A stretch of DNA of 64,000 nt from Pseudidiomarina halophila (GTDB lineage: Bacteria; Pseudomonadota; Gammaproteobacteria; Enterobacterales; Alteromonadaceae): positions 806,001 through 870,000 of the forward strand of contig NZ_PIPW01000001.1 in assembly GCF_003987215.1 (NCBI RefSeq), read 5' to 3'. Below the pieces are notes generated by a model, which worked only from the letters and a program-made list of their open reading frames with translations, was not told the DNA's origin and ran no database searches. Positions within the stretch are counted from its first letter, which is position 1, and each line of letters opens with the position of its first letter. Of this stretch, positions 1-64,000 are shown piece after piece. The position numbers were made by a program, and so were the translations under genes.

Positions 1-1093
1 AGCGACGCGTCACCACTTCACGACGATGCAAAATAAAGCAATCGATCATGTCACGCAGATTGAACAGGCGCGGCTGGTTTTTATCCAGTGCAACCATGTT
101 GATACCAAAGACCACTTGCATCTGCGTATTCGCATACAAGTGATTCAGTACCACTTCGCCAACTTCGCCACGTTTCAGCTCAATAACGATGCGCATGCCA
201 TCTTTATCAGACTCATCGCGTAAACCGCTGATACCTTCAAGGCGTTTTTCTTTAACCAACTCAGCGATTTTTTCAATCAACTTCGCTTTGTTAACCTGGT
301 AAGGAATTTCGTTGACGATGATGGCTTCGCGGCCATTCGAATCCGTTTCAATTTCTGCTTTAGCGCGCAGGTGAATGCGGCCACGGCCCGTGCGGTAAGC
401 TTCAACGATGCCGGCGCGGCCGGAAATTGAAGCCGCGGTTGGAAAATCCGGGCCTGGAATAAATTCCATGAGTTCATCGATAGTAATATCAGGGCGCTCG
501 ATCATGGCTAAGCAGCCATCGATAACCTCACCCAAATTATGTGGCGGTATATTCGTCGCCATGCCTACCGCAATACCCGAAGAGCCATTCACCAGAAGGT
601 TAGGCACACGGGTTGGCAGGACATCTGGAATTTGCTCGGTGCCGTCGTAGTTAGGCACAAAGTCGACGGTTTCTTTATCTAAGTCAGAGAGCAATTCACT
701 GGCGATTTTTGCCATCCGAATTTCGGTATAACGCATGGCGGCGGCGGAGTCACCGTCGACGGAACCAAAGTTACCCTGACCATCAACCAACATGTAGCGC
801 AATGAAAACGGCTGTGCCATCCGGACGATAGTGTCGTAGACCGCACTATCACCGTGCGGATGGTATTTACCAATAACATCACCGACGATACGGGCTGACT
901 TTTTATACGGCTTGTTGAAATCGTTGCGCAATTCGTTCATCGCAAATAATACCCGGCGATGAACCGGTTTTAACCCATCGCGCACATCTGGTAGTGCACG
1001 GCCAACAATGACGCTCATTGCATAGTCGAGATACGAACTTTTCAGTTCATCTTCGATATTGACCGGAACGACTTCTCTGGCGAGATCACTCAT
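1..1093 (-). CDS. gyrA: DNA gyrase subunit A, N-terminal part (3' end outside window)
   Basis: This is the breakage-reunion subunit of DNA gyrase, which with GyrB introduces negative supercoils. About 364 codons are present, starting MSDLAREVV at 1093; the C-terminal wheel lies off the left edge. The catalytic tyrosine is Tyr122 in the AMRYTEIRM context. The quinolone-resistance region reads [12 protein letters not shown] with Ser83 and Asp87, the quinolone-sensitive wild-type residues by E. coli numbering. It is divergent from ubiG across 182 bp, as in many gammaproteobacteria. Recognition is secure. Confidence 0.98.
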
Positions 1094-1275
1094 AGTTATA
1101 TCCCTAAACGCTCAATCTTTCTTATAATTGTCTTAGTAGCAGCATTGTACCCTTAGCGCTGCCCTCTCGCATCCTTTTTCCGACGCTTTTTAGCCGTCGT
1201 GTGCTTTACCTCGACTTTTTTTAATTCGAGAGCTCCAGTACACTGTACCGAGTTTTTCAACTAAGCAGAAGTACT

Positions 1276-1986
1276 ATGCAGCAATCTAATAATGTCGACC
1301 CAAAGGAAATTGAAAAGTTTGGTGCCCTCGCCTCAAGATGGTGGGATCCCGATGGCGAATTTAAACCGCTTCACCAAATTAATCCACTGCGTGTTGATTT
1401 TATTCAACGCCAGAGCGACGGCGTATTCGGTAAACGTGTACTGGACATCGGTTGCGGTGGCGGACTGGTGACTGAGGCGCTCGCGCAAGCCGGCGCTAAG
1501 GTCACCGGAATAGATTTAGCTGAACAATCATTGCAAGTGGCACGACTGCATGCTCTGGAAAGCAAACTCGACATCGATTATCAATGTATCGCGGCGGAAG
1601 ACTTTGCCGCTCAGCATGCCGGTGAATTCGATGTCGTAACCTGTCTGGAAATGCTCGAGCACGTGCCCGCCCCCGCGAGTATCGTCGAAGCGGCCGCGAA
1701 GTTGGTTAAACCCGGTGGTACGCTGGTGTTTTCGACGCTCAACCGTAATTTTAAATCCTGGTTACTCGGTATTGTCGCCGCTGAATATGTGCTGCGCTGG
1801 GTGCCTAAGGGTACACACGAGCACGCTAAGTTCATTCAGCCGGCGGAGTTACTGCGGGTCACCGATGCAGTGGGGGCAAGCGCAAAAGCAATTACCGGCA
1901 TTCATTATTTGCCATGGCGAGGGTTCTACCTCGACGACAGTAATGTTGACGTCAATTACATTGTTGCCTTATCCAAAGACGCTTGA
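1276..1986 (+). CDS. ubiG: Ubiquinone biosynthesis O-methyltransferase UbiG
   Basis: SAM-dependent methyltransferase performing both O-methylation steps of ubiquinone synthesis. It is 236 aa, the usual family length. The N-terminus has the UbiG-typical EIEKFGALASRWWDP segment. Motif I VLDIGCGGGL starts near residue 55, and CLEMLEHVP forms the post-motif region. The stop codon falls 8 bp before the ATG of the next gene, so the two are probably co-transcribed. No clear promoter was picked out in the 182-bp gap shared with gyrA. Confidence 0.96.
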   Translation: MQQSNNVDPKEIEKFGALASRWWDPDGEFKPLHQINPLRVDFIQRQSDGVFGKRVLDIGCGGGLVTEALAQAGAKVTGIDLAEQSLQVARLHALESKLDIDYQCIAAEDFAAQHAGEFDVVTCLEMLEHVPAPASIVEAAAKLVKPGGTLVFSTLNRNFKSWLLGIVAAEYVLRWVPKGTHEHAKFIQPAELLRVTDAVGASAKAITGIHYLPWRGFYLDDSNVDVNYIVALSKDA

Positions 1987-1994
1987 GCTTGCCA

Positions 1995-2660
1995 ATGAGT
2001 AAAGTAAAAGCAGTTCTTTTTGACTTGGATGGTACCTTACTCGATACCGCCGCCGACATGGGCGCCGCGCTGAATAACGTGCTTGGTGACGAAGGTCGCG
2101 CGCCGCTGGGCATTGAGGTGGCTCGCGCGTTAGCCTCACATGGTTCGCGCGGTCTGCTTGAACACGCGTACGGGCCTGAATTTCACACTCGGAAAAGCGA
2201 ATTACGTAAGGCATTTCTGGATCATTATGCGAATGCTATTGCCGTGAACACCACGCTCTTTCCCGGTGTTGCCGAGCTATTAGGTGAACTGGCAACAGCA
2301 CAAATTGCCGTTGCCATTGTCACCAATAAACCCAAAGACTTAACCGAGCAGCTTGTGCCCTATTACCCTGAACTCGCAGCTATTCAGGTCAGAGTCAGTG
2401 GTGACACCTTAGCCGTTGCCAAGCCCCACCCCGACCCCATCTTACATGCCGCGGATGCGCTTGGGTTTGCAGCACACGAGTGCTGGTATGTCGGTGACGC
2501 GGAGCGCGATATTGTGGCCGGGCGTGCGGCGGGTATGCGAACCGTACTGGCGCGCTACGGTTATATTGGCGCTGAAGAGCAGCCAGAAAGCTGGGCAGCA
2601 GACTACGAAATCCAGCAACCTCTGCAGTTACTCGAGCACCTCCGCAATCACCACATCTAG
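1995..2660 (+). CDS. HAD-superfamily phosphatase, Gph/MupP type
   Basis: A 221-aa HAD hydrolase with the nucleophile motif FDLDGTLLDT (Asp10, Asp12), an IVTNKP motif II and a C-terminal GDAERD acidic pair, as in phosphoglycolate phosphatases. The ATG at 1995 is preferred over an in-frame TTG at 1983, which overlaps the ubiG stop. The position directly after ubiG, with gyrA nearby, is the arrangement of Pseudomonas mupP (N-acetylmuramic acid 6-phosphate phosphatase of peptidoglycan recycling), which was also long annotated as gph. Sequence alone does not decide between phosphoglycolate and MurNAc-6-phosphate as substrate. Confidence 0.85.
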   Translation: MSKVKAVLFDLDGTLLDTAADMGAALNNVLGDEGRAPLGIEVARALASHGSRGLLEHAYGPEFHTRKSELRKAFLDHYANAIAVNTTLFPGVAELLGELATAQIAVAIVTNKPKDLTEQLVPYYPELAAIQVRVSGDTLAVAKPHPDPILHAADALGFAAHECWYVGDAERDIVAGRAAGMRTVLARYGYIGAEEQPESWAADYEIQQPLQLLEHLRNHHI

Positions 2661-2917
2661 TGCCGCGCTGTTTTTATAACGCTAGATGTTGTGCAAGCCT
2701 TTAAAATTAAGGCTTAGAGTTTTGTTCTATTAACATCAGGTTTGAAAGAGCAAAAAGTTATTTAAAAATAATTATTTTGCCTTGCATTTGCTAAACCTTT
2801 AGAACGGCAAGACTTTTAGCGAAAGCCCTGGCAACTGTCACAAATCTCCTTCGGAATTTTAACGCAAACACGCTTGATCCCCTTGCGATAAGTGCTAGCA
2901 TACGATTATCAAATCCA

Positions 2918-2933
2918 ACCCAAGATATTGTGT
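2918..2933 (+). promoter_or_regulatory. NrdR box 1 (distal)
   Basis: The 16-mer ACCCAAGATATTGTGT matches the palindromic NrdR-box consensus ACACAATATATTGTGT at 14 of 16 positions. NrdR represses ribonucleotide reductase operons when dATP is abundant. It lies 41 bp, about four helical turns, from box 2, so both would face the same side of the helix. Confidence 0.8.
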
Positions 2934-2958
2934 AAATTTCACACAGAATGCCTATTCA

Positions 2959-2974
2959 ACACTATATCTTGTGG
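2959..2974 (+). promoter_or_regulatory. NrdR box 2 (proximal)
   Basis: ACACTATATCTTGTGG matches the NrdR-box consensus at 13 of 16 positions and ends 43 bp before the nrdA ATG. The pair is the usual NrdR operator layout, although the 41-bp centre-to-centre distance is longer than the roughly three-turn spacing often seen. Confidence 0.8.
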
Positions 2975-3017
2975 TTCGCAACTAAAAACATAACGATAAA
3001 ATTGGTGGGTGCGCCGC

Positions 3018-5357
3018 ATGAATCAAAAGCTTTTTGTTACCAAGCGTAGTGGTGAACGGGAACCGCTCGATCTGGATAAAATCCATCGTGTTATCAGCTG
3101 GGCTGCCGAAGGCCTCGATAACGTTTCGGTCTCAGAAGTCGAAATCAAGTCACGAATTCAATTCTACGATGGCATCAAAACCGAAGACATCCACGAAACC
3201 ATTATCAAAGCGGCTGCCGATTTAATCTCTGAAGATGCACCGGATTACCAGTACCTGGCCGCGCGCCTCGCTATTTTCCATCTGCGTAAACTCGCTTACG
3301 GCAAGTTCGAGCCGCCTCACCTGTATGACCAGGTAACTTCAATGGTCAACAACGGGCGCTACGATGAACACCTGCTGAACGATTACAGCAAGGAAGAATT
3401 CGAGCAGATGAACGAATTCATGGACCATTCACGGGACCTCAACTTCTCTTATGCTGCGGTAAAACAGCTTGAGGGCAAGTATCTGGTGCAGAATCGGGTG
3501 ACCGGTGAGATTTACGAGAGCGCGCAGTTCTTGTATGTACTCGTCGCCGCCTGCTTGTTTGCGGACTATCCCAAAGATACCCGACTGGATTACGTGAAGC
3601 GCTTTTATGATGCGACATCACTATTTAAAATTTCATTGCCGACACCTATTATGTCGGGTGTTCGTACCCCGACCCGTCAGTTCAGCTCCTGCGTACTGAT
3701 TGAAGCTGGTGATAGCCTTGATTCAATTAATGCCACCGCAAGTGCCATCGTTAAGTATGTATCACAACGCGCCGGTATAGGTATCAACGCCGGTCGTATT
3801 CGCGCTCTAGGCAGCCCTATCCGCGGTGGTGAAGCTTTCCACACTGGCTGTATTCCGTTCTATAAATACTTTCAGACGGCAGTTAAAAGCTGTTCGCAGG
3901 GCGGTGTGCGCGGTGGTGCAGCAACCTTGTTTTATCCGCTTTGGCATCTTGAAGTCGAAAGCCTTCTGGTCCTGAAAAACAACCGTGGGGTTGAAGAGAA
4001 CCGGGTTCGTCACCTTGATTACGGCGTGCAGTTTAACCGCCTGATGTACTCGCGTCTGGTTAAAGACGATTACATCACCTTGTTCAGCCCGTCTGACACT
4101 CCGGGCCTGTACGATGCTTTCTTTGCAGACCAGGCCGAATTTGAGCGTTTGTACGTGCAATATGAAAATGATGACTCGATTCGCAAAAAGCGTATTAAAG
4201 CGCTGGAGTTATTTGGTTTGTTTATGCAAGAACGCGCCAGTACCGGGCGTATCTACCTGCAGAACGTGGACCATTGCAACACCCACAGCCCATTCGATCC
4301 AAAAGTCGCGCCCATTCGCCAGAGTAACCTGTGCCTGGAAATTGCGCTGCCAACCAAGCCGCTGGCTCATGTTAATGACGAAGAAGGTGAAATTGCCCTC
4401 TGTACGCTGTCAGCCTTTAACCTTGGCGCAATAAATACCCTTGATGATCTGGAGGAAATGGCTGACCTGGCAGTGCGCGCTCTTGATAACCTGCTGAACT
4501 ACCAGGAGTATCCGGTACCAGCAGCACGCAATGCGACCATGGGCCGTCGCACGTTAGGAATCGGCGTCATTAACTTTGCCTACTATCTGGCGAAAAATGG
4601 CGTACGTTATTCCGATGGTTCTGCCAATGGGCTGGTTCACCGTACCTTCGAAGCTATCCAGTATTATCTGATGAAAGCCTCGGTAAACCTGGCCAAAGAG
4701 CGCGGCGCCTGTCCGAAGTTTAACGAGACCACTTACTCGCAAGGTATCATGCCGATTGATACCTACAAGAAAGATCTGGATGCGGTGTGTACCGAAGCTT
4801 TGCAACTAGACTGGGATCAATTACGCGCAGATGTGAAAAAGTACGGCATGCGTAACTCTACCCTGTCCGCATTAATGCCGTCTGAGACGTCATCGCAGAT
4901 CTCGAATGCGACCAACGGTATTGAACCGCCACGGGGCCATATCAGTATCAAAGCATCCAAAGATGGTGTTACCAAGCAAGTGGTGCCAGATTACGAAAAT
5001 CTGAAAGACGCTTATGAGTTGCTGTGGACGATTCCAAATAACAAAGGCTATCTGGAACTGGTCGGCATCATGCAGAAATTCGTCGACCAAACCATTTCGG
5101 CGAATACCAATTATGACCCGAGTAAATTTGAAAGCGGTAAGGTTTCCATGAAGCAGTTGCTGCAAGACTTGCTTTATGCCTACAAACTCGGCGTGAAAAC
5201 CTTGTATTACCACAACACGCGTGACGGCGCCTCAGATAACCAGGTGGACTTACGCGACAAGATTGACGCCAAGCAACGCGAACAAGAGAACCAGCAAGCA
5301 ACGGTAGACGTCACTGAAGAAGATGACGATTGTGCCGGCGGTGCGTGTAAAATATAG
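3018..5357 (+). CDS. nrdA: Class Ia ribonucleotide reductase, large subunit
   Basis: Large (alpha) subunit reducing ribonucleoside diphosphates; it needs the radical from NrdB. It is 779 aa and collinear with E. coli NrdA. An N-terminal ATP-cone (about residues 1-95) provides dATP/ATP control. The active-site segments are RQFSSCVLI, RQSNLCLEI and IALCTLSAFN. The mobile C-terminal tail ends CAGGACKI with the redox cysteine pair that glutaredoxin or thioredoxin re-reduces. The ATG at 3018 gives the MNQKLFVTKR start; a GTG at 3009 is less likely. Its partner nrdB is now 20 kb downstream, beyond an inserted island. Confidence 0.98.
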   Translation: MNQKLFVTKRSGEREPLDLDKIHRVISWAAEGLDNVSVSEVEIKSRIQFYDGIKTEDIHETIIKAAADLISEDAPDYQYLAARLAIFHLRKLAYGKFEPPHLYDQVTSMVNNGRYDEHLLNDYSKEEFEQMNEFMDHSRDLNFSYAAVKQLEGKYLVQNRVTGEIYESAQFLYVLVAACLFADYPKDTRLDYVKRFYDATSLFKISLPTPIMSGVRTPTRQFSSCVLIEAGDSLDSINATASAIVKYVSQRAGIGINAGRIRALGSPIRGGEAFHTGCIPFYKYFQTAVKSCSQGGVRGGAATLFYPLWHLEVESLLVLKNNRGVEENRVRHLDYGVQFNRLMYSRLVKDDYITLFSPSDTPGLYDAFFADQAEFERLYVQYENDDSIRKKRIKALELFGLFMQERASTGRIYLQNVDHCNTHSPFDPKVAPIRQSNLCLEIALPTKPLAHVNDEEGEIALCTLSAFNLGAINTLDDLEEMADLAVRALDNLLNYQEYPVPAARNATMGRRTLGIGVINFAYYLAKNGVRYSDGSANGLVHRTFEAIQYYLMKASVNLAKERGACPKFNETTYSQGIMPIDTYKKDLDAVCTEALQLDWDQLRADVKKYGMRNSTLSALMPSETSSQISNATNGIEPPRGHISIKASKDGVTKQVVPDYENLKDAYELLWTIPNNKGYLELVGIMQKFVDQTISANTNYDPSKFESGKVSMKQLLQDLLYAYKLGVKTLYYHNTRDGASDNQVDLRDKIDAKQREQENQQATVDVTEEDDDCAGGACKI

Positions 5358-5428
5358 GACCTGTGTTTTTCAAAGTGTAACATTGTTGTGGATAACTTTC
5401 CGTTATTCTAACTAAATCAATAAGTTAC

Positions 5429-5454
5429 AAAGGGGCGCTTGACGCCCCTTTTTT
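5429..5454 (+). terminator. Rho-independent terminator downstream of nrdA
   Basis: A GGGGCG/CGCCCC stem (5432-5437/5443-5448) with a 5-nt loop is followed by six T. It would stop nrdA transcription before the recombinase operon. Its 3' half also contains the -35 element of the next promoter. Confidence 0.85.
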
Positions 5455-5466
5455 ACTGACTATACT
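5439..5466 (+). promoter_or_regulatory. Sigma70-type promoter for the recombinase operon
   Basis: TTGACG (5439-5444) and TATACT (5461-5466) are each 5/6 to consensus with a 16-bp spacer. The -35 lies in the loop and 3' arm of the nrdA terminator, so termination and initiation overlap physically. The predicted transcript would start about 30 nt before the first recombinase ATG. Confidence 0.65.
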
Positions 5467-5503
5467 CTGAATATCTTACCTTAGTTTCAAGTGTAACATT
5501 TCG

Positions 5504-6781
5504 ATGCGTTATTCAGTTCTAAGCTTACCTCACCCGCAGTACAACGATCAGAGGCTACCATTGCTGATCGATAAAAATAATTTTAGCGTCCCCGAGCCTA
5601 GTTCAGCGTTATGGGTGTGGGATTTATGGCTTTCCGGGAAGTTCAATACGGTAGAAGCTAGAGCACGCGATCTTTGCGTGTTTTATGAGTTCATAAGCAC
5701 TGAATATAGCGATTTCTTTTCTGATGCTGCACGGTTAAAAACACTGTCTTCAAGGCAAGTGAATCAACTCACAAGTTTTCTGTTACTCAACTTTAACCAT
5801 AACATTGAAGACCATATTTTGATCGCTCCCTCCACGTTTAATCGCAGGTTGGACTCCATTCGATCCTTTTTAAGATTTCACTACTCACGTTATATAGCCC
5901 GTGTAGAGAATATTGAAATGGCAGATATTCATCAGAAGAGAGTGGATAAGCTGGACGCTCTACTCAAGAAGAAGAAATATTCAACTGGGGATGTAGAAAA
6001 CCAAACCCACCAGACTACTCCTCTTTCACCAGCTGAAATTGAAATAATCAAGCTTGTGATCCGCCCCTCAAGCGACGACATCAAAAACGACGTAAACCCC
6101 TTCCGTAAGAGCCTTCAAGTTAGAAATGCATGCCTTATATTGCTTTTAATTGAACTTGGCTGTAGGGCTTCTGAGTTGGTTTTGCTAAGGAATAACGACC
6201 TGGACTTAAAATTAACTCATAATGCCACGGTCGTTATTCAACAGTCCGCCGCGGGAAACAACTTAAAACGACATCGTCGAGACGGTGCATCTCACAAAAC
6301 ACGAAACCGCGAACTCCCTATCAGTCCTGGATTACGTGATTTAATCGTGGAATACGTTGAAGATCACCGGCCAAAGCTTCGCAAGCCTTATAAAGGACAA
6401 TTGACAGATTATCTTTTTGTGAGTGAGCACGACGGCGGCGCAATGACAACTTCAGGCCTTGAGTATGTGGTCGAAACAATCTTTAATAGGACCAAAGGAT
6501 TAGCTGGTGTTATAACACCCCATCGCTTTCGCGTAGCAAGAATGAATGAATTGCGAGAGTCGGTTGACAATAAATATGCGAACAGCAACTCTCCTATGAT
6601 TAAAGCTGGTGACATGCAAGATACTCTTACAACTTGGGGGGGATGGACTGGCACAAGCTCGATGCCTAAGCGCTACACTAACGCTCATCTAATGAGAAAG
6701 ATAAACGAATATTTAGCCGATAAAGATACTAATAAGGGGCCTGTGGATGGCGCATGCAAACACACTTTATCTAGCACATGA
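5504..6781 (+). CDS. ginA: Tyrosine recombinase, GinA-like (first of three)
   Basis: A 425-aa site-specific tyrosine recombinase. The N-terminal half is a SAM-like core-binding domain. The catalytic residues are Arg221 (GCRASEL), the HRFR box His340-Arg343, a GGWTGT tryptophan in place of the second histidine, and nucleophile Tyr391 (KRYTN). No Shine-Dalgarno precedes the ATG at 5504; the upstream bases are part of the TGTAACATT repeat. The gene overlaps the next one by 35 bp. Three unequal recombinases followed by a small HTH protein is the layout described for GInt islands (ginABCD). The symbol is given by architecture, not by alignment. Lower G+C than the flanking housekeeping genes supports transfer. 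Confidence 0.85.
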   Translation: MRYSVLSLPHPQYNDQRLPLLIDKNNFSVPEPSSALWVWDLWLSGKFNTVEARARDLCVFYEFISTEYSDFFSDAARLKTLSSRQVNQLTSFLLLNFNHNIEDHILIAPSTFNRRLDSIRSFLRFHYSRYIARVENIEMADIHQKRVDKLDALLKKKKYSTGDVENQTHQTTPLSPAEIEIIKLVIRPSSDDIKNDVNPFRKSLQVRNACLILLLIELGCRASELVLLRNNDLDLKLTHNATVVIQQSAAGNNLKRHRRDGASHKTRNRELPISPGLRDLIVEYVEDHRPKLRKPYKGQLTDYLFVSEHDGGAMTTSGLEYVVETIFNRTKGLAGVITPHRFRVARMNELRESVDNKYANSNSPMIKAGDMQDTLTTWGGWTGTSSMPKRYTNAHLMRKINEYLADKDTNKGPVDGACKHTLSST

Positions 6782-8378
6782 GAGCGTAGATTGTTATGAA
6801 TACTTATACGAGGAAGCAAAGCGCTTAAATCATGATTACGAACCACTTCCTTTCGAGATAGAGACTTTTTTTGGTCAAAAGGTCAAGCTTCGGAAGTCAG
6901 ACGGGCGTTTAAAAAAAACAGTCCGACTAATTAATTTAGGCAGCAATACGAGCAATTATAGACTGAGCGATACGTACTCGAAATATGCCTATTTAAGTTA
7001 TATTGCCATACAATGCTGGGTCGACACAGCTATCTCCCGCAGTCCATCCATGATCAACCACTTATGTGAGGGTCTTTCTACACTTCAACACGTTTCACTT
7101 TCTGATGAAGCGCTAAATAATGAGGCAGTATTTGCTAAGGAGATCGCTTCTCAATTATCCAGGCTGATATTAGAAAACAAAGACAATCAAAGGGTCTGGC
7201 TGTCTATTCGCGCGTTTGCTAATTACGCTATTGAAAACTGCTATTGGGGTTTTGACGAGACCCTTGTGTTTAAACTTGCTGAAACAAAAATTAAAAATCA
7301 TGGCCAGAAAGCGCGTGTATCTCTCCTGGATCATGAATACGGGCCTTTTACACGATCAGAAATAGGAGAGATCACGCAGGCATTGCAAAATGATGACGTA
7401 ACTATCCATGAACGGGTCATGATAAAGTTAGCAATGCAGTTTGGTTTACGCCCTATTCAACTCGCGCTGTTGCGTGAATCAGACATTTATTATGACACCT
7501 CTAAGCTGGGTTGGTATATCAATATCCCTCGCGTAAAAGGGAAAGTATCCCAGCTTCGCCGAAATCAAAATAACTTCGTGCTTCGGGAGTTATCAGATGA
7601 TCTGGCAAATGAGATTGGTGAACTAATCAAGCAGGATGCCGTTAGGTCACTAACTCATCCTAAAGGCACCCCACTTCCTCGTCCCCTGTTTAAAAGAGAG
7701 CAAGTCGACAAGGAGTTAATCGTAGATGATAAGTTAACAGAATATGCATGGCATAAAAATTCGAATGCGTTAACTCATAAATTCATTTCATTAGGCAAGC
7801 GATTAAACATATTTTCAAGACACGTAAAGGATGATAACGGCGGCCCCACGCTACTGAGAATTTCATGTTACCGGTTCAGGTATACCTTGGGTACTCGTAT
7901 GGTTCTTGAGGGGAAAACCCCAGAAGAGGTCGCTATCGCTTTAGATCACGGCTCCACTGACTCAGTTCAACATTACTTTCGTTACAATAGAGACTTAATT
8001 GATTTTATTGATGACACATTTGACTCTTCAATAGTGCTAGAAAATGCCGTCATGCGATGGAAAGGATTCCTTATTGATGAAAACGACAGTTCCGTCGGAG
8101 GAAGGCTGATTCGGACGAGCTCAATTGCAAGTCTTGGGAAATGTTTAAAACAGGCCAGCTGTGAGTTTCATCCTACTGTTAGTTGCTATGGATGCGGAAA
8201 ATTCAGGCCGTTTAAAAATGCAGACCACCAAGCCCAATTAAAAGTTATCGAAGCAGAGAGAGAGTTCGTCCAACAACATTCATCTGGGCCCGTAAAGCAT
8301 CAATTAAATGAAGCGCTACAAGGGGCCATCGAGATCTGTGAGGCCCAAAAGTTGTTGAATAAGGAATCGGACTCATGA
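6747..8378 (+). CDS. ginB: Tyrosine recombinase, GinB-like (second of three)
   Basis: A 543-aa tyrosine recombinase with Arg235 (FGLRPIQ), a box II reading YRFRY with Tyr375 where histidine is usual and Arg378 kept, His401 (LDHGS) and Tyr410 (HYFRY). After the catalytic domain a cysteine-rich tail (CEFHPTVSCYGCGKF) suggests a small zinc-binding module. It overlaps ginA by 35 bp and ginC by 4 bp, so the three should be made together. In GInt-type islands all three recombinases and ginD are reported to be required for movement. Confidence 0.85.
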   Translation: MAHANTLYLAHESVDCYEYLYEEAKRLNHDYEPLPFEIETFFGQKVKLRKSDGRLKKTVRLINLGSNTSNYRLSDTYSKYAYLSYIAIQCWVDTAISRSPSMINHLCEGLSTLQHVSLSDEALNNEAVFAKEIASQLSRLILENKDNQRVWLSIRAFANYAIENCYWGFDETLVFKLAETKIKNHGQKARVSLLDHEYGPFTRSEIGEITQALQNDDVTIHERVMIKLAMQFGLRPIQLALLRESDIYYDTSKLGWYINIPRVKGKVSQLRRNQNNFVLRELSDDLANEIGELIKQDAVRSLTHPKGTPLPRPLFKREQVDKELIVDDKLTEYAWHKNSNALTHKFISLGKRLNIFSRHVKDDNGGPTLLRISCYRFRYTLGTRMVLEGKTPEEVAIALDHGSTDSVQHYFRYNRDLIDFIDDTFDSSIVLENAVMRWKGFLIDENDSSVGGRLIRTSSIASLGKCLKQASCEFHPTVSCYGCGKFRPFKNADHQAQLKVIEAEREFVQQHSSGPVKHQLNEALQGAIEICEAQKLLNKESDS

Positions 8379-10579
8379 GTAGTGTCGAGAACCTCGGTAA
8401 GATTCGTGAAAATAAGCGTTTACGAGATGTTATATTACGATTAGGTGAACTGGAAAATAATGCCCAAGAAGAGTTCGAAGCTTTACGCCGAAAAGATCCT
8501 CTATTGGGTGTATGGTCAGATAACGTATGGCGATACCAAAATGGTAGTATCTATTTCACAAAGCCGGTCGACGTAAATGGAAATTTAATTACTGGAAAAA
8601 GTAAAAAATCCGATAGAGAGCCTGTAAACGGTGTCTGGGCAATTATAATGCGACTGTGGGCTCTAAAGGGCTTAAAGAAGGGCAAGAATAGGAAGTCTAT
8701 TGCCTCAGAGATTGGAGCCTTATCGTGGTTAGCTGACTCTTTGTCATATAGTAATGAATCACTTATTAACTTTGACCAATCTACTCTGGATGCAACCATC
8801 CCGCTTCTTGAGTCTAAATTTCAACGGCGTGGCCCATTCGAGCGCTATAAAACCATGGTGTCCATTGCAAAAAACTTGTTGATTCCATTCAAAATTGTGC
8901 CGCGATTTAACCCAAAAATTAATATGAACAACCCTTCCAGAGAGCAAACTGACGTTACAACAAGTGAATACGAAAACCGCCGAGATAGAAAGTATGAGCA
9001 AGATATAGATAGGTATCTAGGACTGGTCAAAGCCAAGTTTGACAATTTTAAAATCCAGCTTGAAAATGGAGAGATTTGCTCCAATCCAGAGCCTAAAGAG
9101 GGTTACGATGAAATCAGGCTCCTTGCGGTTCCATTTTTGATGGCATTCGGATTACGCATAGGTGAATTATGTAGACTTACAGAAGATTGCCTCCAATATG
9201 ACGAAATTAACGAGAAATACTACCTTAAAGTTTTAACGGAAAAAGGCGAACTACCTAGCCCTCGCCCGGTACCACGCATGTGGGAAGATGTTATTTTAAA
9301 ATCTTACAAGCGGATACTAGAGCTGACTGAGGAGCACCGTTTATTTGCTAAAAGTGTCGAGTTGAATGGGCCTTTGGCTTTTATTGATGCTCTTAAGATG
9401 GAGTCGCGACCAGTTCCAATGGTCAAAGCCTTGGAAGAAAAAGGCTTCAATCCAGACTTGTTTTTGTTACGTTGCGAATTCGGACCGAATATTAAAGCAC
9501 TGCACGCAAGTGGACTTAGTTACAGCAGCTTAAGAACTAACTACAAAGCAGCTGAAGTAGGTCGGATTAAATATAAAGGCCAAAATTCAAGAAATACAAC
9601 GCTACACACCGTCTACAGCAAAAAAGAAATTGCATCAATAGCGTTTCAGAAGTACCAAACTTATCGACAGAAAGTCTACCAAGAAAACCACCTTGATGAG
9701 AATGAATCCGGGAGCTATTCGTCAAGCAGCTTCTCCGCATCCGTCTCGTTTAGTCAACTGCTCTTTATAGTAAAAGACGAAACATTTAAGAGCCAATCCT
9801 CAGGTCATGGATTCATCCCTCTCCCAATGACACCGAAGTCGTTTACGAGTTGGATAACAAACGATAAAACATCGAGGAATAAAACAGTTTTCGAGCGATA
9901 CGATATAAGGGATCGAGACGGAAACGTAGTGTCGCTAAAGACCCATAAATTTCGTCATTGGCTCACGACTGCGCTTAAGCGTTCAGGGAAAAATGAAATG
10001 ATGATTGACCTGTTCATGGGCCGAACACCGGGACAAGGTCGACATTATGATCATCGAACATCAAAAGAACGCGCTGAAACCATTCGTGAGCGCTATTTGA
10101 GCCAGACCCCACCAGATGATGCCCTTGGCCGACGAATAAAGCGTATGCGCGATAACGATGTCCCTGAAGGCGAGATAGATTGGGTTCTAAACCATACAAT
10201 GTCGGTGATTCACTATACTCCGTGGGGTACATGCAAGAGAGACCTAGACGTAAGTCCTTGCGAAAAAGGTATGATGTGCCTAAGGGGAGATACAGGTGAA
10301 GGGTGCGAACATTTTGGTATCGACCCGGACGATTTAGAAGCAAAGCAAAACATCTTAAATACAAAAACTCACTACGAAAATCAGCTTGCCGCACTAATTC
10401 CAAATTACCGCGAATTAACTGAAAAACTCAATACAGAAGAACCTCTAGATCAGCATATTAAGTTTTGCATTGACACGGTAAAAGGATGTGAGAATGCTTT
10501 AAAGTCCTATGAAAACTGGAATGGGAAGAAGAACCAAAGAATAGACGTCGTTCAAGTGTATGACCCGGAGGCGATGTAG
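8375..10579 (+). CDS. ginC: Tyrosine recombinase, GinC-like (third of three)
   Basis: A 734-aa protein, the largest of the trio. The catalytic set is Arg261 (FGLRIGEL), His524-x-x-Arg527 (HKFRHW) and Tyr558 (GRHYDH). The region after the catalytic tyrosine has a Cys/His cluster (TCKRDLDVSPCEKGMMC and GCEHFG) that looks like a metal-binding module, then a helical tail. The serine-rich segment SGSYSSSSFSASVSF near residue 449 probably forms a linker inside the catalytic domain. The stop codon is immediately followed by the ATG of the next gene. Confidence 0.85.
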   Translation: MSSVENLGKIRENKRLRDVILRLGELENNAQEEFEALRRKDPLLGVWSDNVWRYQNGSIYFTKPVDVNGNLITGKSKKSDREPVNGVWAIIMRLWALKGLKKGKNRKSIASEIGALSWLADSLSYSNESLINFDQSTLDATIPLLESKFQRRGPFERYKTMVSIAKNLLIPFKIVPRFNPKINMNNPSREQTDVTTSEYENRRDRKYEQDIDRYLGLVKAKFDNFKIQLENGEICSNPEPKEGYDEIRLLAVPFLMAFGLRIGELCRLTEDCLQYDEINEKYYLKVLTEKGELPSPRPVPRMWEDVILKSYKRILELTEEHRLFAKSVELNGPLAFIDALKMESRPVPMVKALEEKGFNPDLFLLRCEFGPNIKALHASGLSYSSLRTNYKAAEVGRIKYKGQNSRNTTLHTVYSKKEIASIAFQKYQTYRQKVYQENHLDENESGSYSSSSFSASVSFSQLLFIVKDETFKSQSSGHGFIPLPMTPKSFTSWITNDKTSRNKTVFERYDIRDRDGNVVSLKTHKFRHWLTTALKRSGKNEMMIDLFMGRTPGQGRHYDHRTSKERAETIRERYLSQTPPDDALGRRIKRMRDNDVPEGEIDWVLNHTMSVIHYTPWGTCKRDLDVSPCEKGMMCLRGDTGEGCEHFGIDPDDLEAKQNILNTKTHYENQLAALIPNYRELTEKLNTEEPLDQHIKFCIDTVKGCENALKSYENWNGKKNQRIDVVQVYDPEAM

Positions 10580-10975
10580 ATGGCTAACAGAAATTGGGAA
10601 TCTAAAGCGTTATCGTCCTTGCAGTGGTTTGCCGAAAACCCAGAATTTAAAGGTGAGTTTGGTCACCAGTATTTTGTCGATAACCTAGGTGTCAGCAGAA
10701 TGACGCTTAATCGCAGTAAGAAATACATGAAGCGGTACAGAGAGGTGAAAGAAATACTTAAAGGGTACCAATCCACCGAGCCAAATACAGGCCCTGCTCC
10801 AGCTGACGGAATGAAGCAGAAGCTTGCAAGTAAGAATAAACAAATTGAAGACTTAAAGAATCAAGTTGAGAAGTTGCAGTTACGGCTTAACGACTGCTAC
10901 CAAATGTTAGAAGACCACAATATAGACCCTCAATTTGTATACACTCAGCGACTGAAAAAACATAGAGAGGTCTAA
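10580..10975 (+). CDS. ginD: Small HTH/coiled-coil protein, GinD-like
   Basis: A 131-aa basic protein. The first 60 residues suit a helix-turn-helix (YFVDNLGVSRMTLNRSKKYMK), and residues about 75-110 form a heptad-rich coiled coil (KNKQIEDLKNQVEKLQLRL). It abuts ginC with no gap. Size and position match GinD of GInt islands and, more loosely, TnpC-like accessory proteins of Tn554-type transposons. A DNA-binding directionality or architectural role is an inference. Confidence 0.75.
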   Translation: MANRNWESKALSSLQWFAENPEFKGEFGHQYFVDNLGVSRMTLNRSKKYMKRYREVKEILKGYQSTEPNTGPAPADGMKQKLASKNKQIEDLKNQVEKLQLRLNDCYQMLEDHNIDPQFVYTQRLKKHREV

Positions 10976-10976
10976 G

Positions 10977-11420
10977 GTGGCTAATCCCCAGGCTGAAAAA
11001 AATTATCAAACCTTCAGAGCCTTTGTGCAATTGCACTGCATTGAAAATGATTGGGACGATTATGTCCTGCCAGACAAGCTTGATTTGAACAAAAAACGAA
11101 TTGCAAGAGAATGCGAATTTGACCGCAAAAGGATTACAGGGAATACCAAGATCCTTAGGCTTTATAACCTAATAAAACGAAAACTTGTAAAGAAAGGCAT
11201 ACTCGTCACCGACTCTCGTTCAGGAACCGAAAAGCGGCAGCACGAGACTGCTTTGAAAATCGCTAGCAAAGACTCGAAACTTATGAGTTCTCAACAGCAA
11301 CAAAATGCATCGTTACAGGCACAACTATACGACGTTACAAGGGACTTGAAAGAGGCTAACGAGAAGCTCAAGCACTTGAAGGCAATAGAGGACTACCTCA
11401 TGGCCACTGGGAGACTTTAA
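10977..11420 (+). CDS. Second small HTH/coiled-coil protein of the recombinase operon
   Basis: A 147-aa basic protein starting with GTG one base after the preceding stop, with AGAGAGG upstream as ribosome binding site. The N-terminal 75 residues are compact and Lys/Arg-rich (KKRIARECEFDRKRI). Residues 95-140 are a predicted coiled coil (QQQNASLQAQLYDVTRDLKE). The overall plan, basic DNA-binding head plus coiled-coil tail, repeats that of the previous gene without obvious sequence identity. Function unknown; the coupling suggests a subunit or partner of the recombination machinery. Confidence 0.65.
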   Translation: MANPQAEKNYQTFRAFVQLHCIENDWDDYVLPDKLDLNKKRIARECEFDRKRITGNTKILRLYNLIKRKLVKKGILVTDSRSGTEKRQHETALKIASKDSKLMSSQQQQNASLQAQLYDVTRDLKEANEKLKHLKAIEDYLMATGRL

Positions 11421-11424
11421 CGAA

Positions 11425-13641
11425 ATGTTTGAAGGTCTCCTGCAAATTAGAAAGGTTCGTAACAGAGGTCCCTTTGGTGGGGTTATTTTTTCTGCGGCTA
11501 CCTTGGAGGCCAGGCCCAAAAGATATGTCGTTAAAGCTGATTGGAAAATAGCTCGCTCCCCCAGTCTATTCAAAGATAGGCATATCTGGCGCGTCAAAGG
11601 CGCTGTCAAAGATGAAACCATAATTTGGAAAGACGGTACGACAGCGAATGAGCGCGTAATTGAAGCAGAGTCCCTCACGTTTGAAAAAGCAAAAAACGAG
11701 AACCTAGCGAAGCTTCTCGCGCAATCCAGTGACTTCAAAGGAATTAGCGACCTCAAAGCAGAAAAGCTTGTTGAGTGTTTTGGAGACGGGTTAATAAAGA
11801 TCGCAGTTGAGGGAGATATTGAGCGTTTACTACCCGTCGTCGGTCGAAATGTAGCGGAACGTATCATTACTGGCTTAAGAGAATACGAACAGCTTGGGAC
11901 GTTGCAGCTTCTCGATGAATTAGGTGTGCCGCCCCGTGTCGGGGAGTCAGTATTAGAAATCTGGAAGAGCAATGCCTATGAGCAAATAAAGAAAAACCCG
12001 TATTTTCTTACTGCATTTATGGCCGACATGCACATGATCGATGGCTACGCAATCGACCGGTTAGGGATGGCACCAGATTCACCCCAAAGACTCATAGCGT
12101 ATACCAAAGAGGTGTTATTTAAAGCCTTTAATAGTGGGCATACGTGCCTTCCGGTCAACGAACTTAGATATCGATTAAAACGGACTTTGCCTCAACCACT
12201 AGACGCGGCTCAAGCGATAGAGGTCGCGAGAGCACACGATGAAATAGTAATCATTGGTGACTTTGCACAAGTTAAGAGTATGGCAATTGTTGAAGCTACT
12301 GTCGCTGACATCATTACAAAATCACAAATCAGAGTTGTTTCAGACACTTTAGATAAAGACCTTAGTCACGCAATTGAATACTACGAGAAGAATAGTGGGA
12401 TTAAATTAACGGACGAACAAACGAATGCCGTATTCCAGTGCTGCAAGCACTCTTTCACTCTTCTAACAGGTGGTGCCGGTTGTGGTAAGACAACCGTAAT
12501 AGCGGCTATATGCTCATCTCTGGAGGCTTTAGGCTACACAAGCCAGGTCATCCTACTCGCATTGGCTGGAAAGGCTGCACAGCGAATTACCGAGGCTACT
12601 GGCCGAGAGGCAATGACTATAGCGAAATTTGTGCTTGCTTTAGAGCAGGAAGAGATATCGGATGATGCAGTAATAATTGTCGATGAAGCCTCAATGGTCG
12701 ATATTTTGTCATTGCTTAAGATTTTAAAACGGTTTCCAAACAAGGGGCGTATTATTCTCACTGGTGATGAAGAACAATTACCTCCGGTGGGGGTTGGCTT
12801 AGGGTTGCATACTCTGGTTAAGTTGCCACTACCCCATCCCCAACTAACTGCAATTCAAAGGCAAACTAAGGAGTCTGGAATACCGGCAGTTGCAATGGCG
12901 ATAAGACGTTATCCTCAAGTTCCAGGTGAAATTAAATTTGAACCGTACAAAGGATTAAAAGATGGCGTTAGCTTTATTGAGTGCAATGAGTCAGAGTTAA
13001 ACACCCGAGCCCTTGAGGTTTATCAAGCATTAGGAGGGAATGGAACTTCCAATGAAGTTGCAATGGTTTCCCCGGTTAAACACCAGATAGGAGGTGTTGA
13101 CGCCTTGAATTTGCTTGTTCATGACTCTCTCGCCAAAGGGGAGTCGATGTCCTTTAGTTCATCCGACTTCGGCTATTTTAATCACACCATATTAGGTAGC
13201 GCCTTACGTATTGGTGAATTGGTCATGTGCACTGTGAACGACTATGAGCGCGATATTCGTAATGGGTCGATTGGAAAAGTTATTGAACAAAAAGGAAATG
13301 AGGTCATTATTGATTTTACAGGACGAATCGTGAACCTCCCTGCCTCCAAGCTTTGCTCTCTGGACTTTGCCTACGCATTGACTGTACACAAGTCGCAAGG
13401 TAGTCAATTTGATCGGGTTGTAGTGATTGTTAAGCAGAGTCGAAATTTGGATAGACACATGCTTTACACTGCAATCACGAGAGCAAAAAAACAGGTTGTT
13501 TTAATTGGCGATCGAAACGCATTCATCGATGCTCTTTCTCAATCGAATGCCTTGAATAGGCACACTTTGCTTACACATCACTTCGAAGAGCACACTAGCT
13601 ATCATTCACTCGGGACGCTAAATAATGCATCAGCTTTCTAG
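11425..13641 (+). CDS. RecD2-like superfamily 1 DNA helicase
   Basis: A 738-aa helicase. The N-terminal 250 residues resemble the OB/helix-hairpin-helix part of RecD2. Walker A is GGAGCGKTT with Lys355, Walker B is VIIVDEAS (Asp420, Glu421), and the C-terminal UvrD_C_2 part has HKSQGSQFD (His655) and LYTAITRAKK. RecD2 enzymes unwind DNA 5'-3'. The start lies 4 bp after the preceding stop, so it looks like the sixth member of the recombinase operon. Either it processes DNA during island transfer, or it is a separate defence-type cargo gene that has come under the operon promoter. Low G+C like its neighbours. Confidence 0.85.
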   Translation: MFEGLLQIRKVRNRGPFGGVIFSAATLEARPKRYVVKADWKIARSPSLFKDRHIWRVKGAVKDETIIWKDGTTANERVIEAESLTFEKAKNENLAKLLAQSSDFKGISDLKAEKLVECFGDGLIKIAVEGDIERLLPVVGRNVAERIITGLREYEQLGTLQLLDELGVPPRVGESVLEIWKSNAYEQIKKNPYFLTAFMADMHMIDGYAIDRLGMAPDSPQRLIAYTKEVLFKAFNSGHTCLPVNELRYRLKRTLPQPLDAAQAIEVARAHDEIVIIGDFAQVKSMAIVEATVADIITKSQIRVVSDTLDKDLSHAIEYYEKNSGIKLTDEQTNAVFQCCKHSFTLLTGGAGCGKTTVIAAICSSLEALGYTSQVILLALAGKAAQRITEATGREAMTIAKFVLALEQEEISDDAVIIVDEASMVDILSLLKILKRFPNKGRIILTGDEEQLPPVGVGLGLHTLVKLPLPHPQLTAIQRQTKESGIPAVAMAIRRYPQVPGEIKFEPYKGLKDGVSFIECNESELNTRALEVYQALGGNGTSNEVAMVSPVKHQIGGVDALNLLVHDSLAKGESMSFSSSDFGYFNHTILGSALRIGELVMCTVNDYERDIRNGSIGKVIEQKGNEVIIDFTGRIVNLPASKLCSLDFAYALTVHKSQGSQFDRVVVIVKQSRNLDRHMLYTAITRAKKQVVLIGDRNAFIDALSQSNALNRHTLLTHHFEEHTSYHSLGTLNNASAF

Positions 13642-13883
13642 ACAGATTTTAAAGTTACTGGAAGACACATCCTTCCCCGCTCGTTAGACCTAACGGGGAA
13701 TGGGGTGAAGGTAAAACCTATTATGTCATGGAAAATTTAATCCCAGACCTAAAAAAGGACCAACAAGAATGTGTTTACTTCTCTCTAACTGGTCTATCGG
13801 GTTCTGACTTCAAGCTCCGATTGTTGTCTTTACATCACTCCGGCAGACACAGTTGCAGCTTGAAATTGAACACGGTATTCTAA
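13625..13883 (+). pseudogene. Truncated, frameshifted KAP-like P-loop NTPase
   Basis: An ATG at 13625, inside the end of the helicase gene, opens MHQLSRQILKLLEDTSFPAR and then stops at 13685. The reading continues in another frame from 13692 as NGEWGEGKTYYVMENLIP, a Walker A of the KAP-like type, then VYFSLTGLSGSDFKLRLLSL, before ending at 13883. Intact members are several hundred residues long, so this is the first tenth of a gene, with an indel between 13680 and 13692 and the rest lost where the metal module joins. It was evidently a seventh gene of the operon. Confidence 0.7.
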
Positions 13884-13913
13884 CCTTGTTAATGTAAATG
13901 GCTAAGGTTTGAA

Positions 13914-14255
13914 ATGCTTAGACTGGGATTTTTATTACTAGTGATTGCTGCCGTTCTGACTCAAATCAGTCAGTCGGTTGCTGACGTGCATCAATCTCAC
14001 CAGTCATCTTCTGAGCAACACCTCAATTTTGAGCATGACGAATCGCACATCGATAAGCGAAACCTACCTAAAAGTGGCGAAATCAGCTTTGACTGCCATC
14101 ATTGCTGTCACTGCCATGGTTCATTTCATTTATATGCCATGAAGGCTGAAAAAACTCTCGCGTTACCACGAATGGGCACAATACGTCCTGGGTATACTGA
14201 GTTTTACACTAACCCTCTATCATCTCCGCTGTTCCGGCCTCCCATCTCCTCATAA
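13914..14255 (+). CDS. CzcI-like histidine/cysteine-rich periplasmic protein
   Basis: A 113-aa protein with a signal peptide (MLRLGFLLLVIAAVLTQISQSVA) and a metal-binding-looking centre (DVHQSHQSSSEQH and FDCHHCCHCHG). Its size, signal peptide, His/Cys motif and place just before czcC recall CzcI of Cupriavidus, a small exported protein affecting efflux expression. Upstream, AACCTT (13882-13887) and AAGGTT (13904-13909) form an inverted repeat that could be an operator or leader hairpin; AAGG there is also the ribosome binding site. Assignment is by resemblance and context. Confidence 0.6.
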   Translation: MLRLGFLLLVIAAVLTQISQSVADVHQSHQSSSEQHLNFEHDESHIDKRNLPKSGEISFDCHHCCHCHGSFHLYAMKAEKTLALPRMGTIRPGYTEFYTNPLSSPLFRPPISS

Positions 14256-14327
14256 CTGCCTAATAAGCTGCGTTAGCAGCGCAAGAAATCATTATTTTAC
14301 GCAGTAATATGACTGAGGAGTCTATCT

Positions 14328-15578
14328 ATGGGTCCGTTTTCGACACATAGCAAACGCTTGTTTGTTGCCGTAAGTCTGGCAATAAGTTCAAGCTACGCCA
14401 ATGCACAACAGTTGCCCGAGCAATGGCAAAAAACTGTGCAGCAACACCCCAGTGTTGAAGCCGCTCAACAGCAGGCTGAAGCGCTGATCCAACAGGGCAA
14501 ACAATTAAATCAGCCTTTGTACAACCCTAGCTTATCGTCACGCTTAGAGCGCGAGGGTGACATCAATAATTACGCTGTTGGTCTAAGCCAGACGCTGGAC
14601 TGGAGCACTCGCAATGAAGCAAGGGCCAGTCAGAGTGACGCCATGACGGCTATGGCAGTGAGTATTTATCGCCAGTCGGCGACATCGCATGCTAAAACTT
14701 TGTTGAATGCCTATGTGCAATGGCTGGACGCAAAACAGCGTTACGCACTGGCTGAGCAGCAAGAGAAAATCGTTAAACAGGCGATAAGCCTGGTTGCCGA
14801 ACGACGTAAAGCCGGTGACTTAGGTGCCGTCGACGAACAACTGACGGTACTCGCGCTAAGTCGGCAACTGCAACAAACGGCAGCGGCTTATCAACAACTG
14901 CAATCCGCTGAAGCAGAGTTAAACGCTCTGCTAACAACGTCTGATGTCGGTCAACTCTCCATTAATGAGGAGCTATTTAACGTTGAACCTGCGTTAACGG
15001 CTCGTTGGCAACAACATCCAGCGTTAAAAGCCGCTTACCTGCAATGGCAATTAAAGCGCGCCGATGTCGACTGGAAACGCTCGTTAACCACCGCCAACCC
15101 AACCGTAGGCGTCGAAGCGGGCGAGAGCGATAACGAAACAGTAATTGGCTTATCATTCAGCATTCCACTACAGGTTCGCAATAACTACAGCGATGCGGTG
15201 CGCGCAGCCAATAGCGAAGCTGTTGCTGAAGAAAAACGTTTGATTGCACTAAGGCAACAATGGCAAGCAGCACTGAAATCGTCTCTTAACAATTATCGTT
15301 TTGTGAAAAAACAGTGGCAAAGCTGGCAAAGAGACTTTCAATCTCGGCAGGATGAGTCGATGCAGGTGATTGAACAATCCTGGCTCGCCGGTGACCTATC
15401 CACCACCGACTACCTCACCGCTGTGCAACAGCAGCTCGATAGCCAATTTGCAGGGATAGCGCTGCAAACACAATATCGGTTGGCCGCCATTGAATGGTTG
15501 TACCGTTCGGGCGAACTCAGTAAAGCGCTGACGTTATCGCCGTTAAGCCAGCAAACAAACGCAGAGATTGGAGAGTAA
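14328..15578 (+). CDS. czcC: Outer-membrane efflux channel, CzcC family
   Basis: A 416-aa TolC-family outer-membrane factor with a signal peptide ending near SSSYANAQQ and the long, Gln-rich alpha-helical segments of this family. It forms the exit duct of the tripartite metal pump with the next two genes. GAGGAG lies before the ATG, and the stop is 3 bp before czcB. Family assignment is secure; metal specificity cannot be read from it. Confidence 0.88.
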   Translation: MGPFSTHSKRLFVAVSLAISSSYANAQQLPEQWQKTVQQHPSVEAAQQQAEALIQQGKQLNQPLYNPSLSSRLEREGDINNYAVGLSQTLDWSTRNEARASQSDAMTAMAVSIYRQSATSHAKTLLNAYVQWLDAKQRYALAEQQEKIVKQAISLVAERRKAGDLGAVDEQLTVLALSRQLQQTAAAYQQLQSAEAELNALLTTSDVGQLSINEELFNVEPALTARWQQHPALKAAYLQWQLKRADVDWKRSLTTANPTVGVEAGESDNETVIGLSFSIPLQVRNNYSDAVRAANSEAVAEEKRLIALRQQWQAALKSSLNNYRFVKKQWQSWQRDFQSRQDESMQVIEQSWLAGDLSTTDYLTAVQQQLDSQFAGIALQTQYRLAAIEWLYRSGELSKALTLSPLSQQTNAEIGE

Positions 15579-15581
15579 ACG

Positions 15582-16727
15582 ATGTCAGTAAAACCTTTAT
15601 ACGCAGCAATAGCACTTGCGCTGAGCTTTTCGGTTATGGCGCAGGATGAACACGGACACGACGAAAAAGAAGATACCCACAAGGAAGAAGGCAAACACGA
15701 GCAAGGTGAACATAAGGAAAGCTCAGGCGTGGAGCTATCCAGCAAGCAGCTATCCATGGCAGATATCACCACGCGAACCTTGCAAACTCAAGTCATTGAA
15801 TATCCGGTTTATGCCCCGGGCGAGGTGGTTGCTAACGACTTTAATAGCTATATCGTGAGTCCGCGCATCGACTCGACCGTGCTCAAACGTTTTGTCAGTA
15901 TTGGCGACCACGTCGAAAAAGGTGAGCCGCTGGCAACCCTCTTCAGCGCGACCATGGCGGAGGCGCAAAGTCAGTATTTGGTCACACTTAACGAGTGGCA
16001 ACGCGTGCAGTCACTCGGCGAGTCAACGGTGGGTGAAAAACGCTTTGTCGAAGCGAAAAACGCCTTTACCTCAGCGCAAGCGCAACTCAAAGCATTTGGT
16101 ATGTCAGCCAGCGACATTAAGCGTTTAAGTAAAGCTAACTACCCTATCGGCGAATACCAACTGACCTCAGAAATTGGCGGGATTGTGGTTAGCGATAACT
16201 TCAAGCAAGGCCAGCAAGTTAATGCCGGTAATCACTTGGTTGAAGTGCTGCAAGAAGAAACCTTGTGGGTTAATGCTCGTCTACCAGGCTCAGCTGACCT
16301 TAGTGTGCAGTTTGGTGATCCTGTTACAGTGAGTGTCGACAATCAGCGCTTTGCGGCAAAAGTCATTCAGGAAGGCCACACAATAGACCATAAAACCCGC
16401 ACTCGAACGGTACGACTTGCGGTAAATAACGAAAAGGACCAATTACACCCTGGTTTATTTGCGGATGTTTATTTCTCAGTCAAGTCGGATGGACCGGTGC
16501 TTGCAGTTAAGGACTCAGCCTTAATGCGGGCCCCTGATGGTGACTGGCAGATATTCATTGAGCACGAACCCGGAAAGTTTGAACCGAAGAAAGTCGAATT
16601 GGTTGATGAAAAGGGTCCGTGGAAAGTTATTCGAGGCGTTAAGGAAGGCACAAAATACGTAGACAACGGCGCGTTTTTCGTTCGCTCACAAATCGCTAAA
16701 GGCGGTTTTGACCCACATAACCACTAA
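15582..16727 (+). CDS. czcB: Periplasmic adaptor of metal efflux pump, CzcB family
   Basis: A 381-aa membrane-fusion protein with a signal peptide (AIALALSFSVMA) and a charged His-rich mature N-terminus (DEHGHDEKEDTHKEEGKHE) that could capture metal. The lipoyl/barrel-sandwich halves (VSIGDHVEKGEPLATLFS and SEIGGIVVSDNFKQGQQV) and beta-barrel follow. It bridges CzcA and CzcC. It sits 3 bp after czcC and 11 bp before czcA, which has AGGAGG in that gap. Confidence 0.9.
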   Translation: MSVKPLYAAIALALSFSVMAQDEHGHDEKEDTHKEEGKHEQGEHKESSGVELSSKQLSMADITTRTLQTQVIEYPVYAPGEVVANDFNSYIVSPRIDSTVLKRFVSIGDHVEKGEPLATLFSATMAEAQSQYLVTLNEWQRVQSLGESTVGEKRFVEAKNAFTSAQAQLKAFGMSASDIKRLSKANYPIGEYQLTSEIGGIVVSDNFKQGQQVNAGNHLVEVLQEETLWVNARLPGSADLSVQFGDPVTVSVDNQRFAAKVIQEGHTIDHKTRTRTVRLAVNNEKDQLHPGLFADVYFSVKSDGPVLAVKDSALMRAPDGDWQIFIEHEPGKFEPKKVELVDEKGPWKVIRGVKEGTKYVDNGAFFVRSQIAKGGFDPHNH

Positions 16728-16738
16728 CAGGAGGTTGT

Positions 16739-19700
16739 ATGTTTCAGCGCATTATTCAGTTTGCTGTCGCCAATCGCCTGTTATTGGTATTGGCTTTATT
16801 CAGCATCAGCATTGCGTCATTTTTTATTATTCCCAAACTTAATCTGGATGCCTTTCCCGATGTTACCAACGTTCAGGTAACGGTAAATACGGAAGCACCC
16901 GGATTAGCAGCGACCGAAGTCGAGCAGCTGATTACCTATCCGATAGAGTCGGTGATGTATGCCCTGCCCGACGTCAAAGAAGTTCGGTCAATCTCAAAAA
17001 CAGGTTTATCGGGCATTACCGTGGTATTTGACGAGAGTGTCGATATCTACTTTGCCCGGCAACTGGTATTCGAGCGGCTGCAAGCGGCAAAGGAATTGAT
17101 TCCAGAGGGAGTCGGCACGCCCGAAATGGGCCCTAACTCTTCCGGTCTCGGCCAGGTTTATCAGTATCTGCTACTTGCCGAGCCGGGCTCTGATGTCAGT
17201 AGCATGGAGCTACGCAGTCTTAACGACTATGTGGTTAAACTGCTACTGATGCCCGTTGAGGGAATTACCGAAGTCTTGTCCTTTGGCGGTGAAGTTAAGC
17301 AATATCAGGTTAACCTCAATCCCGCCAAGCTGCTGTCTTACGACCTTACCCAGCAAGACGTCATGGGCGCGGTCAACAAGAATAACGGTAACGTTGGTGG
17401 TTGGTATATGCCCCGCGGTCAGGAGCAGTTGGTTATTCGCGGCACCGGCTGGCTGGAAAGCGGTAAAAAAGGTCTACAGCAGATACAACAAATACCGCTC
17501 AAAACCGTTGACGGCGTTTCCGTAACACTGGGCCAGGTTGCCGACGTCGAAATCGGCAGTGAAATTCGCCAGGGAGCGGTCTCAATGTCGCGTAAAGTCG
17601 ACGGCGAGGTCAACCAGCTGGGCGAAGTGGTGTCGGGTATTGTGCTCAAACGCATGGGCTCGAATACCAAAGCCACCATCGACGGTATTAAAAAGCGCAT
17701 TCCGCTTATTCAGCAAGCATTACCCGAGGGTGTCACCTTTGAGCCGTATTATGATCAGGCCGATTTAATACAAAAAGCCGTATCTACGGTCGCATATTCA
17801 CTGCTCATTGCCTTTGTCTTTATTATCGCAGTATTAGCACTGTTTTTGCTCAACATACGCGCTACTTTTTTAGTGTTACTGTCCATTCCCGTTTCTATCG
17901 CCATTGCCCTGATGGTAATGTCCGCGATGGGCATGTCAGCTAACCTGATGTCGCTGGGCGGGATTGCTGTTGCCATTGGTATGCTGGTCGACGGCTCCGT
18001 GGTGATGGTTGAAAACATCTTTAAGCACTTAAGTCGTCCGGATAGTGAACACCAAGGCGACGCCGAGCAACGCACAGAGCACCGCGACCCGGATCTTCAG
18101 GCAGCCAAACTCGATAGCCATGGTATCAAGCTGCGAGTTAAGGAAGCGGCTAACGAAGTGGCACGACCGGTATTCTTTGCCGCCATGATTATCTTGGTGG
18201 TCTTTATGCCACTGTTTAGTTTTCAGGGTGTTGAAGCTAAATTATTTGAGCCCATGGCGATCAGTATTATGTTGGCCATTATCTCCGCGGTTTTTGTGGC
18301 CATTATGGTTGTCCCGGCATTAGCCAGTTACTTTTTCAGTCGGGGTATTAAGCCTCGTGAAAATAAACTGCTTAAACCACTAGATAATGGTTATAAAAGA
18401 CTATTATCGGTGGCGTTACGCAGTAAAAAGGCTGTTATTACCCTGGCCGGTGTGCTGTTTGTCGGCGCTTTGGTGTTAGTGCCTCGTCTCGGCACAGAAT
18501 TTGCGCCCGAATTGGAAGAAGGCACGATTAATATTCGCGTGACATTAGCCCCCTCCTCTAACCTTGAAACGGCCTTAGAGGTGGCTCCGAAGCTTGAAAA
18601 AATCCTGATGTCGTTCCCGGAAACCACCTACGCACTCAGCCGCATTGGACGAGCTGAAGTGGGTGGTGATCCAGAGCCTATCAGCAACATCGAGATATAC
18701 GTGGGTCTCAAGCCGCAGTCTGAATGGACAACAGCATCGGATCGCTACGCCTTACAAGAAAAAATGGAGGCAAAACTCGATGCTCACCCAGGCTTGTTGT
18801 TTAATTTTTCACAACCTATCGCAACACGGGTTGATGAACTGCTCTCAGGTGTAAAATCGCAGCTAGCCATCAAACTATTTGGACCCGAGCTTGACGTGTT
18901 GGCCCGTAAAGGCCAGGAAATAGAAAGTGCCGTCAAGCAAGTTGACGGGGCCGTTGCAGTAGCGATGGAGCAAATAAAAGGTGAAGCACAACTCGTGGTT
19001 TCGCCGAAACGCCAACAACTCTCACGCTACGGCTTAAATGTCTCCGATGTACTGAGCGTTGTCGACAATGGCTTGGGTGGCGCTTCGGCAGGCCAGATCA
19101 TTCGCGGTAATGAGCGCTATGATATTTACGTGCGGCTGGCCAAGCAATTCCGCGATACGCCGGAGTCTATTCGCTCGTTACGCTTGTTAACTCCTTCGGG
19201 AGCCTGGGTAACCGTAGGCGAAGTCGCCCACGTCGCAATTGAATCAGGACCACCGCAAATCCGTCGTGATGACGTACAGCGTCGCGTTGTGATTCAATCG
19301 AACGTTCAGGGTCGTGACATGGGTAGCGTGGTTGCCGATATTAGGAAGGCGATTGACGAGAAGGTGGATTTACCAACCGGTTACTCAGTCGACATTGGTG
19401 GCCAGTTCGAAAGTCAACAACGAGCACAGGAGCGCTTGTCCATTGTCGTTCCCATATCGCTGGCACTCATCGCCCTGCTGCTTTATTTTGCTTTCGGCAC
19501 CATGGGTCAAGCCATGTTGATTTTGGTGAATGTACCATTGGCAGTCATCGGCGGTATTGTGGCACTCTATGTGTCAGGACAGTACTTATCGGTGCCCAGC
19601 GCCGTGGGTTTCATCACACTGTTTGGTGTGGCGGTACTAAACGGTGTGGTTCTGGTCGAGAGTATTAACCAGAGAATAACCGATGGGCATGCGGTTAATG

Positions 19701-19936
19701 ATGCCGTGTTTGATGGCGCGTGGTCGCGACTACGCCCGGTATTAATGACAGCAATAACCTCAGCGTTAGGACTCATTCCCATGCTGTTTGCAACCGGTGC
19801 AGGGGCTGAAATTCAACGCCCACTGGCTACCGTCATTGTTGGTGGTTTGGTATCAGCTACTCTGCTGACATTGGTTATCTTACCCGTGCTCTATCCTTGG
19901 TTTTCGAAACAAAAAATTAAGGATCTGAGCCGTTAG
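16739..19936 (+). CDS. czcA: Heavy-metal RND efflux pump, CzcA family
   Basis: A 1065-aa inner-membrane RND proton/metal antiporter of the HME class, with 12 expected membrane segments and two large periplasmic loops. The fourth membrane helix reads AIGMLVDGSVVMVEN, keeping the central Asp and Glu but lacking the first Asp of the canonical Zn/Co/Cd signature DFGIIVDGAVVIVEN. A charged stretch (DSEHQGDAEQRTEHRDPD) sits in the loop after that helix. The CDF exporter downstream suggests zinc/cobalt/cadmium, but the motif leaves other metals open. A terminator hairpin follows 15 bp after the stop. Confidence 0.9.
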   Translation: MFQRIIQFAVANRLLLVLALFSISIASFFIIPKLNLDAFPDVTNVQVTVNTEAPGLAATEVEQLITYPIESVMYALPDVKEVRSISKTGLSGITVVFDESVDIYFARQLVFERLQAAKELIPEGVGTPEMGPNSSGLGQVYQYLLLAEPGSDVSSMELRSLNDYVVKLLLMPVEGITEVLSFGGEVKQYQVNLNPAKLLSYDLTQQDVMGAVNKNNGNVGGWYMPRGQEQLVIRGTGWLESGKKGLQQIQQIPLKTVDGVSVTLGQVADVEIGSEIRQGAVSMSRKVDGEVNQLGEVVSGIVLKRMGSNTKATIDGIKKRIPLIQQALPEGVTFEPYYDQADLIQKAVSTVAYSLLIAFVFIIAVLALFLLNIRATFLVLLSIPVSIAIALMVMSAMGMSANLMSLGGIAVAIGMLVDGSVVMVENIFKHLSRPDSEHQGDAEQRTEHRDPDLQAAKLDSHGIKLRVKEAANEVARPVFFAAMIILVVFMPLFSFQGVEAKLFEPMAISIMLAIISAVFVAIMVVPALASYFFSRGIKPRENKLLKPLDNGYKRLLSVALRSKKAVITLAGVLFVGALVLVPRLGTEFAPELEEGTINIRVTLAPSSNLETALEVAPKLEKILMSFPETTYALSRIGRAEVGGDPEPISNIEIYVGLKPQSEWTTASDRYALQEKMEAKLDAHPGLLFNFSQPIATRVDELLSGVKSQLAIKLFGPELDVLARKGQEIESAVKQVDGAVAVAMEQIKGEAQLVVSPKRQQLSRYGLNVSDVLSVVDNGLGGASAGQIIRGNERYDIYVRLAKQFRDTPESIRSLRLLTPSGAWVTVGEVAHVAIESGPPQIRRDDVQRRVVIQSNVQGRDMGSVVADIRKAIDEKVDLPTGYSVDIGGQFESQQRAQERLSIVVPISLALIALLLYFAFGTMGQAMLILVNVPLAVIGGIVALYVSGQYLSVPSAVGFITLFGVAVLNGVVLVESINQRITDGHAVNDAVFDGAWSRLRPVLMTAITSALGLIPMLFATGAGAEIQRPLATVIVGGLVSATLLTLVILPVLYPWFSKQKIKDLSR

Positions 19937-19951
19937 GGTTCAATAGCATTT

Positions 19952-19979
19952 AAGGGGGCGGTTATTGTCGCCCCCTTTT
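19952..19979 (+). terminator. Terminator or attenuator between czcA and the CDF gene
   Basis: A stem of AAGGGGGCG against CGCCCCCTT with an 8-nt loop, then TT. It lies 15 bp after czcA and 20 bp before the next start, so it would lower but need not abolish read-through. Confidence 0.8.
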
Positions 19980-19998
19980 ATTAAAAGAGGAACGTATT

Positions 19999-20886
19999 AT
20001 GGGACATCACCATAACCATGATCACTCAAAGGACATGCCGTCCAACCGATTAGGTTGGGCATTCCTGCTTAACTTTGTTTTTACCATTATTGAGTTCATT
20101 GGTGGTTTTCTTACCAACAGTACCGCCATTTTAGCTGATGCCGTTCATGATCTTGGCGATAGCCTGTCGTTAGGTCTCGCGTGGATACTAAATAAACTTG
20201 GCAAAAAACAGGCTAACCAACACTTTACCTACGGTTATAAAAGACTGAATCTTGCCGGTGCATTTATTAATGCCGTTGTGTTAATCGCAGGCTCTGCCTG
20301 GGTACTTGTGGAAGCAATTCCCAGACTCTGGAACCCTCAGATGCCCGTCGCTGATGGCATGATTGCTTTAGCCGTCGTTGGCATTACAGTTAATGGATTT
20401 GCTGCTTACAAATTGTCAGAGGGCAAAACGTTAAACGAACGCGTTATTAACTGGCACTTGCTGGAGGATGTTCTCGGCTGGGTCGCTGTACTTATCGTTG
20501 GTATTGTTTTGCTGTTTGTGGATTGGCCAATTCTCGATCCGCTACTGTCGATTGGTTTTACTCTATTTATTTTAGTGAATGTGCTGCGCAACCTGTGGGC
20601 AACGCTGAAACTCTTCATACAAGCAACTCCGGACAAAGAAACCTACAGACAAGTCGCTGACACTTTGCTGGAGCTACCTCATGTTGCTGACCTACACCAT
20701 CTGCATTTTTGGTCACTAGATGGCGAGGAGCATGTATTAACCGTTCATTTGGTGTTATCTAAAAACCTTGATATCGAGGCCCGTAGCGATTTAAAACAGC
20801 GCATCGATGACGTCCTTGCGCCCTATGCTTTAAGCCATACAACGGTAGAACTAGAAGATCCTGATGAAGCCTGTAGGGACAACTGA
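19999..20886 (+). CDS. czcD: Cation diffusion facilitator, CzcD/ZitB-like
   Basis: A 295-aa CDF exporter moving Zn2+ (and often Cd2+/Co2+) from cytoplasm to periplasm in exchange for protons. The N-terminus is His-rich ([11 protein letters not shown]). The metal site residues are in DAVHDLGD (helix 2) and HLLEDVLGW (helix 5), the H/D pairs of zinc-type members. The cytoplasmic domain contains [25 protein letters not shown] precedes the ATG. Its exported metal would feed the CzcCBA pump. Confidence 0.92.
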
Positions 20887-20888
20887 TA

Positions 20889-21224
20889 ATGAGTGCATTA
20901 TTTTTAATGAAAACATTGGGCTTATTTATTGCCACCGCAATTGCTGAAATTGTCGGATGCTATTTACCCTACCTATGGCTCAAAGAGGGCCATTCGGTTT
21001 GGTTGCTCATTCCGGCGGCAGTGAGCTTAGCCTTATTTGCTTACTTGTTAACACTTCATCCGGCGGAAAGCGGGCGGGTCTACGCAGCTTATGGTGGTAT
21101 TTACGTGTTAACTGCCATAGTCTGGCTGCGAATTGTCGATAAATCGCCACTATCCAATTTCGACCTGATTGGCACGGCGTTTGTGCTAACCGGTATGGGG
21201 ATTCTTGTGTATGGCTGGCGTTAG
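20889..21224 (+). CDS. YnfA/UPF0060-family small membrane protein
   Basis: A 111-aa protein with four hydrophobic segments and the family features [19 protein letters not shown] and [12 protein letters not shown]. It starts 3 bp after the CDF gene. The family is structurally related to small multidrug resistance transporters and often sits in metal-resistance clusters; its substrate here is unknown. Confidence 0.85.
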
Positions 21225-21275
21225 CTATAAAGCAATTCAGTTAAAGAACTCCGCTCAAAAGTTTTACTACACAGA

Positions 21276-21719
21276 CTAACGCACCTTATGTTTGTCCGTG
21301 GTAGCGTCCTCAACCCCGTCATTAAGCGAGGCCATCAGTGGACAATAGACATCTCCGTGTCCGGCGCTGCATTTTTGCACCAGCTCATTCAACGCTCGTT
21401 CAATTTGCTGTAAGTGCGATATCTTTCGACGAACACTGGTGAGCTTTTGCTCCCCAAGCTCCCGTGCCTCATCGCAATGAGCGCCATCTTGCAGAGTTAA
21501 TAGCTCACCAATTTCATCCAGACTAAATCCAAGCCATTGAGACGCGCGAATAAAATGAAGCCGAGCAAGCGCTTGTTCGTCGTAATGTCGGATCCCCCCA
21601 TACGGCTTTTCCGGCTCGCTCATTAGCCCTCGGCGCTGATAATAGCGCACCGTTTCCACGCCCACGCCGGCTGTTTTGGCCAGCGTGCCAATTGTCATTA
21701 CGTTGCGTTTTTTTAACAT
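21276..21719 (-). CDS. merR: Mercury-responsive regulator MerR
   Basis: A 147-aa MerR-family activator. The N-terminal winged HTH (MTIGTLAKTAGVGVETVRYY) is followed by a dimerisation helix and the three Hg(II)-binding cysteines in GAHCDEA, VQKCSAG and VYCPLM, the pattern separating true MerR from zinc or copper relatives. The ATG at 21719 is chosen because GGAAG sits 8 nt upstream; a longer reading to 21761 would run across the mer operator. Divergent from merTPA. Confidence 0.93.
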   Translation of the reverse strand: MLKKRNVMTIGTLAKTAGVGVETVRYYQRRGLMSEPEKPYGGIRHYDEQALARLHFIRASQWLGFSLDEIGELLTLQDGAHCDEARELGEQKLTSVRRKISHLQQIERALNELVQKCSAGHGDVYCPLMASLNDGVEDATTDKHKVR

Positions 21720-21724
21720 AGCTA

Positions 21725-21755
21725 TTGCTTCCGTAGTGAGGTACGGGTTTAAGAT
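21725..21755 (+). promoter_or_regulatory. mer operator/promoter
   Basis: The -35 TTGCTT (21725-21730) and -10 TAAGAT (21750-21755) are 19 bp apart, the lengthened spacer that MerR untwists on binding Hg(II). Inside it CCGTA (21731-21735) and TACGG (21742-21746) form the MerR dyad. It drives merTPA and overlaps the merR leader. Confidence 0.9.
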
Positions 21756-21793
21756 TAACACATTAAAGCAAAATGCCCGAAGGAGTTACTCTT

Positions 21794-22144
21794 ATGTCAA
21801 ATTCAAAATCTGGTCGGGGCTCTCTTCTCGCGGGAGGGATCGCAGCGACTCTGGCATCTGCGTGTTGTCTGGGTCCCCTCATATTACTTGCACTCGGTGT
21901 ATCCGGGGCCTGGATTGGGAGCCTCACAGCACTTGAGCCTTATCGACCCATTTTTATTACCATTGCATTGATTGCCATATTCTTTGCCTGGCGTCGAATA
22001 TACCGGCGTGCTGATGACTGCAACCCTGATAACACCTGCGCAACGCCAAATGCTCGTAAGAGCTACAAAGTGATGTTTTGGCTCGTTGCGGTGCTTACTT
22101 TAACAGCATTGGCTTACCCCTATGTTGTTCCTTTGTTTTACTAG
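21794..22144 (+). CDS. merT: Mercuric ion transporter MerT
   Basis: A 116-aa inner-membrane protein importing Hg(II) for reduction. The vicinal cysteine pair is in the first membrane helix (ASACCLGPL). A second pair lies in the cytoplasmic loop (DDCNPDNTCA), and three hydrophobic helices are visible. The ATG at 21794 with AAGGAG upstream is preferred over one at 21773. Confidence 0.94.
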   Translation: MSNSKSGRGSLLAGGIAATLASACCLGPLILLALGVSGAWIGSLTALEPYRPIFITIALIAIFFAWRRIYRRADDCNPDNTCATPNARKSYKVMFWLVAVLTLTALAYPYVVPLFY

Positions 22145-22157
22145 GAGGCAATACACG

Positions 22158-23916
<1,759 letters not shown>

Positions 23917-24141
23917 GACAATTGATAGGGAGAAGACAAGACCAACGGCAGATCAATAAGCAGTAAAAGTACGCTTGAGAAGGGTTCGCAACTACGAGCT
24001 GCTGGCTCCTACCAAGAGCAGTAGTACATTTATAAAACAAAAGATACGGGTTCATTGCATGCAATACATCGTGAAACATTGAGAATTTTCAGACTGTTCG
24101 CGAGCAAGTACCGTCAGTAAGGCTCGGGCACCTAAATTTGT
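23917..24141. other. Non-coding stretch after merA
   Basis: 225 bp with frequent stops in all frames and no recognisable gene. No terminator hairpin with a U-tract was seen after merA. It probably belongs to decayed cargo. Confidence 0.5.
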
Positions 24142-24291
24142 ACCATTGACGACGATGTTATTCACATTGATGATTTATTTCTTAATGAAGCGCACCGCTA
24201 ATACGGAATTGGCAGTGGCCTGGTAGAGACACTGCTCAATACTAGACTCCGAAAATTTTACGAGAAGTTCGGTCTCTACTTCGATGAATAA
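24142..24291 (+). pseudogene. Remnant of a GNAT acetyltransferase
   Basis: One frame reads VIHIDDLFLNEAHR, a stop, then YGIGSGLVETLL and, shortly after, FYEKFGLYFDE. The first resembles the strand before the acetyl-CoA loop, the second the Q/R-x-x-G-x-G/A loop, and the last the family's typical C-terminal strand. An in-frame stop and a missing middle show a dead gene. Confidence 0.55.
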
Positions 24292-24477
24292 CCCGACGAC
24301 CGTGGGCAACAGCCATTTAGATTGCATTTAGTTGACGCCGTAGAGCACTAGAGCAGAAAGCTTCGGCCGCTATCAGCGCAAGATACCTTAGATGTCCTGG
24401 ATCCATTCTATCCAATCTGGTTACTTTCCAACAGGACACACGATTAAGTTAAAAATCCACAATTATCAATTGAGTAG
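24292..24477. other. Non-coding stretch between two gene remnants
   Basis: No intact gene. A short open stretch (about 24359-24450) reads LRPLSAQDTLDVLDPFYPIW and might be another fragment, but it matches nothing I recognise. Confidence 0.35.
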
Positions 24478-24877
24478 ACTAGGTTTGGCGATTTCTGTAT
24501 AAATCCCGGCTTACCCTCTATTTCATTATCTTTACGGACTGGTGCTATAAAGTCTTATTTTGTTTTTGGTTGCTCAATAATTGAGGGGATTTTGGCAAGT
24601 CGGGGAGAACTTTTAGCCGTATCAAAGGCAGCTATCTAAGAAGTCATTTGGTAAATTGTTGACAGCTTGGTCAACCGATGGTGTTCCGCGTGAAGAGATT
24701 GCAGCTATATGGGATGGCTTGAATTTGCTGCTTGAGTACAGAAATTTTATACACGTAGGGAAGGCCGTACGAAACGAAAATGCATACTGGCAAAACATTC
24801 TTAATAGGGAGCCAGAACTGATTTCCGCAGTCGATCGATGCCTAGAGTATTTGTCTGATTGCTGCAATGGATTATAG
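24478..24877 (+). pseudogene. Frameshifted small gene of unknown function
   Basis: Two adjacent frames read as one protein. The first (from 24478) gives SYFVFGCSIIEGILASRGEL and ends at a stop after 24630. The second, open from 24617, continues YQRQLSKKSFGKLLTAWSTD and ends CLEYLSDCCNGL at 24877. A single indel near 24605-24620 would restore a protein of about 130 aa. A start inside the second frame (TTG 24656) could give a 73-aa product, but it lacks a good ribosome binding site. Family not recognised. Confidence 0.5.
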
Positions 24878-25365
24878 CCAACTTTTCCGCAAACCCCTTT
24901 CCAACTTGATGGCAGTAGTTTACTGTTGAAGCTTAGACAAAGGCCGGGGTACTTTAGGTCATTCGCATTCTCTTAGAGATTAAGTTTGATGATGGCAGGT
25001 CTGCTAACAGGCGCTGTTATAACGCCCTTACAAGACAAGAAAAACCGTGAATAATATCTCCTGCACCAAAATACTCAACCGTTAAACAGTTGAAGGTGGG
25101 AAACATCCTCAACCGTTCAACGGAGGATCTGAGTAATGAAATGTAACATTTTGACGCTTTTGCACTTGTATCAAAAGGGTTCTTTTTTGCTCAAATAGAG
25201 CCTGATTTTGTGATACATTAGAGGGCAGTTACAAATTATGTTGCTATGTAAGTAAAGAGTGAGTGTAGTGAGCTATAGTCGGCGGGATTCAGAACCGACC
25301 CACCCACCCAGCTGTTACATAAAAACTAACTACATAGCAAAATCTAATAATAAGGCGCTAATTTA
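24878..25365. other. Island right end and nrdB upstream region
   Basis: 488 bp without a gene. It contains a repeated CTCAACCGTT (25075 and 25109) with small hairpins, the right-end TGTAAC/GTTACA motifs, and a 10-bp inverted repeat closer to nrdB. No strong sigma70 promoter for nrdB was identified, and no NrdR box comparable to those upstream of nrdA was seen here. Confidence 0.5.
25142..25340 (+). repeat. Right-end recombination-site-like repeats of the island
   Basis: TGTAAC at 25142 (direct) and GTTACA at 25228 and 25314 (inverted) mirror the three copies at the left end. The segment 25142-25160 matches 5492-5510 in 16 of 19 positions and 25142-25150 equals 5376-5384 exactly. A perfect 10-bp inverted repeat TTGCTATGTA/TACATAGCAA (25241-25250/25331-25340) lies in the same stretch. 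Confidence 0.5.
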
Positions 25366-26496
25366 ATGAGTTATTCAACCTTTAATAAGAACCAGATTAA
25401 TCCGTTGCAGGAACCGATGTTCTTCGGAAATTCGGTCAACGTAGCGCGGTATGATCAGCAAAAACATAGTATTTTTGAAAAGCTCATCGAGAAACAAATC
25501 AGCTTTTTCTGGCGCCCGGAAGAGATTGATGTCAGTCGCGATCGCGTTGACTTTCAAAACCTAACCGAAAGCGAAAAACATATTTTTATCTCGAATCTGA
25601 AATACCAGACGTTGCTGGACTCGGTACAGGGACGCAGTCCGAATATCGCCCTGCTCCCGATCGTTTCCATTCCTGAATTGGAGACCTGGATAGAAACATG
25701 GTCATTCTTTGAGACCATTCATTCGCGCTCGTATACCCACATTTTGCGTAACCTGTTTACCGACCCAAGCCAGGTTTTTGAAGACATCGTCATTAATGAA
25801 GAAATTCAGAAGCGGGCTAATGATATTTCGCAATACTATGACGACCTGATATTTTACACCCAGCTTTGGCAAACCCATGGTGAGGGTGATATCGAAATTG
25901 ATGGTGAGGTTCATCACGTCTCCATGCGCGAGCTCAAAAAGAAGCTGTTTCTGTGTATCAACTCTGTGAACGCCCTTGAAGCCATCCGCTTCTATGTCAG
26001 TTTCGCCTGTACTTTCGCCTTCGCTGAGCGTGATTTAATGGAAGGTAACTCGAAGATCATTCGTTTGATCGCGCGCGATGAAAACTTACATTTAGTCTCG
26101 ACGCAGAACATCTTGAATCTGTGGCAATACGGTCAGGACGACCCAGAAATGAAGGAAATTGCCGAAGAGCTTCGTGATGAAGCCCTGGCGATATTCATGA
26201 AAGCGGTTGAACAAGAGAAAGAATGGGCGCATTACCTGTTTCAGCACGGCTCAATGATTGGTCTCAACGAAGAGATCCTGTGCCAGTATGTTGAATACAT
26301 CGCCAACATGCGCATGGAAGCTATAGGTTTTGATGCGCCGTTTAAACAGCGCAATAATCCATTACCCTGGATGAACAAATATTTAGTCTCGGATAACGTT
26401 CAGGTTGCACCACAGGAAGCGGAGATTTCGTCTTACCTGGTCGGCCAAATCGATAGCTCGGTGAGCGCATCGGATTTAGGGGATTTTGAGCTGTAA
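25366..26496 (+). CDS. nrdB: Class Ia ribonucleotide reductase, small (radical) subunit
   Basis: A 376-aa di-iron/tyrosyl-radical subunit that activates NrdA. The family features [25 protein letters not shown] and IARDENLHL supply iron ligands (Glu, His). The C-terminal tail ending [10 protein letters not shown] is the NrdA-docking peptide. It is intact despite separation from nrdA by the island. yfaE follows after 5 bp. Confidence 0.97.
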
Positions 26497-26501
26497 CTGC
26501 C

Positions 26502-26765
26502 ATGAGCACCACCTTTAAAGTACGCGTCAACGGTCAGCATGAGCTGACCGTTGATCCATCCGAGGGCTCTTCTTTGCTCGAAGCGATGGAAGCAGCTGGC
26601 ATCGAAACACGCTACCACTGCCGTGACGGTTTTTGCGGCGCCTGTCGCACACAAGTTACCAGCGGCACCATTGCCTACATCAACGAACCCCTCGCTATCG
26701 TTCGCCCGGGCGACTGTCTGGCGTGCTGTTGCGTACCCACCTCAGATTTAGAAATTGACCACTAA
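26502..26765 (+). CDS. yfaE: 2Fe-2S ferredoxin YfaE
   Basis: An 87-aa plant-type ferredoxin with the cluster ligands in CRDGFCGACRTQV and CLACC. In E. coli YfaE maintains the di-iron centre of NrdB, and here it keeps that place directly behind nrdB. Confidence 0.93.
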   Translation: MSTTFKVRVNGQHELTVDPSEGSSLLEAMEAAGIETRYHCRDGFCGACRTQVTSGTIAYINEPLAIVRPGDCLACCCVPTSDLEIDH

Positions 26766-26870
26766 TCGATTAAACCGATACCGGCAATAGATCGAGATCA
26801 TTGGCGATCACCAGCCATTTCAGGCAGAATACGCCACATAGTATGTAGTTTAAAAATTGTGGGAGTAAGT

Positions 26871-27137
26871 ATGTTTACAGTAATTTTTGGTCGCCCTGGT
26901 TGTCCGTTTTGTGTCCGCGCCAAGCAAATCGCAGAGAAATTGGTCGAAGATCGTGACGACTTCGAGTTTCGTTACATCGACATGCACGCAGAAGGGATCA
27001 GCAAAGCTGATCTTGAAAAAACCGTAGGCGCGCCGGTACTAACAGTGCCGCAGATTTTCATCGATGAAAAACACATTGGTGGCTGCACAGAGTTTGAAGC
27101 TTACGCACGAGAAAACTTAGACTTGTACGCTGCCTAA
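26871..27137 (+). CDS. grxA: Glutaredoxin 1
   Basis: An 88-aa glutaredoxin with the dithiol site GCPFCVRAKQ and the TVPQIF cis-proline motif. It can re-reduce the C-terminal cysteines of NrdA, so it belongs functionally with nrdB and yfaE. The ATG at 26871 is preferred over a GTG at 26859. Its stop overlaps the end of the convergent hrpA by 4 bp. Confidence 0.93.
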   Translation: MFTVIFGRPGCPFCVRAKQIAEKLVEDRDDFEFRYIDMHAEGISKADLEKTVGAPVLTVPQIFIDEKHIGGCTEFEAYARENLDLYAA

Positions 27138-30100
27138 GTTTTCACCGCTGCCAGCGCTTGTTGAACCCGCTTCTCCGACACCGGATAGCGGGTTCCTAGT
27201 TTTTGGGCGAAGAAACTTACCCGCAACTCCTCCAGCATCCAGCGAATTTCGACAACCGGTTCAGGCAGTGCCTGTCCCGCTGGCCATTTGGCCTTAAGCT
27301 CTTTATACGCAGCAGTCAGTTTTTGTAAAGTGAGTAAATGCAACCGATCGCGATTTGGATCCACCGGCAATTTCTCGAGACGCTGCTCAATGGCCTTCAA
27401 ATAGCGCTCAATATCCATTAATCGCTGCGCTCCTGCCTCACTGACAAAACCTGGATACACCAGCTCATCAAGTTGTTGTTTTATGTCCGCATGCGCCTGA
27501 ATTTGATCCAGTGCCACCGAACCTTTCAATTGTTTACGAATTTTTTGCGTACGCACTAAGCAAGGTTCAACCTGCCGGGCGATGGCAGTTACACGTTCAT
27601 TGAGCTCCCCCCGAGCCAGTTCTACCACATCGCGAAAGGCCGTTTCGTTACGAATCGGTTGTGCTGCAATAAATTCATCGAGGGCAGCAACAATGCAGTC
27701 TTCAATTAAAGCATCGACTTTGCCCCAGGGGTTGTAGTACATCGCCAGCTTAGCTTTATTCGATAAGCTTTGCTGCAAGTAACGCACCGGTGACGGCAGT
27801 TGCAGTTGCAACAGTTTTCGTAATGCTTTTTGATGCGAGTATATCGCCTGCTCAGGCTTATCAAATAAGGTTTCCCGCACGCCGTCTTTGGTCGCTTCCA
27901 GAGCCGGATAAGCTTTGACCGAGTAGCCACGGTGCTGACGTTCACGAACTTCCACTAAGGTTCCAAACTGCCAGTCTGTTACCGCCTTCTGCGCTGGCTG
28001 TTCCGCCACAGCTTCACGTAACGCATGCTGCACCTTGCCCTGTAAGCGCTGTTGCAGCATCAAAAGATCACGACCATCAGCAACAGTAGCGCCCTTTTCA
28101 TCTTCGATAACAAACCGCAACTGCAGATAGTCTGGTAGCTGGGCGGCATCCCAGGCATCGTCAGGCACAGTTACCCCCGTCATACGCCGTAACTTCTCGC
28201 TCAGTACCTCAAGCAAAGGACGCTGCAGTAACGCATGAGGATCTTTTTCCTCAGCACAGGCCTGCAGGAATGCCTGCGCGTAATTCGGCGCAGGCACGAA
28301 ATGGCGGCGCCAGTTTTTTGGCAGGGATTTGATCCAGTGCACCACCAGCTGCTCGCGCAACGCCGGTACCTGCCAGTCGAAGCCCTCGGGTTTAAGCTGG
28401 TTCACCAACGTCAATGGTACATGCACCGCCACCCCATCAATGGGATCATTGGGCTCAAAGTGATAGCTCAACGGCAAGGTCAGATCCCCTTGTTGCCAGC
28501 TATCCGGGTAATCCAGCTCGGTGACATGGCCGGCATCCTGCGTCATCAAATCTGTACGTTCAAAGAACAGCAGTTGCGGATCATTCTTCGCAGCTTTATG
28601 CCACCACCCTGCCAGCAACTGTTCGTTGTAAATGCCCGCCGGGATTTCTGCTTCATAAGCATGGAAGAGTGCTTCATCGTCCACCAGGATGTCGCGCCGT
28701 CGCGACTTATCCTCAAGTTCACGAATTTCTTCTATTAAGGCCCGGTTATGTCTGATAAAGGGTAACTGCCGTTTCAGTTCACCGCTCACCAGACCGTCAC
28801 GAATAAAAATTTCACGGGCAGCTACCGGATCAACCGGGCCATACTGCACCCGCCGCCGCGGTACGATGATCAAGCCGTATAATGTCACCTGCTCATCCGC
28901 AACCACAGAGCCTGACTTTTTCGAAAAGTGTGGCTCGAAATAGTTACGTTTCACCAGATGCCTGGCCGCGGGCTCAATCCACTCAGGTTCAATGCGGGCA
29001 TTAACGCGCGCAAATAAACGACTGGTTTCCACCAGTTCTGCCGCCATTACCCATTTCGGTGGCTTTTTAAACAGACCAGAGCCGGGGAAAATGTAAAACT
29101 TGCGATTACGCGCCCCTAAAAACTCGTGACCTTCCTGCTTATTACCTAAATGCGACAATAAGCCGGTTAACAGTGCCCGATGTACGGCCTCAAAACTCGC
29201 TTGTTCCTGATTGATCTTATACCCCAGACCGCGAACCGTCTGCCGGATTTGGCTGTAAACATCCTGCCACTCACGCACCCGCAGAAAATGCAAAAACTCA
29301 GCTTTTAACTGTTTCCTGAACTGGCTTTTTGATAGTGTCCGCTGTTGCTCCTGCAAATAATTCCAAAGATTCAGATAGCCATTGAAATCAGAATCTTTGT
29401 CATGAAAACGTTGATGGAACTCATCTGCCTTTTGCCGTGCTTCCTGGGGCCGTTCCCGCGGATCCTGAATACTCAGCGCAGCCGTAATCACCATAACTTC
29501 CTGCATACAACCGAATTCATTGGCGGCCAATACCATCCGTGCCAGACGAGGATCTATGGGCAATTGTGCCAGTTGTCGGCCCAATCCGGTCAATTGCGGC
29601 CCCGGCGGCTGGCCGCGACGCCGCTTACCTTTACTAAGCTGTAAGGCATGCAGTTCCTGCAACAGATTCATGCCATCTTTAACAAAGCGCTCATCAGGTC
29701 GGTCAATAAAGGGAAATTTGCGGATATCGCCAAGCTTCGCTGCGGTCATCTGCAAAATAACCGCTGCCAGGTTAGTACGTAGTATTTCCGGCTCGGTATA
29801 TTCCGGCCGCTGCAGAAAGTCTTCTTCGCTGTACAGACGGATACAAATGCCTGGCGCGACCCGGCCACAGCGCCCCATACGTTGATTGGCACTGGCCTGG
29901 GAAATCTTTTCAATAGGCAGGCGCTGAACTTTAGTGCGGTAACTGTAACGGCTGATTCGCGCCGTACCCGGGTCGATTACAAAGCGAATTCCGGGGACGG
30001 TTAAGGAGGTTTCTGCAACGTTGGTTGCTATTACAATCCGCCGCTGACTGTGACTTTGAAAGACACGGTTCTGCTCGTTCGCTGACAAACGGGCGAACAA

Positions 30101-30871
30101 GGGCAGGATTTCCGTATTCGGCAAGTCCAGCTCGCTAATTGCTTCGGCAAAGTCGCGTATCTCCCGCTCGCCCGAGCCAAATATCAAAATATCGCCGCTG
30201 GCCTCACGAAAGAGTTCCTGCACTGCATCGCAAACACCCTGTACCACATCGCCGCTATCCTCATCCCCTTCAAGTGGGCGATAGCGTGTTTCAACGGGAT
30301 AGGTACGGCCACTTACGGAAATCACCGGCGCGTTATTAAAATGCTTGGCGAAGCGCTCGGTTTCAATGGTTGCTGAGGTGATCACCAGTTTCAAGTCAGG
30401 ACGCTTAGGCAGGAGTTTGGCCAGTACACCCAGCATAAAATCGATATTCAGACTGCGCTCATGCGCCTCATCGATAATAAGTGCATCGTACTGGCGTAGC
30501 ATGCGGTCATTCTGTAACTCAGCCAGCAACATACCGTCCGTCACTAACTTGATGGCGGTACTGGGCGCGGTCTGATCCTGAAAGCGAACTTTATAACCAA
30601 CGGTTTCGCCTAACGGTGTCTTTAACTCGTCGGCAATACGTTGCGCTACACTGCGGGCAGCGAGGCGCCGCGGCTGGGTATGGCCAATCAGGGTACCCTG
30701 TTGATGCTGGCCGTAACCAAGTTCTAAGAGCATTTTGGGCAGTTGCGTGGTTTTACCTGAACCAGTCTCGCCCGCCACGATAACCACCTGGTTATCACGT
30801 ATCGCTTGTTGGATCTCAGCTTTGGCCTGGACGACCGGTAGGTCGTCAGGGAAATGAATCGTCGTTTGCAC
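27134..30871 (-). CDS. hrpA: ATP-dependent RNA helicase HrpA
   Basis: A 1245-aa DEAH-box helicase with GETGSGKTTQLPK, IIDEAHERS, SAT and QRMGRCGR motifs followed by the winged-helix/ratchet/OB region and the long HrpA-specific C-terminus. It is known for rescuing stalled ribosomes and processing mRNA. The start is a GTG at 30871 with AGGA upstream; a stop lies two codons before it, so the roughly 70-residue N-terminal extension of E. coli HrpA is absent. Confidence 0.95.
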   Translation of the reverse strand: MQTTIHFPDDLPVVQAKAEIQQAIRDNQVVIVAGETGSGKTTQLPKMLLELGYGQHQQGTLIGHTQPRRLAARSVAQRIADELKTPLGETVGYKVRFQDQTAPSTAIKLVTDGMLLAELQNDRMLRQYDALIIDEAHERSLNIDFMLGVLAKLLPKRPDLKLVITSATIETERFAKHFNNAPVISVSGRTYPVETRYRPLEGDEDSGDVVQGVCDAVQELFREASGDILIFGSGEREIRDFAEAISELDLPNTEILPLFARLSANEQNRVFQSHSQRRIVIATNVAETSLTVPGIRFVIDPGTARISRYSYRTKVQRLPIEKISQASANQRMGRCGRVAPGICIRLYSEEDFLQRPEYTEPEILRTNLAAVILQMTAAKLGDIRKFPFIDRPDERFVKDGMNLLQELHALQLSKGKRRRGQPPGPQLTGLGRQLAQLPIDPRLARMVLAANEFGCMQEVMVITAALSIQDPRERPQEARQKADEFHQRFHDKDSDFNGYLNLWNYLQEQQRTLSKSQFRKQLKAEFLHFLRVREWQDVYSQIRQTVRGLGYKINQEQASFEAVHRALLTGLLSHLGNKQEGHEFLGARNRKFYIFPGSGLFKKPPKWVMAAELVETSRLFARVNARIEPEWIEPAARHLVKRNYFEPHFSKKSGSVVADEQVTLYGLIIVPRRRVQYGPVDPVAAREIFIRDGLVSGELKRQLPFIRHNRALIEEIRELEDKSRRRDILVDDEALFHAYEAEIPAGIYNEQLLAGWWHKAAKNDPQLLFFERTDLMTQDAGHVTELDYPDSWQQGDLTLPLSYHFEPNDPIDGVAVHVPLTLVNQLKPEGFDWQVPALREQLVVHWIKSLPKNWRRHFVPAPNYAQAFLQACAEEKDPHALLQRPLLEVLSEKLRRMTGVTVPDDAWDAAQLPDYLQLRFVIEDEKGATVADGRDLLMLQQRLQGKVQHALREAVAEQPAQKAVTDWQFGTLVEVRERQHRGYSVKAYPALEATKDGVRETLFDKPEQAIYSHQKALRKLLQLQLPSPVRYLQQSLSNKAKLAMYYNPWGKVDALIEDCIVAALDEFIAAQPIRNETAFRDVVELARGELNERVTAIARQVEPCLVRTQKIRKQLKGSVALDQIQAHADIKQQLDELVYPGFVSEAGAQRLMDIERYLKAIEQRLEKLPVDPNRDRLHLLTLQKLTAAYKELKAKWPAGQALPEPVVEIRWMLEELRVSFFAQKLGTRYPVSEKRVQQALAAVKT

Positions 30872-30931
30872 GCACTATCCTGCAGTTACATCAGCGGAAA
30901 GGCCAGAGTTTACCAGTGTCGCGCCAGCTTG

Positions 30932-31354
30932 TTAACGGCGTCGGTAAGAATCGAGGAAATAGCAGTCAATAGCGCCGAGTATATCGGTGCGCGAAATAAC
31001 CCCAACCAGCTGGCGGTTGTCATCATCGAGCACCGGATAGACCTTTGGCTTTTTCGCATCCATACGCTGGGCGATGTCAGTAATAGAGTCACCGGCGAAA
31101 ACACTTAAAACTTCACCTTTGAACATACAATCGCCAACATTAGCCGACATTTCCTTATGATAAGTATCGCGCAGCATGGTCGCGAGGCAATCCTGCTCAG
31201 ACAAAAAGCCGATTACACGCCGTTGGTCATCAACCACAGGACCGCCACGCTGGCGAGTCTGCAGTAATCTTTCCACAGCCACCTCGATAGGCATTGTGGC
31301 CGTAAAAACAGCCGGACGACGATTCATAAAATCAGCAACTTTCATCGATTCCAT
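30932..31354 (-). CDS. Tandem CBS-domain protein
   Basis: A 140-aa protein made of two CBS motifs (VADFMNRRPAVFTATMPIE and VGDCMFKGEVLSVFAGDSI), a Bateman module that senses adenine nucleotides in many proteins. No fused catalytic part. A later ATG at 31345 (MKVADFM) is possible. Cellular partner unknown. Confidence 0.85.
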   Translation of the reverse strand: MESMKVADFMNRRPAVFTATMPIEVAVERLLQTRQRGGPVVDDQRRVIGFLSEQDCLATMLRDTYHKEMSANVGDCMFKGEVLSVFAGDSITDIAQRMDAKKPKVYPVLDDDNRQLVGVISRTDILGAIDCYFLDSYRRR

Positions 31355-31412
31355 AATTACCTCGCTTTCGCTTACCGCAAACCAAACGCGTTATGCCTTA
31401 AGCTAATTATAG

Positions 31413-32447
31413 TCAATCTTTATAGATCGCAACCTCAGCTTCAGCGTTGCCGACGCGACTGGCCCGATACATCCCTTCAGTATTAAACGGCATGTGCACG
31501 TTACCCTCAGCATCAAGGATAATTACGCCACCCGTGCCGCCAGCGGGAAGTAGAACGTCATGAATAACCGTATCGCCTGCAGTTTCTACCGACTCACCTA
31601 AGTATTTCACCCGGCTACAGATATCTGCAGCAACATGGTAGCGAATGAAGTATTCACCGTGGCCGGTCGCGGAAACTGCACAGCTAGCATTATCGGCCCA
31701 AGTGCCGGCGCCAATAATTGGTGAGTCGCCAATACGTCCATAACGTTTTGCCGTCATGCCACCGGTTGATGTTGCCGCACTCAGATTACCGTACTTATCA
31801 ACCGCGACCGCACCCACGGTGCCATACTTGTATTTCTCATCGAGTTCTAAATAGGCTTGCTTATCGGCAACGCCAAGTTTTTCCCGCGCTTGCTCAAGTT
31901 GCTGGTAACGATGCTCGGTATCAAAATAATCATTGGGTACCTGCTCCAGGCCTTGTTCGGCTGCAAACTGCTCGGCGCCTTCGCCGCTCAACATCACATG
32001 TACCGAGTTTTCCATGACACTACGCGCCAGTGCAATTGGGCTTTTGATGGTCTTTACGCCGGCAACAGCACCAGCTTCAAGGGTCGCACCGTCCATAATA
32101 GAGGCGTCAAGTTCGTGCCCGCCATCAAAGGTATAAACCGCGCCAAGTCCGGCGTTAAACAGCGGCGAAGCTTCCATAATTTGCACCGCTGCGATAACCG
32201 CATCCATGCTGGTGCCGCCTTCGGCTAAAATTGCATGACCCGCGTTTAACGCTTCGGTCAGCTTTGCAGTGTATGCCGCTTCCTGTTCCTCGGTTAAATC
32301 TGCCCGGGTAATCGTACCGGCGCCACCATGAATGGCGATGGCAAACGTATTATCTTCAGTTGCAGACGATGCAAAAGCCGGTTGTGCGATGCTCAATGTG
32401 GCACTGACCGCCACGAGCGCTGCGGCAAGAGTCGAAAATTTAATCAT
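31413..32447 (-). CDS. Secreted isoaspartyl peptidase/L-asparaginase
   Basis: A 344-aa N-terminal-nucleophile hydrolase (type 2 asparaginase). It has a signal peptide (LSIAQPAFASS), AIHGGAGTI near the mature start, and the self-cleavage site Gly|Thr in KYGTVGAVAVD, where the Thr becomes the nucleophile. TSTGGMTAKRYGRIGDSPI is the substrate loop. It would act in the periplasm on isoaspartyl dipeptides or asparagine. Confidence 0.92.
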   Translation of the reverse strand: MIKFSTLAAALVAVSATLSIAQPAFASSATEDNTFAIAIHGGAGTITRADLTEEQEAAYTAKLTEALNAGHAILAEGGTSMDAVIAAVQIMEASPLFNAGLGAVYTFDGGHELDASIMDGATLEAGAVAGVKTIKSPIALARSVMENSVHVMLSGEGAEQFAAEQGLEQVPNDYFDTEHRYQQLEQAREKLGVADKQAYLELDEKYKYGTVGAVAVDKYGNLSAATSTGGMTAKRYGRIGDSPIIGAGTWADNASCAVSATGHGEYFIRYHVAADICSRVKYLGESVETAGDTVIHDVLLPAGGTGGVIILDAEGNVHMPFNTEGMYRASRVGNAEAEVAIYKD

Positions 32448-32618
32448 ATCGCTACCTTTTTTGGTTGAAATCTGGTTGAAATAACAGAGTCGTCATTTAT
32501 CCTGCCATGCAGCAGGCTTAACTACTAGTTCTAAATGCGCGGTCGAGCGCAGCAATTGCGGCAGCTATCGCAATCAGGTAGTCTGATCTTCAGTTTTCCT
32601 TCAACACGTTACCTTCAT

Positions 32619-34052
32619 ATGAGCGAAGCAAGCTTTTACTGGCACGACTACGAGACCTGGGGCGCAAACCCGCAAGTTGATCGACCGGCTCAGTTCGCCG
32701 GACTGCGAACGACACTTGATTTTGAACCGCTACAGCGGCCACTGACGATCTACAGTCAGCCCACCCCTGATTTTTTGCCGCACCCGCAGGCTGTGCTCAT
32801 TACTGGAATCACGCCGCAGCATGCATTAGCGCAGGGCATGAACGAAACCTCGTTTGCTGGCAAAATCGCGCAACAGATGAGTGAACCTAACACCACAATT
32901 GTGGGTTACAACTCTATTGCATTTGATGATGAAGTGACGCGCCATCTGTTCTACCGCAACTTTATCGATCCTTATGCACATACCTGGCAGCACAACAACT
33001 CGCGCTGGGACCTGATTGACGTGGTGCGCGCGTGTTATGCGCTGCGACCAGAGGGCATTAGCTGGCCTGAAAATGAAGCTGGACAGGTAAGCATGCGACT
33101 CGAGCATTTAACCAAAGCGAACGGCATCGATCATGGTCAGGCGCATGACGCTATGGCTGATGTTTATGCCACTATCGGCATCGCCAAACTGCTGAAAAAA
33201 GCCCAGCCGAAGTTGTTTGATTACGCTTATAACATACGCCGCAAACAAGCACTGAAACCCTTAATTGACTTAGTCAACTTTACCCCCATCGTACATATTG
33301 CCGGCTTCTATGGGGCCGACAACGGTTACCTCTCGCTAATCATGCCGCTTGGGTTTAAAGATGATAATCCAAATGCGCTGGTGTACTGGAACTTACGTCA
33401 GGATCCGCGCGAATTAGCGCAACTTAACGCTGACCAATTACAGCAACGTCGCTTCGCCCCACGCGAGCAACGCGATGCGGCTGGCTGGGGCGTCTACGGT
33501 GCGCAGCAGTTGCAACTTAATCGCTGTCCGTTTCTGGCACCGCGTAGCGTACTCAGCACCGAAGTTCAGCAACGTTGGCAACTGCCACTTGAGGAAATGT
33601 TAGCCCGCGCTGCCTGGCTGCAGCAACAACCGGAATTCCGTGAGCGATTGCTTGCCAGCACCGATTCCAATTTTCAGGACACGGGTCCGTTGGATCCTGA
33701 GTTGCAGCTTTATGCAGGCGAGTTCTTTAGCGACCAGGATCGCTCCGCCATGGCAATTATCCGGGCTACCGAACCTGAACAACTTGCTGCGCTGGAGCTG
33801 AATTTTTCCGACGCACGCCTACCGGAAATGCTGTTCCGCTATCGTGCGCGGAACTTCCCTGCCACCCTGAACGATACAGAACTTCAGCGCTGGCGGCAGT
33901 TCTGCCAGACACGCATGCTGGAGCCCTTGCCTAAAGCGCTGTCAGCGGAACAGTTCATGGTGGAATTAGACCAATGCGCGAGCTTGTACGCTGATGATGG
34001 CCGTAAGCAGCGTTTACTGAAAGACCTTTACCACTATGTCCAAAATCTCTGA
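32619..34052 (+). CDS. sbcB: Exodeoxyribonuclease I
   Basis: A 477-aa 3'-5' single-strand DNA exonuclease of the DEDDh class. The first motif is DYETWG; HDAMADVYAT holds the conserved His-Asp, and SH3-like and C-terminal helical parts follow. It acts in recombination and mismatch repair. The ATG at 32619 (MSEASFYWHDYE) gives the family start; the frame is open further upstream but unlike the family. Confidence 0.94.
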   Translation: MSEASFYWHDYETWGANPQVDRPAQFAGLRTTLDFEPLQRPLTIYSQPTPDFLPHPQAVLITGITPQHALAQGMNETSFAGKIAQQMSEPNTTIVGYNSIAFDDEVTRHLFYRNFIDPYAHTWQHNNSRWDLIDVVRACYALRPEGISWPENEAGQVSMRLEHLTKANGIDHGQAHDAMADVYATIGIAKLLKKAQPKLFDYAYNIRRKQALKPLIDLVNFTPIVHIAGFYGADNGYLSLIMPLGFKDDNPNALVYWNLRQDPRELAQLNADQLQQRRFAPREQRDAAGWGVYGAQQLQLNRCPFLAPRSVLSTEVQQRWQLPLEEMLARAAWLQQQPEFRERLLASTDSNFQDTGPLDPELQLYAGEFFSDQDRSAMAIIRATEPEQLAALELNFSDARLPEMLFRYRARNFPATLNDTELQRWRQFCQTRMLEPLPKALSAEQFMVELDQCASLYADDGRKQRLLKDLYHYVQNL

Positions 34053-35655
34053 TGCGCGCTCTACATTTGATTATATTATCGTCGGCGCAGGCTCCGCCGG
34101 TTGCGTTCTGGCGGAAAAGCTCTCGCACGATGGCCGTTTCCGAGTCGCATTAGTTGAAGCCGGCGGCGATGGCACATCCCCTTTCGTAACCATGCCGGGC
34201 GGTGTCGCGCTACTATTGCACCACAAAGGCTTAAACTGGCAATTACGCAGTGAGGATGCCAGTTTGCGCCAGGGCAAGGGTCTCTATACCCCGCGGGGCA
34301 AGGGGCTGGGTGGCAGCAGCGCCATCAACGCCATGATCTACACCCGTGGCGCAGCCAGCGACTATGACAGTTGGGCAAAAGTAAGCAGCGCGGACTGGGC
34401 CTGGCAGGCACTACTGCCGCGCTTTCGCCAGCTGGAAAACAACCAACGCGGGGCCGATGCTTTCCATGGCGATCAGGGTCCCCTGCGCGTGAGTGATGTA
34501 GCACCCTACTACAAGGTATCTGAACGCTTTATTGACGCCGCTGTGCAGGCAGGGATCCCGCATAATCATGATTTCAATGGTGCTGACCTGTATGGAGTCG
34601 GCGCGTTTCAGTTCACCATCCATGAGGGCAAACGCTTTGGCGTGCGCCAGGCATTTCTCGAACCGGCAACGGAACGCAGAAATTTGTCTATCCTGACCGG
34701 GTCTCAGGTTGAACGGGTGGTGATTAAGCAACAACGCGCCACCGGTGTATTACTTCGCACCGGCGCAAGTAGCCACGAATTCATTGCTGCAAGCCGTGAA
34801 GTCATCCTTAGTGCCGGCGCGTTTCACTCACCCCAGTTGCTCATGTTGTCCGGCATCGGACCAGCTGACGAGTTGCACCGCCATGGCATTATTCCTATCG
34901 TTGACAGTCCTGATGTTGGCGCTAATCTGCAAGAGCACGTCGATATATTAGTGCACTATCGCAACCGCCAAAAAGACAGTATCAGTCTGGGTCCTGTCGG
35001 TCTTGCCAAACTGGGTTGGCAAACGCTGCGCTACTGGCGCAAGGGCGATGGCGCCATGGCACACCCGCCCGCGGAAGTCGGCGGCTTTTTACGGAGCTCA
35101 GCAGAGGTGACAACACCCGATATTCAGTTGCATCTGGTGCCTACCCGTTTCGACGATAGCGGCTACGACCTGCGGCCCGCGTTTGGCCATGGTTTTGCCT
35201 GCCATGCTTGTGTCTTACGGCCGGAAACCCGTGGCCGGCTTTATCTGCATAGTGCTGACGTTCGTCAGGCCCCCGGCTTCACTTATGACTTTATGCGAAA
35301 CCACAACGATAGCCAGGTGTTGCTATCAGGGGTACGCCAAATTCGCGAGATCATGAATCAGCCGGCGATGGCGGAACATAACGGCGGTGAAGTGTTGCCG
35401 GGAGCAACACAGGATGAAGAACAGCTACTCGCGCAAATGCGCAAACACTGTGGACTGATTTACCATCCGACCAGCACCTGCCGCATGGGCAACGATATCA
35501 ATGCGGTTGTCGATGCGCAGTTGCGGGTAAGAGGCGTTGACAGTTTGCGGGTAATTGACGCATCAGTGATGCCCACAGTGATTAGTGGAAATACCAACGC
35601 GCCAACTATGGTGATCGCAGATGCAGGTGCCGACCTTATCCTTGCCGACACCTGA
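34036..35655 (+). CDS. GMC-family FAD oxidoreductase (choline/alcohol dehydrogenase-like)
   Basis: A 539-aa flavoprotein with the FAD-binding DYIIVGAGSAGCVLAEKL, the GMC signatures GLGGSSAINAMIYTRG and SAGAFHSPQLLMLSGIG, and the C-terminal active-site part YHPTSTCRMG with SGNTNAPTMVIAD. The family includes BetA and AlkJ; without other glycine-betaine genes nearby an aliphatic alcohol is as likely a substrate as choline. The start overlaps the end of sbcB by 17 bp. Confidence 0.9.
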   Translation: MSKISDARSTFDYIIVGAGSAGCVLAEKLSHDGRFRVALVEAGGDGTSPFVTMPGGVALLLHHKGLNWQLRSEDASLRQGKGLYTPRGKGLGGSSAINAMIYTRGAASDYDSWAKVSSADWAWQALLPRFRQLENNQRGADAFHGDQGPLRVSDVAPYYKVSERFIDAAVQAGIPHNHDFNGADLYGVGAFQFTIHEGKRFGVRQAFLEPATERRNLSILTGSQVERVVIKQQRATGVLLRTGASSHEFIAASREVILSAGAFHSPQLLMLSGIGPADELHRHGIIPIVDSPDVGANLQEHVDILVHYRNRQKDSISLGPVGLAKLGWQTLRYWRKGDGAMAHPPAEVGGFLRSSAEVTTPDIQLHLVPTRFDDSGYDLRPAFGHGFACHACVLRPETRGRLYLHSADVRQAPGFTYDFMRNHNDSQVLLSGVRQIREIMNQPAMAEHNGGEVLPGATQDEEQLLAQMRKHCGLIYHPTSTCRMGNDINAVVDAQLRVRGVDSLRVIDASVMPTVISGNTNAPTMVIADAGADLILADT

Positions 35656-35672
35656 TCCTTTACCAGGTTTAC

Positions 35673-38015
35673 TTAATGGATACGCTTGCCAAACCGCGAG
35701 AATAACCGCGCCAGCGCTGGAATCAATATCAATGCACCTAACATATTCCAGATGAACATGAAGGTTAACAAGATCCCCATATCTGCCTGGAACTTGATGG
35801 GTGAAAAGATCCATGTGGCTACGCCAATCGCCAGAGTTAGTCCCGTAAAGCCAACGGCCTTACCCGTACTATCGAGGGCATATTTATAGCAGTCATCCAG
35901 ATGCATTCCACGCTCAAGACCTTCCTTCATCTTGGCGTAAATATAGATACCATAGTCGACCCCGATACCGACACCGAGCGCAATTACCGGCAAAGTGGCA
36001 ACCTTAACGCCGATACCGAGCGTGGCCATCAGACCTTGACTCATAACTGTGGTTAGCGCCAATGGTAAAACAATACAAGCGACCGTGCGTAAACTGCGGA
36101 AGGTGATAAATACCAGGACAATCACTACGCCATAAACCCACAACAACATTTCGTACTGGGCATCTTCAATGACCGCATTGGTCGCCGCTTCAATACCTGA
36201 GTTACCAGCGGCCATCAGCAATTCCAGGCCTTCCTGCTGGTAATTCGCATTAAAGGTATTAACCGCTTCAACCACCGTCCGCAGCGTCTCTGCTTTGTGA
36301 TCGTTAAGGTAAATTATGATAGGTGCCATGGAGCAGTCAGGGTTAATTAAGCCCGGAGGTGTCCGTCCCGTGTTTGCGTTAAGCACGTACTGGTTGCGGT
36401 TAAGACTAAACCACTTCAAGTTGCCTTCATTAAGCGCAAAAGAGCCCATTTTGGCTACATAGACGACGGATTTTACATCCTGCACACCTGGGGTATTTTC
36501 CATATGCCAGCTGAAGCGGTCCATGACCTCTAAGTTATCATAGGCGATGCATTGAGAAGGTTCAGTCTCCGCCATCACTACAAAAATATCCGTGCTGGAA
36601 CTGTAGTTATCAACGATAAACTGGTTATCCAGATTATAACGACTGTCAGGGCGTAATTCCGGCGCGCCAGCGTCAAGGTCCCCTATCTTCAGTTGTTGCC
36701 CCTGAATAATCCCCCAGCTTAATCCGATGAGCGCAACAGCGAGCGCACTGTACGCCCATTTTGGCTGCGAAAAACGTGAGAACAAGGTCAGTACCGGGTG
36801 GTCTTCGTCACGAACACGCTCGCTATATCGCCGCCCGCGCTCAGAAATCCCAAAGTAGGACATCAAAATCGGCAACAAACCAAGGTTAGTCAGCACGACC
36901 ACGGCAACCCCAATACTTGCCGCAATTGCCAGCTCTTGAATCACCGCAATATCAATGACCATCAGGGTGGTAAAGCCGATTGCATCGGAAATCAATGCAG
37001 TTAAACCGGCAATGTAAAGCGCGCGAAATGCAAGACGCGACGACATCAGCCGATTATGGCCCTCGACCCGATTGCTGCTCATCGCGTTGATGATTTGCAC
37101 ACCGTGACTCACGCCTATGGCGAAGACCAAAAACGGTACCAGCATAGAGTACGGGTTAATTCCGCTGCCAATCAGTTTGATGATGCCCAGCTGCCAGACC
37201 ACGGCGATAATTGAGCAACCTAAAACGGCAAAGGAACTGCGCCAGCAGCGACTATAGGCAAACAACATAACCAGCGTGATAATGATGGCAATGAGGAAGA
37301 AAAGCCCAACCTGCATCGCTCCTTCGATCAGGTCGCCGATGATCTTTGCAAACCCGGTAATATGAATTTTAATATCATCGGATTGATACTTTTCCCGTAC
37401 CCGATTTTCCAGTTCTTCGGAAAACGCCTGATAATCGAGGGGCTCACCGGTGTCTGGATTGATCTCATTCAACGGCACATAAATCAGTGCTGACTTGAAG
37501 TTATTGGCGACCAGGTTACCTACTTCACCCGAGCGTAATACGTTGGTTCGTAACTGTTCCAGCGACTCTTCTGAGGCATCCCAGTTATCAGGTATCACAG
37601 GTCCGCCGACAAAGCCTTCTTCGGTAACCTCACTCCAGCGGACATTGGGTGTCCAGAGGCTTTTTAACCCGGTTCGATCAACCCCCGGAATAAAAAACAC
37701 TTCATCCGTGATTTCCTGCAAGGTCTTTTGGAAGTCGGCAGTAAAAATAGTGTCGTCGGTGGTTTCGACCGCAATCCGCACTACATTACCTAAACTTGCC
37801 AAATCATCGCGGTGTTCAAAAAAGTTTTGAATAAACGGATGATTGGTCGGGATCATTTTCATCAAGCTCGCTTCCGGGCGCACCTGACTTGCATGCCAAC
37901 CTAAAAACACGGTCAGCAAGGCAAAAAGTACCACCCAAAGCGGTCGGAAATTAAAAATTAAGCGCTCGAGAAAAACGCTTTTATCTGCTTTTTTTTCTAC
38001 TTGCTGTTCAGACAT
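35673..38015 (-). CDS. RND-superfamily (MMPL-type) exporter
   Basis: A 780-aa transporter with two repeats of one membrane helix, a periplasmic loop and five helices (for example GVVIVLVFITFRSL and GVGIGVDYGIYIYAKM). It resembles the MMPL/HpnN branch that moves lipids rather than drugs. It lies 7 bp after the upstream YCF48 gene, so they form an operon, with the DUF1329 gene divergent next door. This trio recurs in marine gammaproteobacteria and suggests envelope lipid or hydrophobic-compound trafficking. Confidence 0.85.
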   Translation of the reverse strand: MSEQQVEKKADKSVFLERLIFNFRPLWVVLFALLTVFLGWHASQVRPEASLMKMIPTNHPFIQNFFEHRDDLASLGNVVRIAVETTDDTIFTADFQKTLQEITDEVFFIPGVDRTGLKSLWTPNVRWSEVTEEGFVGGPVIPDNWDASEESLEQLRTNVLRSGEVGNLVANNFKSALIYVPLNEINPDTGEPLDYQAFSEELENRVREKYQSDDIKIHITGFAKIIGDLIEGAMQVGLFFLIAIIITLVMLFAYSRCWRSSFAVLGCSIIAVVWQLGIIKLIGSGINPYSMLVPFLVFAIGVSHGVQIINAMSSNRVEGHNRLMSSRLAFRALYIAGLTALISDAIGFTTLMVIDIAVIQELAIAASIGVAVVVLTNLGLLPILMSYFGISERGRRYSERVRDEDHPVLTLFSRFSQPKWAYSALAVALIGLSWGIIQGQQLKIGDLDAGAPELRPDSRYNLDNQFIVDNYSSSTDIFVVMAETEPSQCIAYDNLEVMDRFSWHMENTPGVQDVKSVVYVAKMGSFALNEGNLKWFSLNRNQYVLNANTGRTPPGLINPDCSMAPIIIYLNDHKAETLRTVVEAVNTFNANYQQEGLELLMAAGNSGIEAATNAVIEDAQYEMLLWVYGVVIVLVFITFRSLRTVACIVLPLALTTVMSQGLMATLGIGVKVATLPVIALGVGIGVDYGIYIYAKMKEGLERGMHLDDCYKYALDSTGKAVGFTGLTLAIGVATWIFSPIKFQADMGILLTFMFIWNMLGALILIPALARLFSRFGKRIH

Positions 38016-38022
38016 TGCGATT

Positions 38023-39168
38023 CTAGTCCTTCTCGGTTAGCGCACTGCTTGGCATTGATAACACGCCGCGTTGCCCTACGAATGTCAAATTACCATCTGC
38101 GTTAATAACCAAATCGGTTAAAACAGCGCCACTTTTATGGGTGTGTTCAACCAGTTCACCGTCCGCTGACAAATAGGCGACCACGCCGCCATTGCCAACG
38201 AAATATAAGCCGTCGTCAGGCGCATCAATAGCAGCGTTGATGTTAACCGGGTCTTCAAGTTTCACCTGGGTAAATGACTCACCCTGGTCTTCACTGACAA
38301 AGATATTACCTCGCAGGCCGTACACCCACAGACGCTCCTGTTGATCGATATACATCCCGAAAAACGAACCATAATAGGGTGAAGTTAACGTTTCCCAGCT
38401 TAGACCGCGGTCATCACTACGAAACAGCTGCCCTGCTTCACCGGCAAGAAATAGGGTATCACCCAGATTCTGTATTGCATTCAGATGAAAGCCATCGGGG
38501 TTCTCGATGCGGTCATCGCGGATTTGCCAGGATGCACCTCCATCATTACTGGAGAGCAGCGCTCCGTATGCCCCACTGACGATCAGCTCGTCGGCAGAAA
38601 GAGCAAGGACATCAAGAAAGGGCTTGGTCGGGCCTTCTTCTTGTGCGAAAACGGCGTTATCCAGCTGAAACAAAGCATTATCCAGCTGAAACTCCAGCTC
38701 CATTTGCTGTTCAGGATCAAGCTCATCGCTGGCGAGTTCAGCCTCGAGTTCGGCAACGCGCTCTTCATAATAAGCCAGTTGCAAATCAATATACTGAAAA
38801 CCATCAAGCTGGCGTTCCCAGGTTTGTCCGCCATCGGTGGTCTGCAGAATCACGCCGTGATGACCAACCGCCCAGCCGATACTGTCATTGGCAAAGTCAA
38901 CGCTGGTAAGAAATACACTGGTTGGTACGTCAGCCTGCTGCCAATCATCACTGCCGTGCTCACGGGTCACGATCACGCCGTAATCCCCTACTGCAACTTG
39001 CCGGTCAGCGGTCGTTGCAATCTCTGTTAACACCGCCGATGTCGCCTCAGGTGCAATCATCGCTGGTGCGTAGATAACGTCATAGTCGTCTACCGGCGCT
39101 TCCTGCGCTGCAGCAGCCAAGCTAAACGCCAGAGCCACTGCGCTTGCACAGACTCTAGTTCTTATCAT
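38023..39168 (-). CDS. Exported YCF48/BNR-repeat beta-propeller protein
   Basis: A 381-aa protein with a signal peptide (MIRTRVCASAVALAFSLAAAA) and repeated propeller blades of the YCF48 type (FANDSIGWAVGHHGVILQTTDGG, shortened here: GWAVGHHGVILQTTDGG; LSWETL; IFVSEDQGESF). An acidic coiled-coil insert (EERVAELEAELASDELDPEQ) interrupts the propeller near its first third. The ATG at 39168 has GAGGG upstream; an earlier in-frame start would place 24 polar residues before the signal peptide. Probable periplasmic partner of the RND exporter. Confidence 0.8.
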   Translation of the reverse strand: MIRTRVCASAVALAFSLAAAAQEAPVDDYDVIYAPAMIAPEATSAVLTEIATTADRQVAVGDYGVIVTREHGSDDWQQADVPTSVFLTSVDFANDSIGWAVGHHGVILQTTDGGQTWERQLDGFQYIDLQLAYYEERVAELEAELASDELDPEQQMELEFQLDNALFQLDNAVFAQEEGPTKPFLDVLALSADELIVSGAYGALLSSNDGGASWQIRDDRIENPDGFHLNAIQNLGDTLFLAGEAGQLFRSDDRGLSWETLTSPYYGSFFGMYIDQQERLWVYGLRGNIFVSEDQGESFTQVKLEDPVNINAAIDAPDDGLYFVGNGGVVAYLSADGELVEHTHKSGAVLTDLVINADGNLTFVGQRGVLSMPSSALTEKD

Positions 39169-39414
39169 GGAACCCTCTTGCTTTTTCTCTGTCTTAGAAT
39201 TGTTATGTTTACTGTTGCAAATTTTTCCGAAGCCGTACATGCTATGGATAAATTCGTACAGGTCAAACCAGCTGCTACCTTACCGTGAGATGTTTGTAAA
39301 CGCTAGTACCAGCTGGGCAATTAATTTAGACTCTTATTACTATAGCTTTAGACGATTAACTTTAGTAAAAGTACGTAAAGTAAAAGTACATAGAACAAAC
39401 AAGGAAATCCAATC

Positions 39415-40776
39415 ATGAATAAATTGATGCTGAAGGCTGGGGTTTTTGCGCTATCTGTTATTTCAGCAAGCGTGATGGCAAAAGTACCACCGGAAGAAGC
39501 GGCACGCTTAGGCCAGGATTTAACGCCTGTCGGTGCCGAAATGGCAGGTAATGCAGATGGCTCTATCCCACCCTGGACAGGTGGCTACAGCGTCGAACCT
39601 GAAGTGATAGGTGAAGCACCGGAACGTCCGGCGGATCCGTTTGCCGATGATGAAATTCTTTTCACCATCACCAAGGACAACCTTGATGAACACAAAGACA
39701 TGCTTTCAGCGGGTCAGATTGCAATGTTCAGCAAGTACCCTGATTACAAAATGAACATTTACCCCACGCATCGTTCTGCGGCATACCCGCAAATCGTTTA
39801 TGATGTGATTAAGCATAATGCATTAAATACCGAGTTAGTTGCCGGTGGTAACGGTTTAGAGGACTTCAGACGCCATATTCCGTTCCCAATTCCAAAGAGC
39901 GGTGTGGAGATCATCTGGAACCACATTACCCGCTATCGCGGCGGCGCGGTACAACGATTGGTGAATCAATTCCCCGTGCTTGAAGATGGTAATTTCGTAC
40001 CCGTATTATTGCGCGAATCATTAGTGTTCCCTGAGTACCTGGAAAGTGGCCGTCAAGACGCTGATAACAATATTCTGTTCTATTTCTTACAGGAAGTTTT
40101 AGCGCCCGCACGACAAACCGGTACCGTACTGTTAGTACACGAAACCATTAACCAGGTTAAAGAAGGTCGCCGCGCATGGCTTTACAACGCCGGTCAGCGT
40201 CGCGTACGTCGTGCACCTAACGTAGCTTATGATGGCCCGGGTACAGCATCTGACGGTCTGCGTACTTCTGACGGTCTTGATATGTTCAACGGCGCGCCTA
40301 ACAAGTACAACTGGGAGCTGGTTGGTAAGCGTGAAATGTACATTCCGTACAACAACTACAAGCTGATGGACACCAGCCTGGACTATGATGACATCATTAA
40401 TCCTGGTCACATGGATCAAGACCTGGTGCGTTATGAAAAACACCGTGTATGGGAAGTTAAAGCCACGCTGAAAGATGGTGAGCGTCACATTTATCAAACC
40501 CGTCATATGTTTATTGACGAAGATACCTGGACTGCCAGCGTCATCGATCATTACGATAATCGTGGTGAACTATGGCGTGTCGCTGAAGCTTACAACACCC
40601 AGTTCTACTATCACGATACTCCGTGGATGGCAGCAGAAGCACTCTACGACCTGAACTCAGGCCGTTACATTGTGCTTGGCCTTGCGAATGAAGAATCTGA
40701 GTACATGGATTTTCATATTCAACCAGAGCGCAGTGATTTCACTACATCTGCATTACGCCGCATGGGTATTCGTTAA
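39415..40776 (+). CDS. DUF1329 outer-membrane lipid-binding-like protein
   Basis: A 453-aa exported protein with a signal peptide (VFALSVISASVMAK) and the DUF1329 features AARLGQDLTPVGAEMAGN and GSIPPWTGG. The family has a LolB/LppX-like fold and is typically encoded with DUF1302 proteins, YCF48 proteins and RND exporters. Here the DUF1302 partner is not adjacent. It is divergent from the YCF48-RND operon across a 246-bp gap. A terminator follows. Confidence 0.85.
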   Translation: MNKLMLKAGVFALSVISASVMAKVPPEEAARLGQDLTPVGAEMAGNADGSIPPWTGGYSVEPEVIGEAPERPADPFADDEILFTITKDNLDEHKDMLSAGQIAMFSKYPDYKMNIYPTHRSAAYPQIVYDVIKHNALNTELVAGGNGLEDFRRHIPFPIPKSGVEIIWNHITRYRGGAVQRLVNQFPVLEDGNFVPVLLRESLVFPEYLESGRQDADNNILFYFLQEVLAPARQTGTVLLVHETINQVKEGRRAWLYNAGQRRVRRAPNVAYDGPGTASDGLRTSDGLDMFNGAPNKYNWELVGKREMYIPYNNYKLMDTSLDYDDIINPGHMDQDLVRYEKHRVWEVKATLKDGERHIYQTRHMFIDEDTWTASVIDHYDNRGELWRVAEAYNTQFYYHDTPWMAAEALYDLNSGRYIVLGLANEESEYMDFHIQPERSDFTTSALRRMGIR

Positions 40777-40816
40777 GAACACCCAGAGCGTTAATGGATA
40801 ACAGTTATTGGTTAAT

Positions 40817-40843
40817 AAAAACCCCGCATCAGCGGGGTTTTTT
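40817..40843 (+). terminator. Rho-independent terminator after the DUF1329 gene
   Basis: Five A, then a CCCCGC/GCGGGG stem with an ATCA loop, then a run of T. Works best for the plus strand, but the A-tract makes it possibly bidirectional. Confidence 0.9.
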
Positions 40844-40858
40844 GTGGTGGAAGACAAG

Positions 40859-40940
40859 GTAGCCCGTAGTTCTACTACGGGGGAAACCCGCCGACACCGC
40901 AGTTGCTGAGAATTGAACCCGTAGTAGAACTACGGGCTAC
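40859..40940. repeat. REPIN-like pair of inverted REP palindromes with GTAG heads
   Basis: Two 23-bp sequences (40859-40881 and 40918-40940) are perfect reverse complements. Each is GTAG followed by a perfect 8-bp hairpin CCCGTAGT/ACTACGGG with a 3-nt loop. A GTAG head plus palindrome is the hallmark of REP elements processed by RAYT (TnpA-REP) transposases; two in opposite orientation make a REPIN. The TAG in the right-hand GTAG, read on the minus strand, is the stop codon of the neighbouring gene. Confidence 0.8.
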
Positions 40941-41800
40941 TTTTCCAACCGGGCGAGCAGACTTGAGGTGTCCCAGCGGCTGCCACCCATCTGCTGAACT
41001 TCAGCATAAAACTGGTCAACAAGCGCAGTCAGCGGCATACTCAGCCCGTTGCGATCTGCTTCAGCCAAAGCAATTTTCAGATCTTTACGCATCCAATCGA
41101 CCGCAAAACCATGCTCATAGTGACCCTCCCACATGGTTTTATAGCGATTCTGCATTTGCCATGAACCCGCAGCGCCCTGACTGATCGCGCGAATCAGGGT
41201 ATCCGCATCCAAGCCAACCTTACGCGCTAACTGCAGGCCTTCCGCTAAGCCCTGAACTACCCCGGCAATACATATCTGGTTCACCATTTTCGCCAGTTGT
41301 CCGTGTCCTGCCGGCCCCATGTACTCACGGGTCTTGCAGTAACACTCAAGCACCGCCTGGGCATCTTCAAAAGCTTCTTTATCGCCACCGATCATGGCCG
41401 TTAACACGCCATTAATCGCGCCCTGCTCACCACCTGAGACAGGCGCGTCAAGAAACACTGCGATGCGCTGATGGACTTCATCAGCTAATTCCCGGGCAAG
41501 TTCAGCTGAAGCCGTAGTATGGTCGATGACAATGGTATTTTCGCTGATGCTGGCGAGCAAGCCATCGTCACCATAGAACACGCTACGCACGTCATCATCG
41601 TTGCCGACACAGACCAACACCACGTCAGCTTCAAGCACTGCTTCACGCGGCGTTTCTGCCATTCTGCCGCCAAACTCATCAACCCATTGCTCAGCTTTTT
41701 TGCTGGTACGGTTGTAGACCGTTGTTGTAAAACCCTTGTTCTGTAAATGACCGGCCATGGGGTAACCCATAACACCCAGTCCAATAAAGGCACATTTCAT
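40937..41800 (-). CDS. NAD(P)-dependent beta-hydroxyacid dehydrogenase
   Basis: A 287-aa enzyme of the 3-hydroxyisobutyrate/tartronate-semialdehyde/GLYR family. Motifs are the Rossmann FIGLGVMGYPMAGHL, substrate-binding DAPVSGGEQGA, and catalytic-lysine region GQLAKMVNQI. The last sense codons run into the REP element, whose GTAG supplies the TAG stop. The exact hydroxyacid is not predictable. Confidence 0.88.
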   Translation of the reverse strand: MKCAFIGLGVMGYPMAGHLQNKGFTTTVYNRTSKKAEQWVDEFGGRMAETPREAVLEADVVLVCVGNDDDVRSVFYGDDGLLASISENTIVIDHTTASAELARELADEVHQRIAVFLDAPVSGGEQGAINGVLTAMIGGDKEAFEDAQAVLECYCKTREYMGPAGHGQLAKMVNQICIAGVVQGLAEGLQLARKVGLDADTLIRAISQGAAGSWQMQNRYKTMWEGHYEHGFAVDWMRKDLKIALAEADRNGLSMPLTALVDQFYAEVQQMGGSRWDTSSLLARLEK

Positions 41801-41818
41801 AATGGTATCCCTTCTTTA

Positions 41819-42718
41819 CTATTGACTACGAGGGCGCCGCACGGCCAGGCCGCCGACACAAATCTCTACTGTTACCGGACCGCGTAACTGCACACAATCG
41901 CCATCCAGTTCAATCAGGTTTTCGGAATCAGCAAAAGTCACGCTGGTGGCCTCCCGGAAATGTACCAGCCGACTTCGCTGCGGCTGTTGTCGCAGCAACC
42001 AGAACAGTACATTGAGTTGCTGCCAACGCGGACGCTTCGGCACACGCAGCAGAGCAAGCTGCTTCTGCGTTAAACTGGCATCAGGATACACCACAATGCC
42101 ACCGCCTATGGTGCGGTTCACCGCGACCACCTGCAGCTCGTCATAACTAATCGAGCCGTCGGCTGCAGTCACAGCTATCCGACAACGGCGACTCGGTAAC
42201 CAGAATATATAACGTAGCAAGGCCCAGAGATAACTGTATCGCCCTAACCAGCGTTTACTGAAACCTCCCTGTAAGTGTTGCAGTGCCAGGCTAATCCCGC
42301 AACCAGCGTGATTAATAAAATAATAGCCGTTAATTTTACCCAGCGATCGCTCAACCCGTTCACCCTCGTCTCGCAGTCGCCAGCGCCAGTTAGTAATTCC
42401 CAGTGCATAAGCAAAGTCATTGCCGGTACCACTTGGCACCACGCTAAGCTCGAATTTATGTTTCGCTGCTACCTGAGCGACGATATTAACGCTGCCATCG
42501 CCACCTATGACAACGCACTCCCGGGCGTCATGGTCGGCGGTATTAGCGCACCAGTCACGCAACTGTTCGATATCGTTTTCGCGCTCAGGCTGGCTGGCGA
42601 TCAGGTGAATGGGGTTAAAACGGTAGTGCTGACTGAGCTGCTGCTGATAAATCTCCGCGTAGTTTCGAGCTCGCGCAGAATTCGAGTTGTAATAAATCGC
42701 CAGAGCTTTAGTCGGCAT
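41819..42718 (-). CDS. Diacylglycerol-kinase-family lipid kinase
   Basis: A 299-aa DAGK catalytic-domain protein (YegS/DgkB-like). The nucleotide-binding motif is VIGGDGSVNIV and the conserved PSGTGNDFA follows. Acts on a membrane lipid or sphingoid-type substrate, unspecified. Overlaps the upstream methyltransferase gene by 11 bp, so they are co-transcribed. Confidence 0.85.
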   Translation of the reverse strand: MPTKALAIYYNSNSARARNYAEIYQQQLSQHYRFNPIHLIASQPERENDIEQLRDWCANTADHDARECVVIGGDGSVNIVAQVAAKHKFELSVVPSGTGNDFAYALGITNWRWRLRDEGERVERSLGKINGYYFINHAGCGISLALQHLQGGFSKRWLGRYSYLWALLRYIFWLPSRRCRIAVTAADGSISYDELQVVAVNRTIGGGIVVYPDASLTQKQLALLRVPKRPRWQQLNVLFWLLRQQPQRSRLVHFREATSVTFADSENLIELDGDCVQLRGPVTVEICVGGLAVRRPRSQ

Positions 42719-43484
42719 GACAGATTTGCCAGTGCTGGTAACGTCCTAATGCTGCAAAGGGAGCAGTTTGATTGTACTGCAGCTCAAGCCGCAACAGCTG
42801 TTCGAAACGTTCCGCAGCAAGCGGGTCGCGCAGGTAATCATGAAAACACCGGACTCCGGTCCGCTCGGTCACTTCGAGCTGGTGTTGTTTTAACCAAGCT
42901 GTCATTTGCGCAGGCGCAATCGGTTGCTGGGGGCTCATGCGCACACGTTTTTTTACCTGCAGGTTCGCTTCAACATAGTCAAAGTTACCAAATACCATAT
43001 TCGCCATGAGTTTGGCGTCACGATTGTAAAACATCAGTGACAAACAGCCGTCTATGGCAAGCAAATGCTTAAGTAGCGGCAGCGCTGACTCAGGCTCCGC
43101 CAGCCACTCCAGTACCGCATGACACAACACCACATCAAACTTCTTTGCAGCAAGGTGCTCAGGGAGTTCCTGCAACGGCGCAGCGATATAAGTATACTGC
43201 TCCTGCAATCCTGCCTTACGATGATGACGTTCTGCCTCGGCCACCATATCCGGGGCAATGTCTGTGTGTATCACGTGGTGTCCATGACGGGCAAATTGCT
43301 GCGATAGCTGCCCTATGCCGCCACCAACATCAAGCACTGACAGTGGTTTTTTACTGGTAAATAGCGGAGCGAGATCACGCTCAAGTACAGCCAACCGTAT
43401 CTTGCCTTTAGCAGTCGCGTAGATATTCTTAGCAAATTTATCGGTCAGGCCGTCAAAGCTCTGGTCTGTTGGTGGTTTGCTCAT
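42708..43484 (-). CDS. cmoM: tRNA 5-carboxymethoxyuridine methyltransferase-like protein (CmoM)
   Basis: A 258-aa SAM methyltransferase with VLDVGGGIGQLSQQFA and a length and C-terminal tail (GVRCFHDYLRDP) close to E. coli CmoM (formerly SmtA), which methylates cmo5U34 in tRNA. The call is by overall resemblance; a different small-molecule target is possible. Confidence 0.75.
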   Translation of the reverse strand: MSKPPTDQSFDGLTDKFAKNIYATAKGKIRLAVLERDLAPLFTSKKPLSVLDVGGGIGQLSQQFARHGHHVIHTDIAPDMVAEAERHHRKAGLQEQYTYIAAPLQELPEHLAAKKFDVVLCHAVLEWLAEPESALPLLKHLLAIDGCLSLMFYNRDAKLMANMVFGNFDYVEANLQVKKRVRMSPQQPIAPAQMTAWLKQHQLEVTERTGVRCFHDYLRDPLAAERFEQLLRLELQYNQTAPFAALGRYQHWQICHAD

Positions 43485-43490
43485 CGTCAG

Positions 43491-44273
43491 TTATGCCGGA
43501 CTATCGACATCAATGAACTGATGATCTAAACCAAACTTTTCCGCCAGGTGCTCACCCAGCGCCTGTATGCCATAGCGCTCAGTGGCATGATGTCCGGCCG
43601 CAAAAAATGCGATGCCCTGCTCTCGTGCGCTATGTACGGTGGGTTCGGAAACCTCACCGGTAATAAACAGATCGCAGTCAGCTTGCGCTGCAGCATCAAT
43701 AAACCCCTGTCCGCCGCCGGTACACCAGGCGATACGACGAATTTTTTGTGCTGGCTCGTGTACCGCACAGACCAAACTACGGCCCAATCGTGTCTCCAGT
43801 TGAGTAGCCACTTGTTCAACAGTTTCGTCGTGGGAAAGTTCGGTATACATCACCACGCCCTCCGGCTCGATTTCACTCAGTACTGAAGGGTCAGGCCAAT
43901 CCATTAGCCGGGCCAGCTGCGCATTATTACCAAGCCGTGGATGCACGTCGAGGGGCAGATGGTAGGCAAACAAGTTCAGGTCATGCCGTAACAAGGTTTG
44001 CAGACGGCGCTTTTTCATACCTTTTACCGGCTGCGGCTCACCCTTCCAGAAATACCCGTGATGTACCAGAACTGCGTCGGCATCCACCATGACGGCACGT
44101 TCCAGTAACTCCTGACAGGCCGTCACCCCAGTAACGATTTTTTGGATCTGGTCGCGTCCTTCAACTTGCAGGCCGTTCGGACAATAATCACTGATTTTGT
44201 CGGTTGCCAGAAACTGGCGTAAATAAGCTTCTAATTGTTCACGTTCCACGAGTTTTACCTCTCGTTTTAACAT
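43491..44273 (-). CDS. NIF3/YbgI-family metal-binding protein
   Basis: A 260-aa protein with ISDYCPNGLQVEG, VLVHHGYFWKGEP and the late FITGEVSEPTVHSAREQGIAFFAAGHHATERYG region (cited here as FFAAGHHATERYG), the metal ligands of the toroidal NIF3 hexamer. Annotated in some databases as GTP cyclohydrolase I type 2-like, but the physiological role is unsettled. Ends 6 bp before the methyltransferase gene, so in the same operon. Confidence 0.88.
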   Translation of the reverse strand: MLKREVKLVEREQLEAYLRQFLATDKISDYCPNGLQVEGRDQIQKIVTGVTACQELLERAVMVDADAVLVHHGYFWKGEPQPVKGMKKRRLQTLLRHDLNLFAYHLPLDVHPRLGNNAQLARLMDWPDPSVLSEIEPEGVVMYTELSHDETVEQVATQLETRLGRSLVCAVHEPAQKIRRIAWCTGGGQGFIDAAAQADCDLFITGEVSEPTVHSAREQGIAFFAAGHHATERYGIQALGEHLAEKFGLDHQFIDVDSPA

Positions 44274-44354
44274 TTTGCGTCAAATAATAGACATAGTGCG
44301 CAAAAAGCGGTATAAAAATGGAGAACTTTTACTCAATATGCAAGGGATTTATCC

Positions 44355-44744
44355 ATGAGCAAACTTGATAAAGACCAGGTCATCGCTGATTTTACTGCAG
44401 CTTACGAAAAGGCTCACGGTAAAAAGCCAGTTATCGAAGCAAGTAGCGGTTGGTACAGTGTTGATGGTGGCAAAAATATGCGTTTAGCACAACTCGCAGA
44501 CGAAGCTAAAACGCTGGTTGGTGGCAGTAAGCCTGCTGCTGCGAAAACCAAAACGAAACCAGAGGCTAAAGCTGAGAAGCAACCTACTGCGAAAGTTGCA
44601 AAAAAACCTGCATCGAAAAGACTCGCAGAAAATAAATCTACAGCGAAAAAATCTGCAAAATCTGGTGGGTTAACTGCACGCGAACTGTGGCGCGAGAAAC
44701 TGGAACAGGGTAGCTCTTTATCGCGCTTACCACGCGGTTTCTAA
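44355..44744 (+). CDS. Small lysine/alanine-rich protein of unknown function
   Basis: A 129-aa very basic protein. The first 50 residues look folded (ASSGWYSVDGGKNMRLAQL). Residues 55-110 are a histone-H1-like Lys/Ala/Pro tail (KPAAAKTKTKPEAKAEKQP). The end, ARELWREKLEQGSSLSRLPRGF, looks like a conserved tail. Possibly nucleic-acid binding. It has its own terminator and faces the lipid operon. Confidence 0.75.
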   Translation: MSKLDKDQVIADFTAAYEKAHGKKPVIEASSGWYSVDGGKNMRLAQLADEAKTLVGGSKPAAAKTKTKPEAKAEKQPTAKVAKKPASKRLAENKSTAKKSAKSGGLTARELWREKLEQGSSLSRLPRGF

Positions 44745-44757
44745 GCCCTTTTCTATT

Positions 44758-44791
44758 CAAAAAAAAAGCAGCTCAGTGAGCTGCTTTTTTT
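44758..44791. terminator. Bidirectional terminator
   Basis: GCAGCTC-AGT-GAGCTGC is flanked by A and T runs on both sides, between two convergent transcription units. Confidence 0.9.
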
Positions 44792-44808
44792 ATTGACGGT
44801 TTATCAGG

Positions 44809-45336
44809 TTACTTTTTACCGATATAAAGCGTAATCTCACCGACGTTAATACCGTATTTATACATTTGCGTTCGATTTATCATGTTGTCTTTATCAACCA
44901 GATAAAGCCAGTCATCTAACTTCACCGCAAAGGGTTCACCGTCCATTTCAATATTTAATACGTAACTCCAGTTCAATACGTTGCCTGCAACTTTACCGTA
45001 AGCCACATCCTCAACGTCGCTGGCCCGCCCTTCATACTGATCGGGTGCTGTTTTGGTTAGATACCAGATACGTTTTTCTTCTCTGCCATCGGCGTAATAA
45101 AAGGTCTCATCAAGCACCCCTTCATTACCTTCCCAGCTACCTTCAAGTTCAACCCGAAAACGCTGGATCACTTCGCCACTGTAGTCCTGAACCATGCCGT
45201 AAGCGACCAGTTCACCGTTAAAAAACTCTTCTAATTTAAGGTGTGGTTCTTCATCACGATAAGTATCAAGTGACGTAGAACAGCCAATGAGCGTAAACAT
45301 GACCACTACCAGGGTTACTGCAATTAGTTTTTTCAT
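44809..45336 (-). CDS. DUF3833 lipoprotein (last gene of the eight-gene operon)
   Basis: A 175-aa lipoprotein with lipobox LIGCS and a mature part matching DUF3833 in plan (LEEFFNGELVAYGMVQDYSG; DETFYYADGREEKRIW). A calycin-like fold and lipid handling in the envelope are plausible. Overlaps the upstream gene by 4 bp. Confidence 0.8.
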   Translation of the reverse strand: MKKLIAVTLVVVMFTLIGCSTSLDTYRDEEPHLKLEEFFNGELVAYGMVQDYSGEVIQRFRVELEGSWEGNEGVLDETFYYADGREEKRIWYLTKTAPDQYEGRASDVEDVAYGKVAGNVLNWSYVLNIEMDGEPFAVKLDDWLYLVDKDNMINRTQMYKYGINVGEITLYIGKK

Positions 45337-45857
45337 TTGCTTACTCCAATTAGCTCGTTACGTTCGCTCTTGAATTTTGAGTCGGGACTCAGCCAAATCG
45401 CCAGAAAGTCATCCGTAAACTCGCTAGATTCGATGGTTCCGAGTTTACCTTCGGCGTTAAAAAACTCACTGTGCCCCTGCTCCGTTTCGACCAGCATCAA
45501 ACAGTCGCCTTCCTGTACGTCCGGCCACATCTGGTTCAACCGCTTGAGCCACTCATCATGCTTTGCTGTCACAGTTATATCGTCCATCCGCTGCCATTCT
45601 TCCCTGGTGGTCTCAACCAATTCAGTCGCTTCAATCTCTCGCAAATAACTCAACCGTAGTGCACGCCGCTCATAATCTTCATAATTGCCGGTGTCTGTCA
45701 GCAACTCTGCGTCATAAACATCCCAAAACCAAACGGTAAGGCGCGTTTTGCCTACGGTCTCAAGATCCTTGCCCGCATCCGGGTTACAATTTGCCGCCGC
45801 CACTGTACTCGTCAGTGCGGTCAGGAGCGTGATAACCGGTAAACTTAATTTAACCAT
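45333..45857 (-). CDS. Chalcone-isomerase-like exported protein
   Basis: A 174-aa protein with a signal peptide (SLPVITLLTALTSTVAA) and the chalcone-isomerase-like segment VGKTRLTVWFWDVYDAEL followed by ALRLSYLREIEA. Such bacterial proteins are thought to bind fatty-acid-like ligands rather than isomerise chalcone. The ATG at 45857 has GGAGG upstream; a longer frame to 45893 would overlap the previous gene more. Confidence 0.8.
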   Translation of the reverse strand: MVKLSLPVITLLTALTSTVAAANCNPDAGKDLETVGKTRLTVWFWDVYDAELLTDTGNYEDYERRALRLSYLREIEATELVETTREEWQRMDDITVTAKHDEWLKRLNQMWPDVQEGDCLMLVETEQGHSEFFNAEGKLGTIESSEFTDDFLAIWLSPDSKFKSERNELIGVSK

Positions 45858-46404
45858 TTGATTCCTCCTTACTTCTGGCATATGCCACCGCATTACGTTG
45901 CATCAGGTATGCAAAGACAACCATATAAGCTGCCCATAACACACCGTAAGCAATCCACATCAGGTACTCATCGACCAATAATTCAGCTGCACCTAGCCGA
46001 CTACCTATCGCATAAGTTAAAGGCCCTGAGGCAGCTCCCAACAAACCCGCCAGTACATAGCGTCCGGACAACCAGTCCAGTGTTGTGGTAACCATAGCAG
46101 CAAAGCCAAGCCACAAAGCAATCAGCCACAAGGGTAACCAGCCGCCGGTGAAATCCAGAATCCCCAGCACAACCACCGTGCCTTCCAGTGCTAACCCCAG
46201 CACCAGCAGTTGCACATATAGCAGCCAGTTAAAACCTTGCCGGGTGCTGCTCAGGTAAATTTGCACCGCAACTATGGGAACTGCTATCAGCAACCAATCA
46301 TTGCGCCCTGCGACGGTACTAAACCACACCAGATCAAACCACAACAGACCTGCGATCCGTCGCAGGTTATCTTTCGCCAGCCAGCCTGCCACAGTTAGCG
46401 ACAT
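45850..46404 (-). CDS. DUF2878 membrane protein
   Basis: A 184-aa integral membrane protein with five or six hydrophobic helices (LAGLLGAASGPLTYAIGSRL among them) matching DUF2878. Overlaps cfa by 10 bp and the chalcone-isomerase-like gene by 8 bp. Function unknown; context is membrane lipid modification. Confidence 0.78.
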   Translation of the reverse strand: MSLTVAGWLAKDNLRRIAGLLWFDLVWFSTVAGRNDWLLIAVPIVAVQIYLSSTRQGFNWLLYVQLLVLGLALEGTVVVLGILDFTGGWLPLWLIALWLGFAAMVTTTLDWLSGRYVLAGLLGAASGPLTYAIGSRLGAAELLVDEYLMWIAYGVLWAAYMVVFAYLMQRNAVAYARSKEESNG

Positions 46405-47630
46405 GCGGGTTTACTGGCAACAAGCTGAACGGCGGAAACACTCCGTTCGAGAAAGCCACCTTCGCAATAGCAAAGGTAAAAATTCCACAAACGCCCAAAC
46501 TGCGCATCGTAACCTTGCTCCTGCAATTGTGGATGCGCGTGATTGAACCGTTCGCGCCAGTCACGCAAGGTGCGGGCATAATCAAAACCTATATCCTGCA
46601 GCTGACGCACCACCATATCCGTATGCTTAGTAAACATTTCAGTGATCATGGTCAGCGACGGCAAAAAGCCACCCGGGAAGATATGTTGCTGGATAAAGTC
46701 AACAGAATTGGCATAACTGCGCATGCGTTGATCAGCTATGGTAATGGCCTGCAGCGCCATTTTCCCATGGGGTTTTAACAATTGGCTACAGGTTTGAAAA
46801 TAGGTTGCCATGTACTGACGACCGACAGCTTCGATCATCTCTACCGAGATAAGCTTGTCGTACTGGCCCTCAAGATCACGATAATCTTTTTTTAATACCG
46901 TCACTTTGTCCGTTAATCCAGCATTCGCGACCTGCTGTTTGGCGTACTCATACTGTTCATTTGAGATCGTCGTTGTTGTTACCTTGCAACCATAATGCCG
47001 GGCTGCGTATATCGCTAAACCACCCCAGCCCGTGCCAATCTCAAGCAAATGATCGTCGGCCTGCAGTTCAAGGCTGTCACAGAGTCGCTTAAGTTTATAT
47101 TGTTGCGCTTCAGCCAGCGTACTTTGGGGAGTTGGATAAACCGCACTGGAATACTGCATGGCCGGATCGAGAAAACTTTCATAGAGATCGTTACCTAAAT
47201 CGTAATGTGCAGAGATATTTTCTTTTGCTTGTTGCTTATGATTACGACGCTGCCAATGCTGAAATTTCTGCCAGGGCAGCAACAACCAGCTAAATTTCGC
47301 CTCGAACGCATCAAGCGCGGGCAAATTGCGGGCGAATAGCTGAATAACTTTGGTTAAATCAGGTGTTTCCCAGGATTTATCAATAAAGGTCTCACCCGAG
47401 GCGATACTTCCACCAAGCAACATGCGGCGATAAAAACCCGGCTTCAGCACATTGATTTCAGCTTTGAGATCACTTTGTTCACGGCCGAAGTGGCCCAGCA
47501 ACTCGCCTTGCTCACGCAAAGTGACATAACCGTCTTCTAATTCACTTAATAACCGTACTACGGCCCGACGCGCCCATTTATCGGTCGTCGTGCCCTGTTT
47601 CATAGTAACTAGCGCTGTTTCTGTATTCAT
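46395..47630 (-). CDS. cfa: Cyclopropane-fatty-acyl-phospholipid synthase-like methyltransferase
   Basis: A 411-aa SAM-dependent enzyme acting on unsaturated acyl chains of membrane lipids. Motifs are the AHYDLGNDLYESFLD segment, SAM motif LLEIGTGWGGLAIYAA, and the MIEAVGRQYMATYF active-site region. The ATG at 47630 lies after the end of the DUF1365 gene; the longer frame would overlap it by 55 bp. Its place beside an FAD oxidoreductase and DUF1365 fits ChrR-sigma regulons, where such enzymes make cyclopropane or furan-type fatty acids. Confidence 0.9.
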   Translation of the reverse strand: MNTETALVTMKQGTTTDKWARRAVVRLLSELEDGYVTLREQGELLGHFGREQSDLKAEINVLKPGFYRRMLLGGSIASGETFIDKSWETPDLTKVIQLFARNLPALDAFEAKFSWLLLPWQKFQHWQRRNHKQQAKENISAHYDLGNDLYESFLDPAMQYSSAVYPTPQSTLAEAQQYKLKRLCDSLELQADDHLLEIGTGWGGLAIYAARHYGCKVTTTTISNEQYEYAKQQVANAGLTDKVTVLKKDYRDLEGQYDKLISVEMIEAVGRQYMATYFQTCSQLLKPHGKMALQAITIADQRMRSYANSVDFIQQHIFPGGFLPSLTMITEMFTKHTDMVVRQLQDIGFDYARTLRDWRERFNHAHPQLQEQGYDAQFGRLWNFYLCYCEGGFLERSVSAVQLVASKPACR

Positions 47631-47659
47631 CGGATCCTCAAACCTTTCCGCTTTAATTG

Positions 47660-48391
47660 TTATGGATGGTTGTAAACTGGTGTACGTTTCAACCACAACC
47701 GCAGGGCTTGCCAATAAATTGCCGCAACGGTGGTCACTGTATTTATCGGATATCTCAGTAATACGCCGCGAATCGTCCGACGGTTCAGTTCCTGCCGCTG
47801 TAATTTCACCGTCGCAATAAAATGCCGTTCACCTTTTCGCACTGCCAGGTGAATTGAACTTTGATGATTAGCTCGCATCAGCGGTGGCTTGATTTGCCAC
47901 TCATAACGCATGTCCATTGGGTTAAACGGGGATACATGAAACTCTTTATCATGACTTGGCGCTTCGCGAAGATCGAGTAAATAGTATTGACGTTCATTCC
48001 ATGGCGTATTACTCACTTCTGCAAGCATATGAGTGTAGCTTTGCTCGCCCGGAGGCTGCAGAAAATAGCAATTGATGGGACTGAAATAGAGTCCAAAAGT
48101 CCGTAAGTTACCGAGGAAAAAGACCCGGCCTTCGAGCCGCTTGTTAGCCAACTTTGTCATTTTCTCCCGCACCGCGGTCGCTAAGTCACCGTGCGTGCCG
48201 CGCAGGTAATCTTGCCGGCGAAACCATAAAGGGGCGAAGCCGCGGGTAGATAACAGCTTGCTTTGCTGATGCAGTTGCTCAAGTTCATCGAGCGCAACCC
48301 ACCACTGGGCAGTGGCGTAATCAAACTGATGCTGGGTCGGTTGCAGCCGGCGATGAAACACCCGGCCACGCATAATTGCGCTACTAAGCAT
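47660..48391 (-). CDS. DUF1365 protein
   Basis: A 243-aa DUF1365 protein (MRGRVFHRRLQPTQHQFDY; GLYFSPINCYFL; EFHVSPFNPMDMRYEW). The family is nearly always found between an FAD oxidoreductase and a Cfa-like enzyme, as here, and probably takes part in the same fatty-acid modification. The ATG at 48391 overlaps the end of the preceding gene by 8 bp. Confidence 0.88.
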   Translation of the reverse strand: MLSSAIMRGRVFHRRLQPTQHQFDYATAQWWVALDELEQLHQQSKLLSTRGFAPLWFRRQDYLRGTHGDLATAVREKMTKLANKRLEGRVFFLGNLRTFGLYFSPINCYFLQPPGEQSYTHMLAEVSNTPWNERQYYLLDLREAPSHDKEFHVSPFNPMDMRYEWQIKPPLMRANHQSSIHLAVRKGERHFIATVKLQRQELNRRTIRGVLLRYPINTVTTVAAIYWQALRLWLKRTPVYNHP

Positions 48392-49667
48392 GCCATTCAA
48401 CTCCTAACCGTCGCACAACATCAAGGGCACTGCGCACGCCATCTTCATGAAACCCGTTGTACCAGTAGGCGCCGCAATAATGGGTATGCTGCTGCCCACA
48501 GATAGTGTCACGCTCAGCGCGCGCCTGCATTGAGGCCAAACTGTACACCGGATGCGCATAGGTAAAACGCTTTAAAATGCGGTCCGGATGAATCGCAGCA
48601 GTATTATTTAAGGTGACACAAAAGGTTTCCGGTGCTTCGAGTCCCTGCAGGATATTCATATTATAGGTTACTGAACTCGGCCGTTGCCGGGCGTCTTCGC
48701 TGCTGTGCAGCAAATAATTCCAACTGGCCCAGGCTCGTGGCTCCCGCGGTAACAATCGAATATCGGTGTGCAGAACCACGTCATTATCCTGGTAAGGAAT
48801 AGCTGCCAGCACCTGTTGTTCAGCTGCGCTTGGCTGGGCCAGCAAGGCTAAAGCCTGGTCACTGTGGGTGGCGATGATGATTTCATCAAAATCGCGCATT
48901 TCACCCGAGCCAAACTCCAGGGTTACCGCCCCATCACGGCCATGCAATTGCCGGTGTACAGCTTTGATATCTGCCTGCAGATGGACCCGCCCGCTGTTTA
49001 TCAGATCGCCAATAAGGGGCTCGATATAGGCCGATGAACCGCCACATACGGTCGCCCATTGGGGACGGTCAGCAACATTTAACAAGCCGTGGTTTTCGAA
49101 AAAGCGCAGGAAAAAGTCTAACGGGAAATCAGCGGCTTCATCAATGCTGGCCGACCAGATGGCGGCCACCATGGGTAACAGATAGTAATCGGCGACATCT
49201 CGCGGCAGCTGCTGAGCACGCAGGAACTCGCCTAAGGTTTGATTTACCGGACCATCAAGTTGCCGGTGTGCTGCTTTAGCTTGTTTATTGAACTTAAGGA
49301 TGCCGTTGATCAATCGGTAAAACGAAGGCCGCAACAGATTCTTACGTTGTGCGAATAAGGTATTGATTGAGTTGCCGTTGTACTCAAGCCCAGAGGCAGG
49401 ATCGCGCACACTGAAACTCATTTCGGTATCGCGCCAGGAAACGCCAACTTTTCGCATCAGCGCCCGGAAATTGGGGTAGGTACGGTCATTGAATACGATA
49501 AAACCGGTGTCAACAGCAAAGCTTCTGCCTTGGACTTCAACGTCGACGGTGTGGGTATGGCCACCAATATAATCGTTCTTTTCATACAGCTGCACATCGT
49601 GCTGGTCATGTAGAAAATGGGCAGCAGTCATGCCTGCGATGCCACTGCCTAATACTGCTATTCTCAT
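48384..49667 (-). CDS. FAD-dependent amine-oxidase-like protein
   Basis: A 427-aa flavoprotein with the dinucleotide motif AVLGSGIAGMTAAHFL at the start and the family's YIGGHTHTVDVEVQG and DTGFIVFNDRTYPNF. Proteins of this type are encoded next to cfa-like genes, and in Rhodobacter a relative is implicated in singlet-oxygen-dependent ChrR turnover and furan fatty acid synthesis. The ATG at 49667 gives the Rossmann start; the frame extends upstream without homology. Confidence 0.86.
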   Translation of the reverse strand: MRIAVLGSGIAGMTAAHFLHDQHDVQLYEKNDYIGGHTHTVDVEVQGRSFAVDTGFIVFNDRTYPNFRALMRKVGVSWRDTEMSFSVRDPASGLEYNGNSINTLFAQRKNLLRPSFYRLINGILKFNKQAKAAHRQLDGPVNQTLGEFLRAQQLPRDVADYYLLPMVAAIWSASIDEAADFPLDFFLRFFENHGLLNVADRPQWATVCGGSSAYIEPLIGDLINSGRVHLQADIKAVHRQLHGRDGAVTLEFGSGEMRDFDEIIIATHSDQALALLAQPSAAEQQVLAAIPYQDNDVVLHTDIRLLPREPRAWASWNYLLHSSEDARQRPSSVTYNMNILQGLEAPETFCVTLNNTAAIHPDRILKRFTYAHPVYSLASMQARAERDTICGQQHTHYCGAYWYNGFHEDGVRSALDVVRRLGVEWHA

Positions 49668-49701
49668 TGATTTATCCTGCTCAATGCCAACTTGAAGTGG
49701 C

Positions 49702-50427
49702 TTAACTGGCTTGTTTAAAACGCCGCGATAAAGCCAGTTGCCAGCTTTGGGGCAACCGTGATGCAAATTTTAAAAACCAACCAAAGGTTCTGGGAAACGT
49801 GATGTCGAGGCGATTTTTGTCAATACCCTTGCGGATAAATTGCGATGCAAATTCCACGCTGACTTGCATTGGCATCTCAAAATCGTTTTGTTCGGTCATC
49901 GGTGTTTCGACAAAACCTGGCGATACACTCAACACTTTGATGCCACGATCTTCTAGATCCACCTGCAGGCTGCGGGTAATGTAATGAATCGCGGCTTTAG
50001 AGCCACCATAAGCTTCTGCTCTTGTGAAGGGCAACAGACGCGCGGTGCTACCTACGATCACCAGCTTCGAGCCAGATTTTAAATTAGGTAAAACGGCTTC
50101 AACACAACGCATGGTTCCTACCACATTGACATCGAACACCCGGGCGAATAAATCGGCACTGAAGGCATCCATGTCAAGGTATTCACAAACACCAGCAACC
50201 AGGATCACCAAATCGACATCGGTGTAACCGCGCAAGTCACGCACGGTTGCCTCGGCGTCAGTGATATCCAGTTTTTGTCCGGCAATATGGTCAGGGAATT
50301 GTTGCTGCAATGCAGCCAGGGCCTCTTCGTTGCGTCCGCAAGCCACAATATGATGACCGGCTTTCGCGTAATCGATGGTAAGTTGTTTACCAATTCCGGA
50401 TGTCGCTCCGGTAATAAGAATATTCAT
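49702..50427 (-). CDS. Short-chain dehydrogenase/reductase
   Basis: A 241-aa SDR with cofactor motif TGATSGIGKQ, active-site Ser (VGSTARLL) and YGGSK. Overlaps the upstream NTF2-like gene by 4 bp. Substrate unknown; it is a regular member of this ChrR-associated cluster. Confidence 0.87.
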   Translation of the reverse strand: MNILITGATSGIGKQLTIDYAKAGHHIVACGRNEEALAALQQQFPDHIAGQKLDITDAEATVRDLRGYTDVDLVILVAGVCEYLDMDAFSADLFARVFDVNVVGTMRCVEAVLPNLKSGSKLVIVGSTARLLPFTRAEAYGGSKAAIHYITRSLQVDLEDRGIKVLSVSPGFVETPMTEQNDFEMPMQVSVEFASQFIRKGIDKNRLDITFPRTFGWFLKFASRLPQSWQLALSRRFKQAS

Positions 50428-50906
50428 TCTGGCACCATTCGCGCTTTGACCTTGCCAATGATGTAACCGAGCAGCGTTATGTGCTCGTATATCATTGCCC
50501 CCAGGTCGTAATAATCGCGCTGTTTAATAATTTTATCGTCTTCAAACTCAAGGTGGCTGACGCCCGGGACTACAATCTCTGAACCATTGGCTAATTTCGG
50601 ATGACACAGACGCATTTGCCAGTTTACAAACCACTGGTCATTGTTCTGAGCATAATCAGTGAAAACAAAATGGCATTGTTCGACGCCTTCCATGGTTCCT
50701 TTAAAGTAACTCTTTAAATCGTCTAAGCCATGTAGTTGATGGATCGGATCAATGAAAGTGACATCTTCGTGATAAAGTTTATCGAGCTCGTCTATCTTGA
50801 CGTCGCTAAACTCATCGTAGTAATCAACCAGCCGTTGAATGGTCTCAGGATAGTCCTCTGGGTAGTTTTCCTGCTCAGCAAGTTCTTCAGCTTTATTTTC
50901 CGCCAT
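50424..50906 (-). CDS. NTF2/SnoaL-like protein (first gene of the operon)
   Basis: A 160-aa acidic protein with the NTF2-like pattern VDYYDEFSDVKIDELDKLYH and DVTFIDPIHQLHG. Such small cone-fold proteins bind or transform hydrophobic ligands. GGAGG precedes the ATG. It heads the eight-gene run 50906-44809. The 64-bp gap upstream has a TGATGA element and a GGTATG, but with spacing two bases short of the ECF promoters at 53381 and 54059. Confidence 0.8.
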   Translation of the reverse strand: MAENKAEELAEQENYPEDYPETIQRLVDYYDEFSDVKIDELDKLYHEDVTFIDPIHQLHGLDDLKSYFKGTMEGVEQCHFVFTDYAQNNDQWFVNWQMRLCHPKLANGSEIVVPGVSHLEFEDDKIIKQRDYYDLGAMIYEHITLLGYIIGKVKARMVPE

Positions 50907-50970
50907 ACATTGCCTCCTTGTTGCATACCCTACTATGAAAAAATCATCACTTTTAAGTGTAGCTGATTTT

Positions 50971-52377
50971 CTACAATGCTTTGAACTTACTTAAAAAAAC
51001 TTCCCGCGCTTGCTTATGATCAACAATCGGTTGCGGGTAATCTACCGAATGCTTTTTCACCCATTTTCCGGGTTCATGAATCTCACTGGCCGGGCAAGCA
51101 GCCAACTGTTCGACATACTTACGAATATAGCTGCCGTCCGGATCAACTTTTCGGCTTTGTGAGGTTGGATTAAACACCCGGAAATAAGGCACCGCATCGG
51201 TGCCTGTAGAAGCGCTCCATTGCCAACCGCCATTATTCGCCGGAAAACTCCCATCGATCAGATTTTCCATAAAAAACTGTTCGCCCTTACGCCAATCGAT
51301 ATGCAGATCTTTGACCAAAAAGTTGGCAACAATCATACGTACGCGATTGTGCATCCAGCCTTCGGCTTGTAGCTGACGCATACCTGCGTCAACGATAGGA
51401 TAGCCCGTACGCCCCTGGCACCACGCCACAAAATCTTCTTCGCTGTCATTCCAGCTAAAGGCTTCGGTATGCTGTTGAAAGGCCTTACCGTAGCTAAGTC
51501 GGGGTACGGCATCCATCAGGTGCTGATAGAACTCACGCCAGGCCAACTCACTAAGCCAGGTTTTAGCGCCTTCCGGTAAACCATCGGGGAATTCCGGTGC
51601 CAACTTTTGCAACTGTCGTGCAGCTGTTTGTGGTGCAAGGACACCGAGCTCCCAGTAGGGTGAGAGTTTTGATGTACCGTCGAGCGCCGGCAAATCACGA
51701 TCTTCATCATAATCGGCAACAGTGTTATCAATAAATTGCTTTAGTTGCTCATAGCAGGCGTTTTCGCCTACCACCCAGGCGCTGCTGTCACGCTGCGGGT
51801 AGTCGATACGTTCAGGAAAATCCGGGCAAGCTACGGAGCTACGTTCAGGCTTACCATAAGGCTCAGGCAACCCGCGTAATCGCAGATGTTCCAGCCAGGA
51901 ACGGTAATAGGGAGTGAACTTTTTATAATAATCACCAGCCTGAGTTCGCAACACCGGCGGTACCAGCACCATGCCATGGAAACTTTGTACGCCAATCCCT
52001 TGTTCAGCAAGCCAGCTACGGGTGGCCCGGTCACGTTTTTGTTCGTCGACTGGATACTCGCTGTTGTAGGTCACATCGGTAATGTCGTATTGCGCACAAA
52101 AGTCGCGAACCACGCGAGGCACGGTATGCCAGTCACGCACGCCTTTAATATGCAGTGCGATGCCCCACTCTGCGGCCTCCTGCTGTAATGATCGTAACTG
52201 CCGGAGTAACAAATCAACTTTTATTGGCGCCCAGTTATGCCGTTGCCATTGCTTTTCACTATAGAGGAATAAGCCATAAATGGCTTCGTCATTAGCCTCG
52301 GTCGCAGCCAGAGCACTAGCCACAGCGGGGTTATCACGCAAGCGTAAATCGTTACGGAACCAGACAAGGTGTGCCAT
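50971..52377 (-). CDS. phrB: Deoxyribodipyrimidine photolyase
   Basis: A 468-aa class I CPD photolyase. It has an N-terminal antenna domain (MAHLVWFRNDLRLRDNPA) and the FAD-binding C-terminal domain with TGYPIVDAGMRQL, WMHNRVRM and NNGGWQWSASTGTDA. Repairs UV dimers using blue light. Its ATG overlaps the stop of the previous gene by one base (TAATG). phr next to a DUF1722 gene is also the E. coli arrangement (ybgA-phr). Confidence 0.96.
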   Translation of the reverse strand: MAHLVWFRNDLRLRDNPAVASALAATEANDEAIYGLFLYSEKQWQRHNWAPIKVDLLLRQLRSLQQEAAEWGIALHIKGVRDWHTVPRVVRDFCAQYDITDVTYNSEYPVDEQKRDRATRSWLAEQGIGVQSFHGMVLVPPVLRTQAGDYYKKFTPYYRSWLEHLRLRGLPEPYGKPERSSVACPDFPERIDYPQRDSSAWVVGENACYEQLKQFIDNTVADYDEDRDLPALDGTSKLSPYWELGVLAPQTAARQLQKLAPEFPDGLPEGAKTWLSELAWREFYQHLMDAVPRLSYGKAFQQHTEAFSWNDSEEDFVAWCQGRTGYPIVDAGMRQLQAEGWMHNRVRMIVANFLVKDLHIDWRKGEQFFMENLIDGSFPANNGGWQWSASTGTDAVPYFRVFNPTSQSRKVDPDGSYIRKYVEQLAACPASEIHEPGKWVKKHSVDYPQPIVDHKQAREVFLSKFKAL

Positions 52378-53315
52378 TACAATCCATACCTCAGTTTTAG
52401 GTCTTTCGGATAGGGATTGAGGTAACGTTGCCCTGTCAGATAATCACTGGGGTATTCGCGTAAATAATGGCGCAGCAAGGTTAAAGGCACCAGTAGTGGC
52501 TCGGTTCCCTGACGATAGGACAAAATGCTATCAGTCAGTTCTTCGCGCTGATCTGAGCTCAGATGCTGCTTGAAGTAACCCTGAATATGCTGCAACACAT
52601 TCGTGTGATTCGCGCGGGTCGCCGGGCTGGCCAGTGCAGACATGACTCCTTCAATATAGGTTTTGCGGGCAGCGTCGTTGACAGTCTGAAGCTGCGCAAC
52701 TTCACGACCCAGTGAGCGGTACGCCTGCTGATTGTGGGCCAGTAATAACAATTTGAGACTGGTATGGAAGTTCAGCAAGTCCGCTTTGCTGAACGCCTCA
52801 GGCAAACTCTGCCAGGCCGCATAAACAAAGACGCGCATCACGAAATTTTCGCGCAGTTGAGGGTCCTGTAAGCGACCATCTTCTTCAAGTGGCAAGGCTG
52901 GGAACCGCTGTCTCAACTGTGCAGCAAAAATCCCTTCTCCCGCTTTTTGCGCGTGACCGTTATCCGGGTTATACAGTTTCACACGCTCCATACCACAGCT
53001 GGGTGATTTCGCACACAACACGTAACCACTCACCTGCGTGATGTGTGATTGCGCCCGATCAGCGAAAGCTATCAGTCTTGCAGTGACATCTTCACCGGTT
53101 TTTGGCACCACAGCACGGGCTTCGCCATTGTGCTGCTCCAGCCGGATTGTGGGGCGCGGCACCGGCATGCCTATGCCGACTTCGGGGCAGAGCTTAACGA
53201 ACTCGACATGACGGCCCAATTCCTCAGTGCAAAATGCTGAGCGCTTATGACCCCCATCAAAGCGTACTTCATCCCCTAGCAAACATGCACTGATCCCGAC
53301 TTTGATTTGTTGCAT
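52377..53315 (-). CDS. DUF523-DUF1722 fusion protein (YbgA-like)
   Basis: A 312-aa protein. The N-terminal DUF523 half carries conserved cysteines (ISACLLGDEVRFDGGHKR; CAKSPSCGMERV) that may bind a metal cluster. The C-terminal DUF1722 half corresponds to E. coli YbgA. Translationally coupled to phrB. The ATG at 53315 has GAGGG upstream; the frame runs 40 codons further without homology. Function unknown, linked to photolyase by context. Confidence 0.85.
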   Translation of the reverse strand: MQQIKVGISACLLGDEVRFDGGHKRSAFCTEELGRHVEFVKLCPEVGIGMPVPRPTIRLEQHNGEARAVVPKTGEDVTARLIAFADRAQSHITQVSGYVLCAKSPSCGMERVKLYNPDNGHAQKAGEGIFAAQLRQRFPALPLEEDGRLQDPQLRENFVMRVFVYAAWQSLPEAFSKADLLNFHTSLKLLLLAHNQQAYRSLGREVAQLQTVNDAARKTYIEGVMSALASPATRANHTNVLQHIQGYFKQHLSSDQREELTDSILSYRQGTEPLLVPLTLLRHYLREYPSDYLTGQRYLNPYPKDLKLRYGL

Positions 53316-53380
53316 ACATCCCTCTAAAAGCATTGTTACTCCGAACATTACGCGTTTGTTCGAAAAAAGTTCAATCACAA

Positions 53381-53408
53381 CGATCTTATCTAAGCCAATG
53401 AGCGTAAT
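53381..53408 (+). promoter_or_regulatory. Possible ECF (ChrR-linked sigma) promoter for the LON-domain gene
   Basis: CGATCT (53381-53386), 16 bp, CGTAAT (53403-53408). The -35 agrees with TGATCC at GATC, and the CGTAAT and spacing are identical to the promoter of the sigma gene at 54059. Confidence 0.55.
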
Positions 53409-53455
53409 CACATCATAACTAAAGATACAGGCCAACAGCTCAAGAGGCTAACGTC

Positions 53456-54061
53456 ATGAACCGTGCACTATCAAATTTACCATTGTTCCCGTTGTCAGGG
53501 CATGTTCTGCCTGGTGGCACAATGCGCCTGCGTATTTTTGAACCGCGCTATTTAAGGATGGTGCGCGAAGTTTGCGCAAGAGGTGATGATGGCCGGATCG
53601 GCATGTGCATGTACAACGAACACGGTTCGGTTGAACAAAATACCCATATTCATCCGGTCGCAACCCTGGCACGAATTATCGATTTCGAACACTGTGATGA
53701 CGGTCTCCTGGGCATAACCGTTGAGGGCGTCGAGGCCTGTGAAATTAAACAAATTAAAGTTGATGGCGATGGCTTACGCTGTGGCGAGGTAGAAATCATA
53801 AACCACTGGCAGGAAACACCACTGCAGCGGCAGCATCAGCATTTGGCGGACCGTTTGTGTCAGGTCTATGCAGAGTACCCGGAACTTGGGAAGTGCCCCA
53901 GTGACGAGCGATTGAGTTGTGCAGATTGGGTCTGCCGGCGCTGGCTGGAGTTACTGCCATTAAATGCCGAGGTTAAACAGGAACTTTTACGCGAGCCTTC
54001 ATGCGAGCCCACGCTCGACTATTTAAATGGACTCATTGATGAAAGTGAAAAACAATTATGA
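53456..54061 (+). CDS. LON-substrate-binding-domain protein
   Basis: A 201-aa protein consisting of the N-terminal domain of Lon-type proteases without ATPase or protease parts (LPLFPLSGHVLPGGTMRLRI; FEPRYLRMV). Often encoded with ChrR-type sigma modules. A substrate-recognition or adaptor role is plausible but unproven. Its stop codon TGA forms part of the next promoter's -35 element. Confidence 0.82.
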   Translation: MNRALSNLPLFPLSGHVLPGGTMRLRIFEPRYLRMVREVCARGDDGRIGMCMYNEHGSVEQNTHIHPVATLARIIDFEHCDDGLLGITVEGVEACEIKQIKVDGDGLRCGEVEIINHWQETPLQRQHQHLADRLCQVYAEYPELGKCPSDERLSCADWVCRRWLELLPLNAEVKQELLREPSCEPTLDYLNGLIDESEKQL

Positions 54062-54088
54062 TCCACTTTTTCAGCAGTGGCGTAATTG
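54059..54088 (+). promoter_or_regulatory. ECF autoregulatory promoter of the sigma-chrR operon
   Basis: TGATCC (54059-54064), 16 bp, then CGTAAT (54081-54086). TGATCC is the -35 recognised by Rhodobacter SigmaE-type (ECF11) factors and CGTA is the matching -10 core. It overlaps the stop codon of the upstream gene and ends about 37 bp before the sigma ATG, implying autoregulation. Confidence 0.8.
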
Positions 54089-54124
54089 CAAAGTAACTTG
54101 AGGAAATTTGCCACAGGTAATACT

Positions 54125-54745
54125 ATGCAGACAGTGACTGAAACTAAAACAAAACGGAACATTATGTCCTCTGCGCAGCCTGATGACCCTGAGCATGCTG
54201 CGGCTTTACTCGCCCTTGTTGCGACCGAACAATCTCGCCAGGCATTCAGCGAGCTGTTCAGATATTTCGCACCACGCCTGAAAGCCTACGCGACTCGCCA
54301 GTTCGGCAATGAACAAACCGCCATGGATCTGGTGCAAGAGACGATGACCAACGTTTGGAACAAAGCACATCTGTTCAAGCCTGATCGCGGTTCAGCATCA
54401 ACCTGGATTTTTACTATTGCACGAAATATACGCTTTGACTTTCTTCGTAAGAACAAGCATCGCCAACACGATCTTAGTGCTGACGAACTATGGCCAGTGC
54501 TTGCGGAGCAGAACGAAAGCCTCGACGATGATTATGCACTTGATGATGACCTTCTCATGCAGCAGCTCGCTGTCTATTGTGAAGCGTTGCCGAAAGCGCA
54601 ACGAACCGTTATTGAACTGATCTATGTGGCAGGGAAGTCTCAACAGGAAGTTGCGGATGCGTTGGGCATCCCCCTGGGTACTGTGAAATCCCGTACTCGT
54701 TTAGCATTGCAAAAGTTAAGAGAGTTGATACAAAGCGATGATTAA
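54125..54745 (+). CDS. rpoE: ECF sigma factor of the ChrR-partner (SigmaE/ECF11) group
   Basis: A 206-aa ECF sigma factor. Region 2 (AFSELFRYFAPRLKAYATRQ; MDLVQETMTNVWNKA; STWIFTIARNIRFDFLR) and region 4 (QRTVIELIYVAGKSQQEVAD; GIPLGTVKSRTRLALQKL) are complete. The ATG at 54125 suits the promoter; an internal ATG at 54164 is an alternative, and the frame opens at a TTG at 54086 inside the promoter. It overlaps chrR by 8 bp. The rpoE symbol follows Rhodobacter usage and does not mean the envelope-stress SigmaE of E. coli. Confidence 0.9.
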   Translation: MQTVTETKTKRNIMSSAQPDDPEHAAALLALVATEQSRQAFSELFRYFAPRLKAYATRQFGNEQTAMDLVQETMTNVWNKAHLFKPDRGSASTWIFTIARNIRFDFLRKNKHRQHDLSADELWPVLAEQNESLDDDYALDDDLLMQQLAVYCEALPKAQRTVIELIYVAGKSQQEVADALGIPLGTVKSRTRLALQKLRELIQSDD

Positions 54746-55424
54746 GTTTCACCCTAGCGAAGAGCATTTATTTCACTACGTGACCGGCGATTTATCTCCG
54801 GCCATGTTAATGATGGTTGGCACCCATGTGGATATGTGTTCCCAGTGTCAACGCCATGTTCAACATATTGAAGAAGATTTGGCGCAGAAAGTATTTGGTC
54901 AGCGTCAGCTTCCTGCCGAGTTTGCAGCAGCGAATGACAGCTTTGCGGACGATGCCATGCTTGCCAGAATTATGGCGCAAGCTCCACAGCCAACCAGTAT
55001 GGTAATGGATAAGAGTCCAACTGAACTGGTACTGGAAGGCAAACGTTTTCAGTTGCCAGCAACTCTGGCGCGCAACCATCATCGTATAGGCCACTGGCAC
55101 AAGCTCATTGGCCAAATGTGGCGGGCTCCCGTGCAGATATCCGGCGAAGACGTCCTGACCTTTATATATATGGCGGAAAATACCCGGGTCCCCGAGCATA
55201 CCCATAAAGGTAACGAAGCAACACTGGTGGTCAATGGTGTGTTTAATGACGAAACATCAGAATACCGCGATGGCGACTTCGTGTTTCTGGATGGCAGCGT
55301 GAAGCACACGCCGCAAACCCGTGATGAAGACTGTCTGACGCTTGCCGCGCTGGATGCACCCATGCACTTTACGTCGGGTCTCAGCCGCTTGTTGAATCCG
55401 TTCAGCAGCTTATTTTTTAAATAA
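54738..55424 (+). CDS. chrR: ChrR-type zinc/cupin anti-sigma factor
   Basis: A 228-aa protein. The N-terminal zinc anti-sigma domain has the HX3CX2C motif (GTHVDMCSQC). The C-terminal cupin domain carries EHTHKGNEATLVVNGVF and DGSVKHTPQT with histidine/glutamate metal ligands. In Rhodobacter, ChrR releases its sigma factor on singlet-oxygen exposure. Its ATG lies inside the sigma gene's end, giving coupled, stoichiometric synthesis. Confidence 0.93.
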   Translation: MIKFHPSEEHLFHYVTGDLSPAMLMMVGTHVDMCSQCQRHVQHIEEDLAQKVFGQRQLPAEFAAANDSFADDAMLARIMAQAPQPTSMVMDKSPTELVLEGKRFQLPATLARNHHRIGHWHKLIGQMWRAPVQISGEDVLTFIYMAENTRVPEHTHKGNEATLVVNGVFNDETSEYRDGDFVFLDGSVKHTPQTRDEDCLTLAALDAPMHFTSGLSRLLNPFSSLFFK

Positions 55425-55441
55425 CAGGTTAGTGCAGACAC

Positions 55442-55477
55442 AAAAAAGCCGCTCCTGATTTCAGGAGCGGCTTTTTT
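55442..55477. terminator. Bidirectional terminator between chrR and ihfA
   Basis: A perfect GCCGCTCCTGA/TCAGGAGCGGC stem with a TT loop, flanked by A6 and T6. Confidence 0.95.
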
Positions 55478-55504
55478 ATGTCACTAAGACTGGAAATCTG
55501 ACAA

Positions 55505-55801
55505 TTATGTTTTCGGCTTGGCGTTGCTAACCCTTTGCTTAAGCTTCTGCCCAGGACGAAATGTCACAACCCGTCGTGCTGAAATAGGGATATCTTCACC
55601 GGTTTTCGGATTTCTTCCCGGGCGTTCATTCTTAGTCCGCAATTCAAAATTACCAAAACCGGAGAGTTTTACTTCCTCTCCCTGCTCCAAAGTACGACGT
55701 ATCTCTTCAAAGAAGTTCTCGACCAAATCTTTAGCATCACGTTTATTGATGCCAAATTTTTCAAATAAATGTTCTGCCATTTCTGCTTTGGTCAGCGCCA
55801 T
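55505..55801 (-). CDS. ihfA: Integration host factor subunit alpha
   Basis: A 98-aa DNA-bending protein ([40 protein letters not shown]). With IhfB it shapes promoters and recombination sites. Follows pheT by 3 bp, as in E. coli, and would be made from the same transcript. Confidence 0.97.
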
Positions 55802-55804
55802 AGC

Positions 55805-58192
55805 TTACTCCCTCAGGGTTGCCCCGAATTCGTTAGTCAGCATTTCAACCACTGCTTTGACTGCTGCATTGATTTCTTGATCTTCAAGAGTGCGTTCCGT
55901 GTGTTGCAGGATAAGTGATAACGCCAGACTGCGATAACCATCGGCGACTCCTGAACCTTCGTAAACGTCAAATAAGTTTAGGTCAACTAAATGATTTACG
56001 CCAACATTTTCAATAGCCTTGAGAATTTCTCCTGCAGCTAACTGGGTCGGCACCACGATAGCCAGATCACGTCGAATTGAAGGAAAACGTGAAATCGGCT
56101 GCGCCGCTGGCAGACGACGCTGTTGCACTGCGCTTAACTCTAACTCGAATACGAAGGTACGACCGTTAAGCCCCAATTTTTTCTCGAACTGTGGATGCAC
56201 CGCGCCAAGGTAGCCAACGGTTTTGCCATTTTTGAAAATAGCTGCTGACTGACCCGGATGTAATGCCGGGTGTGAGTCGGCTACAAAGGTGTACTGCCCT
56301 GCTTCACCAGTCGCCGCCAATAGCGCCTCAACATCACCTTTGATGTCGAAGAAATCAACCGCTCGCTCACCCTCGTTCCAGTGTTCAGCGTTCGCTTTAC
56401 CACCACGAATACCAGCGATCATCGCTTGCTGAGTAACACCGTTTTCAGCTTTATCATCAGGTAAGAAGCGTAATCCGGTTTCACAAAACGCCAGACTCTG
56501 TTGCTGACGCTTCTGATTATGCGCCACAGCTCCTATCAAACCTGGCCACAAGCTGACACGCATAGACGACATTTCTACACTGATTGGGAATGGCAGCGTT
56601 AAGGCAGCCGAATCATCAAACAACATCGCCTGATGCTTAGGATCAACAAAGCTATAAGTAATCGCTTCCTGATAACCCCGGTGAACCAGTAAATTCTTCA
56701 GTTTATTCGTTGTCAGTTGTGCTTCCTGACGCGGCACCATGCGTAGCTGCGCTGCCGGGGCTGTGGCCTCGATACGATGATAGCCGTAAATCCGCGCAAC
56801 TTCTTCAATAAGGTCTTCTTCAATTGCGATGTCAAAGCGGAACGTCGGTACGCTGACCTGCCAGGCCTCAGCGTCTGCCTCTACAGTAAAGCCTAAGCGT
56901 TGCAGGATCTCCGTCACTTCATCGTCTGCGATGCGGATGCCCAGTACATTAGCCAAACGTTCTTTGCGTAACTTCACGCTCTGTGGTTGTGGCAGGTAGC
57001 GCTCGTCTTTGGCTTCAATAACCGGACCGGCCTCACCACCGCAGATATCAATAATCAGTTGCGTCGCACGCTCCATGGCGGTGCGCTGGAGTTCCGGATC
57101 AACTCCACGCTCATAGCGATGGGAAGCATCGGTATGCAAACCAAAACGGCGTGCACGCCCGGCGATAGCTTCTGGAGCAAAGAACGCACTTTCAAGGAAA
57201 ATGGTGCTGCTTTCAGCGGTGACGCCACTCGCCTCGCCGCCAAAAATACCGGCCATAGCCAGAGCTTTATCAGCGTCAGCAATCACCAGTACGTCATCCT
57301 GCAAGGTCACTTCGTTGCCATCAAGCAGGGTCAGTTTTTCATTCGCTTTCGCCATGCGAATTTGCACCGCGCCGCTGAGTTTGTCGTTGTCGAATGCATG
57401 CATCGGATGACCGAGCTCAAGCAACACGTAGTTGGTCACGTCGACCACTGGGTCAATACTGCGAACACCACTACGGCGCAGGCGTTCGCGTAACCACAAG
57501 GGGGTTTCAGCCTGGATGTTAACATTGGTAACCACACGACCTAGATACCGTGGGCAAGCTTCTGCAGCGACCAGTTCAATCGACCGTGACTGGTCATGAC
57601 TGGTTTTGACTTCGTTAATTTCCGGTTCAGTGACGGTCATACGGTTGAGGACGCCTACTTCCCGGGCAATTCCACGTAAACCGAGACAATCTGCGCGATT
57701 AGGCGTTAAATCGACATCGAAGGTAACATCATTGAGCTCAAGGTACTCGCGGTAGTCCATGCCGATCGGTGCGTCAGCGGGCAACTCCACGATACCATCG
57801 TGATCGTCGCTTAAACCAAGCTCAGCATTTGAGCACAGCATGCCCAGTGATGGCTGGCCGCGCAATTTCGCTTTTTTAATTTTAAAATCACCTGGCAACA
57901 CTGCACCAACGGTCGCTACTGCAACTTTGATACCCTGCCGGCAATTAGGTGCACCACAGACAATGGTGGTTGGCTCATCGGTACCAATATTCACTTCGGT
58001 GACTTGCAGCTTATCGGCATCCGGATGTTGCCAGCACTTCACAACTTCGCCTACAACTACTGAATTAAAGGCTTCAGCCACCGGCGTGATGTCATCAACT
58101 TCCAGTCCCGCCATGCTTAATTGCTCAGCTAACTGGACTTGATCAAGAGTAGGGTTTACCCAACTACGTAGCCATTTTTCACTAAATTTCAT
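55805..58192 (-). CDS. pheT: Phenylalanyl-tRNA synthetase beta subunit
   Basis: 795 aa, the family's usual length. It has an N-terminal tRNA-binding (OB) domain (VVVGEVVKCWQHPDADKL), B3/B4 editing and B5 domains, and a C-terminal anticodon-binding FDX-ACB domain (FPSIRRDLAIVV). Forms the alpha2-beta2 enzyme with PheS. Confidence 0.97.
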   Translation of the reverse strand: MKFSEKWLRSWVNPTLDQVQLAEQLSMAGLEVDDITPVAEAFNSVVVGEVVKCWQHPDADKLQVTEVNIGTDEPTTIVCGAPNCRQGIKVAVATVGAVLPGDFKIKKAKLRGQPSLGMLCSNAELGLSDDHDGIVELPADAPIGMDYREYLELNDVTFDVDLTPNRADCLGLRGIAREVGVLNRMTVTEPEINEVKTSHDQSRSIELVAAEACPRYLGRVVTNVNIQAETPLWLRERLRRSGVRSIDPVVDVTNYVLLELGHPMHAFDNDKLSGAVQIRMAKANEKLTLLDGNEVTLQDDVLVIADADKALAMAGIFGGEASGVTAESSTIFLESAFFAPEAIAGRARRFGLHTDASHRYERGVDPELQRTAMERATQLIIDICGGEAGPVIEAKDERYLPQPQSVKLRKERLANVLGIRIADDEVTEILQRLGFTVEADAEAWQVSVPTFRFDIAIEEDLIEEVARIYGYHRIEATAPAAQLRMVPRQEAQLTTNKLKNLLVHRGYQEAITYSFVDPKHQAMLFDDSAALTLPFPISVEMSSMRVSLWPGLIGAVAHNQKRQQQSLAFCETGLRFLPDDKAENGVTQQAMIAGIRGGKANAEHWNEGERAVDFFDIKGDVEALLAATGEAGQYTFVADSHPALHPGQSAAIFKNGKTVGYLGAVHPQFEKKLGLNGRTFVFELELSAVQQRRLPAAQPISRFPSIRRDLAIVVPTQLAAGEILKAIENVGVNHLVDLNLFDVYEGSGVADGYRSLALSLILQHTERTLEDQEINAAVKAVVEMLTNEFGATLRE

Positions 58193-58206
58193 CTCTGCAC
58201 CCGGAC

Positions 58207-59229
<1,023 letters not shown>

Positions 59230-59268
59230 TCAAACCCTGTAATTGCGCCTATCATAGCGAAAAACCAT

Positions 59269-59298
59269 AAAAAAAGGGAGCAGTGATGCTCCCTTTTT
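59269..59298 (-). terminator. Terminator or attenuator between rplT and pheS
   Basis: On the minus strand AAAAAGGGAGCA-TCAC-TGCTCCC is followed by seven T. It separates the ribosomal protein genes from pheST; a TATGAT follows about 20 nt downstream and could be the -10 of a pheST promoter. No Phe-rich leader peptide like E. coli pheM was found. Confidence 0.8.
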
Positions 59299-59314
59299 CG
59301 ACTTTCTTCTTGGC

Positions 59315-59668
59315 TTACAGAGAGCTTTTTGCTTTCTCTACCAACGCAGCAAAACCTTTCTGGTCGTGCACTGCGATGTCGGCCAGGATTTTACGATCGA
59401 TTTCTACCGATGCTTTTTTCAAGCCGTTAATAAAGCGGCTGTATGACAAACCGTTTTGACGGGCCGCAGCATTGATACGCACAATCCACAATTGACGGAA
59501 TTGACGTTTCTTGTTGCGACGGTCACGATAAGCATATTGACCTGCTTTGATAACCGCTTGCTTCGCTACGCGATAAACACGTGAACGAGCACCATAATAA
59601 CCTTTCGCCTGCTTCAGGACTTTCTTGTGACGCGCGCGCGCTATCACACCACGTTTTACTCGTGCCAT
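59315..59668 (-). CDS. rplT: Ribosomal protein bL20
   Basis: 117 aa, basic, with the canonical start [20 protein letters not shown] primary 50S-assembly protein; in E. coli it also represses rpmI-rplT translation. Confidence 0.98.
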
Positions 59669-59683
59669 TTGCTGTCTCCTTCC

Positions 59684-59881
59684 TTATGCGTACGGTAACA
59701 TACGGGCGACTAATTGAACGTCGGCTTCGTGCACCATGCTTTTCGCACGCAGGTGACGTTTCCGCTTAGAGCTCTTCTTAGTCAGGATGTGACGCAAGTG
59801 TGATTGCTTGCACTTGAAACCGCCTGAAGCGGTTTTTTTAAAGCGCTTTGACGCGCCTTTATTGGATTTCATTTTCGGCAT
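59684..59881 (-). CDS. rpmI: Ribosomal protein bL35
   Basis: 65 aa, [17 protein letters not shown] start, 15 bp before rplT. Standard 50S protein. Confidence 0.98.
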
Positions 59882-59959
59882 GAAAATAACTCCGCATTGT
59901 TAACATAAAAGTGTAACAGGGTGAGCTCGGTCGAAACCTAACTACTTGTTAGACCACAG

Positions 59960-60502
59960 TTACTTCTTGGCAGGGGCCAGAACCATAATCATCTGGCGAC
60001 CCTCAGCCCGTCTTGGGAACGACTCAAGAGTTGATATTTCTTGCAAATCGTCTTTAATACGATTCAACAATTCGATACCAATTTCCTGATGCGCCATTTC
60101 ACGGCCACGGAAACGGATAGTGACTTTAGTTTTGTCACCTCCCTCTAAAAAGCGAGCCAGGTTGCGCAGTTTTACCTGGTAATCGCCTTCATCAGTACCA
60201 GGTCGGAACTTCACTTCCTTCACCTGAATTTGTTTCTGATTTTTCTTCTGCTCTTTCGCGTTCTTAGCTTTCTCGTAGAGGAACTTGCCATAATCCATCA
60301 GACGACACACTGGTGGCTCCGCATTTGGGCTAATTTCCACCAGATCAACACCGGCCGCTTCGGCCTTTTCAAGAGCTTCTTGAATACTTACGACACCAAT
60401 CTGTTCACCTTCAACGCCGATCAAGCGCACTTCGTTAACGCGAATATCTTCGTTGATACGATTTTTGTCAGCAGGTTTCTGAGTTCTTTTTCCGCCTTTA
60501 AT
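59960..60502 (-). CDS. infC: Translation initiation factor IF-3, AUU start codon
   Basis: IF-3 keeps subunits apart and rejects non-canonical start codons. Reading from an ATT at 60502 gives [20 protein letters not shown] and then the known IF-3 sequence, 180 aa in all, the same as E. coli. GGAGG lies 8 nt upstream of the ATT. The first in-frame ATG-type call would lose the N-terminal 24 residues, including the conserved NRIN segment. The AUU start permits autoregulation, because IF-3 discriminates against its own initiation codon. Confidence 0.95.
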
Positions 60503-60521
60503 GGGTCATTCCTCCAATCAA

Positions 60522-62438
60522 TTAACTAATTTTGCGACTACGTACTTCGTCGGTAAGCTCTGCAATAAATTGCTCCAGGCCTTTTACGCCTTGGTCTTCA
60601 CCGCGACGCGTACGTACCGCAACCGCTTGGTTCTCGATCTCTTTATCGCCGACAACCAACATATAAGGAACACGTTTTAATGTGTGCTCGCGAATTTTAA
60701 AGCCTATTTTCTCATTTCTCAAGTCGGCTGTCGCCCTAAATCCGAGTTTATTCAACTCTTTTACGGTATTTTTGACGTAATCCGCCTGATTATCGGTAAT
60801 ATTCATCACCACAATCTGCGTTGGTGCCAACCAAAGTGGGAAATAACCGGCATATTCCTCAATTAAAATACCCATAAAGCGTTCAAGGGAACCCAGAATC
60901 GCCCGGTGAATCATCACTGGTGTGTGACGTTCGTTATCTTCACCGACGTAAGTCGCACCTAAACGACCTGGTAAGGCGAAATCGAGTTGCACGGTACCGC
61001 ACTGCCAGGCACGACCTAAACAGTCATGCAGGGTAAATTCGATTTTCGGGCCGTAGAACGCGCCCTCGCCTGGCAAGTATTCAAATTTAATGCCGTTATT
61101 CTTCAACGCTTCTGCCAGGGCTTGCTCAGAATGATCCCAGGTTGCATCATCACCTAAACGCTTTTCCGGGCGGGTTGAGAGCTTGACGACGATGTCTTCG
61201 AAACCAAAGGTTTTATAGGTTTCATAGACCATCTTGATACAGCTGCTTACTTCATCCTGCACCTGTTTTGGCGTACAGAAAATGTGAGCGTCATCCTGGG
61301 TAAATCCACGCACCCGCATCAAACCGTGTAATGCACCTGATGGCTCATTACGGTGGCAACAACCAAACTCCGCCATCCGCAGCGGTAAGTCACGGTAGGA
61401 TTTCAGGCCCTGATTAAAGATCTGCACGTGGCCCGGACAGTTCATTGGCTTAATTGCGTACTCGCGGTTTTCCGATGCGGTGGTGAACATCAGCTCTGAG
61501 AACTTCTCCCAGTGTCCGGATTTTTCCCACAACACCCGATCCATCATGAACGGACCTTTTACTTCCTGATAATCATATTCACGCAACTTTTCGCGCACAT
61601 AGTTTTCAAGTTCCTGGAAGATGGTCCAGCCATTGTGGTGCCAAAACACCATGCCCGGCGCTTCTTCCTGCCAATGGAACAAATCCTGGGACTTGCCAAT
61701 CTTCCGGTGGTCGCGTTTTTCCGCTTCTTCCAGTCGTTGCAGGTAAGCTTTGAGCTGTTTCTTATCCGCCCATGCGGTGCCATAGACCCGTTGCAGCATT
61801 TTATTGTCAGAGTTACCACGCCAATAAGCACCAGCAACTTTCATCACTTTAAAGTGCTGACAGAAACGCATATTCGGTACATGCGGGCCACGACACATGT
61901 CGACATACTCTTCATGATGATACAACGCGGGGCGTTCGTCCTGACCGATGTTTTCATCAAGAATTTCAATTTTGTAGGGTTCGTGACGTTCGACGAAAGT
62001 TTCCCGGGCTTGTTGCCAGCTGACGCGGTTTTTCACCACCTCATACTCGGTTTTTGCCAACTCTTTCATTCGCTTTTCCAGCGCATCAAGGTCATCTTGT
62101 GTCAGGGCTTTGTCGATGTCGATATCGTAGTAAAAGCCGTTATCAATCACTGGACCAATAGCCATCTTCGCTTTGGGGAACAACTGTTTTAACGCATGGC
62201 CAAGCAGGTGCGCGCACGAGTGGCGAATAATATGGACGCCTTCATCATCTTTCGGGGTGATAATATGCACCGTCGCATCGTCGGTGATCAGATCACAAGC
62301 ATCCACCAGTTCGCCATCAATTTTGCCAGCGACGGTGGCTTTTGCCAGACCAGGACCGATATCTTGAGCTACTTCGAGGATTGAGACGGGTTTATCGAAA
62401 GCGCGTTGACTTCCATCAGGCAGCGTTACTACAGGCAT
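60522..62438 (-). CDS. thrS: Threonyl-tRNA synthetase
   Basis: 638 aa, with TGS, editing ([16 protein letters not shown]) and class II catalytic domains ([29 protein letters not shown]) and anticodon-binding domain. Heads the thrS-infC-rpmI-rplT cluster, 19 bp before infC. Confidence 0.98.
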
Positions 62439-62575
62439 TCTCTTGTTCCTTTAACAGTGGTGGCACCTACCAAGTGTCACTTGTGATTCAACGAAAAACG
62501 AACTATACCGCACCGTGACATTTGGCGCAACGCGCCTATTGGCCTGAGTTTCAAGTCCAGCTAAGATAGTTGCTT

Positions 62576-63466
62576 ATGGAATGGATTATCGGCCCCCTGG
62601 CCGCACTCTTTGCTGCCTTATTCTGGGCCCTTGCCACCTTGCTTTACAGTCAGGCTGGTAGCTTTTTGTCTGCCAGCCAGCTCAATCTGGTAAAAGGCTT
62701 TGTCGCCGTTCCGCTGCTATTTTTAGTTGGTTTAATCAGCGGTCAGCTGGTGCAATTTGATGGCAGTGCAGCAGCGTGGTTGTTGCTGGCAAGTGGCGTC
62801 ATCGGCATCACCCTCGGTGACACCCTCTACTTTACTGCACTACGCCGTATCGGTCCCTGGCATACTATGTTGTTCGAGTACCTGGCGCCGCCTTTTGCTG
62901 CGCTCATCGCCTGGCTCTGGTTGCGCGAAGCTATGAGTCTGGCAGAAGTAGTTGCTGCGCTGATTGTGCTTCTTGGTATTCTGGTTATCGTCACCGAACG
63001 TGGTCAGCAGCGTCAGTCAAAGCCACTTACCCGAGCTGGTATGCTTGCGGCCACTGGTGCAGCACTGTGTCAGGCGTTAGGACTCGTCATGGCGTTTGAG
63101 GCACTTGCCAGCTTTGCGGTTAACCCTCTCCAGGCCGCTTTTGTCCGACTGGCGGCCGGCACCGCAGCGCTCACCCTGGCTTTGTTGTTGCTCAAGCCCG
63201 CCATTATCGTACAAACCCGTAGTGCGCTGCGTCATACGTCACTGCCCTGGTTGTTCGTGGCAATTGTGATGGGCACATTTCTGGCAATTTGGTTACAGCA
63301 GACCGCCATTGCTTACCTGCACCCTGGTCTGGCGCAAACCTTGTTAGCGACGGCACCATTATGGCTGATACCCATCCAGTGGTTGCGCGGTGAGCCGCCA
63401 TCATTGCGCAGTATTGTCGGCGCCTTTATCGCTGTAACCGGCATTGCACTGTTATTTTCGCGTTAA
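62576..63466 (+). CDS. EamA/DMT-family permease
   Basis: A 296-aa membrane protein with ten hydrophobic helices arranged as two EamA repeats (LAALFAALFWALATLLYSQA at the start; LLATAPLWLIPIQWL near the end). Likely exporter of a small metabolite; substrate not predictable. ATG at 62576. Confidence 0.85.
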   Translation: MEWIIGPLAALFAALFWALATLLYSQAGSFLSASQLNLVKGFVAVPLLFLVGLISGQLVQFDGSAAAWLLLASGVIGITLGDTLYFTALRRIGPWHTMLFEYLAPPFAALIAWLWLREAMSLAEVVAALIVLLGILVIVTERGQQRQSKPLTRAGMLAATGAALCQALGLVMAFEALASFAVNPLQAAFVRLAAGTAALTLALLLLKPAIIVQTRSALRHTSLPWLFVAIVMGTFLAIWLQQTAIAYLHPGLAQTLLATAPLWLIPIQWLRGEPPSLRSIVGAFIAVTGIALLFSR

Positions 63467-63532
63467 AGTTGGCACACACCGCAACTCATGATCCATACTC
63501 AGGTTAAGTCCAGCAACCATTGAGGTTATCGA

Positions 63533-63742
63533 ATGAATGCGGAAAAGCTTCACGATGCGGGGATAGCTTGTCCCCACTGTGGTCATCATATTCATGTTGC
63601 TATTGATGCTTCACAGGGTGATCAGGATTATCAGGATGAATGCCCTGCCTGTGGTAATGATGTCCATATTGAGGTTACGCTTGATGATGTGCGCGATAAA
63701 ATTATTGTAAAAATCCGCAGCGACGATGAAAATTACTATTAA
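63533..63742 (+). CDS. CPXCG-motif zinc-ribbon protein
   Basis: A 69-aa acidic protein with two knuckles, CPHCG and CPACG, 26 residues apart, matching the CPXCG cysteine-rich family. Probably binds one zinc. Conserved in gammaproteobacteria; role unknown. Confidence 0.85.
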   Translation: MNAEKLHDAGIACPHCGHHIHVAIDASQGDQDYQDECPACGNDVHIEVTLDDVRDKIIVKIRSDDENYY

Positions 63743-63743
63743 A

Positions 63744-63855
63744 AACGTTATTCGTGCGCTGCGCTGTTCGTTGTTCGTACGCTGCGCTACTCGTTGTATT
63801 CTTTTACGAACAGCGAAGCGTACGAACAGCGCAGCGTACGATCAACGAGCAACGT
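63744..63855. repeat. Imperfect long palindrome built from a TTCGTACGCTGCGCT-type unit
   Basis: Repeated units such as GTTCGTACGCTGCGCT appear on the left (about 63765-63788) and in reverse complement on the right (about 63816-63841). The outer arms read AACGTT at both borders. The element spans the gap between two convergent genes and overlaps the last codons of the riboflavin synthase gene. Confidence 0.65.
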
Positions 63856-64000
63856 TTTGCTCTTGCAGGATGCGCTCGACGGTTTCGACGATAGTAATGG
63901 TTTGTTGATCGAATTCGAGATTAACCCGGGTACCAGGTTCCGCCTTCGCCAGATTAGTTAGCCGCAGCGTTTCCGGTATTAAGTGCAGAGAAAAACGATT
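63842..64000 (-). CDS. ribE: Riboflavin synthase alpha subunit, C-terminal fragment (5' end outside window)
   Basis: 52 codons plus stop: FSLHLIPETLRLTNLAKAEP, GTRVNLEFD, and VETVERILQEQ at the end. This matches the C-terminal barrel and trimerisation helix of riboflavin synthase (RibE, called RibC in E. coli), which makes riboflavin from two lumazines. The last codons and stop lie in the palindromic repeat. Confidence 0.88.
   Translation of the reverse strand, partial: NRFSLHLIPETLRLTNLAKAEPGTRVNLEFDQQTITIVETVERILQEQNVAR

What the first reader, a model, noticed from the sequence alone, without database searches (positions are those of the whole stretch)
5504..13641. Six-gene operon: three tyrosine recombinases, two HTH/coiled-coil proteins and a RecD2-like helicase
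The first four genes fit the ginABCD set of GInt islands (three unequal recombinases plus a small HTH protein). They continue, with gaps of 0-4 bp, into a second small coiled-coil protein and a 738-aa helicase. Such coupling suggests that the helicase and the second small protein are working parts of the integration/excision machine, not passengers. I know of no description of a helicase as a component of this system.
Basis: partly seen in the sequence, partly recalled or inferred. Interest (0 to 1): 0.82.

Follow-up and report, generated by a model that had tools for sequence, protein, structure and literature searches.

The report
Swappable helicase cassette in integrase islands
A mobile DNA island in a marine-type bacterium carries three integrase-like genes plus a helper pair, a small probably DNA-binding protein and a DNA-unwinding enzyme, and other, very different integrase islands appear to have taken up the same pair as one ready-made unit.

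Summary
The six genes are real and form one operon (5504-13641). Genes 1-4 have a GInt (ginABCD-like) layout. The ~20-kb island sits in the 3' end of nrdA; 25 of 25 other genomes of the genus have nrdA beside nrdB without it. Genes 5-6 (VPA1267-family protein, RecD2-like helicase) are a separate two-gene cassette: 23 of 23 examined VPA1267-family loci in 394 genomes have this helicase next (19 with a full-length frame), 21 of them with identified tyrosine recombinases. The pair occurs in GInt-like, Gamma-Mobile-Trio (GMT) and other operons; a gin-like copy and three GMT copies are 90-93% identical in DNA from the start codon of gene 5 to just past gene 6, with almost no DNA similarity outside. 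But 22 of 36 sampled gin-like loci and 13 of 15 GMT loci lack it, and a published ginABCD construct moves without it. So it is a selected, exchangeable accessory, probably acting on recombination intermediates; that step is inferred. Main texts of the GInt and SE papers hold no word 'helicase'; the GMT paper could not be read.

The parts
3009..5357 (+). nrdA (class Ia ribonucleotide reductase alpha); its 3' end is the insertion target and its reading frame is kept
   Evidence: NF006578 1544.6 bits; empty-site comparison
5346..5357 (+). attL: last codons and stop of nrdA (TGTAAAATATAG); imperfect direct repeat AAAATATAG / AAAATCTAA with attR
   Evidence: same place in L011, L013, L014, L015
5373..5384 (+). 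terminal motif copy 1 (AAGTGTAACATT), putative recombinase-binding site
   Evidence: direct repeat with 5489-5500; in L013, L014 and L015 the letters differ but the position is kept
5387..5395 (-). perfect DnaA-box-like 9-mer (TGTGGATAA), 30 bp after the nrdA stop, in a 12-base block invariant in five aligned relatives
   Evidence: the DnaA consensus is recalled
5429..5466 (+). hairpin with T run nested with a promoter-like site (TTGACG-16-TATACT) before gene 1
   Evidence: inverted repeat; promoter-like site, 10 of 12, at 5439-5466; the terminator scan itself did not report the hairpin
5489..5500 (+). terminal motif copy 2, just before gene 1
5504..6781 (+). gene 1: tyrosine recombinase (GinA-like by position), 425 aa
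   Evidence: PF00589 7.1e-10
6747..8378 (+). gene 2: tyrosine recombinase (GinB-like by position), 543 aa
   Evidence: PF00589 1.2e-6; NF041502 1.4e-48
8375..10579 (+). gene 3: large recombinase-like protein (GinC-like by position), 734 aa
   Evidence: weak PF00589; R261, H524, R527, Y558 invariant in a nine-row alignment; reading these as catalytic residues is mine
10580..10975 (+). gene 4: small GinD-like protein (by position), 131 aa
   Evidence: follows gene 3 in gin-like loci; weak profile similarity to the gene 5 family
10977..11420 (+). gene 5 (V5): VPA1267-like protein, short N-terminal helices plus a long C-terminal helix, 147 aa
   Evidence: NF040697 7.3e-13; AlphaFold2 model, pLDDT 90.4, helix 83-144
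11425..13641 (+). gene 6 (H6): RecD2-like SF1B helicase, 738 aa, motifs I, II, III, V, VI present
   Evidence: TIGR01448 2.3e-110; PDB 3e1s 2e-44; motif table
13914..23916 (+). cargo: metal-efflux and mercury-type genes (weak CopL-like hit, outer-membrane efflux, CzcB-like adaptor, 1065-aa pump, CDF-like, a MerR-like gene on the - strand, Mer-like genes)
   Evidence: for the first three; the rest read by eye from the sequence
25138..25153 (+). terminal motif copy near the right end
25311..25326 (-). inverted terminal motif copy at the right end
   Evidence: matching place in L013 and L014
25339..25347 (+). attR (AAAATCTAA) joined to the nrdA-nrdB intergenic sequence
   Evidence: nearly the same sequence as the empty site in L024 and L026
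25366..26496 (+). nrdB, displaced about 20 kb from nrdA
   Evidence: 26 of 26 genus genomes have the gene; nrdA lies beside it in the 25 others

Best explanation
The operon is a GInt-type recombination operon (genes 1-4) with an exchangeable two-gene cassette (genes 5-6) at its 3' end. The recombinases join attL (nrdA 3' end) and attR to make a circular form (inferred from GInts). The small gene-5 protein, perhaps a distant relative of the GinD-like gene-4 protein, is proposed to bring the RecD2-like helicase to the recombination complex or the terminal DNA. The helicase would then separate strands of the joined intermediate so that a copy can be replicated out, or clear the DNA for resolution. 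Shown by sequence: gene order, coupling, purifying selection, repeated association with different recombinase operons, exchange as one unit. Inferred: recruitment, the substrate, and the effect on copying out or integration. The cassette is an accessory that improves or adapts movement, not an obligatory part.
For: (1) 23 of 23 examined VPA1267-family loci in 394 genomes of the order have the helicase as next gene on the strand; 19 full-length frames, 4 broken or shortened (L113, L119, L209, L214); in 21 of 23 the operon has tyrosine recombinases found by profile or Pfam. (2) The pair overlaps by 4 bp in 18 of 28 measured loci; the other ten lie at -7 to +4 bp except L017 at +108 (longest-ORF starts). 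(3) Same cassette on different operons: L137 (gin-like, nth site) against L219, L218 and L194 (GMT) is 93.1%, 92.9% and 90.4% identical over about 2.6 kb, starting at base 1 of gene 5 in all three and ending 5, 41 and 25 bp after gene 6; the only other blastn match (E 1e-8, plus strand) is a 112-bp piece in L219. (4) On the gin recombinase tree presence or absence changes at least 9 times among 41 loci; L137 and L139 have close recombinases but distant cassettes. (5) 34 module helicases form one clade against 17 other RecD-like helicases, SH-aLRT 99; 0 of 74 phage-contig RecD-like loci (a capped list) has a gene-5 homologue. (6) dN/dS 0.065-0.228 for gene 5 and 0.068-0.122 for gene 6 in four pairs. 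(7) No + strand promoter-like site in 10400-14000. (8) Profile match of gene-4 and gene-5 families, probability 92-94%; reversed control 5%.
Against: 22 of 36 gin-like loci of the order sample and 13 of 15 GMT loci lack the cassette, as do the two further GmtZ loci L079 and L080. pGInt0 moves without it. The place after ginD is where cargo begins in GInts (PMC5385486), and in an E. coli plasmid gin-like operon that slot holds the defence gene avs4. The helicase is broken or shortened in L113, L119, L209 and L214. Two of the 23 lack an identified tyrosine recombinase: L209 (three unmatched large genes) and L214 (a resolvase-like gene only). L019 has the pair but its two large upstream genes match nothing in Pfam. 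Helicases of the wider family occur in other settings: L221, L222, L223. Five + strand terminator-like sites lie inside 10400-14000. PADLOC's best hit for the helicase is a type IV CRISPR RecD model, 3e-64, probably general RecD homology. Foldseek found nothing better than E 1.8 for the gene-5 model. Nothing here shows binding, unwinding or an effect on excision. The trees are 'quick' ones with long branches.
Confidence: 0.55

Rival explanations
1. Genes 5-6 are a defence or counter-defence cassette that uses the first cargo slot and the recombinase promoter for expression; helicase plus small protein would act on invading DNA.
For: The slot after ginD is where cargo starts (PMC5385486); an E. 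coli gin-like operon has avs4 there; cassettes swap quickly, as defence genes do; PADLOC helicase-type models match gene 6.
Against: In 23 of 23 examined loci the two genes go together and in 21 they lie in an operon with identified tyrosine recombinases; no PADLOC model matches gene 5 at E 0.01; no own promoter seen in the window; gene 5 resembles the recombination auxiliary gene 4.
Confidence: 0.22
2. Genes 5-6 stabilise the island, or control its copy number or the exclusion of other islands, without acting in recombination itself.
For: A perfect DnaA-box-like site lies 30 bp inside the left end in this clade; no empty site was detected for some GInts, which its authors read as possibly replicative, lethal or altering the site (PMC5385486).
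Against: DnaA-box-like sites are absent from most other cassette-bearing loci; neither gene of the pair matched a partition or toxin family.
Confidence: 0.13
3. Ordinary hitchhiking: the pair arrived with the operon and has no role in the element.
For: Many related operons lack it; broken or shortened copies exist (L113, L119, L209, L214).
Against: At least 9 changes of state on the recombinase tree, exchange with limits at the start of gene 5 and just past gene 6, and purifying selection.
Confidence: 0.05

Closest known systems
GInt (ginABCD, genomic islands with three integrases; also called Tn6571 family in PMC10121019), PMC5385486
   Same: Three recombinase-type genes of unequal size plus a small protein, cargo after them, site-specific insertion at a gene end with short imperfect direct repeats, product of the target gene kept; other gin-like operons here sit at ssb, a target that paper also reports.
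   Different: Two further operon genes (VPA1267-like and RecD2-like helicase); target nrdA; [quoted passage not shown] No published gin sequence was compared directly.
Gamma-Mobile-Trio (gmtY-gmtZ-gmtX), Mahata et al. 2024, doi 10.1038/s41564-024-01840-5 (not held, not read; seen only as a citation)
   Same: Some GMT operons carry the VPA1267-family gene and the helicase right after gmtX (L022, L194, L195, L217, L218, L219; L220 has the same layout under other names).
   Different: The window's recombinases are not GmtY or GmtZ and gene 4 is not GmtX by NCBIfam.
Strand-biased circularizing elements (SE: intA, tfp, intB, srap), PMC10214605
   Same: Multi-recombinase operon plus a small coiled-coil auxiliary; proposed copy-out movement.
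   Different: No detectable similarity between the four core proteins of the presumed SE on pAQU1 and the families or genes here; the genes after that SE operon are annotated DUF262 and a beta-lactamase, not this pair.
RecD2 helicase (PDB 3e1s, labelled RecD by its depositors; Deinococcus RecD2 from recall)
   Same: SF1B helicase core; 2e-44; RecD2 helix-hairpin-helix domain by Pfam.
   Different: Module helicases form their own clade against 17 other RecD-like proteins; 3e1s itself was not in that tree.

Membership tests
GInt | Four-gene operon: three tyrosine-recombinase-type genes and a small protein | tested here: met
   gene 3 only weakly by Pfam
GInt | Site-specific insertion with 10-17 nt imperfect direct repeats, target product kept | tested here: met
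   the repeat I can define is 9 nt with two differences, slightly short of 10
GInt | Cargo starting directly at the end of ginD | tested here: inconclusive
   genes 5-6 fill that place; whether they are cargo is the question
GInt | All four genes needed for excision and integration; circular intermediate | not testable with these tools
   needs experiment
GInt | Sequence similarity to published GinA-D | not tested
   no published GinA-D sequence was fetched
GMT | gmtY, gmtZ, gmtX by their NCBIfam models | tested here: not met
   gene 1 GmtY 12.9 bits against 340; no GmtZ or GmtX hit at E 0.1
SE | Tfp and Srap homologues | tested here: not met
   no hit at E below 1 by profile or phmmer, using the presumed SE of pAQU1
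RecD2 helicase | SF1B helicase motifs with RecD2 helix-hairpin-helix region | tested here: met
   below the NCBIfam equivalog cut-off, so called RecD2-like
VPA1267 family (NF040697) | Match to the curated model | tested here: inconclusive
   7.3e-13 but 48.9 bits against 90; same position and partner gene as members over the cut-off

The most novel reading that the evidence does not exclude
The VPA1267-family plus RecD2-like pair is a general, exchangeable replication or strand-separation module for multi-recombinase islands: whichever recombinases make the first strand exchange, this pair turns the intermediate into a released copy, making GInt and GMT islands that carry it copy-out elements, in this clade perhaps tied to the host initiator DnaA through the site 30 bp inside the left end.
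Probability: 0.27. Interest if true: 0.82.

Novelty: new variant of a known kind. Interest (0 to 1): 0.62.

Why it matters
GInt and GMT islands carry resistance, metal-tolerance and defence genes, and how some GInts circularise without a detectable empty site is open (PMC5385486). A helicase cassette exchanged between otherwise different recombinase operons points to a shared step after recombination and gives a simple experiment, since close natural operons with and without the cassette exist (L130 and L127).

Tried and rejected
Passenger by chance: rejected as the main reading. Obligatory component of all gin operons: rejected, 22 of 36 lack it. Window as a GMT or SE: rejected. Fold comparison of the gene-5 model with the PDB gave nothing usable. 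A gene-4 to gene-5 profile match of 98.7% was inflated because one gene-5 sequence (L017) had been placed in the gene-4 set; repeated without it. The gene-3 profile found nothing in the PDB at E 0.1. A viral-contig scan for the left-end motif found nothing. The paper searches listed mostly unrelated papers. A remnant of gene 5 in L121 is suggested only: best local score 49 among nine queries against a maximum of 38.5 in 300 simple shuffles run for that one best query; blastn and tblastn searches did not find it. The DnaA-box-like site is not a general feature: of 66 loci scanned 11 have a TTATNCACA-type site; the exact form occurs in 8, being the window, L011, L013, L014, L015, L016, L111 (the same contig as L016) and L113; L112 has one mismatch.
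Full report
Observation. The six ORFs are where the finding says, on the + strand, with spacings of -35, -4, 0, 1 and 4 bp. Pfam and NCBIfam give tyrosine recombinases for genes 1 and 2, a weak recombinase signal for gene 3, nothing significant for gene 4, the VPA1267 family for gene 5 (below the curated cut-off) and a RecD2-like helicase for gene 6 (below the RecD2 equivalog cut-off). The five helicase motifs checked are present in gene 6; among 34 module helicases one (L119) ends before motif VI, and a few others vary in single letters. PDB 3e1s, labelled RecD by its depositors, is the nearest solved relative.

Place in the genome. The window lies in contig C1 of a 2.6-Mb genome. The island lies between nrdA (3009-5357) and nrdB (25366-26496). 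In 25 of 25 other genomes of the genus nrdA ends within about 100 bp of nrdB; the junction letters were printed for 23 of them. The comparison gives attL 5346-5357 and attR 25339-25347, with an imperfect 9-nt direct repeat, and the nrdA frame is kept with its own stop. All six loci of the clade that hold the upstream side, the window included, are at the same nrdA end (window, L011, L013, L014, L015, L112); L012, L016 and L111 begin too late to tell. The window and Alteromonas lipotrueiana L011 share 94% DNA identity over 12.2 kb of operon and cargo, against 84% over the stretch from nrdA to gene 2. Since an Alteromonas contig (L016) is identical to one from a same-family, different-genus genome (G594), I infer transfer between genera.

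Relatives. A genome-contig scan with gene 3 gave six loci; the five long enough carry all six genes in order, the sixth is cut off after gene 5. Twelve plasmid records were opened from the helicase search, of 292 records with at least 80% of the query covered. Nine have the pair: L017, L018 and L020 (alpha- and betaproteobacteria, gin-like), L019 (upstream genes unmatched), and L022 and L217-L220 (GMT layout). Three do not: L221, L222 and L223 have only a helicase of the wider family. Of 48 records from the gene-3 search, five were opened for it (L021, L302-L305). All five match the gin-like profiles, and none has a match to the helicase profile; L305 has a 17-bit match to the gene-5 profile. 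In L302 the gene after the gin-like operon is avs4; L303 has an unrelated DEAD/DEAH-box helicase gene further on. The record of L017 is also among those 48 and does carry the pair.

Forward sample. A profile of gene 3 matched 34 of 394 genomes of the order, the window's included. The 36 places other than the window were fetched. Twelve have the pair after gene 4 (in L139 after a further resolvase-like gene; in L143 the small gene is in place but not recognised by the profile; in L119 the helicase is shortened). One (L113) has broken pieces, 22 have none, and one (L138) ends at the contig edge. L134 and L135 share the same sequence on two contigs of one genome and L111 equals L016, so these counts hold repeats. 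GmtZ against the same 394 genomes gave 15 loci at E 1e-20 or better, two with the pair and 13 without; two GmtZ loci from the class search, L079 and L080, also lack it.

Reverse sample. The VPA1267 family against the same 394 genomes gave 31 matches, 24 of them at E 2e-6 or better. Twenty-three were examined; the 24th is a 41-codon fragment without a locus, and the seven weaker ones (E 4e-4 and above) were not examined. In 23 of 23 the next gene on the strand is the helicase, full-length in 19 and broken or shortened in L113, L119, L209 and L214. In 21 the operon has tyrosine recombinases by profile or Pfam. L209 has three large genes that matched nothing, and L214 has only a gene that reads like a serine resolvase.

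Cassette exchange. The helicase tree mixes gin-like, GMT and other operons, with close neighbours on different operon types. DNA comparison shows the unit directly: L137 (gin-like) and three GMT loci, two of them plasmids, share 90-93% identity from base 1 of gene 5 to 5-41 bp past gene 6; at blastn E 1e-8 on the plus strand the only other match is 112 bp in L219. L210, with another recombinase type, shares 83% with L137 and 84% with L218 over the same span. On a tree of concatenated recombinases (42 rows, 41 labelled) presence or absence changes at least nine times. L130 with and L127 without are neighbours, and their DNA similarity stops near the end of gene 4.

Selection and specificity. 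Genes 5 and 6 are under purifying selection in four pairs, in the same range as the recombinases. The module helicases are one clade against 17 other RecD-like proteins, 14 from phage contigs and three from plasmids.

Gene 5. AlphaFold2 gives a confident model (mean pLDDT 90.4) of short N-terminal helices and a long C-terminal helix; no PDB match is significant. Its profile weakly matches the gene-4 profile. GinD and Srap are described as having C-terminal coiled coils (PMC10214605, passage). I infer an adaptor role.

Mechanism. GInt work reports that all four gin genes are needed and that a minimal construct integrates and excises, and that an empty site was not detected in some strains, for which its authors offer a replicative process, lethality or changes at the site (PMC5385486; first part of the text, passages). 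SE authors propose copying out after one strand exchange (PMC10214605; first part, passages). The word helicase does not occur in either main text. A helicase that separates the joined strands would fit that step. This is inference; no tool here tests it.

Prior knowledge. The pair beside gmtY and gmtX is visible in RefSeq annotation as 'VPA1267 family protein' and 'AAA family ATPase'. The GMT paper is not held, so whether its authors describe the helicase is unknown. An older paper on the V. parahaemolyticus island VPaI-6 does not name a helicase in it in the passages seen (PMC1464126). The listings showed no paper on this association; most listed papers were not opened. I therefore do not claim that it is unpublished.

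Verdict.

Noticed in passing
window 5346-5357; L113, L115, L119, L194, L215, L216 and others: Many multi-recombinase islands here sit after DNA-metabolism genes: ssb 12, nth 7, nrdA 6, and one each for HU, nfo, tmk and thyA, together 29 of 68 loci scanned. The seven reference genes were chosen after looking at upstream genes, each reference matches itself once, and in L118, L129, L138 and L144 the ssb match ends 330-580 bp before the first gene; so a lead, not a test.
   Followed up: partly
window 5387-5395: Perfect DnaA-box-like 9-mer inside the left end, exactly 30 bp after the nrdA stop in the window, L011, L013, L014 and L015, and present also in L016 and in L113, which sits after an HU gene.
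   Followed up: partly
window 5429-5466: Hairpin stem that differs between relatives while a TTGAC in it stays: a possible terminator nested with a promoter before gene 1.
   Followed up: partly
L079 10177-10653; L197-L202 after gmtX: GMT loci lacking the helicase pair have a gene of about 156-164 aa after gmtX; in L079 it is GreA/GreB-like by Pfam. The others were judged by size and position only.
   Followed up: partly
L139, L209, L212, L214 just before gene 5: A gene of about 185-193 aa that reads like a serine recombinase precedes the VPA1267-family gene in these four loci; only the L212 copy was tested.
   Followed up: partly
L011 about 6600-10000: In Alteromonas lipotrueiana the same operon has about 3.4 kb of metal-type genes (read by eye) between genes 2 and 3.
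   Followed up: no
L121 about 11145: Possible remnant of gene 5 directly after gene 4 in a locus lacking the cassette.
   Followed up: partly
L013 15333-18549 and L014 15332-18548: Two nrdA-site islands in Pseudoalteromonas and Paraglaciecola carry mercury-type cargo (named by eye) that is 93.7% identical in DNA.
   Followed up: partly
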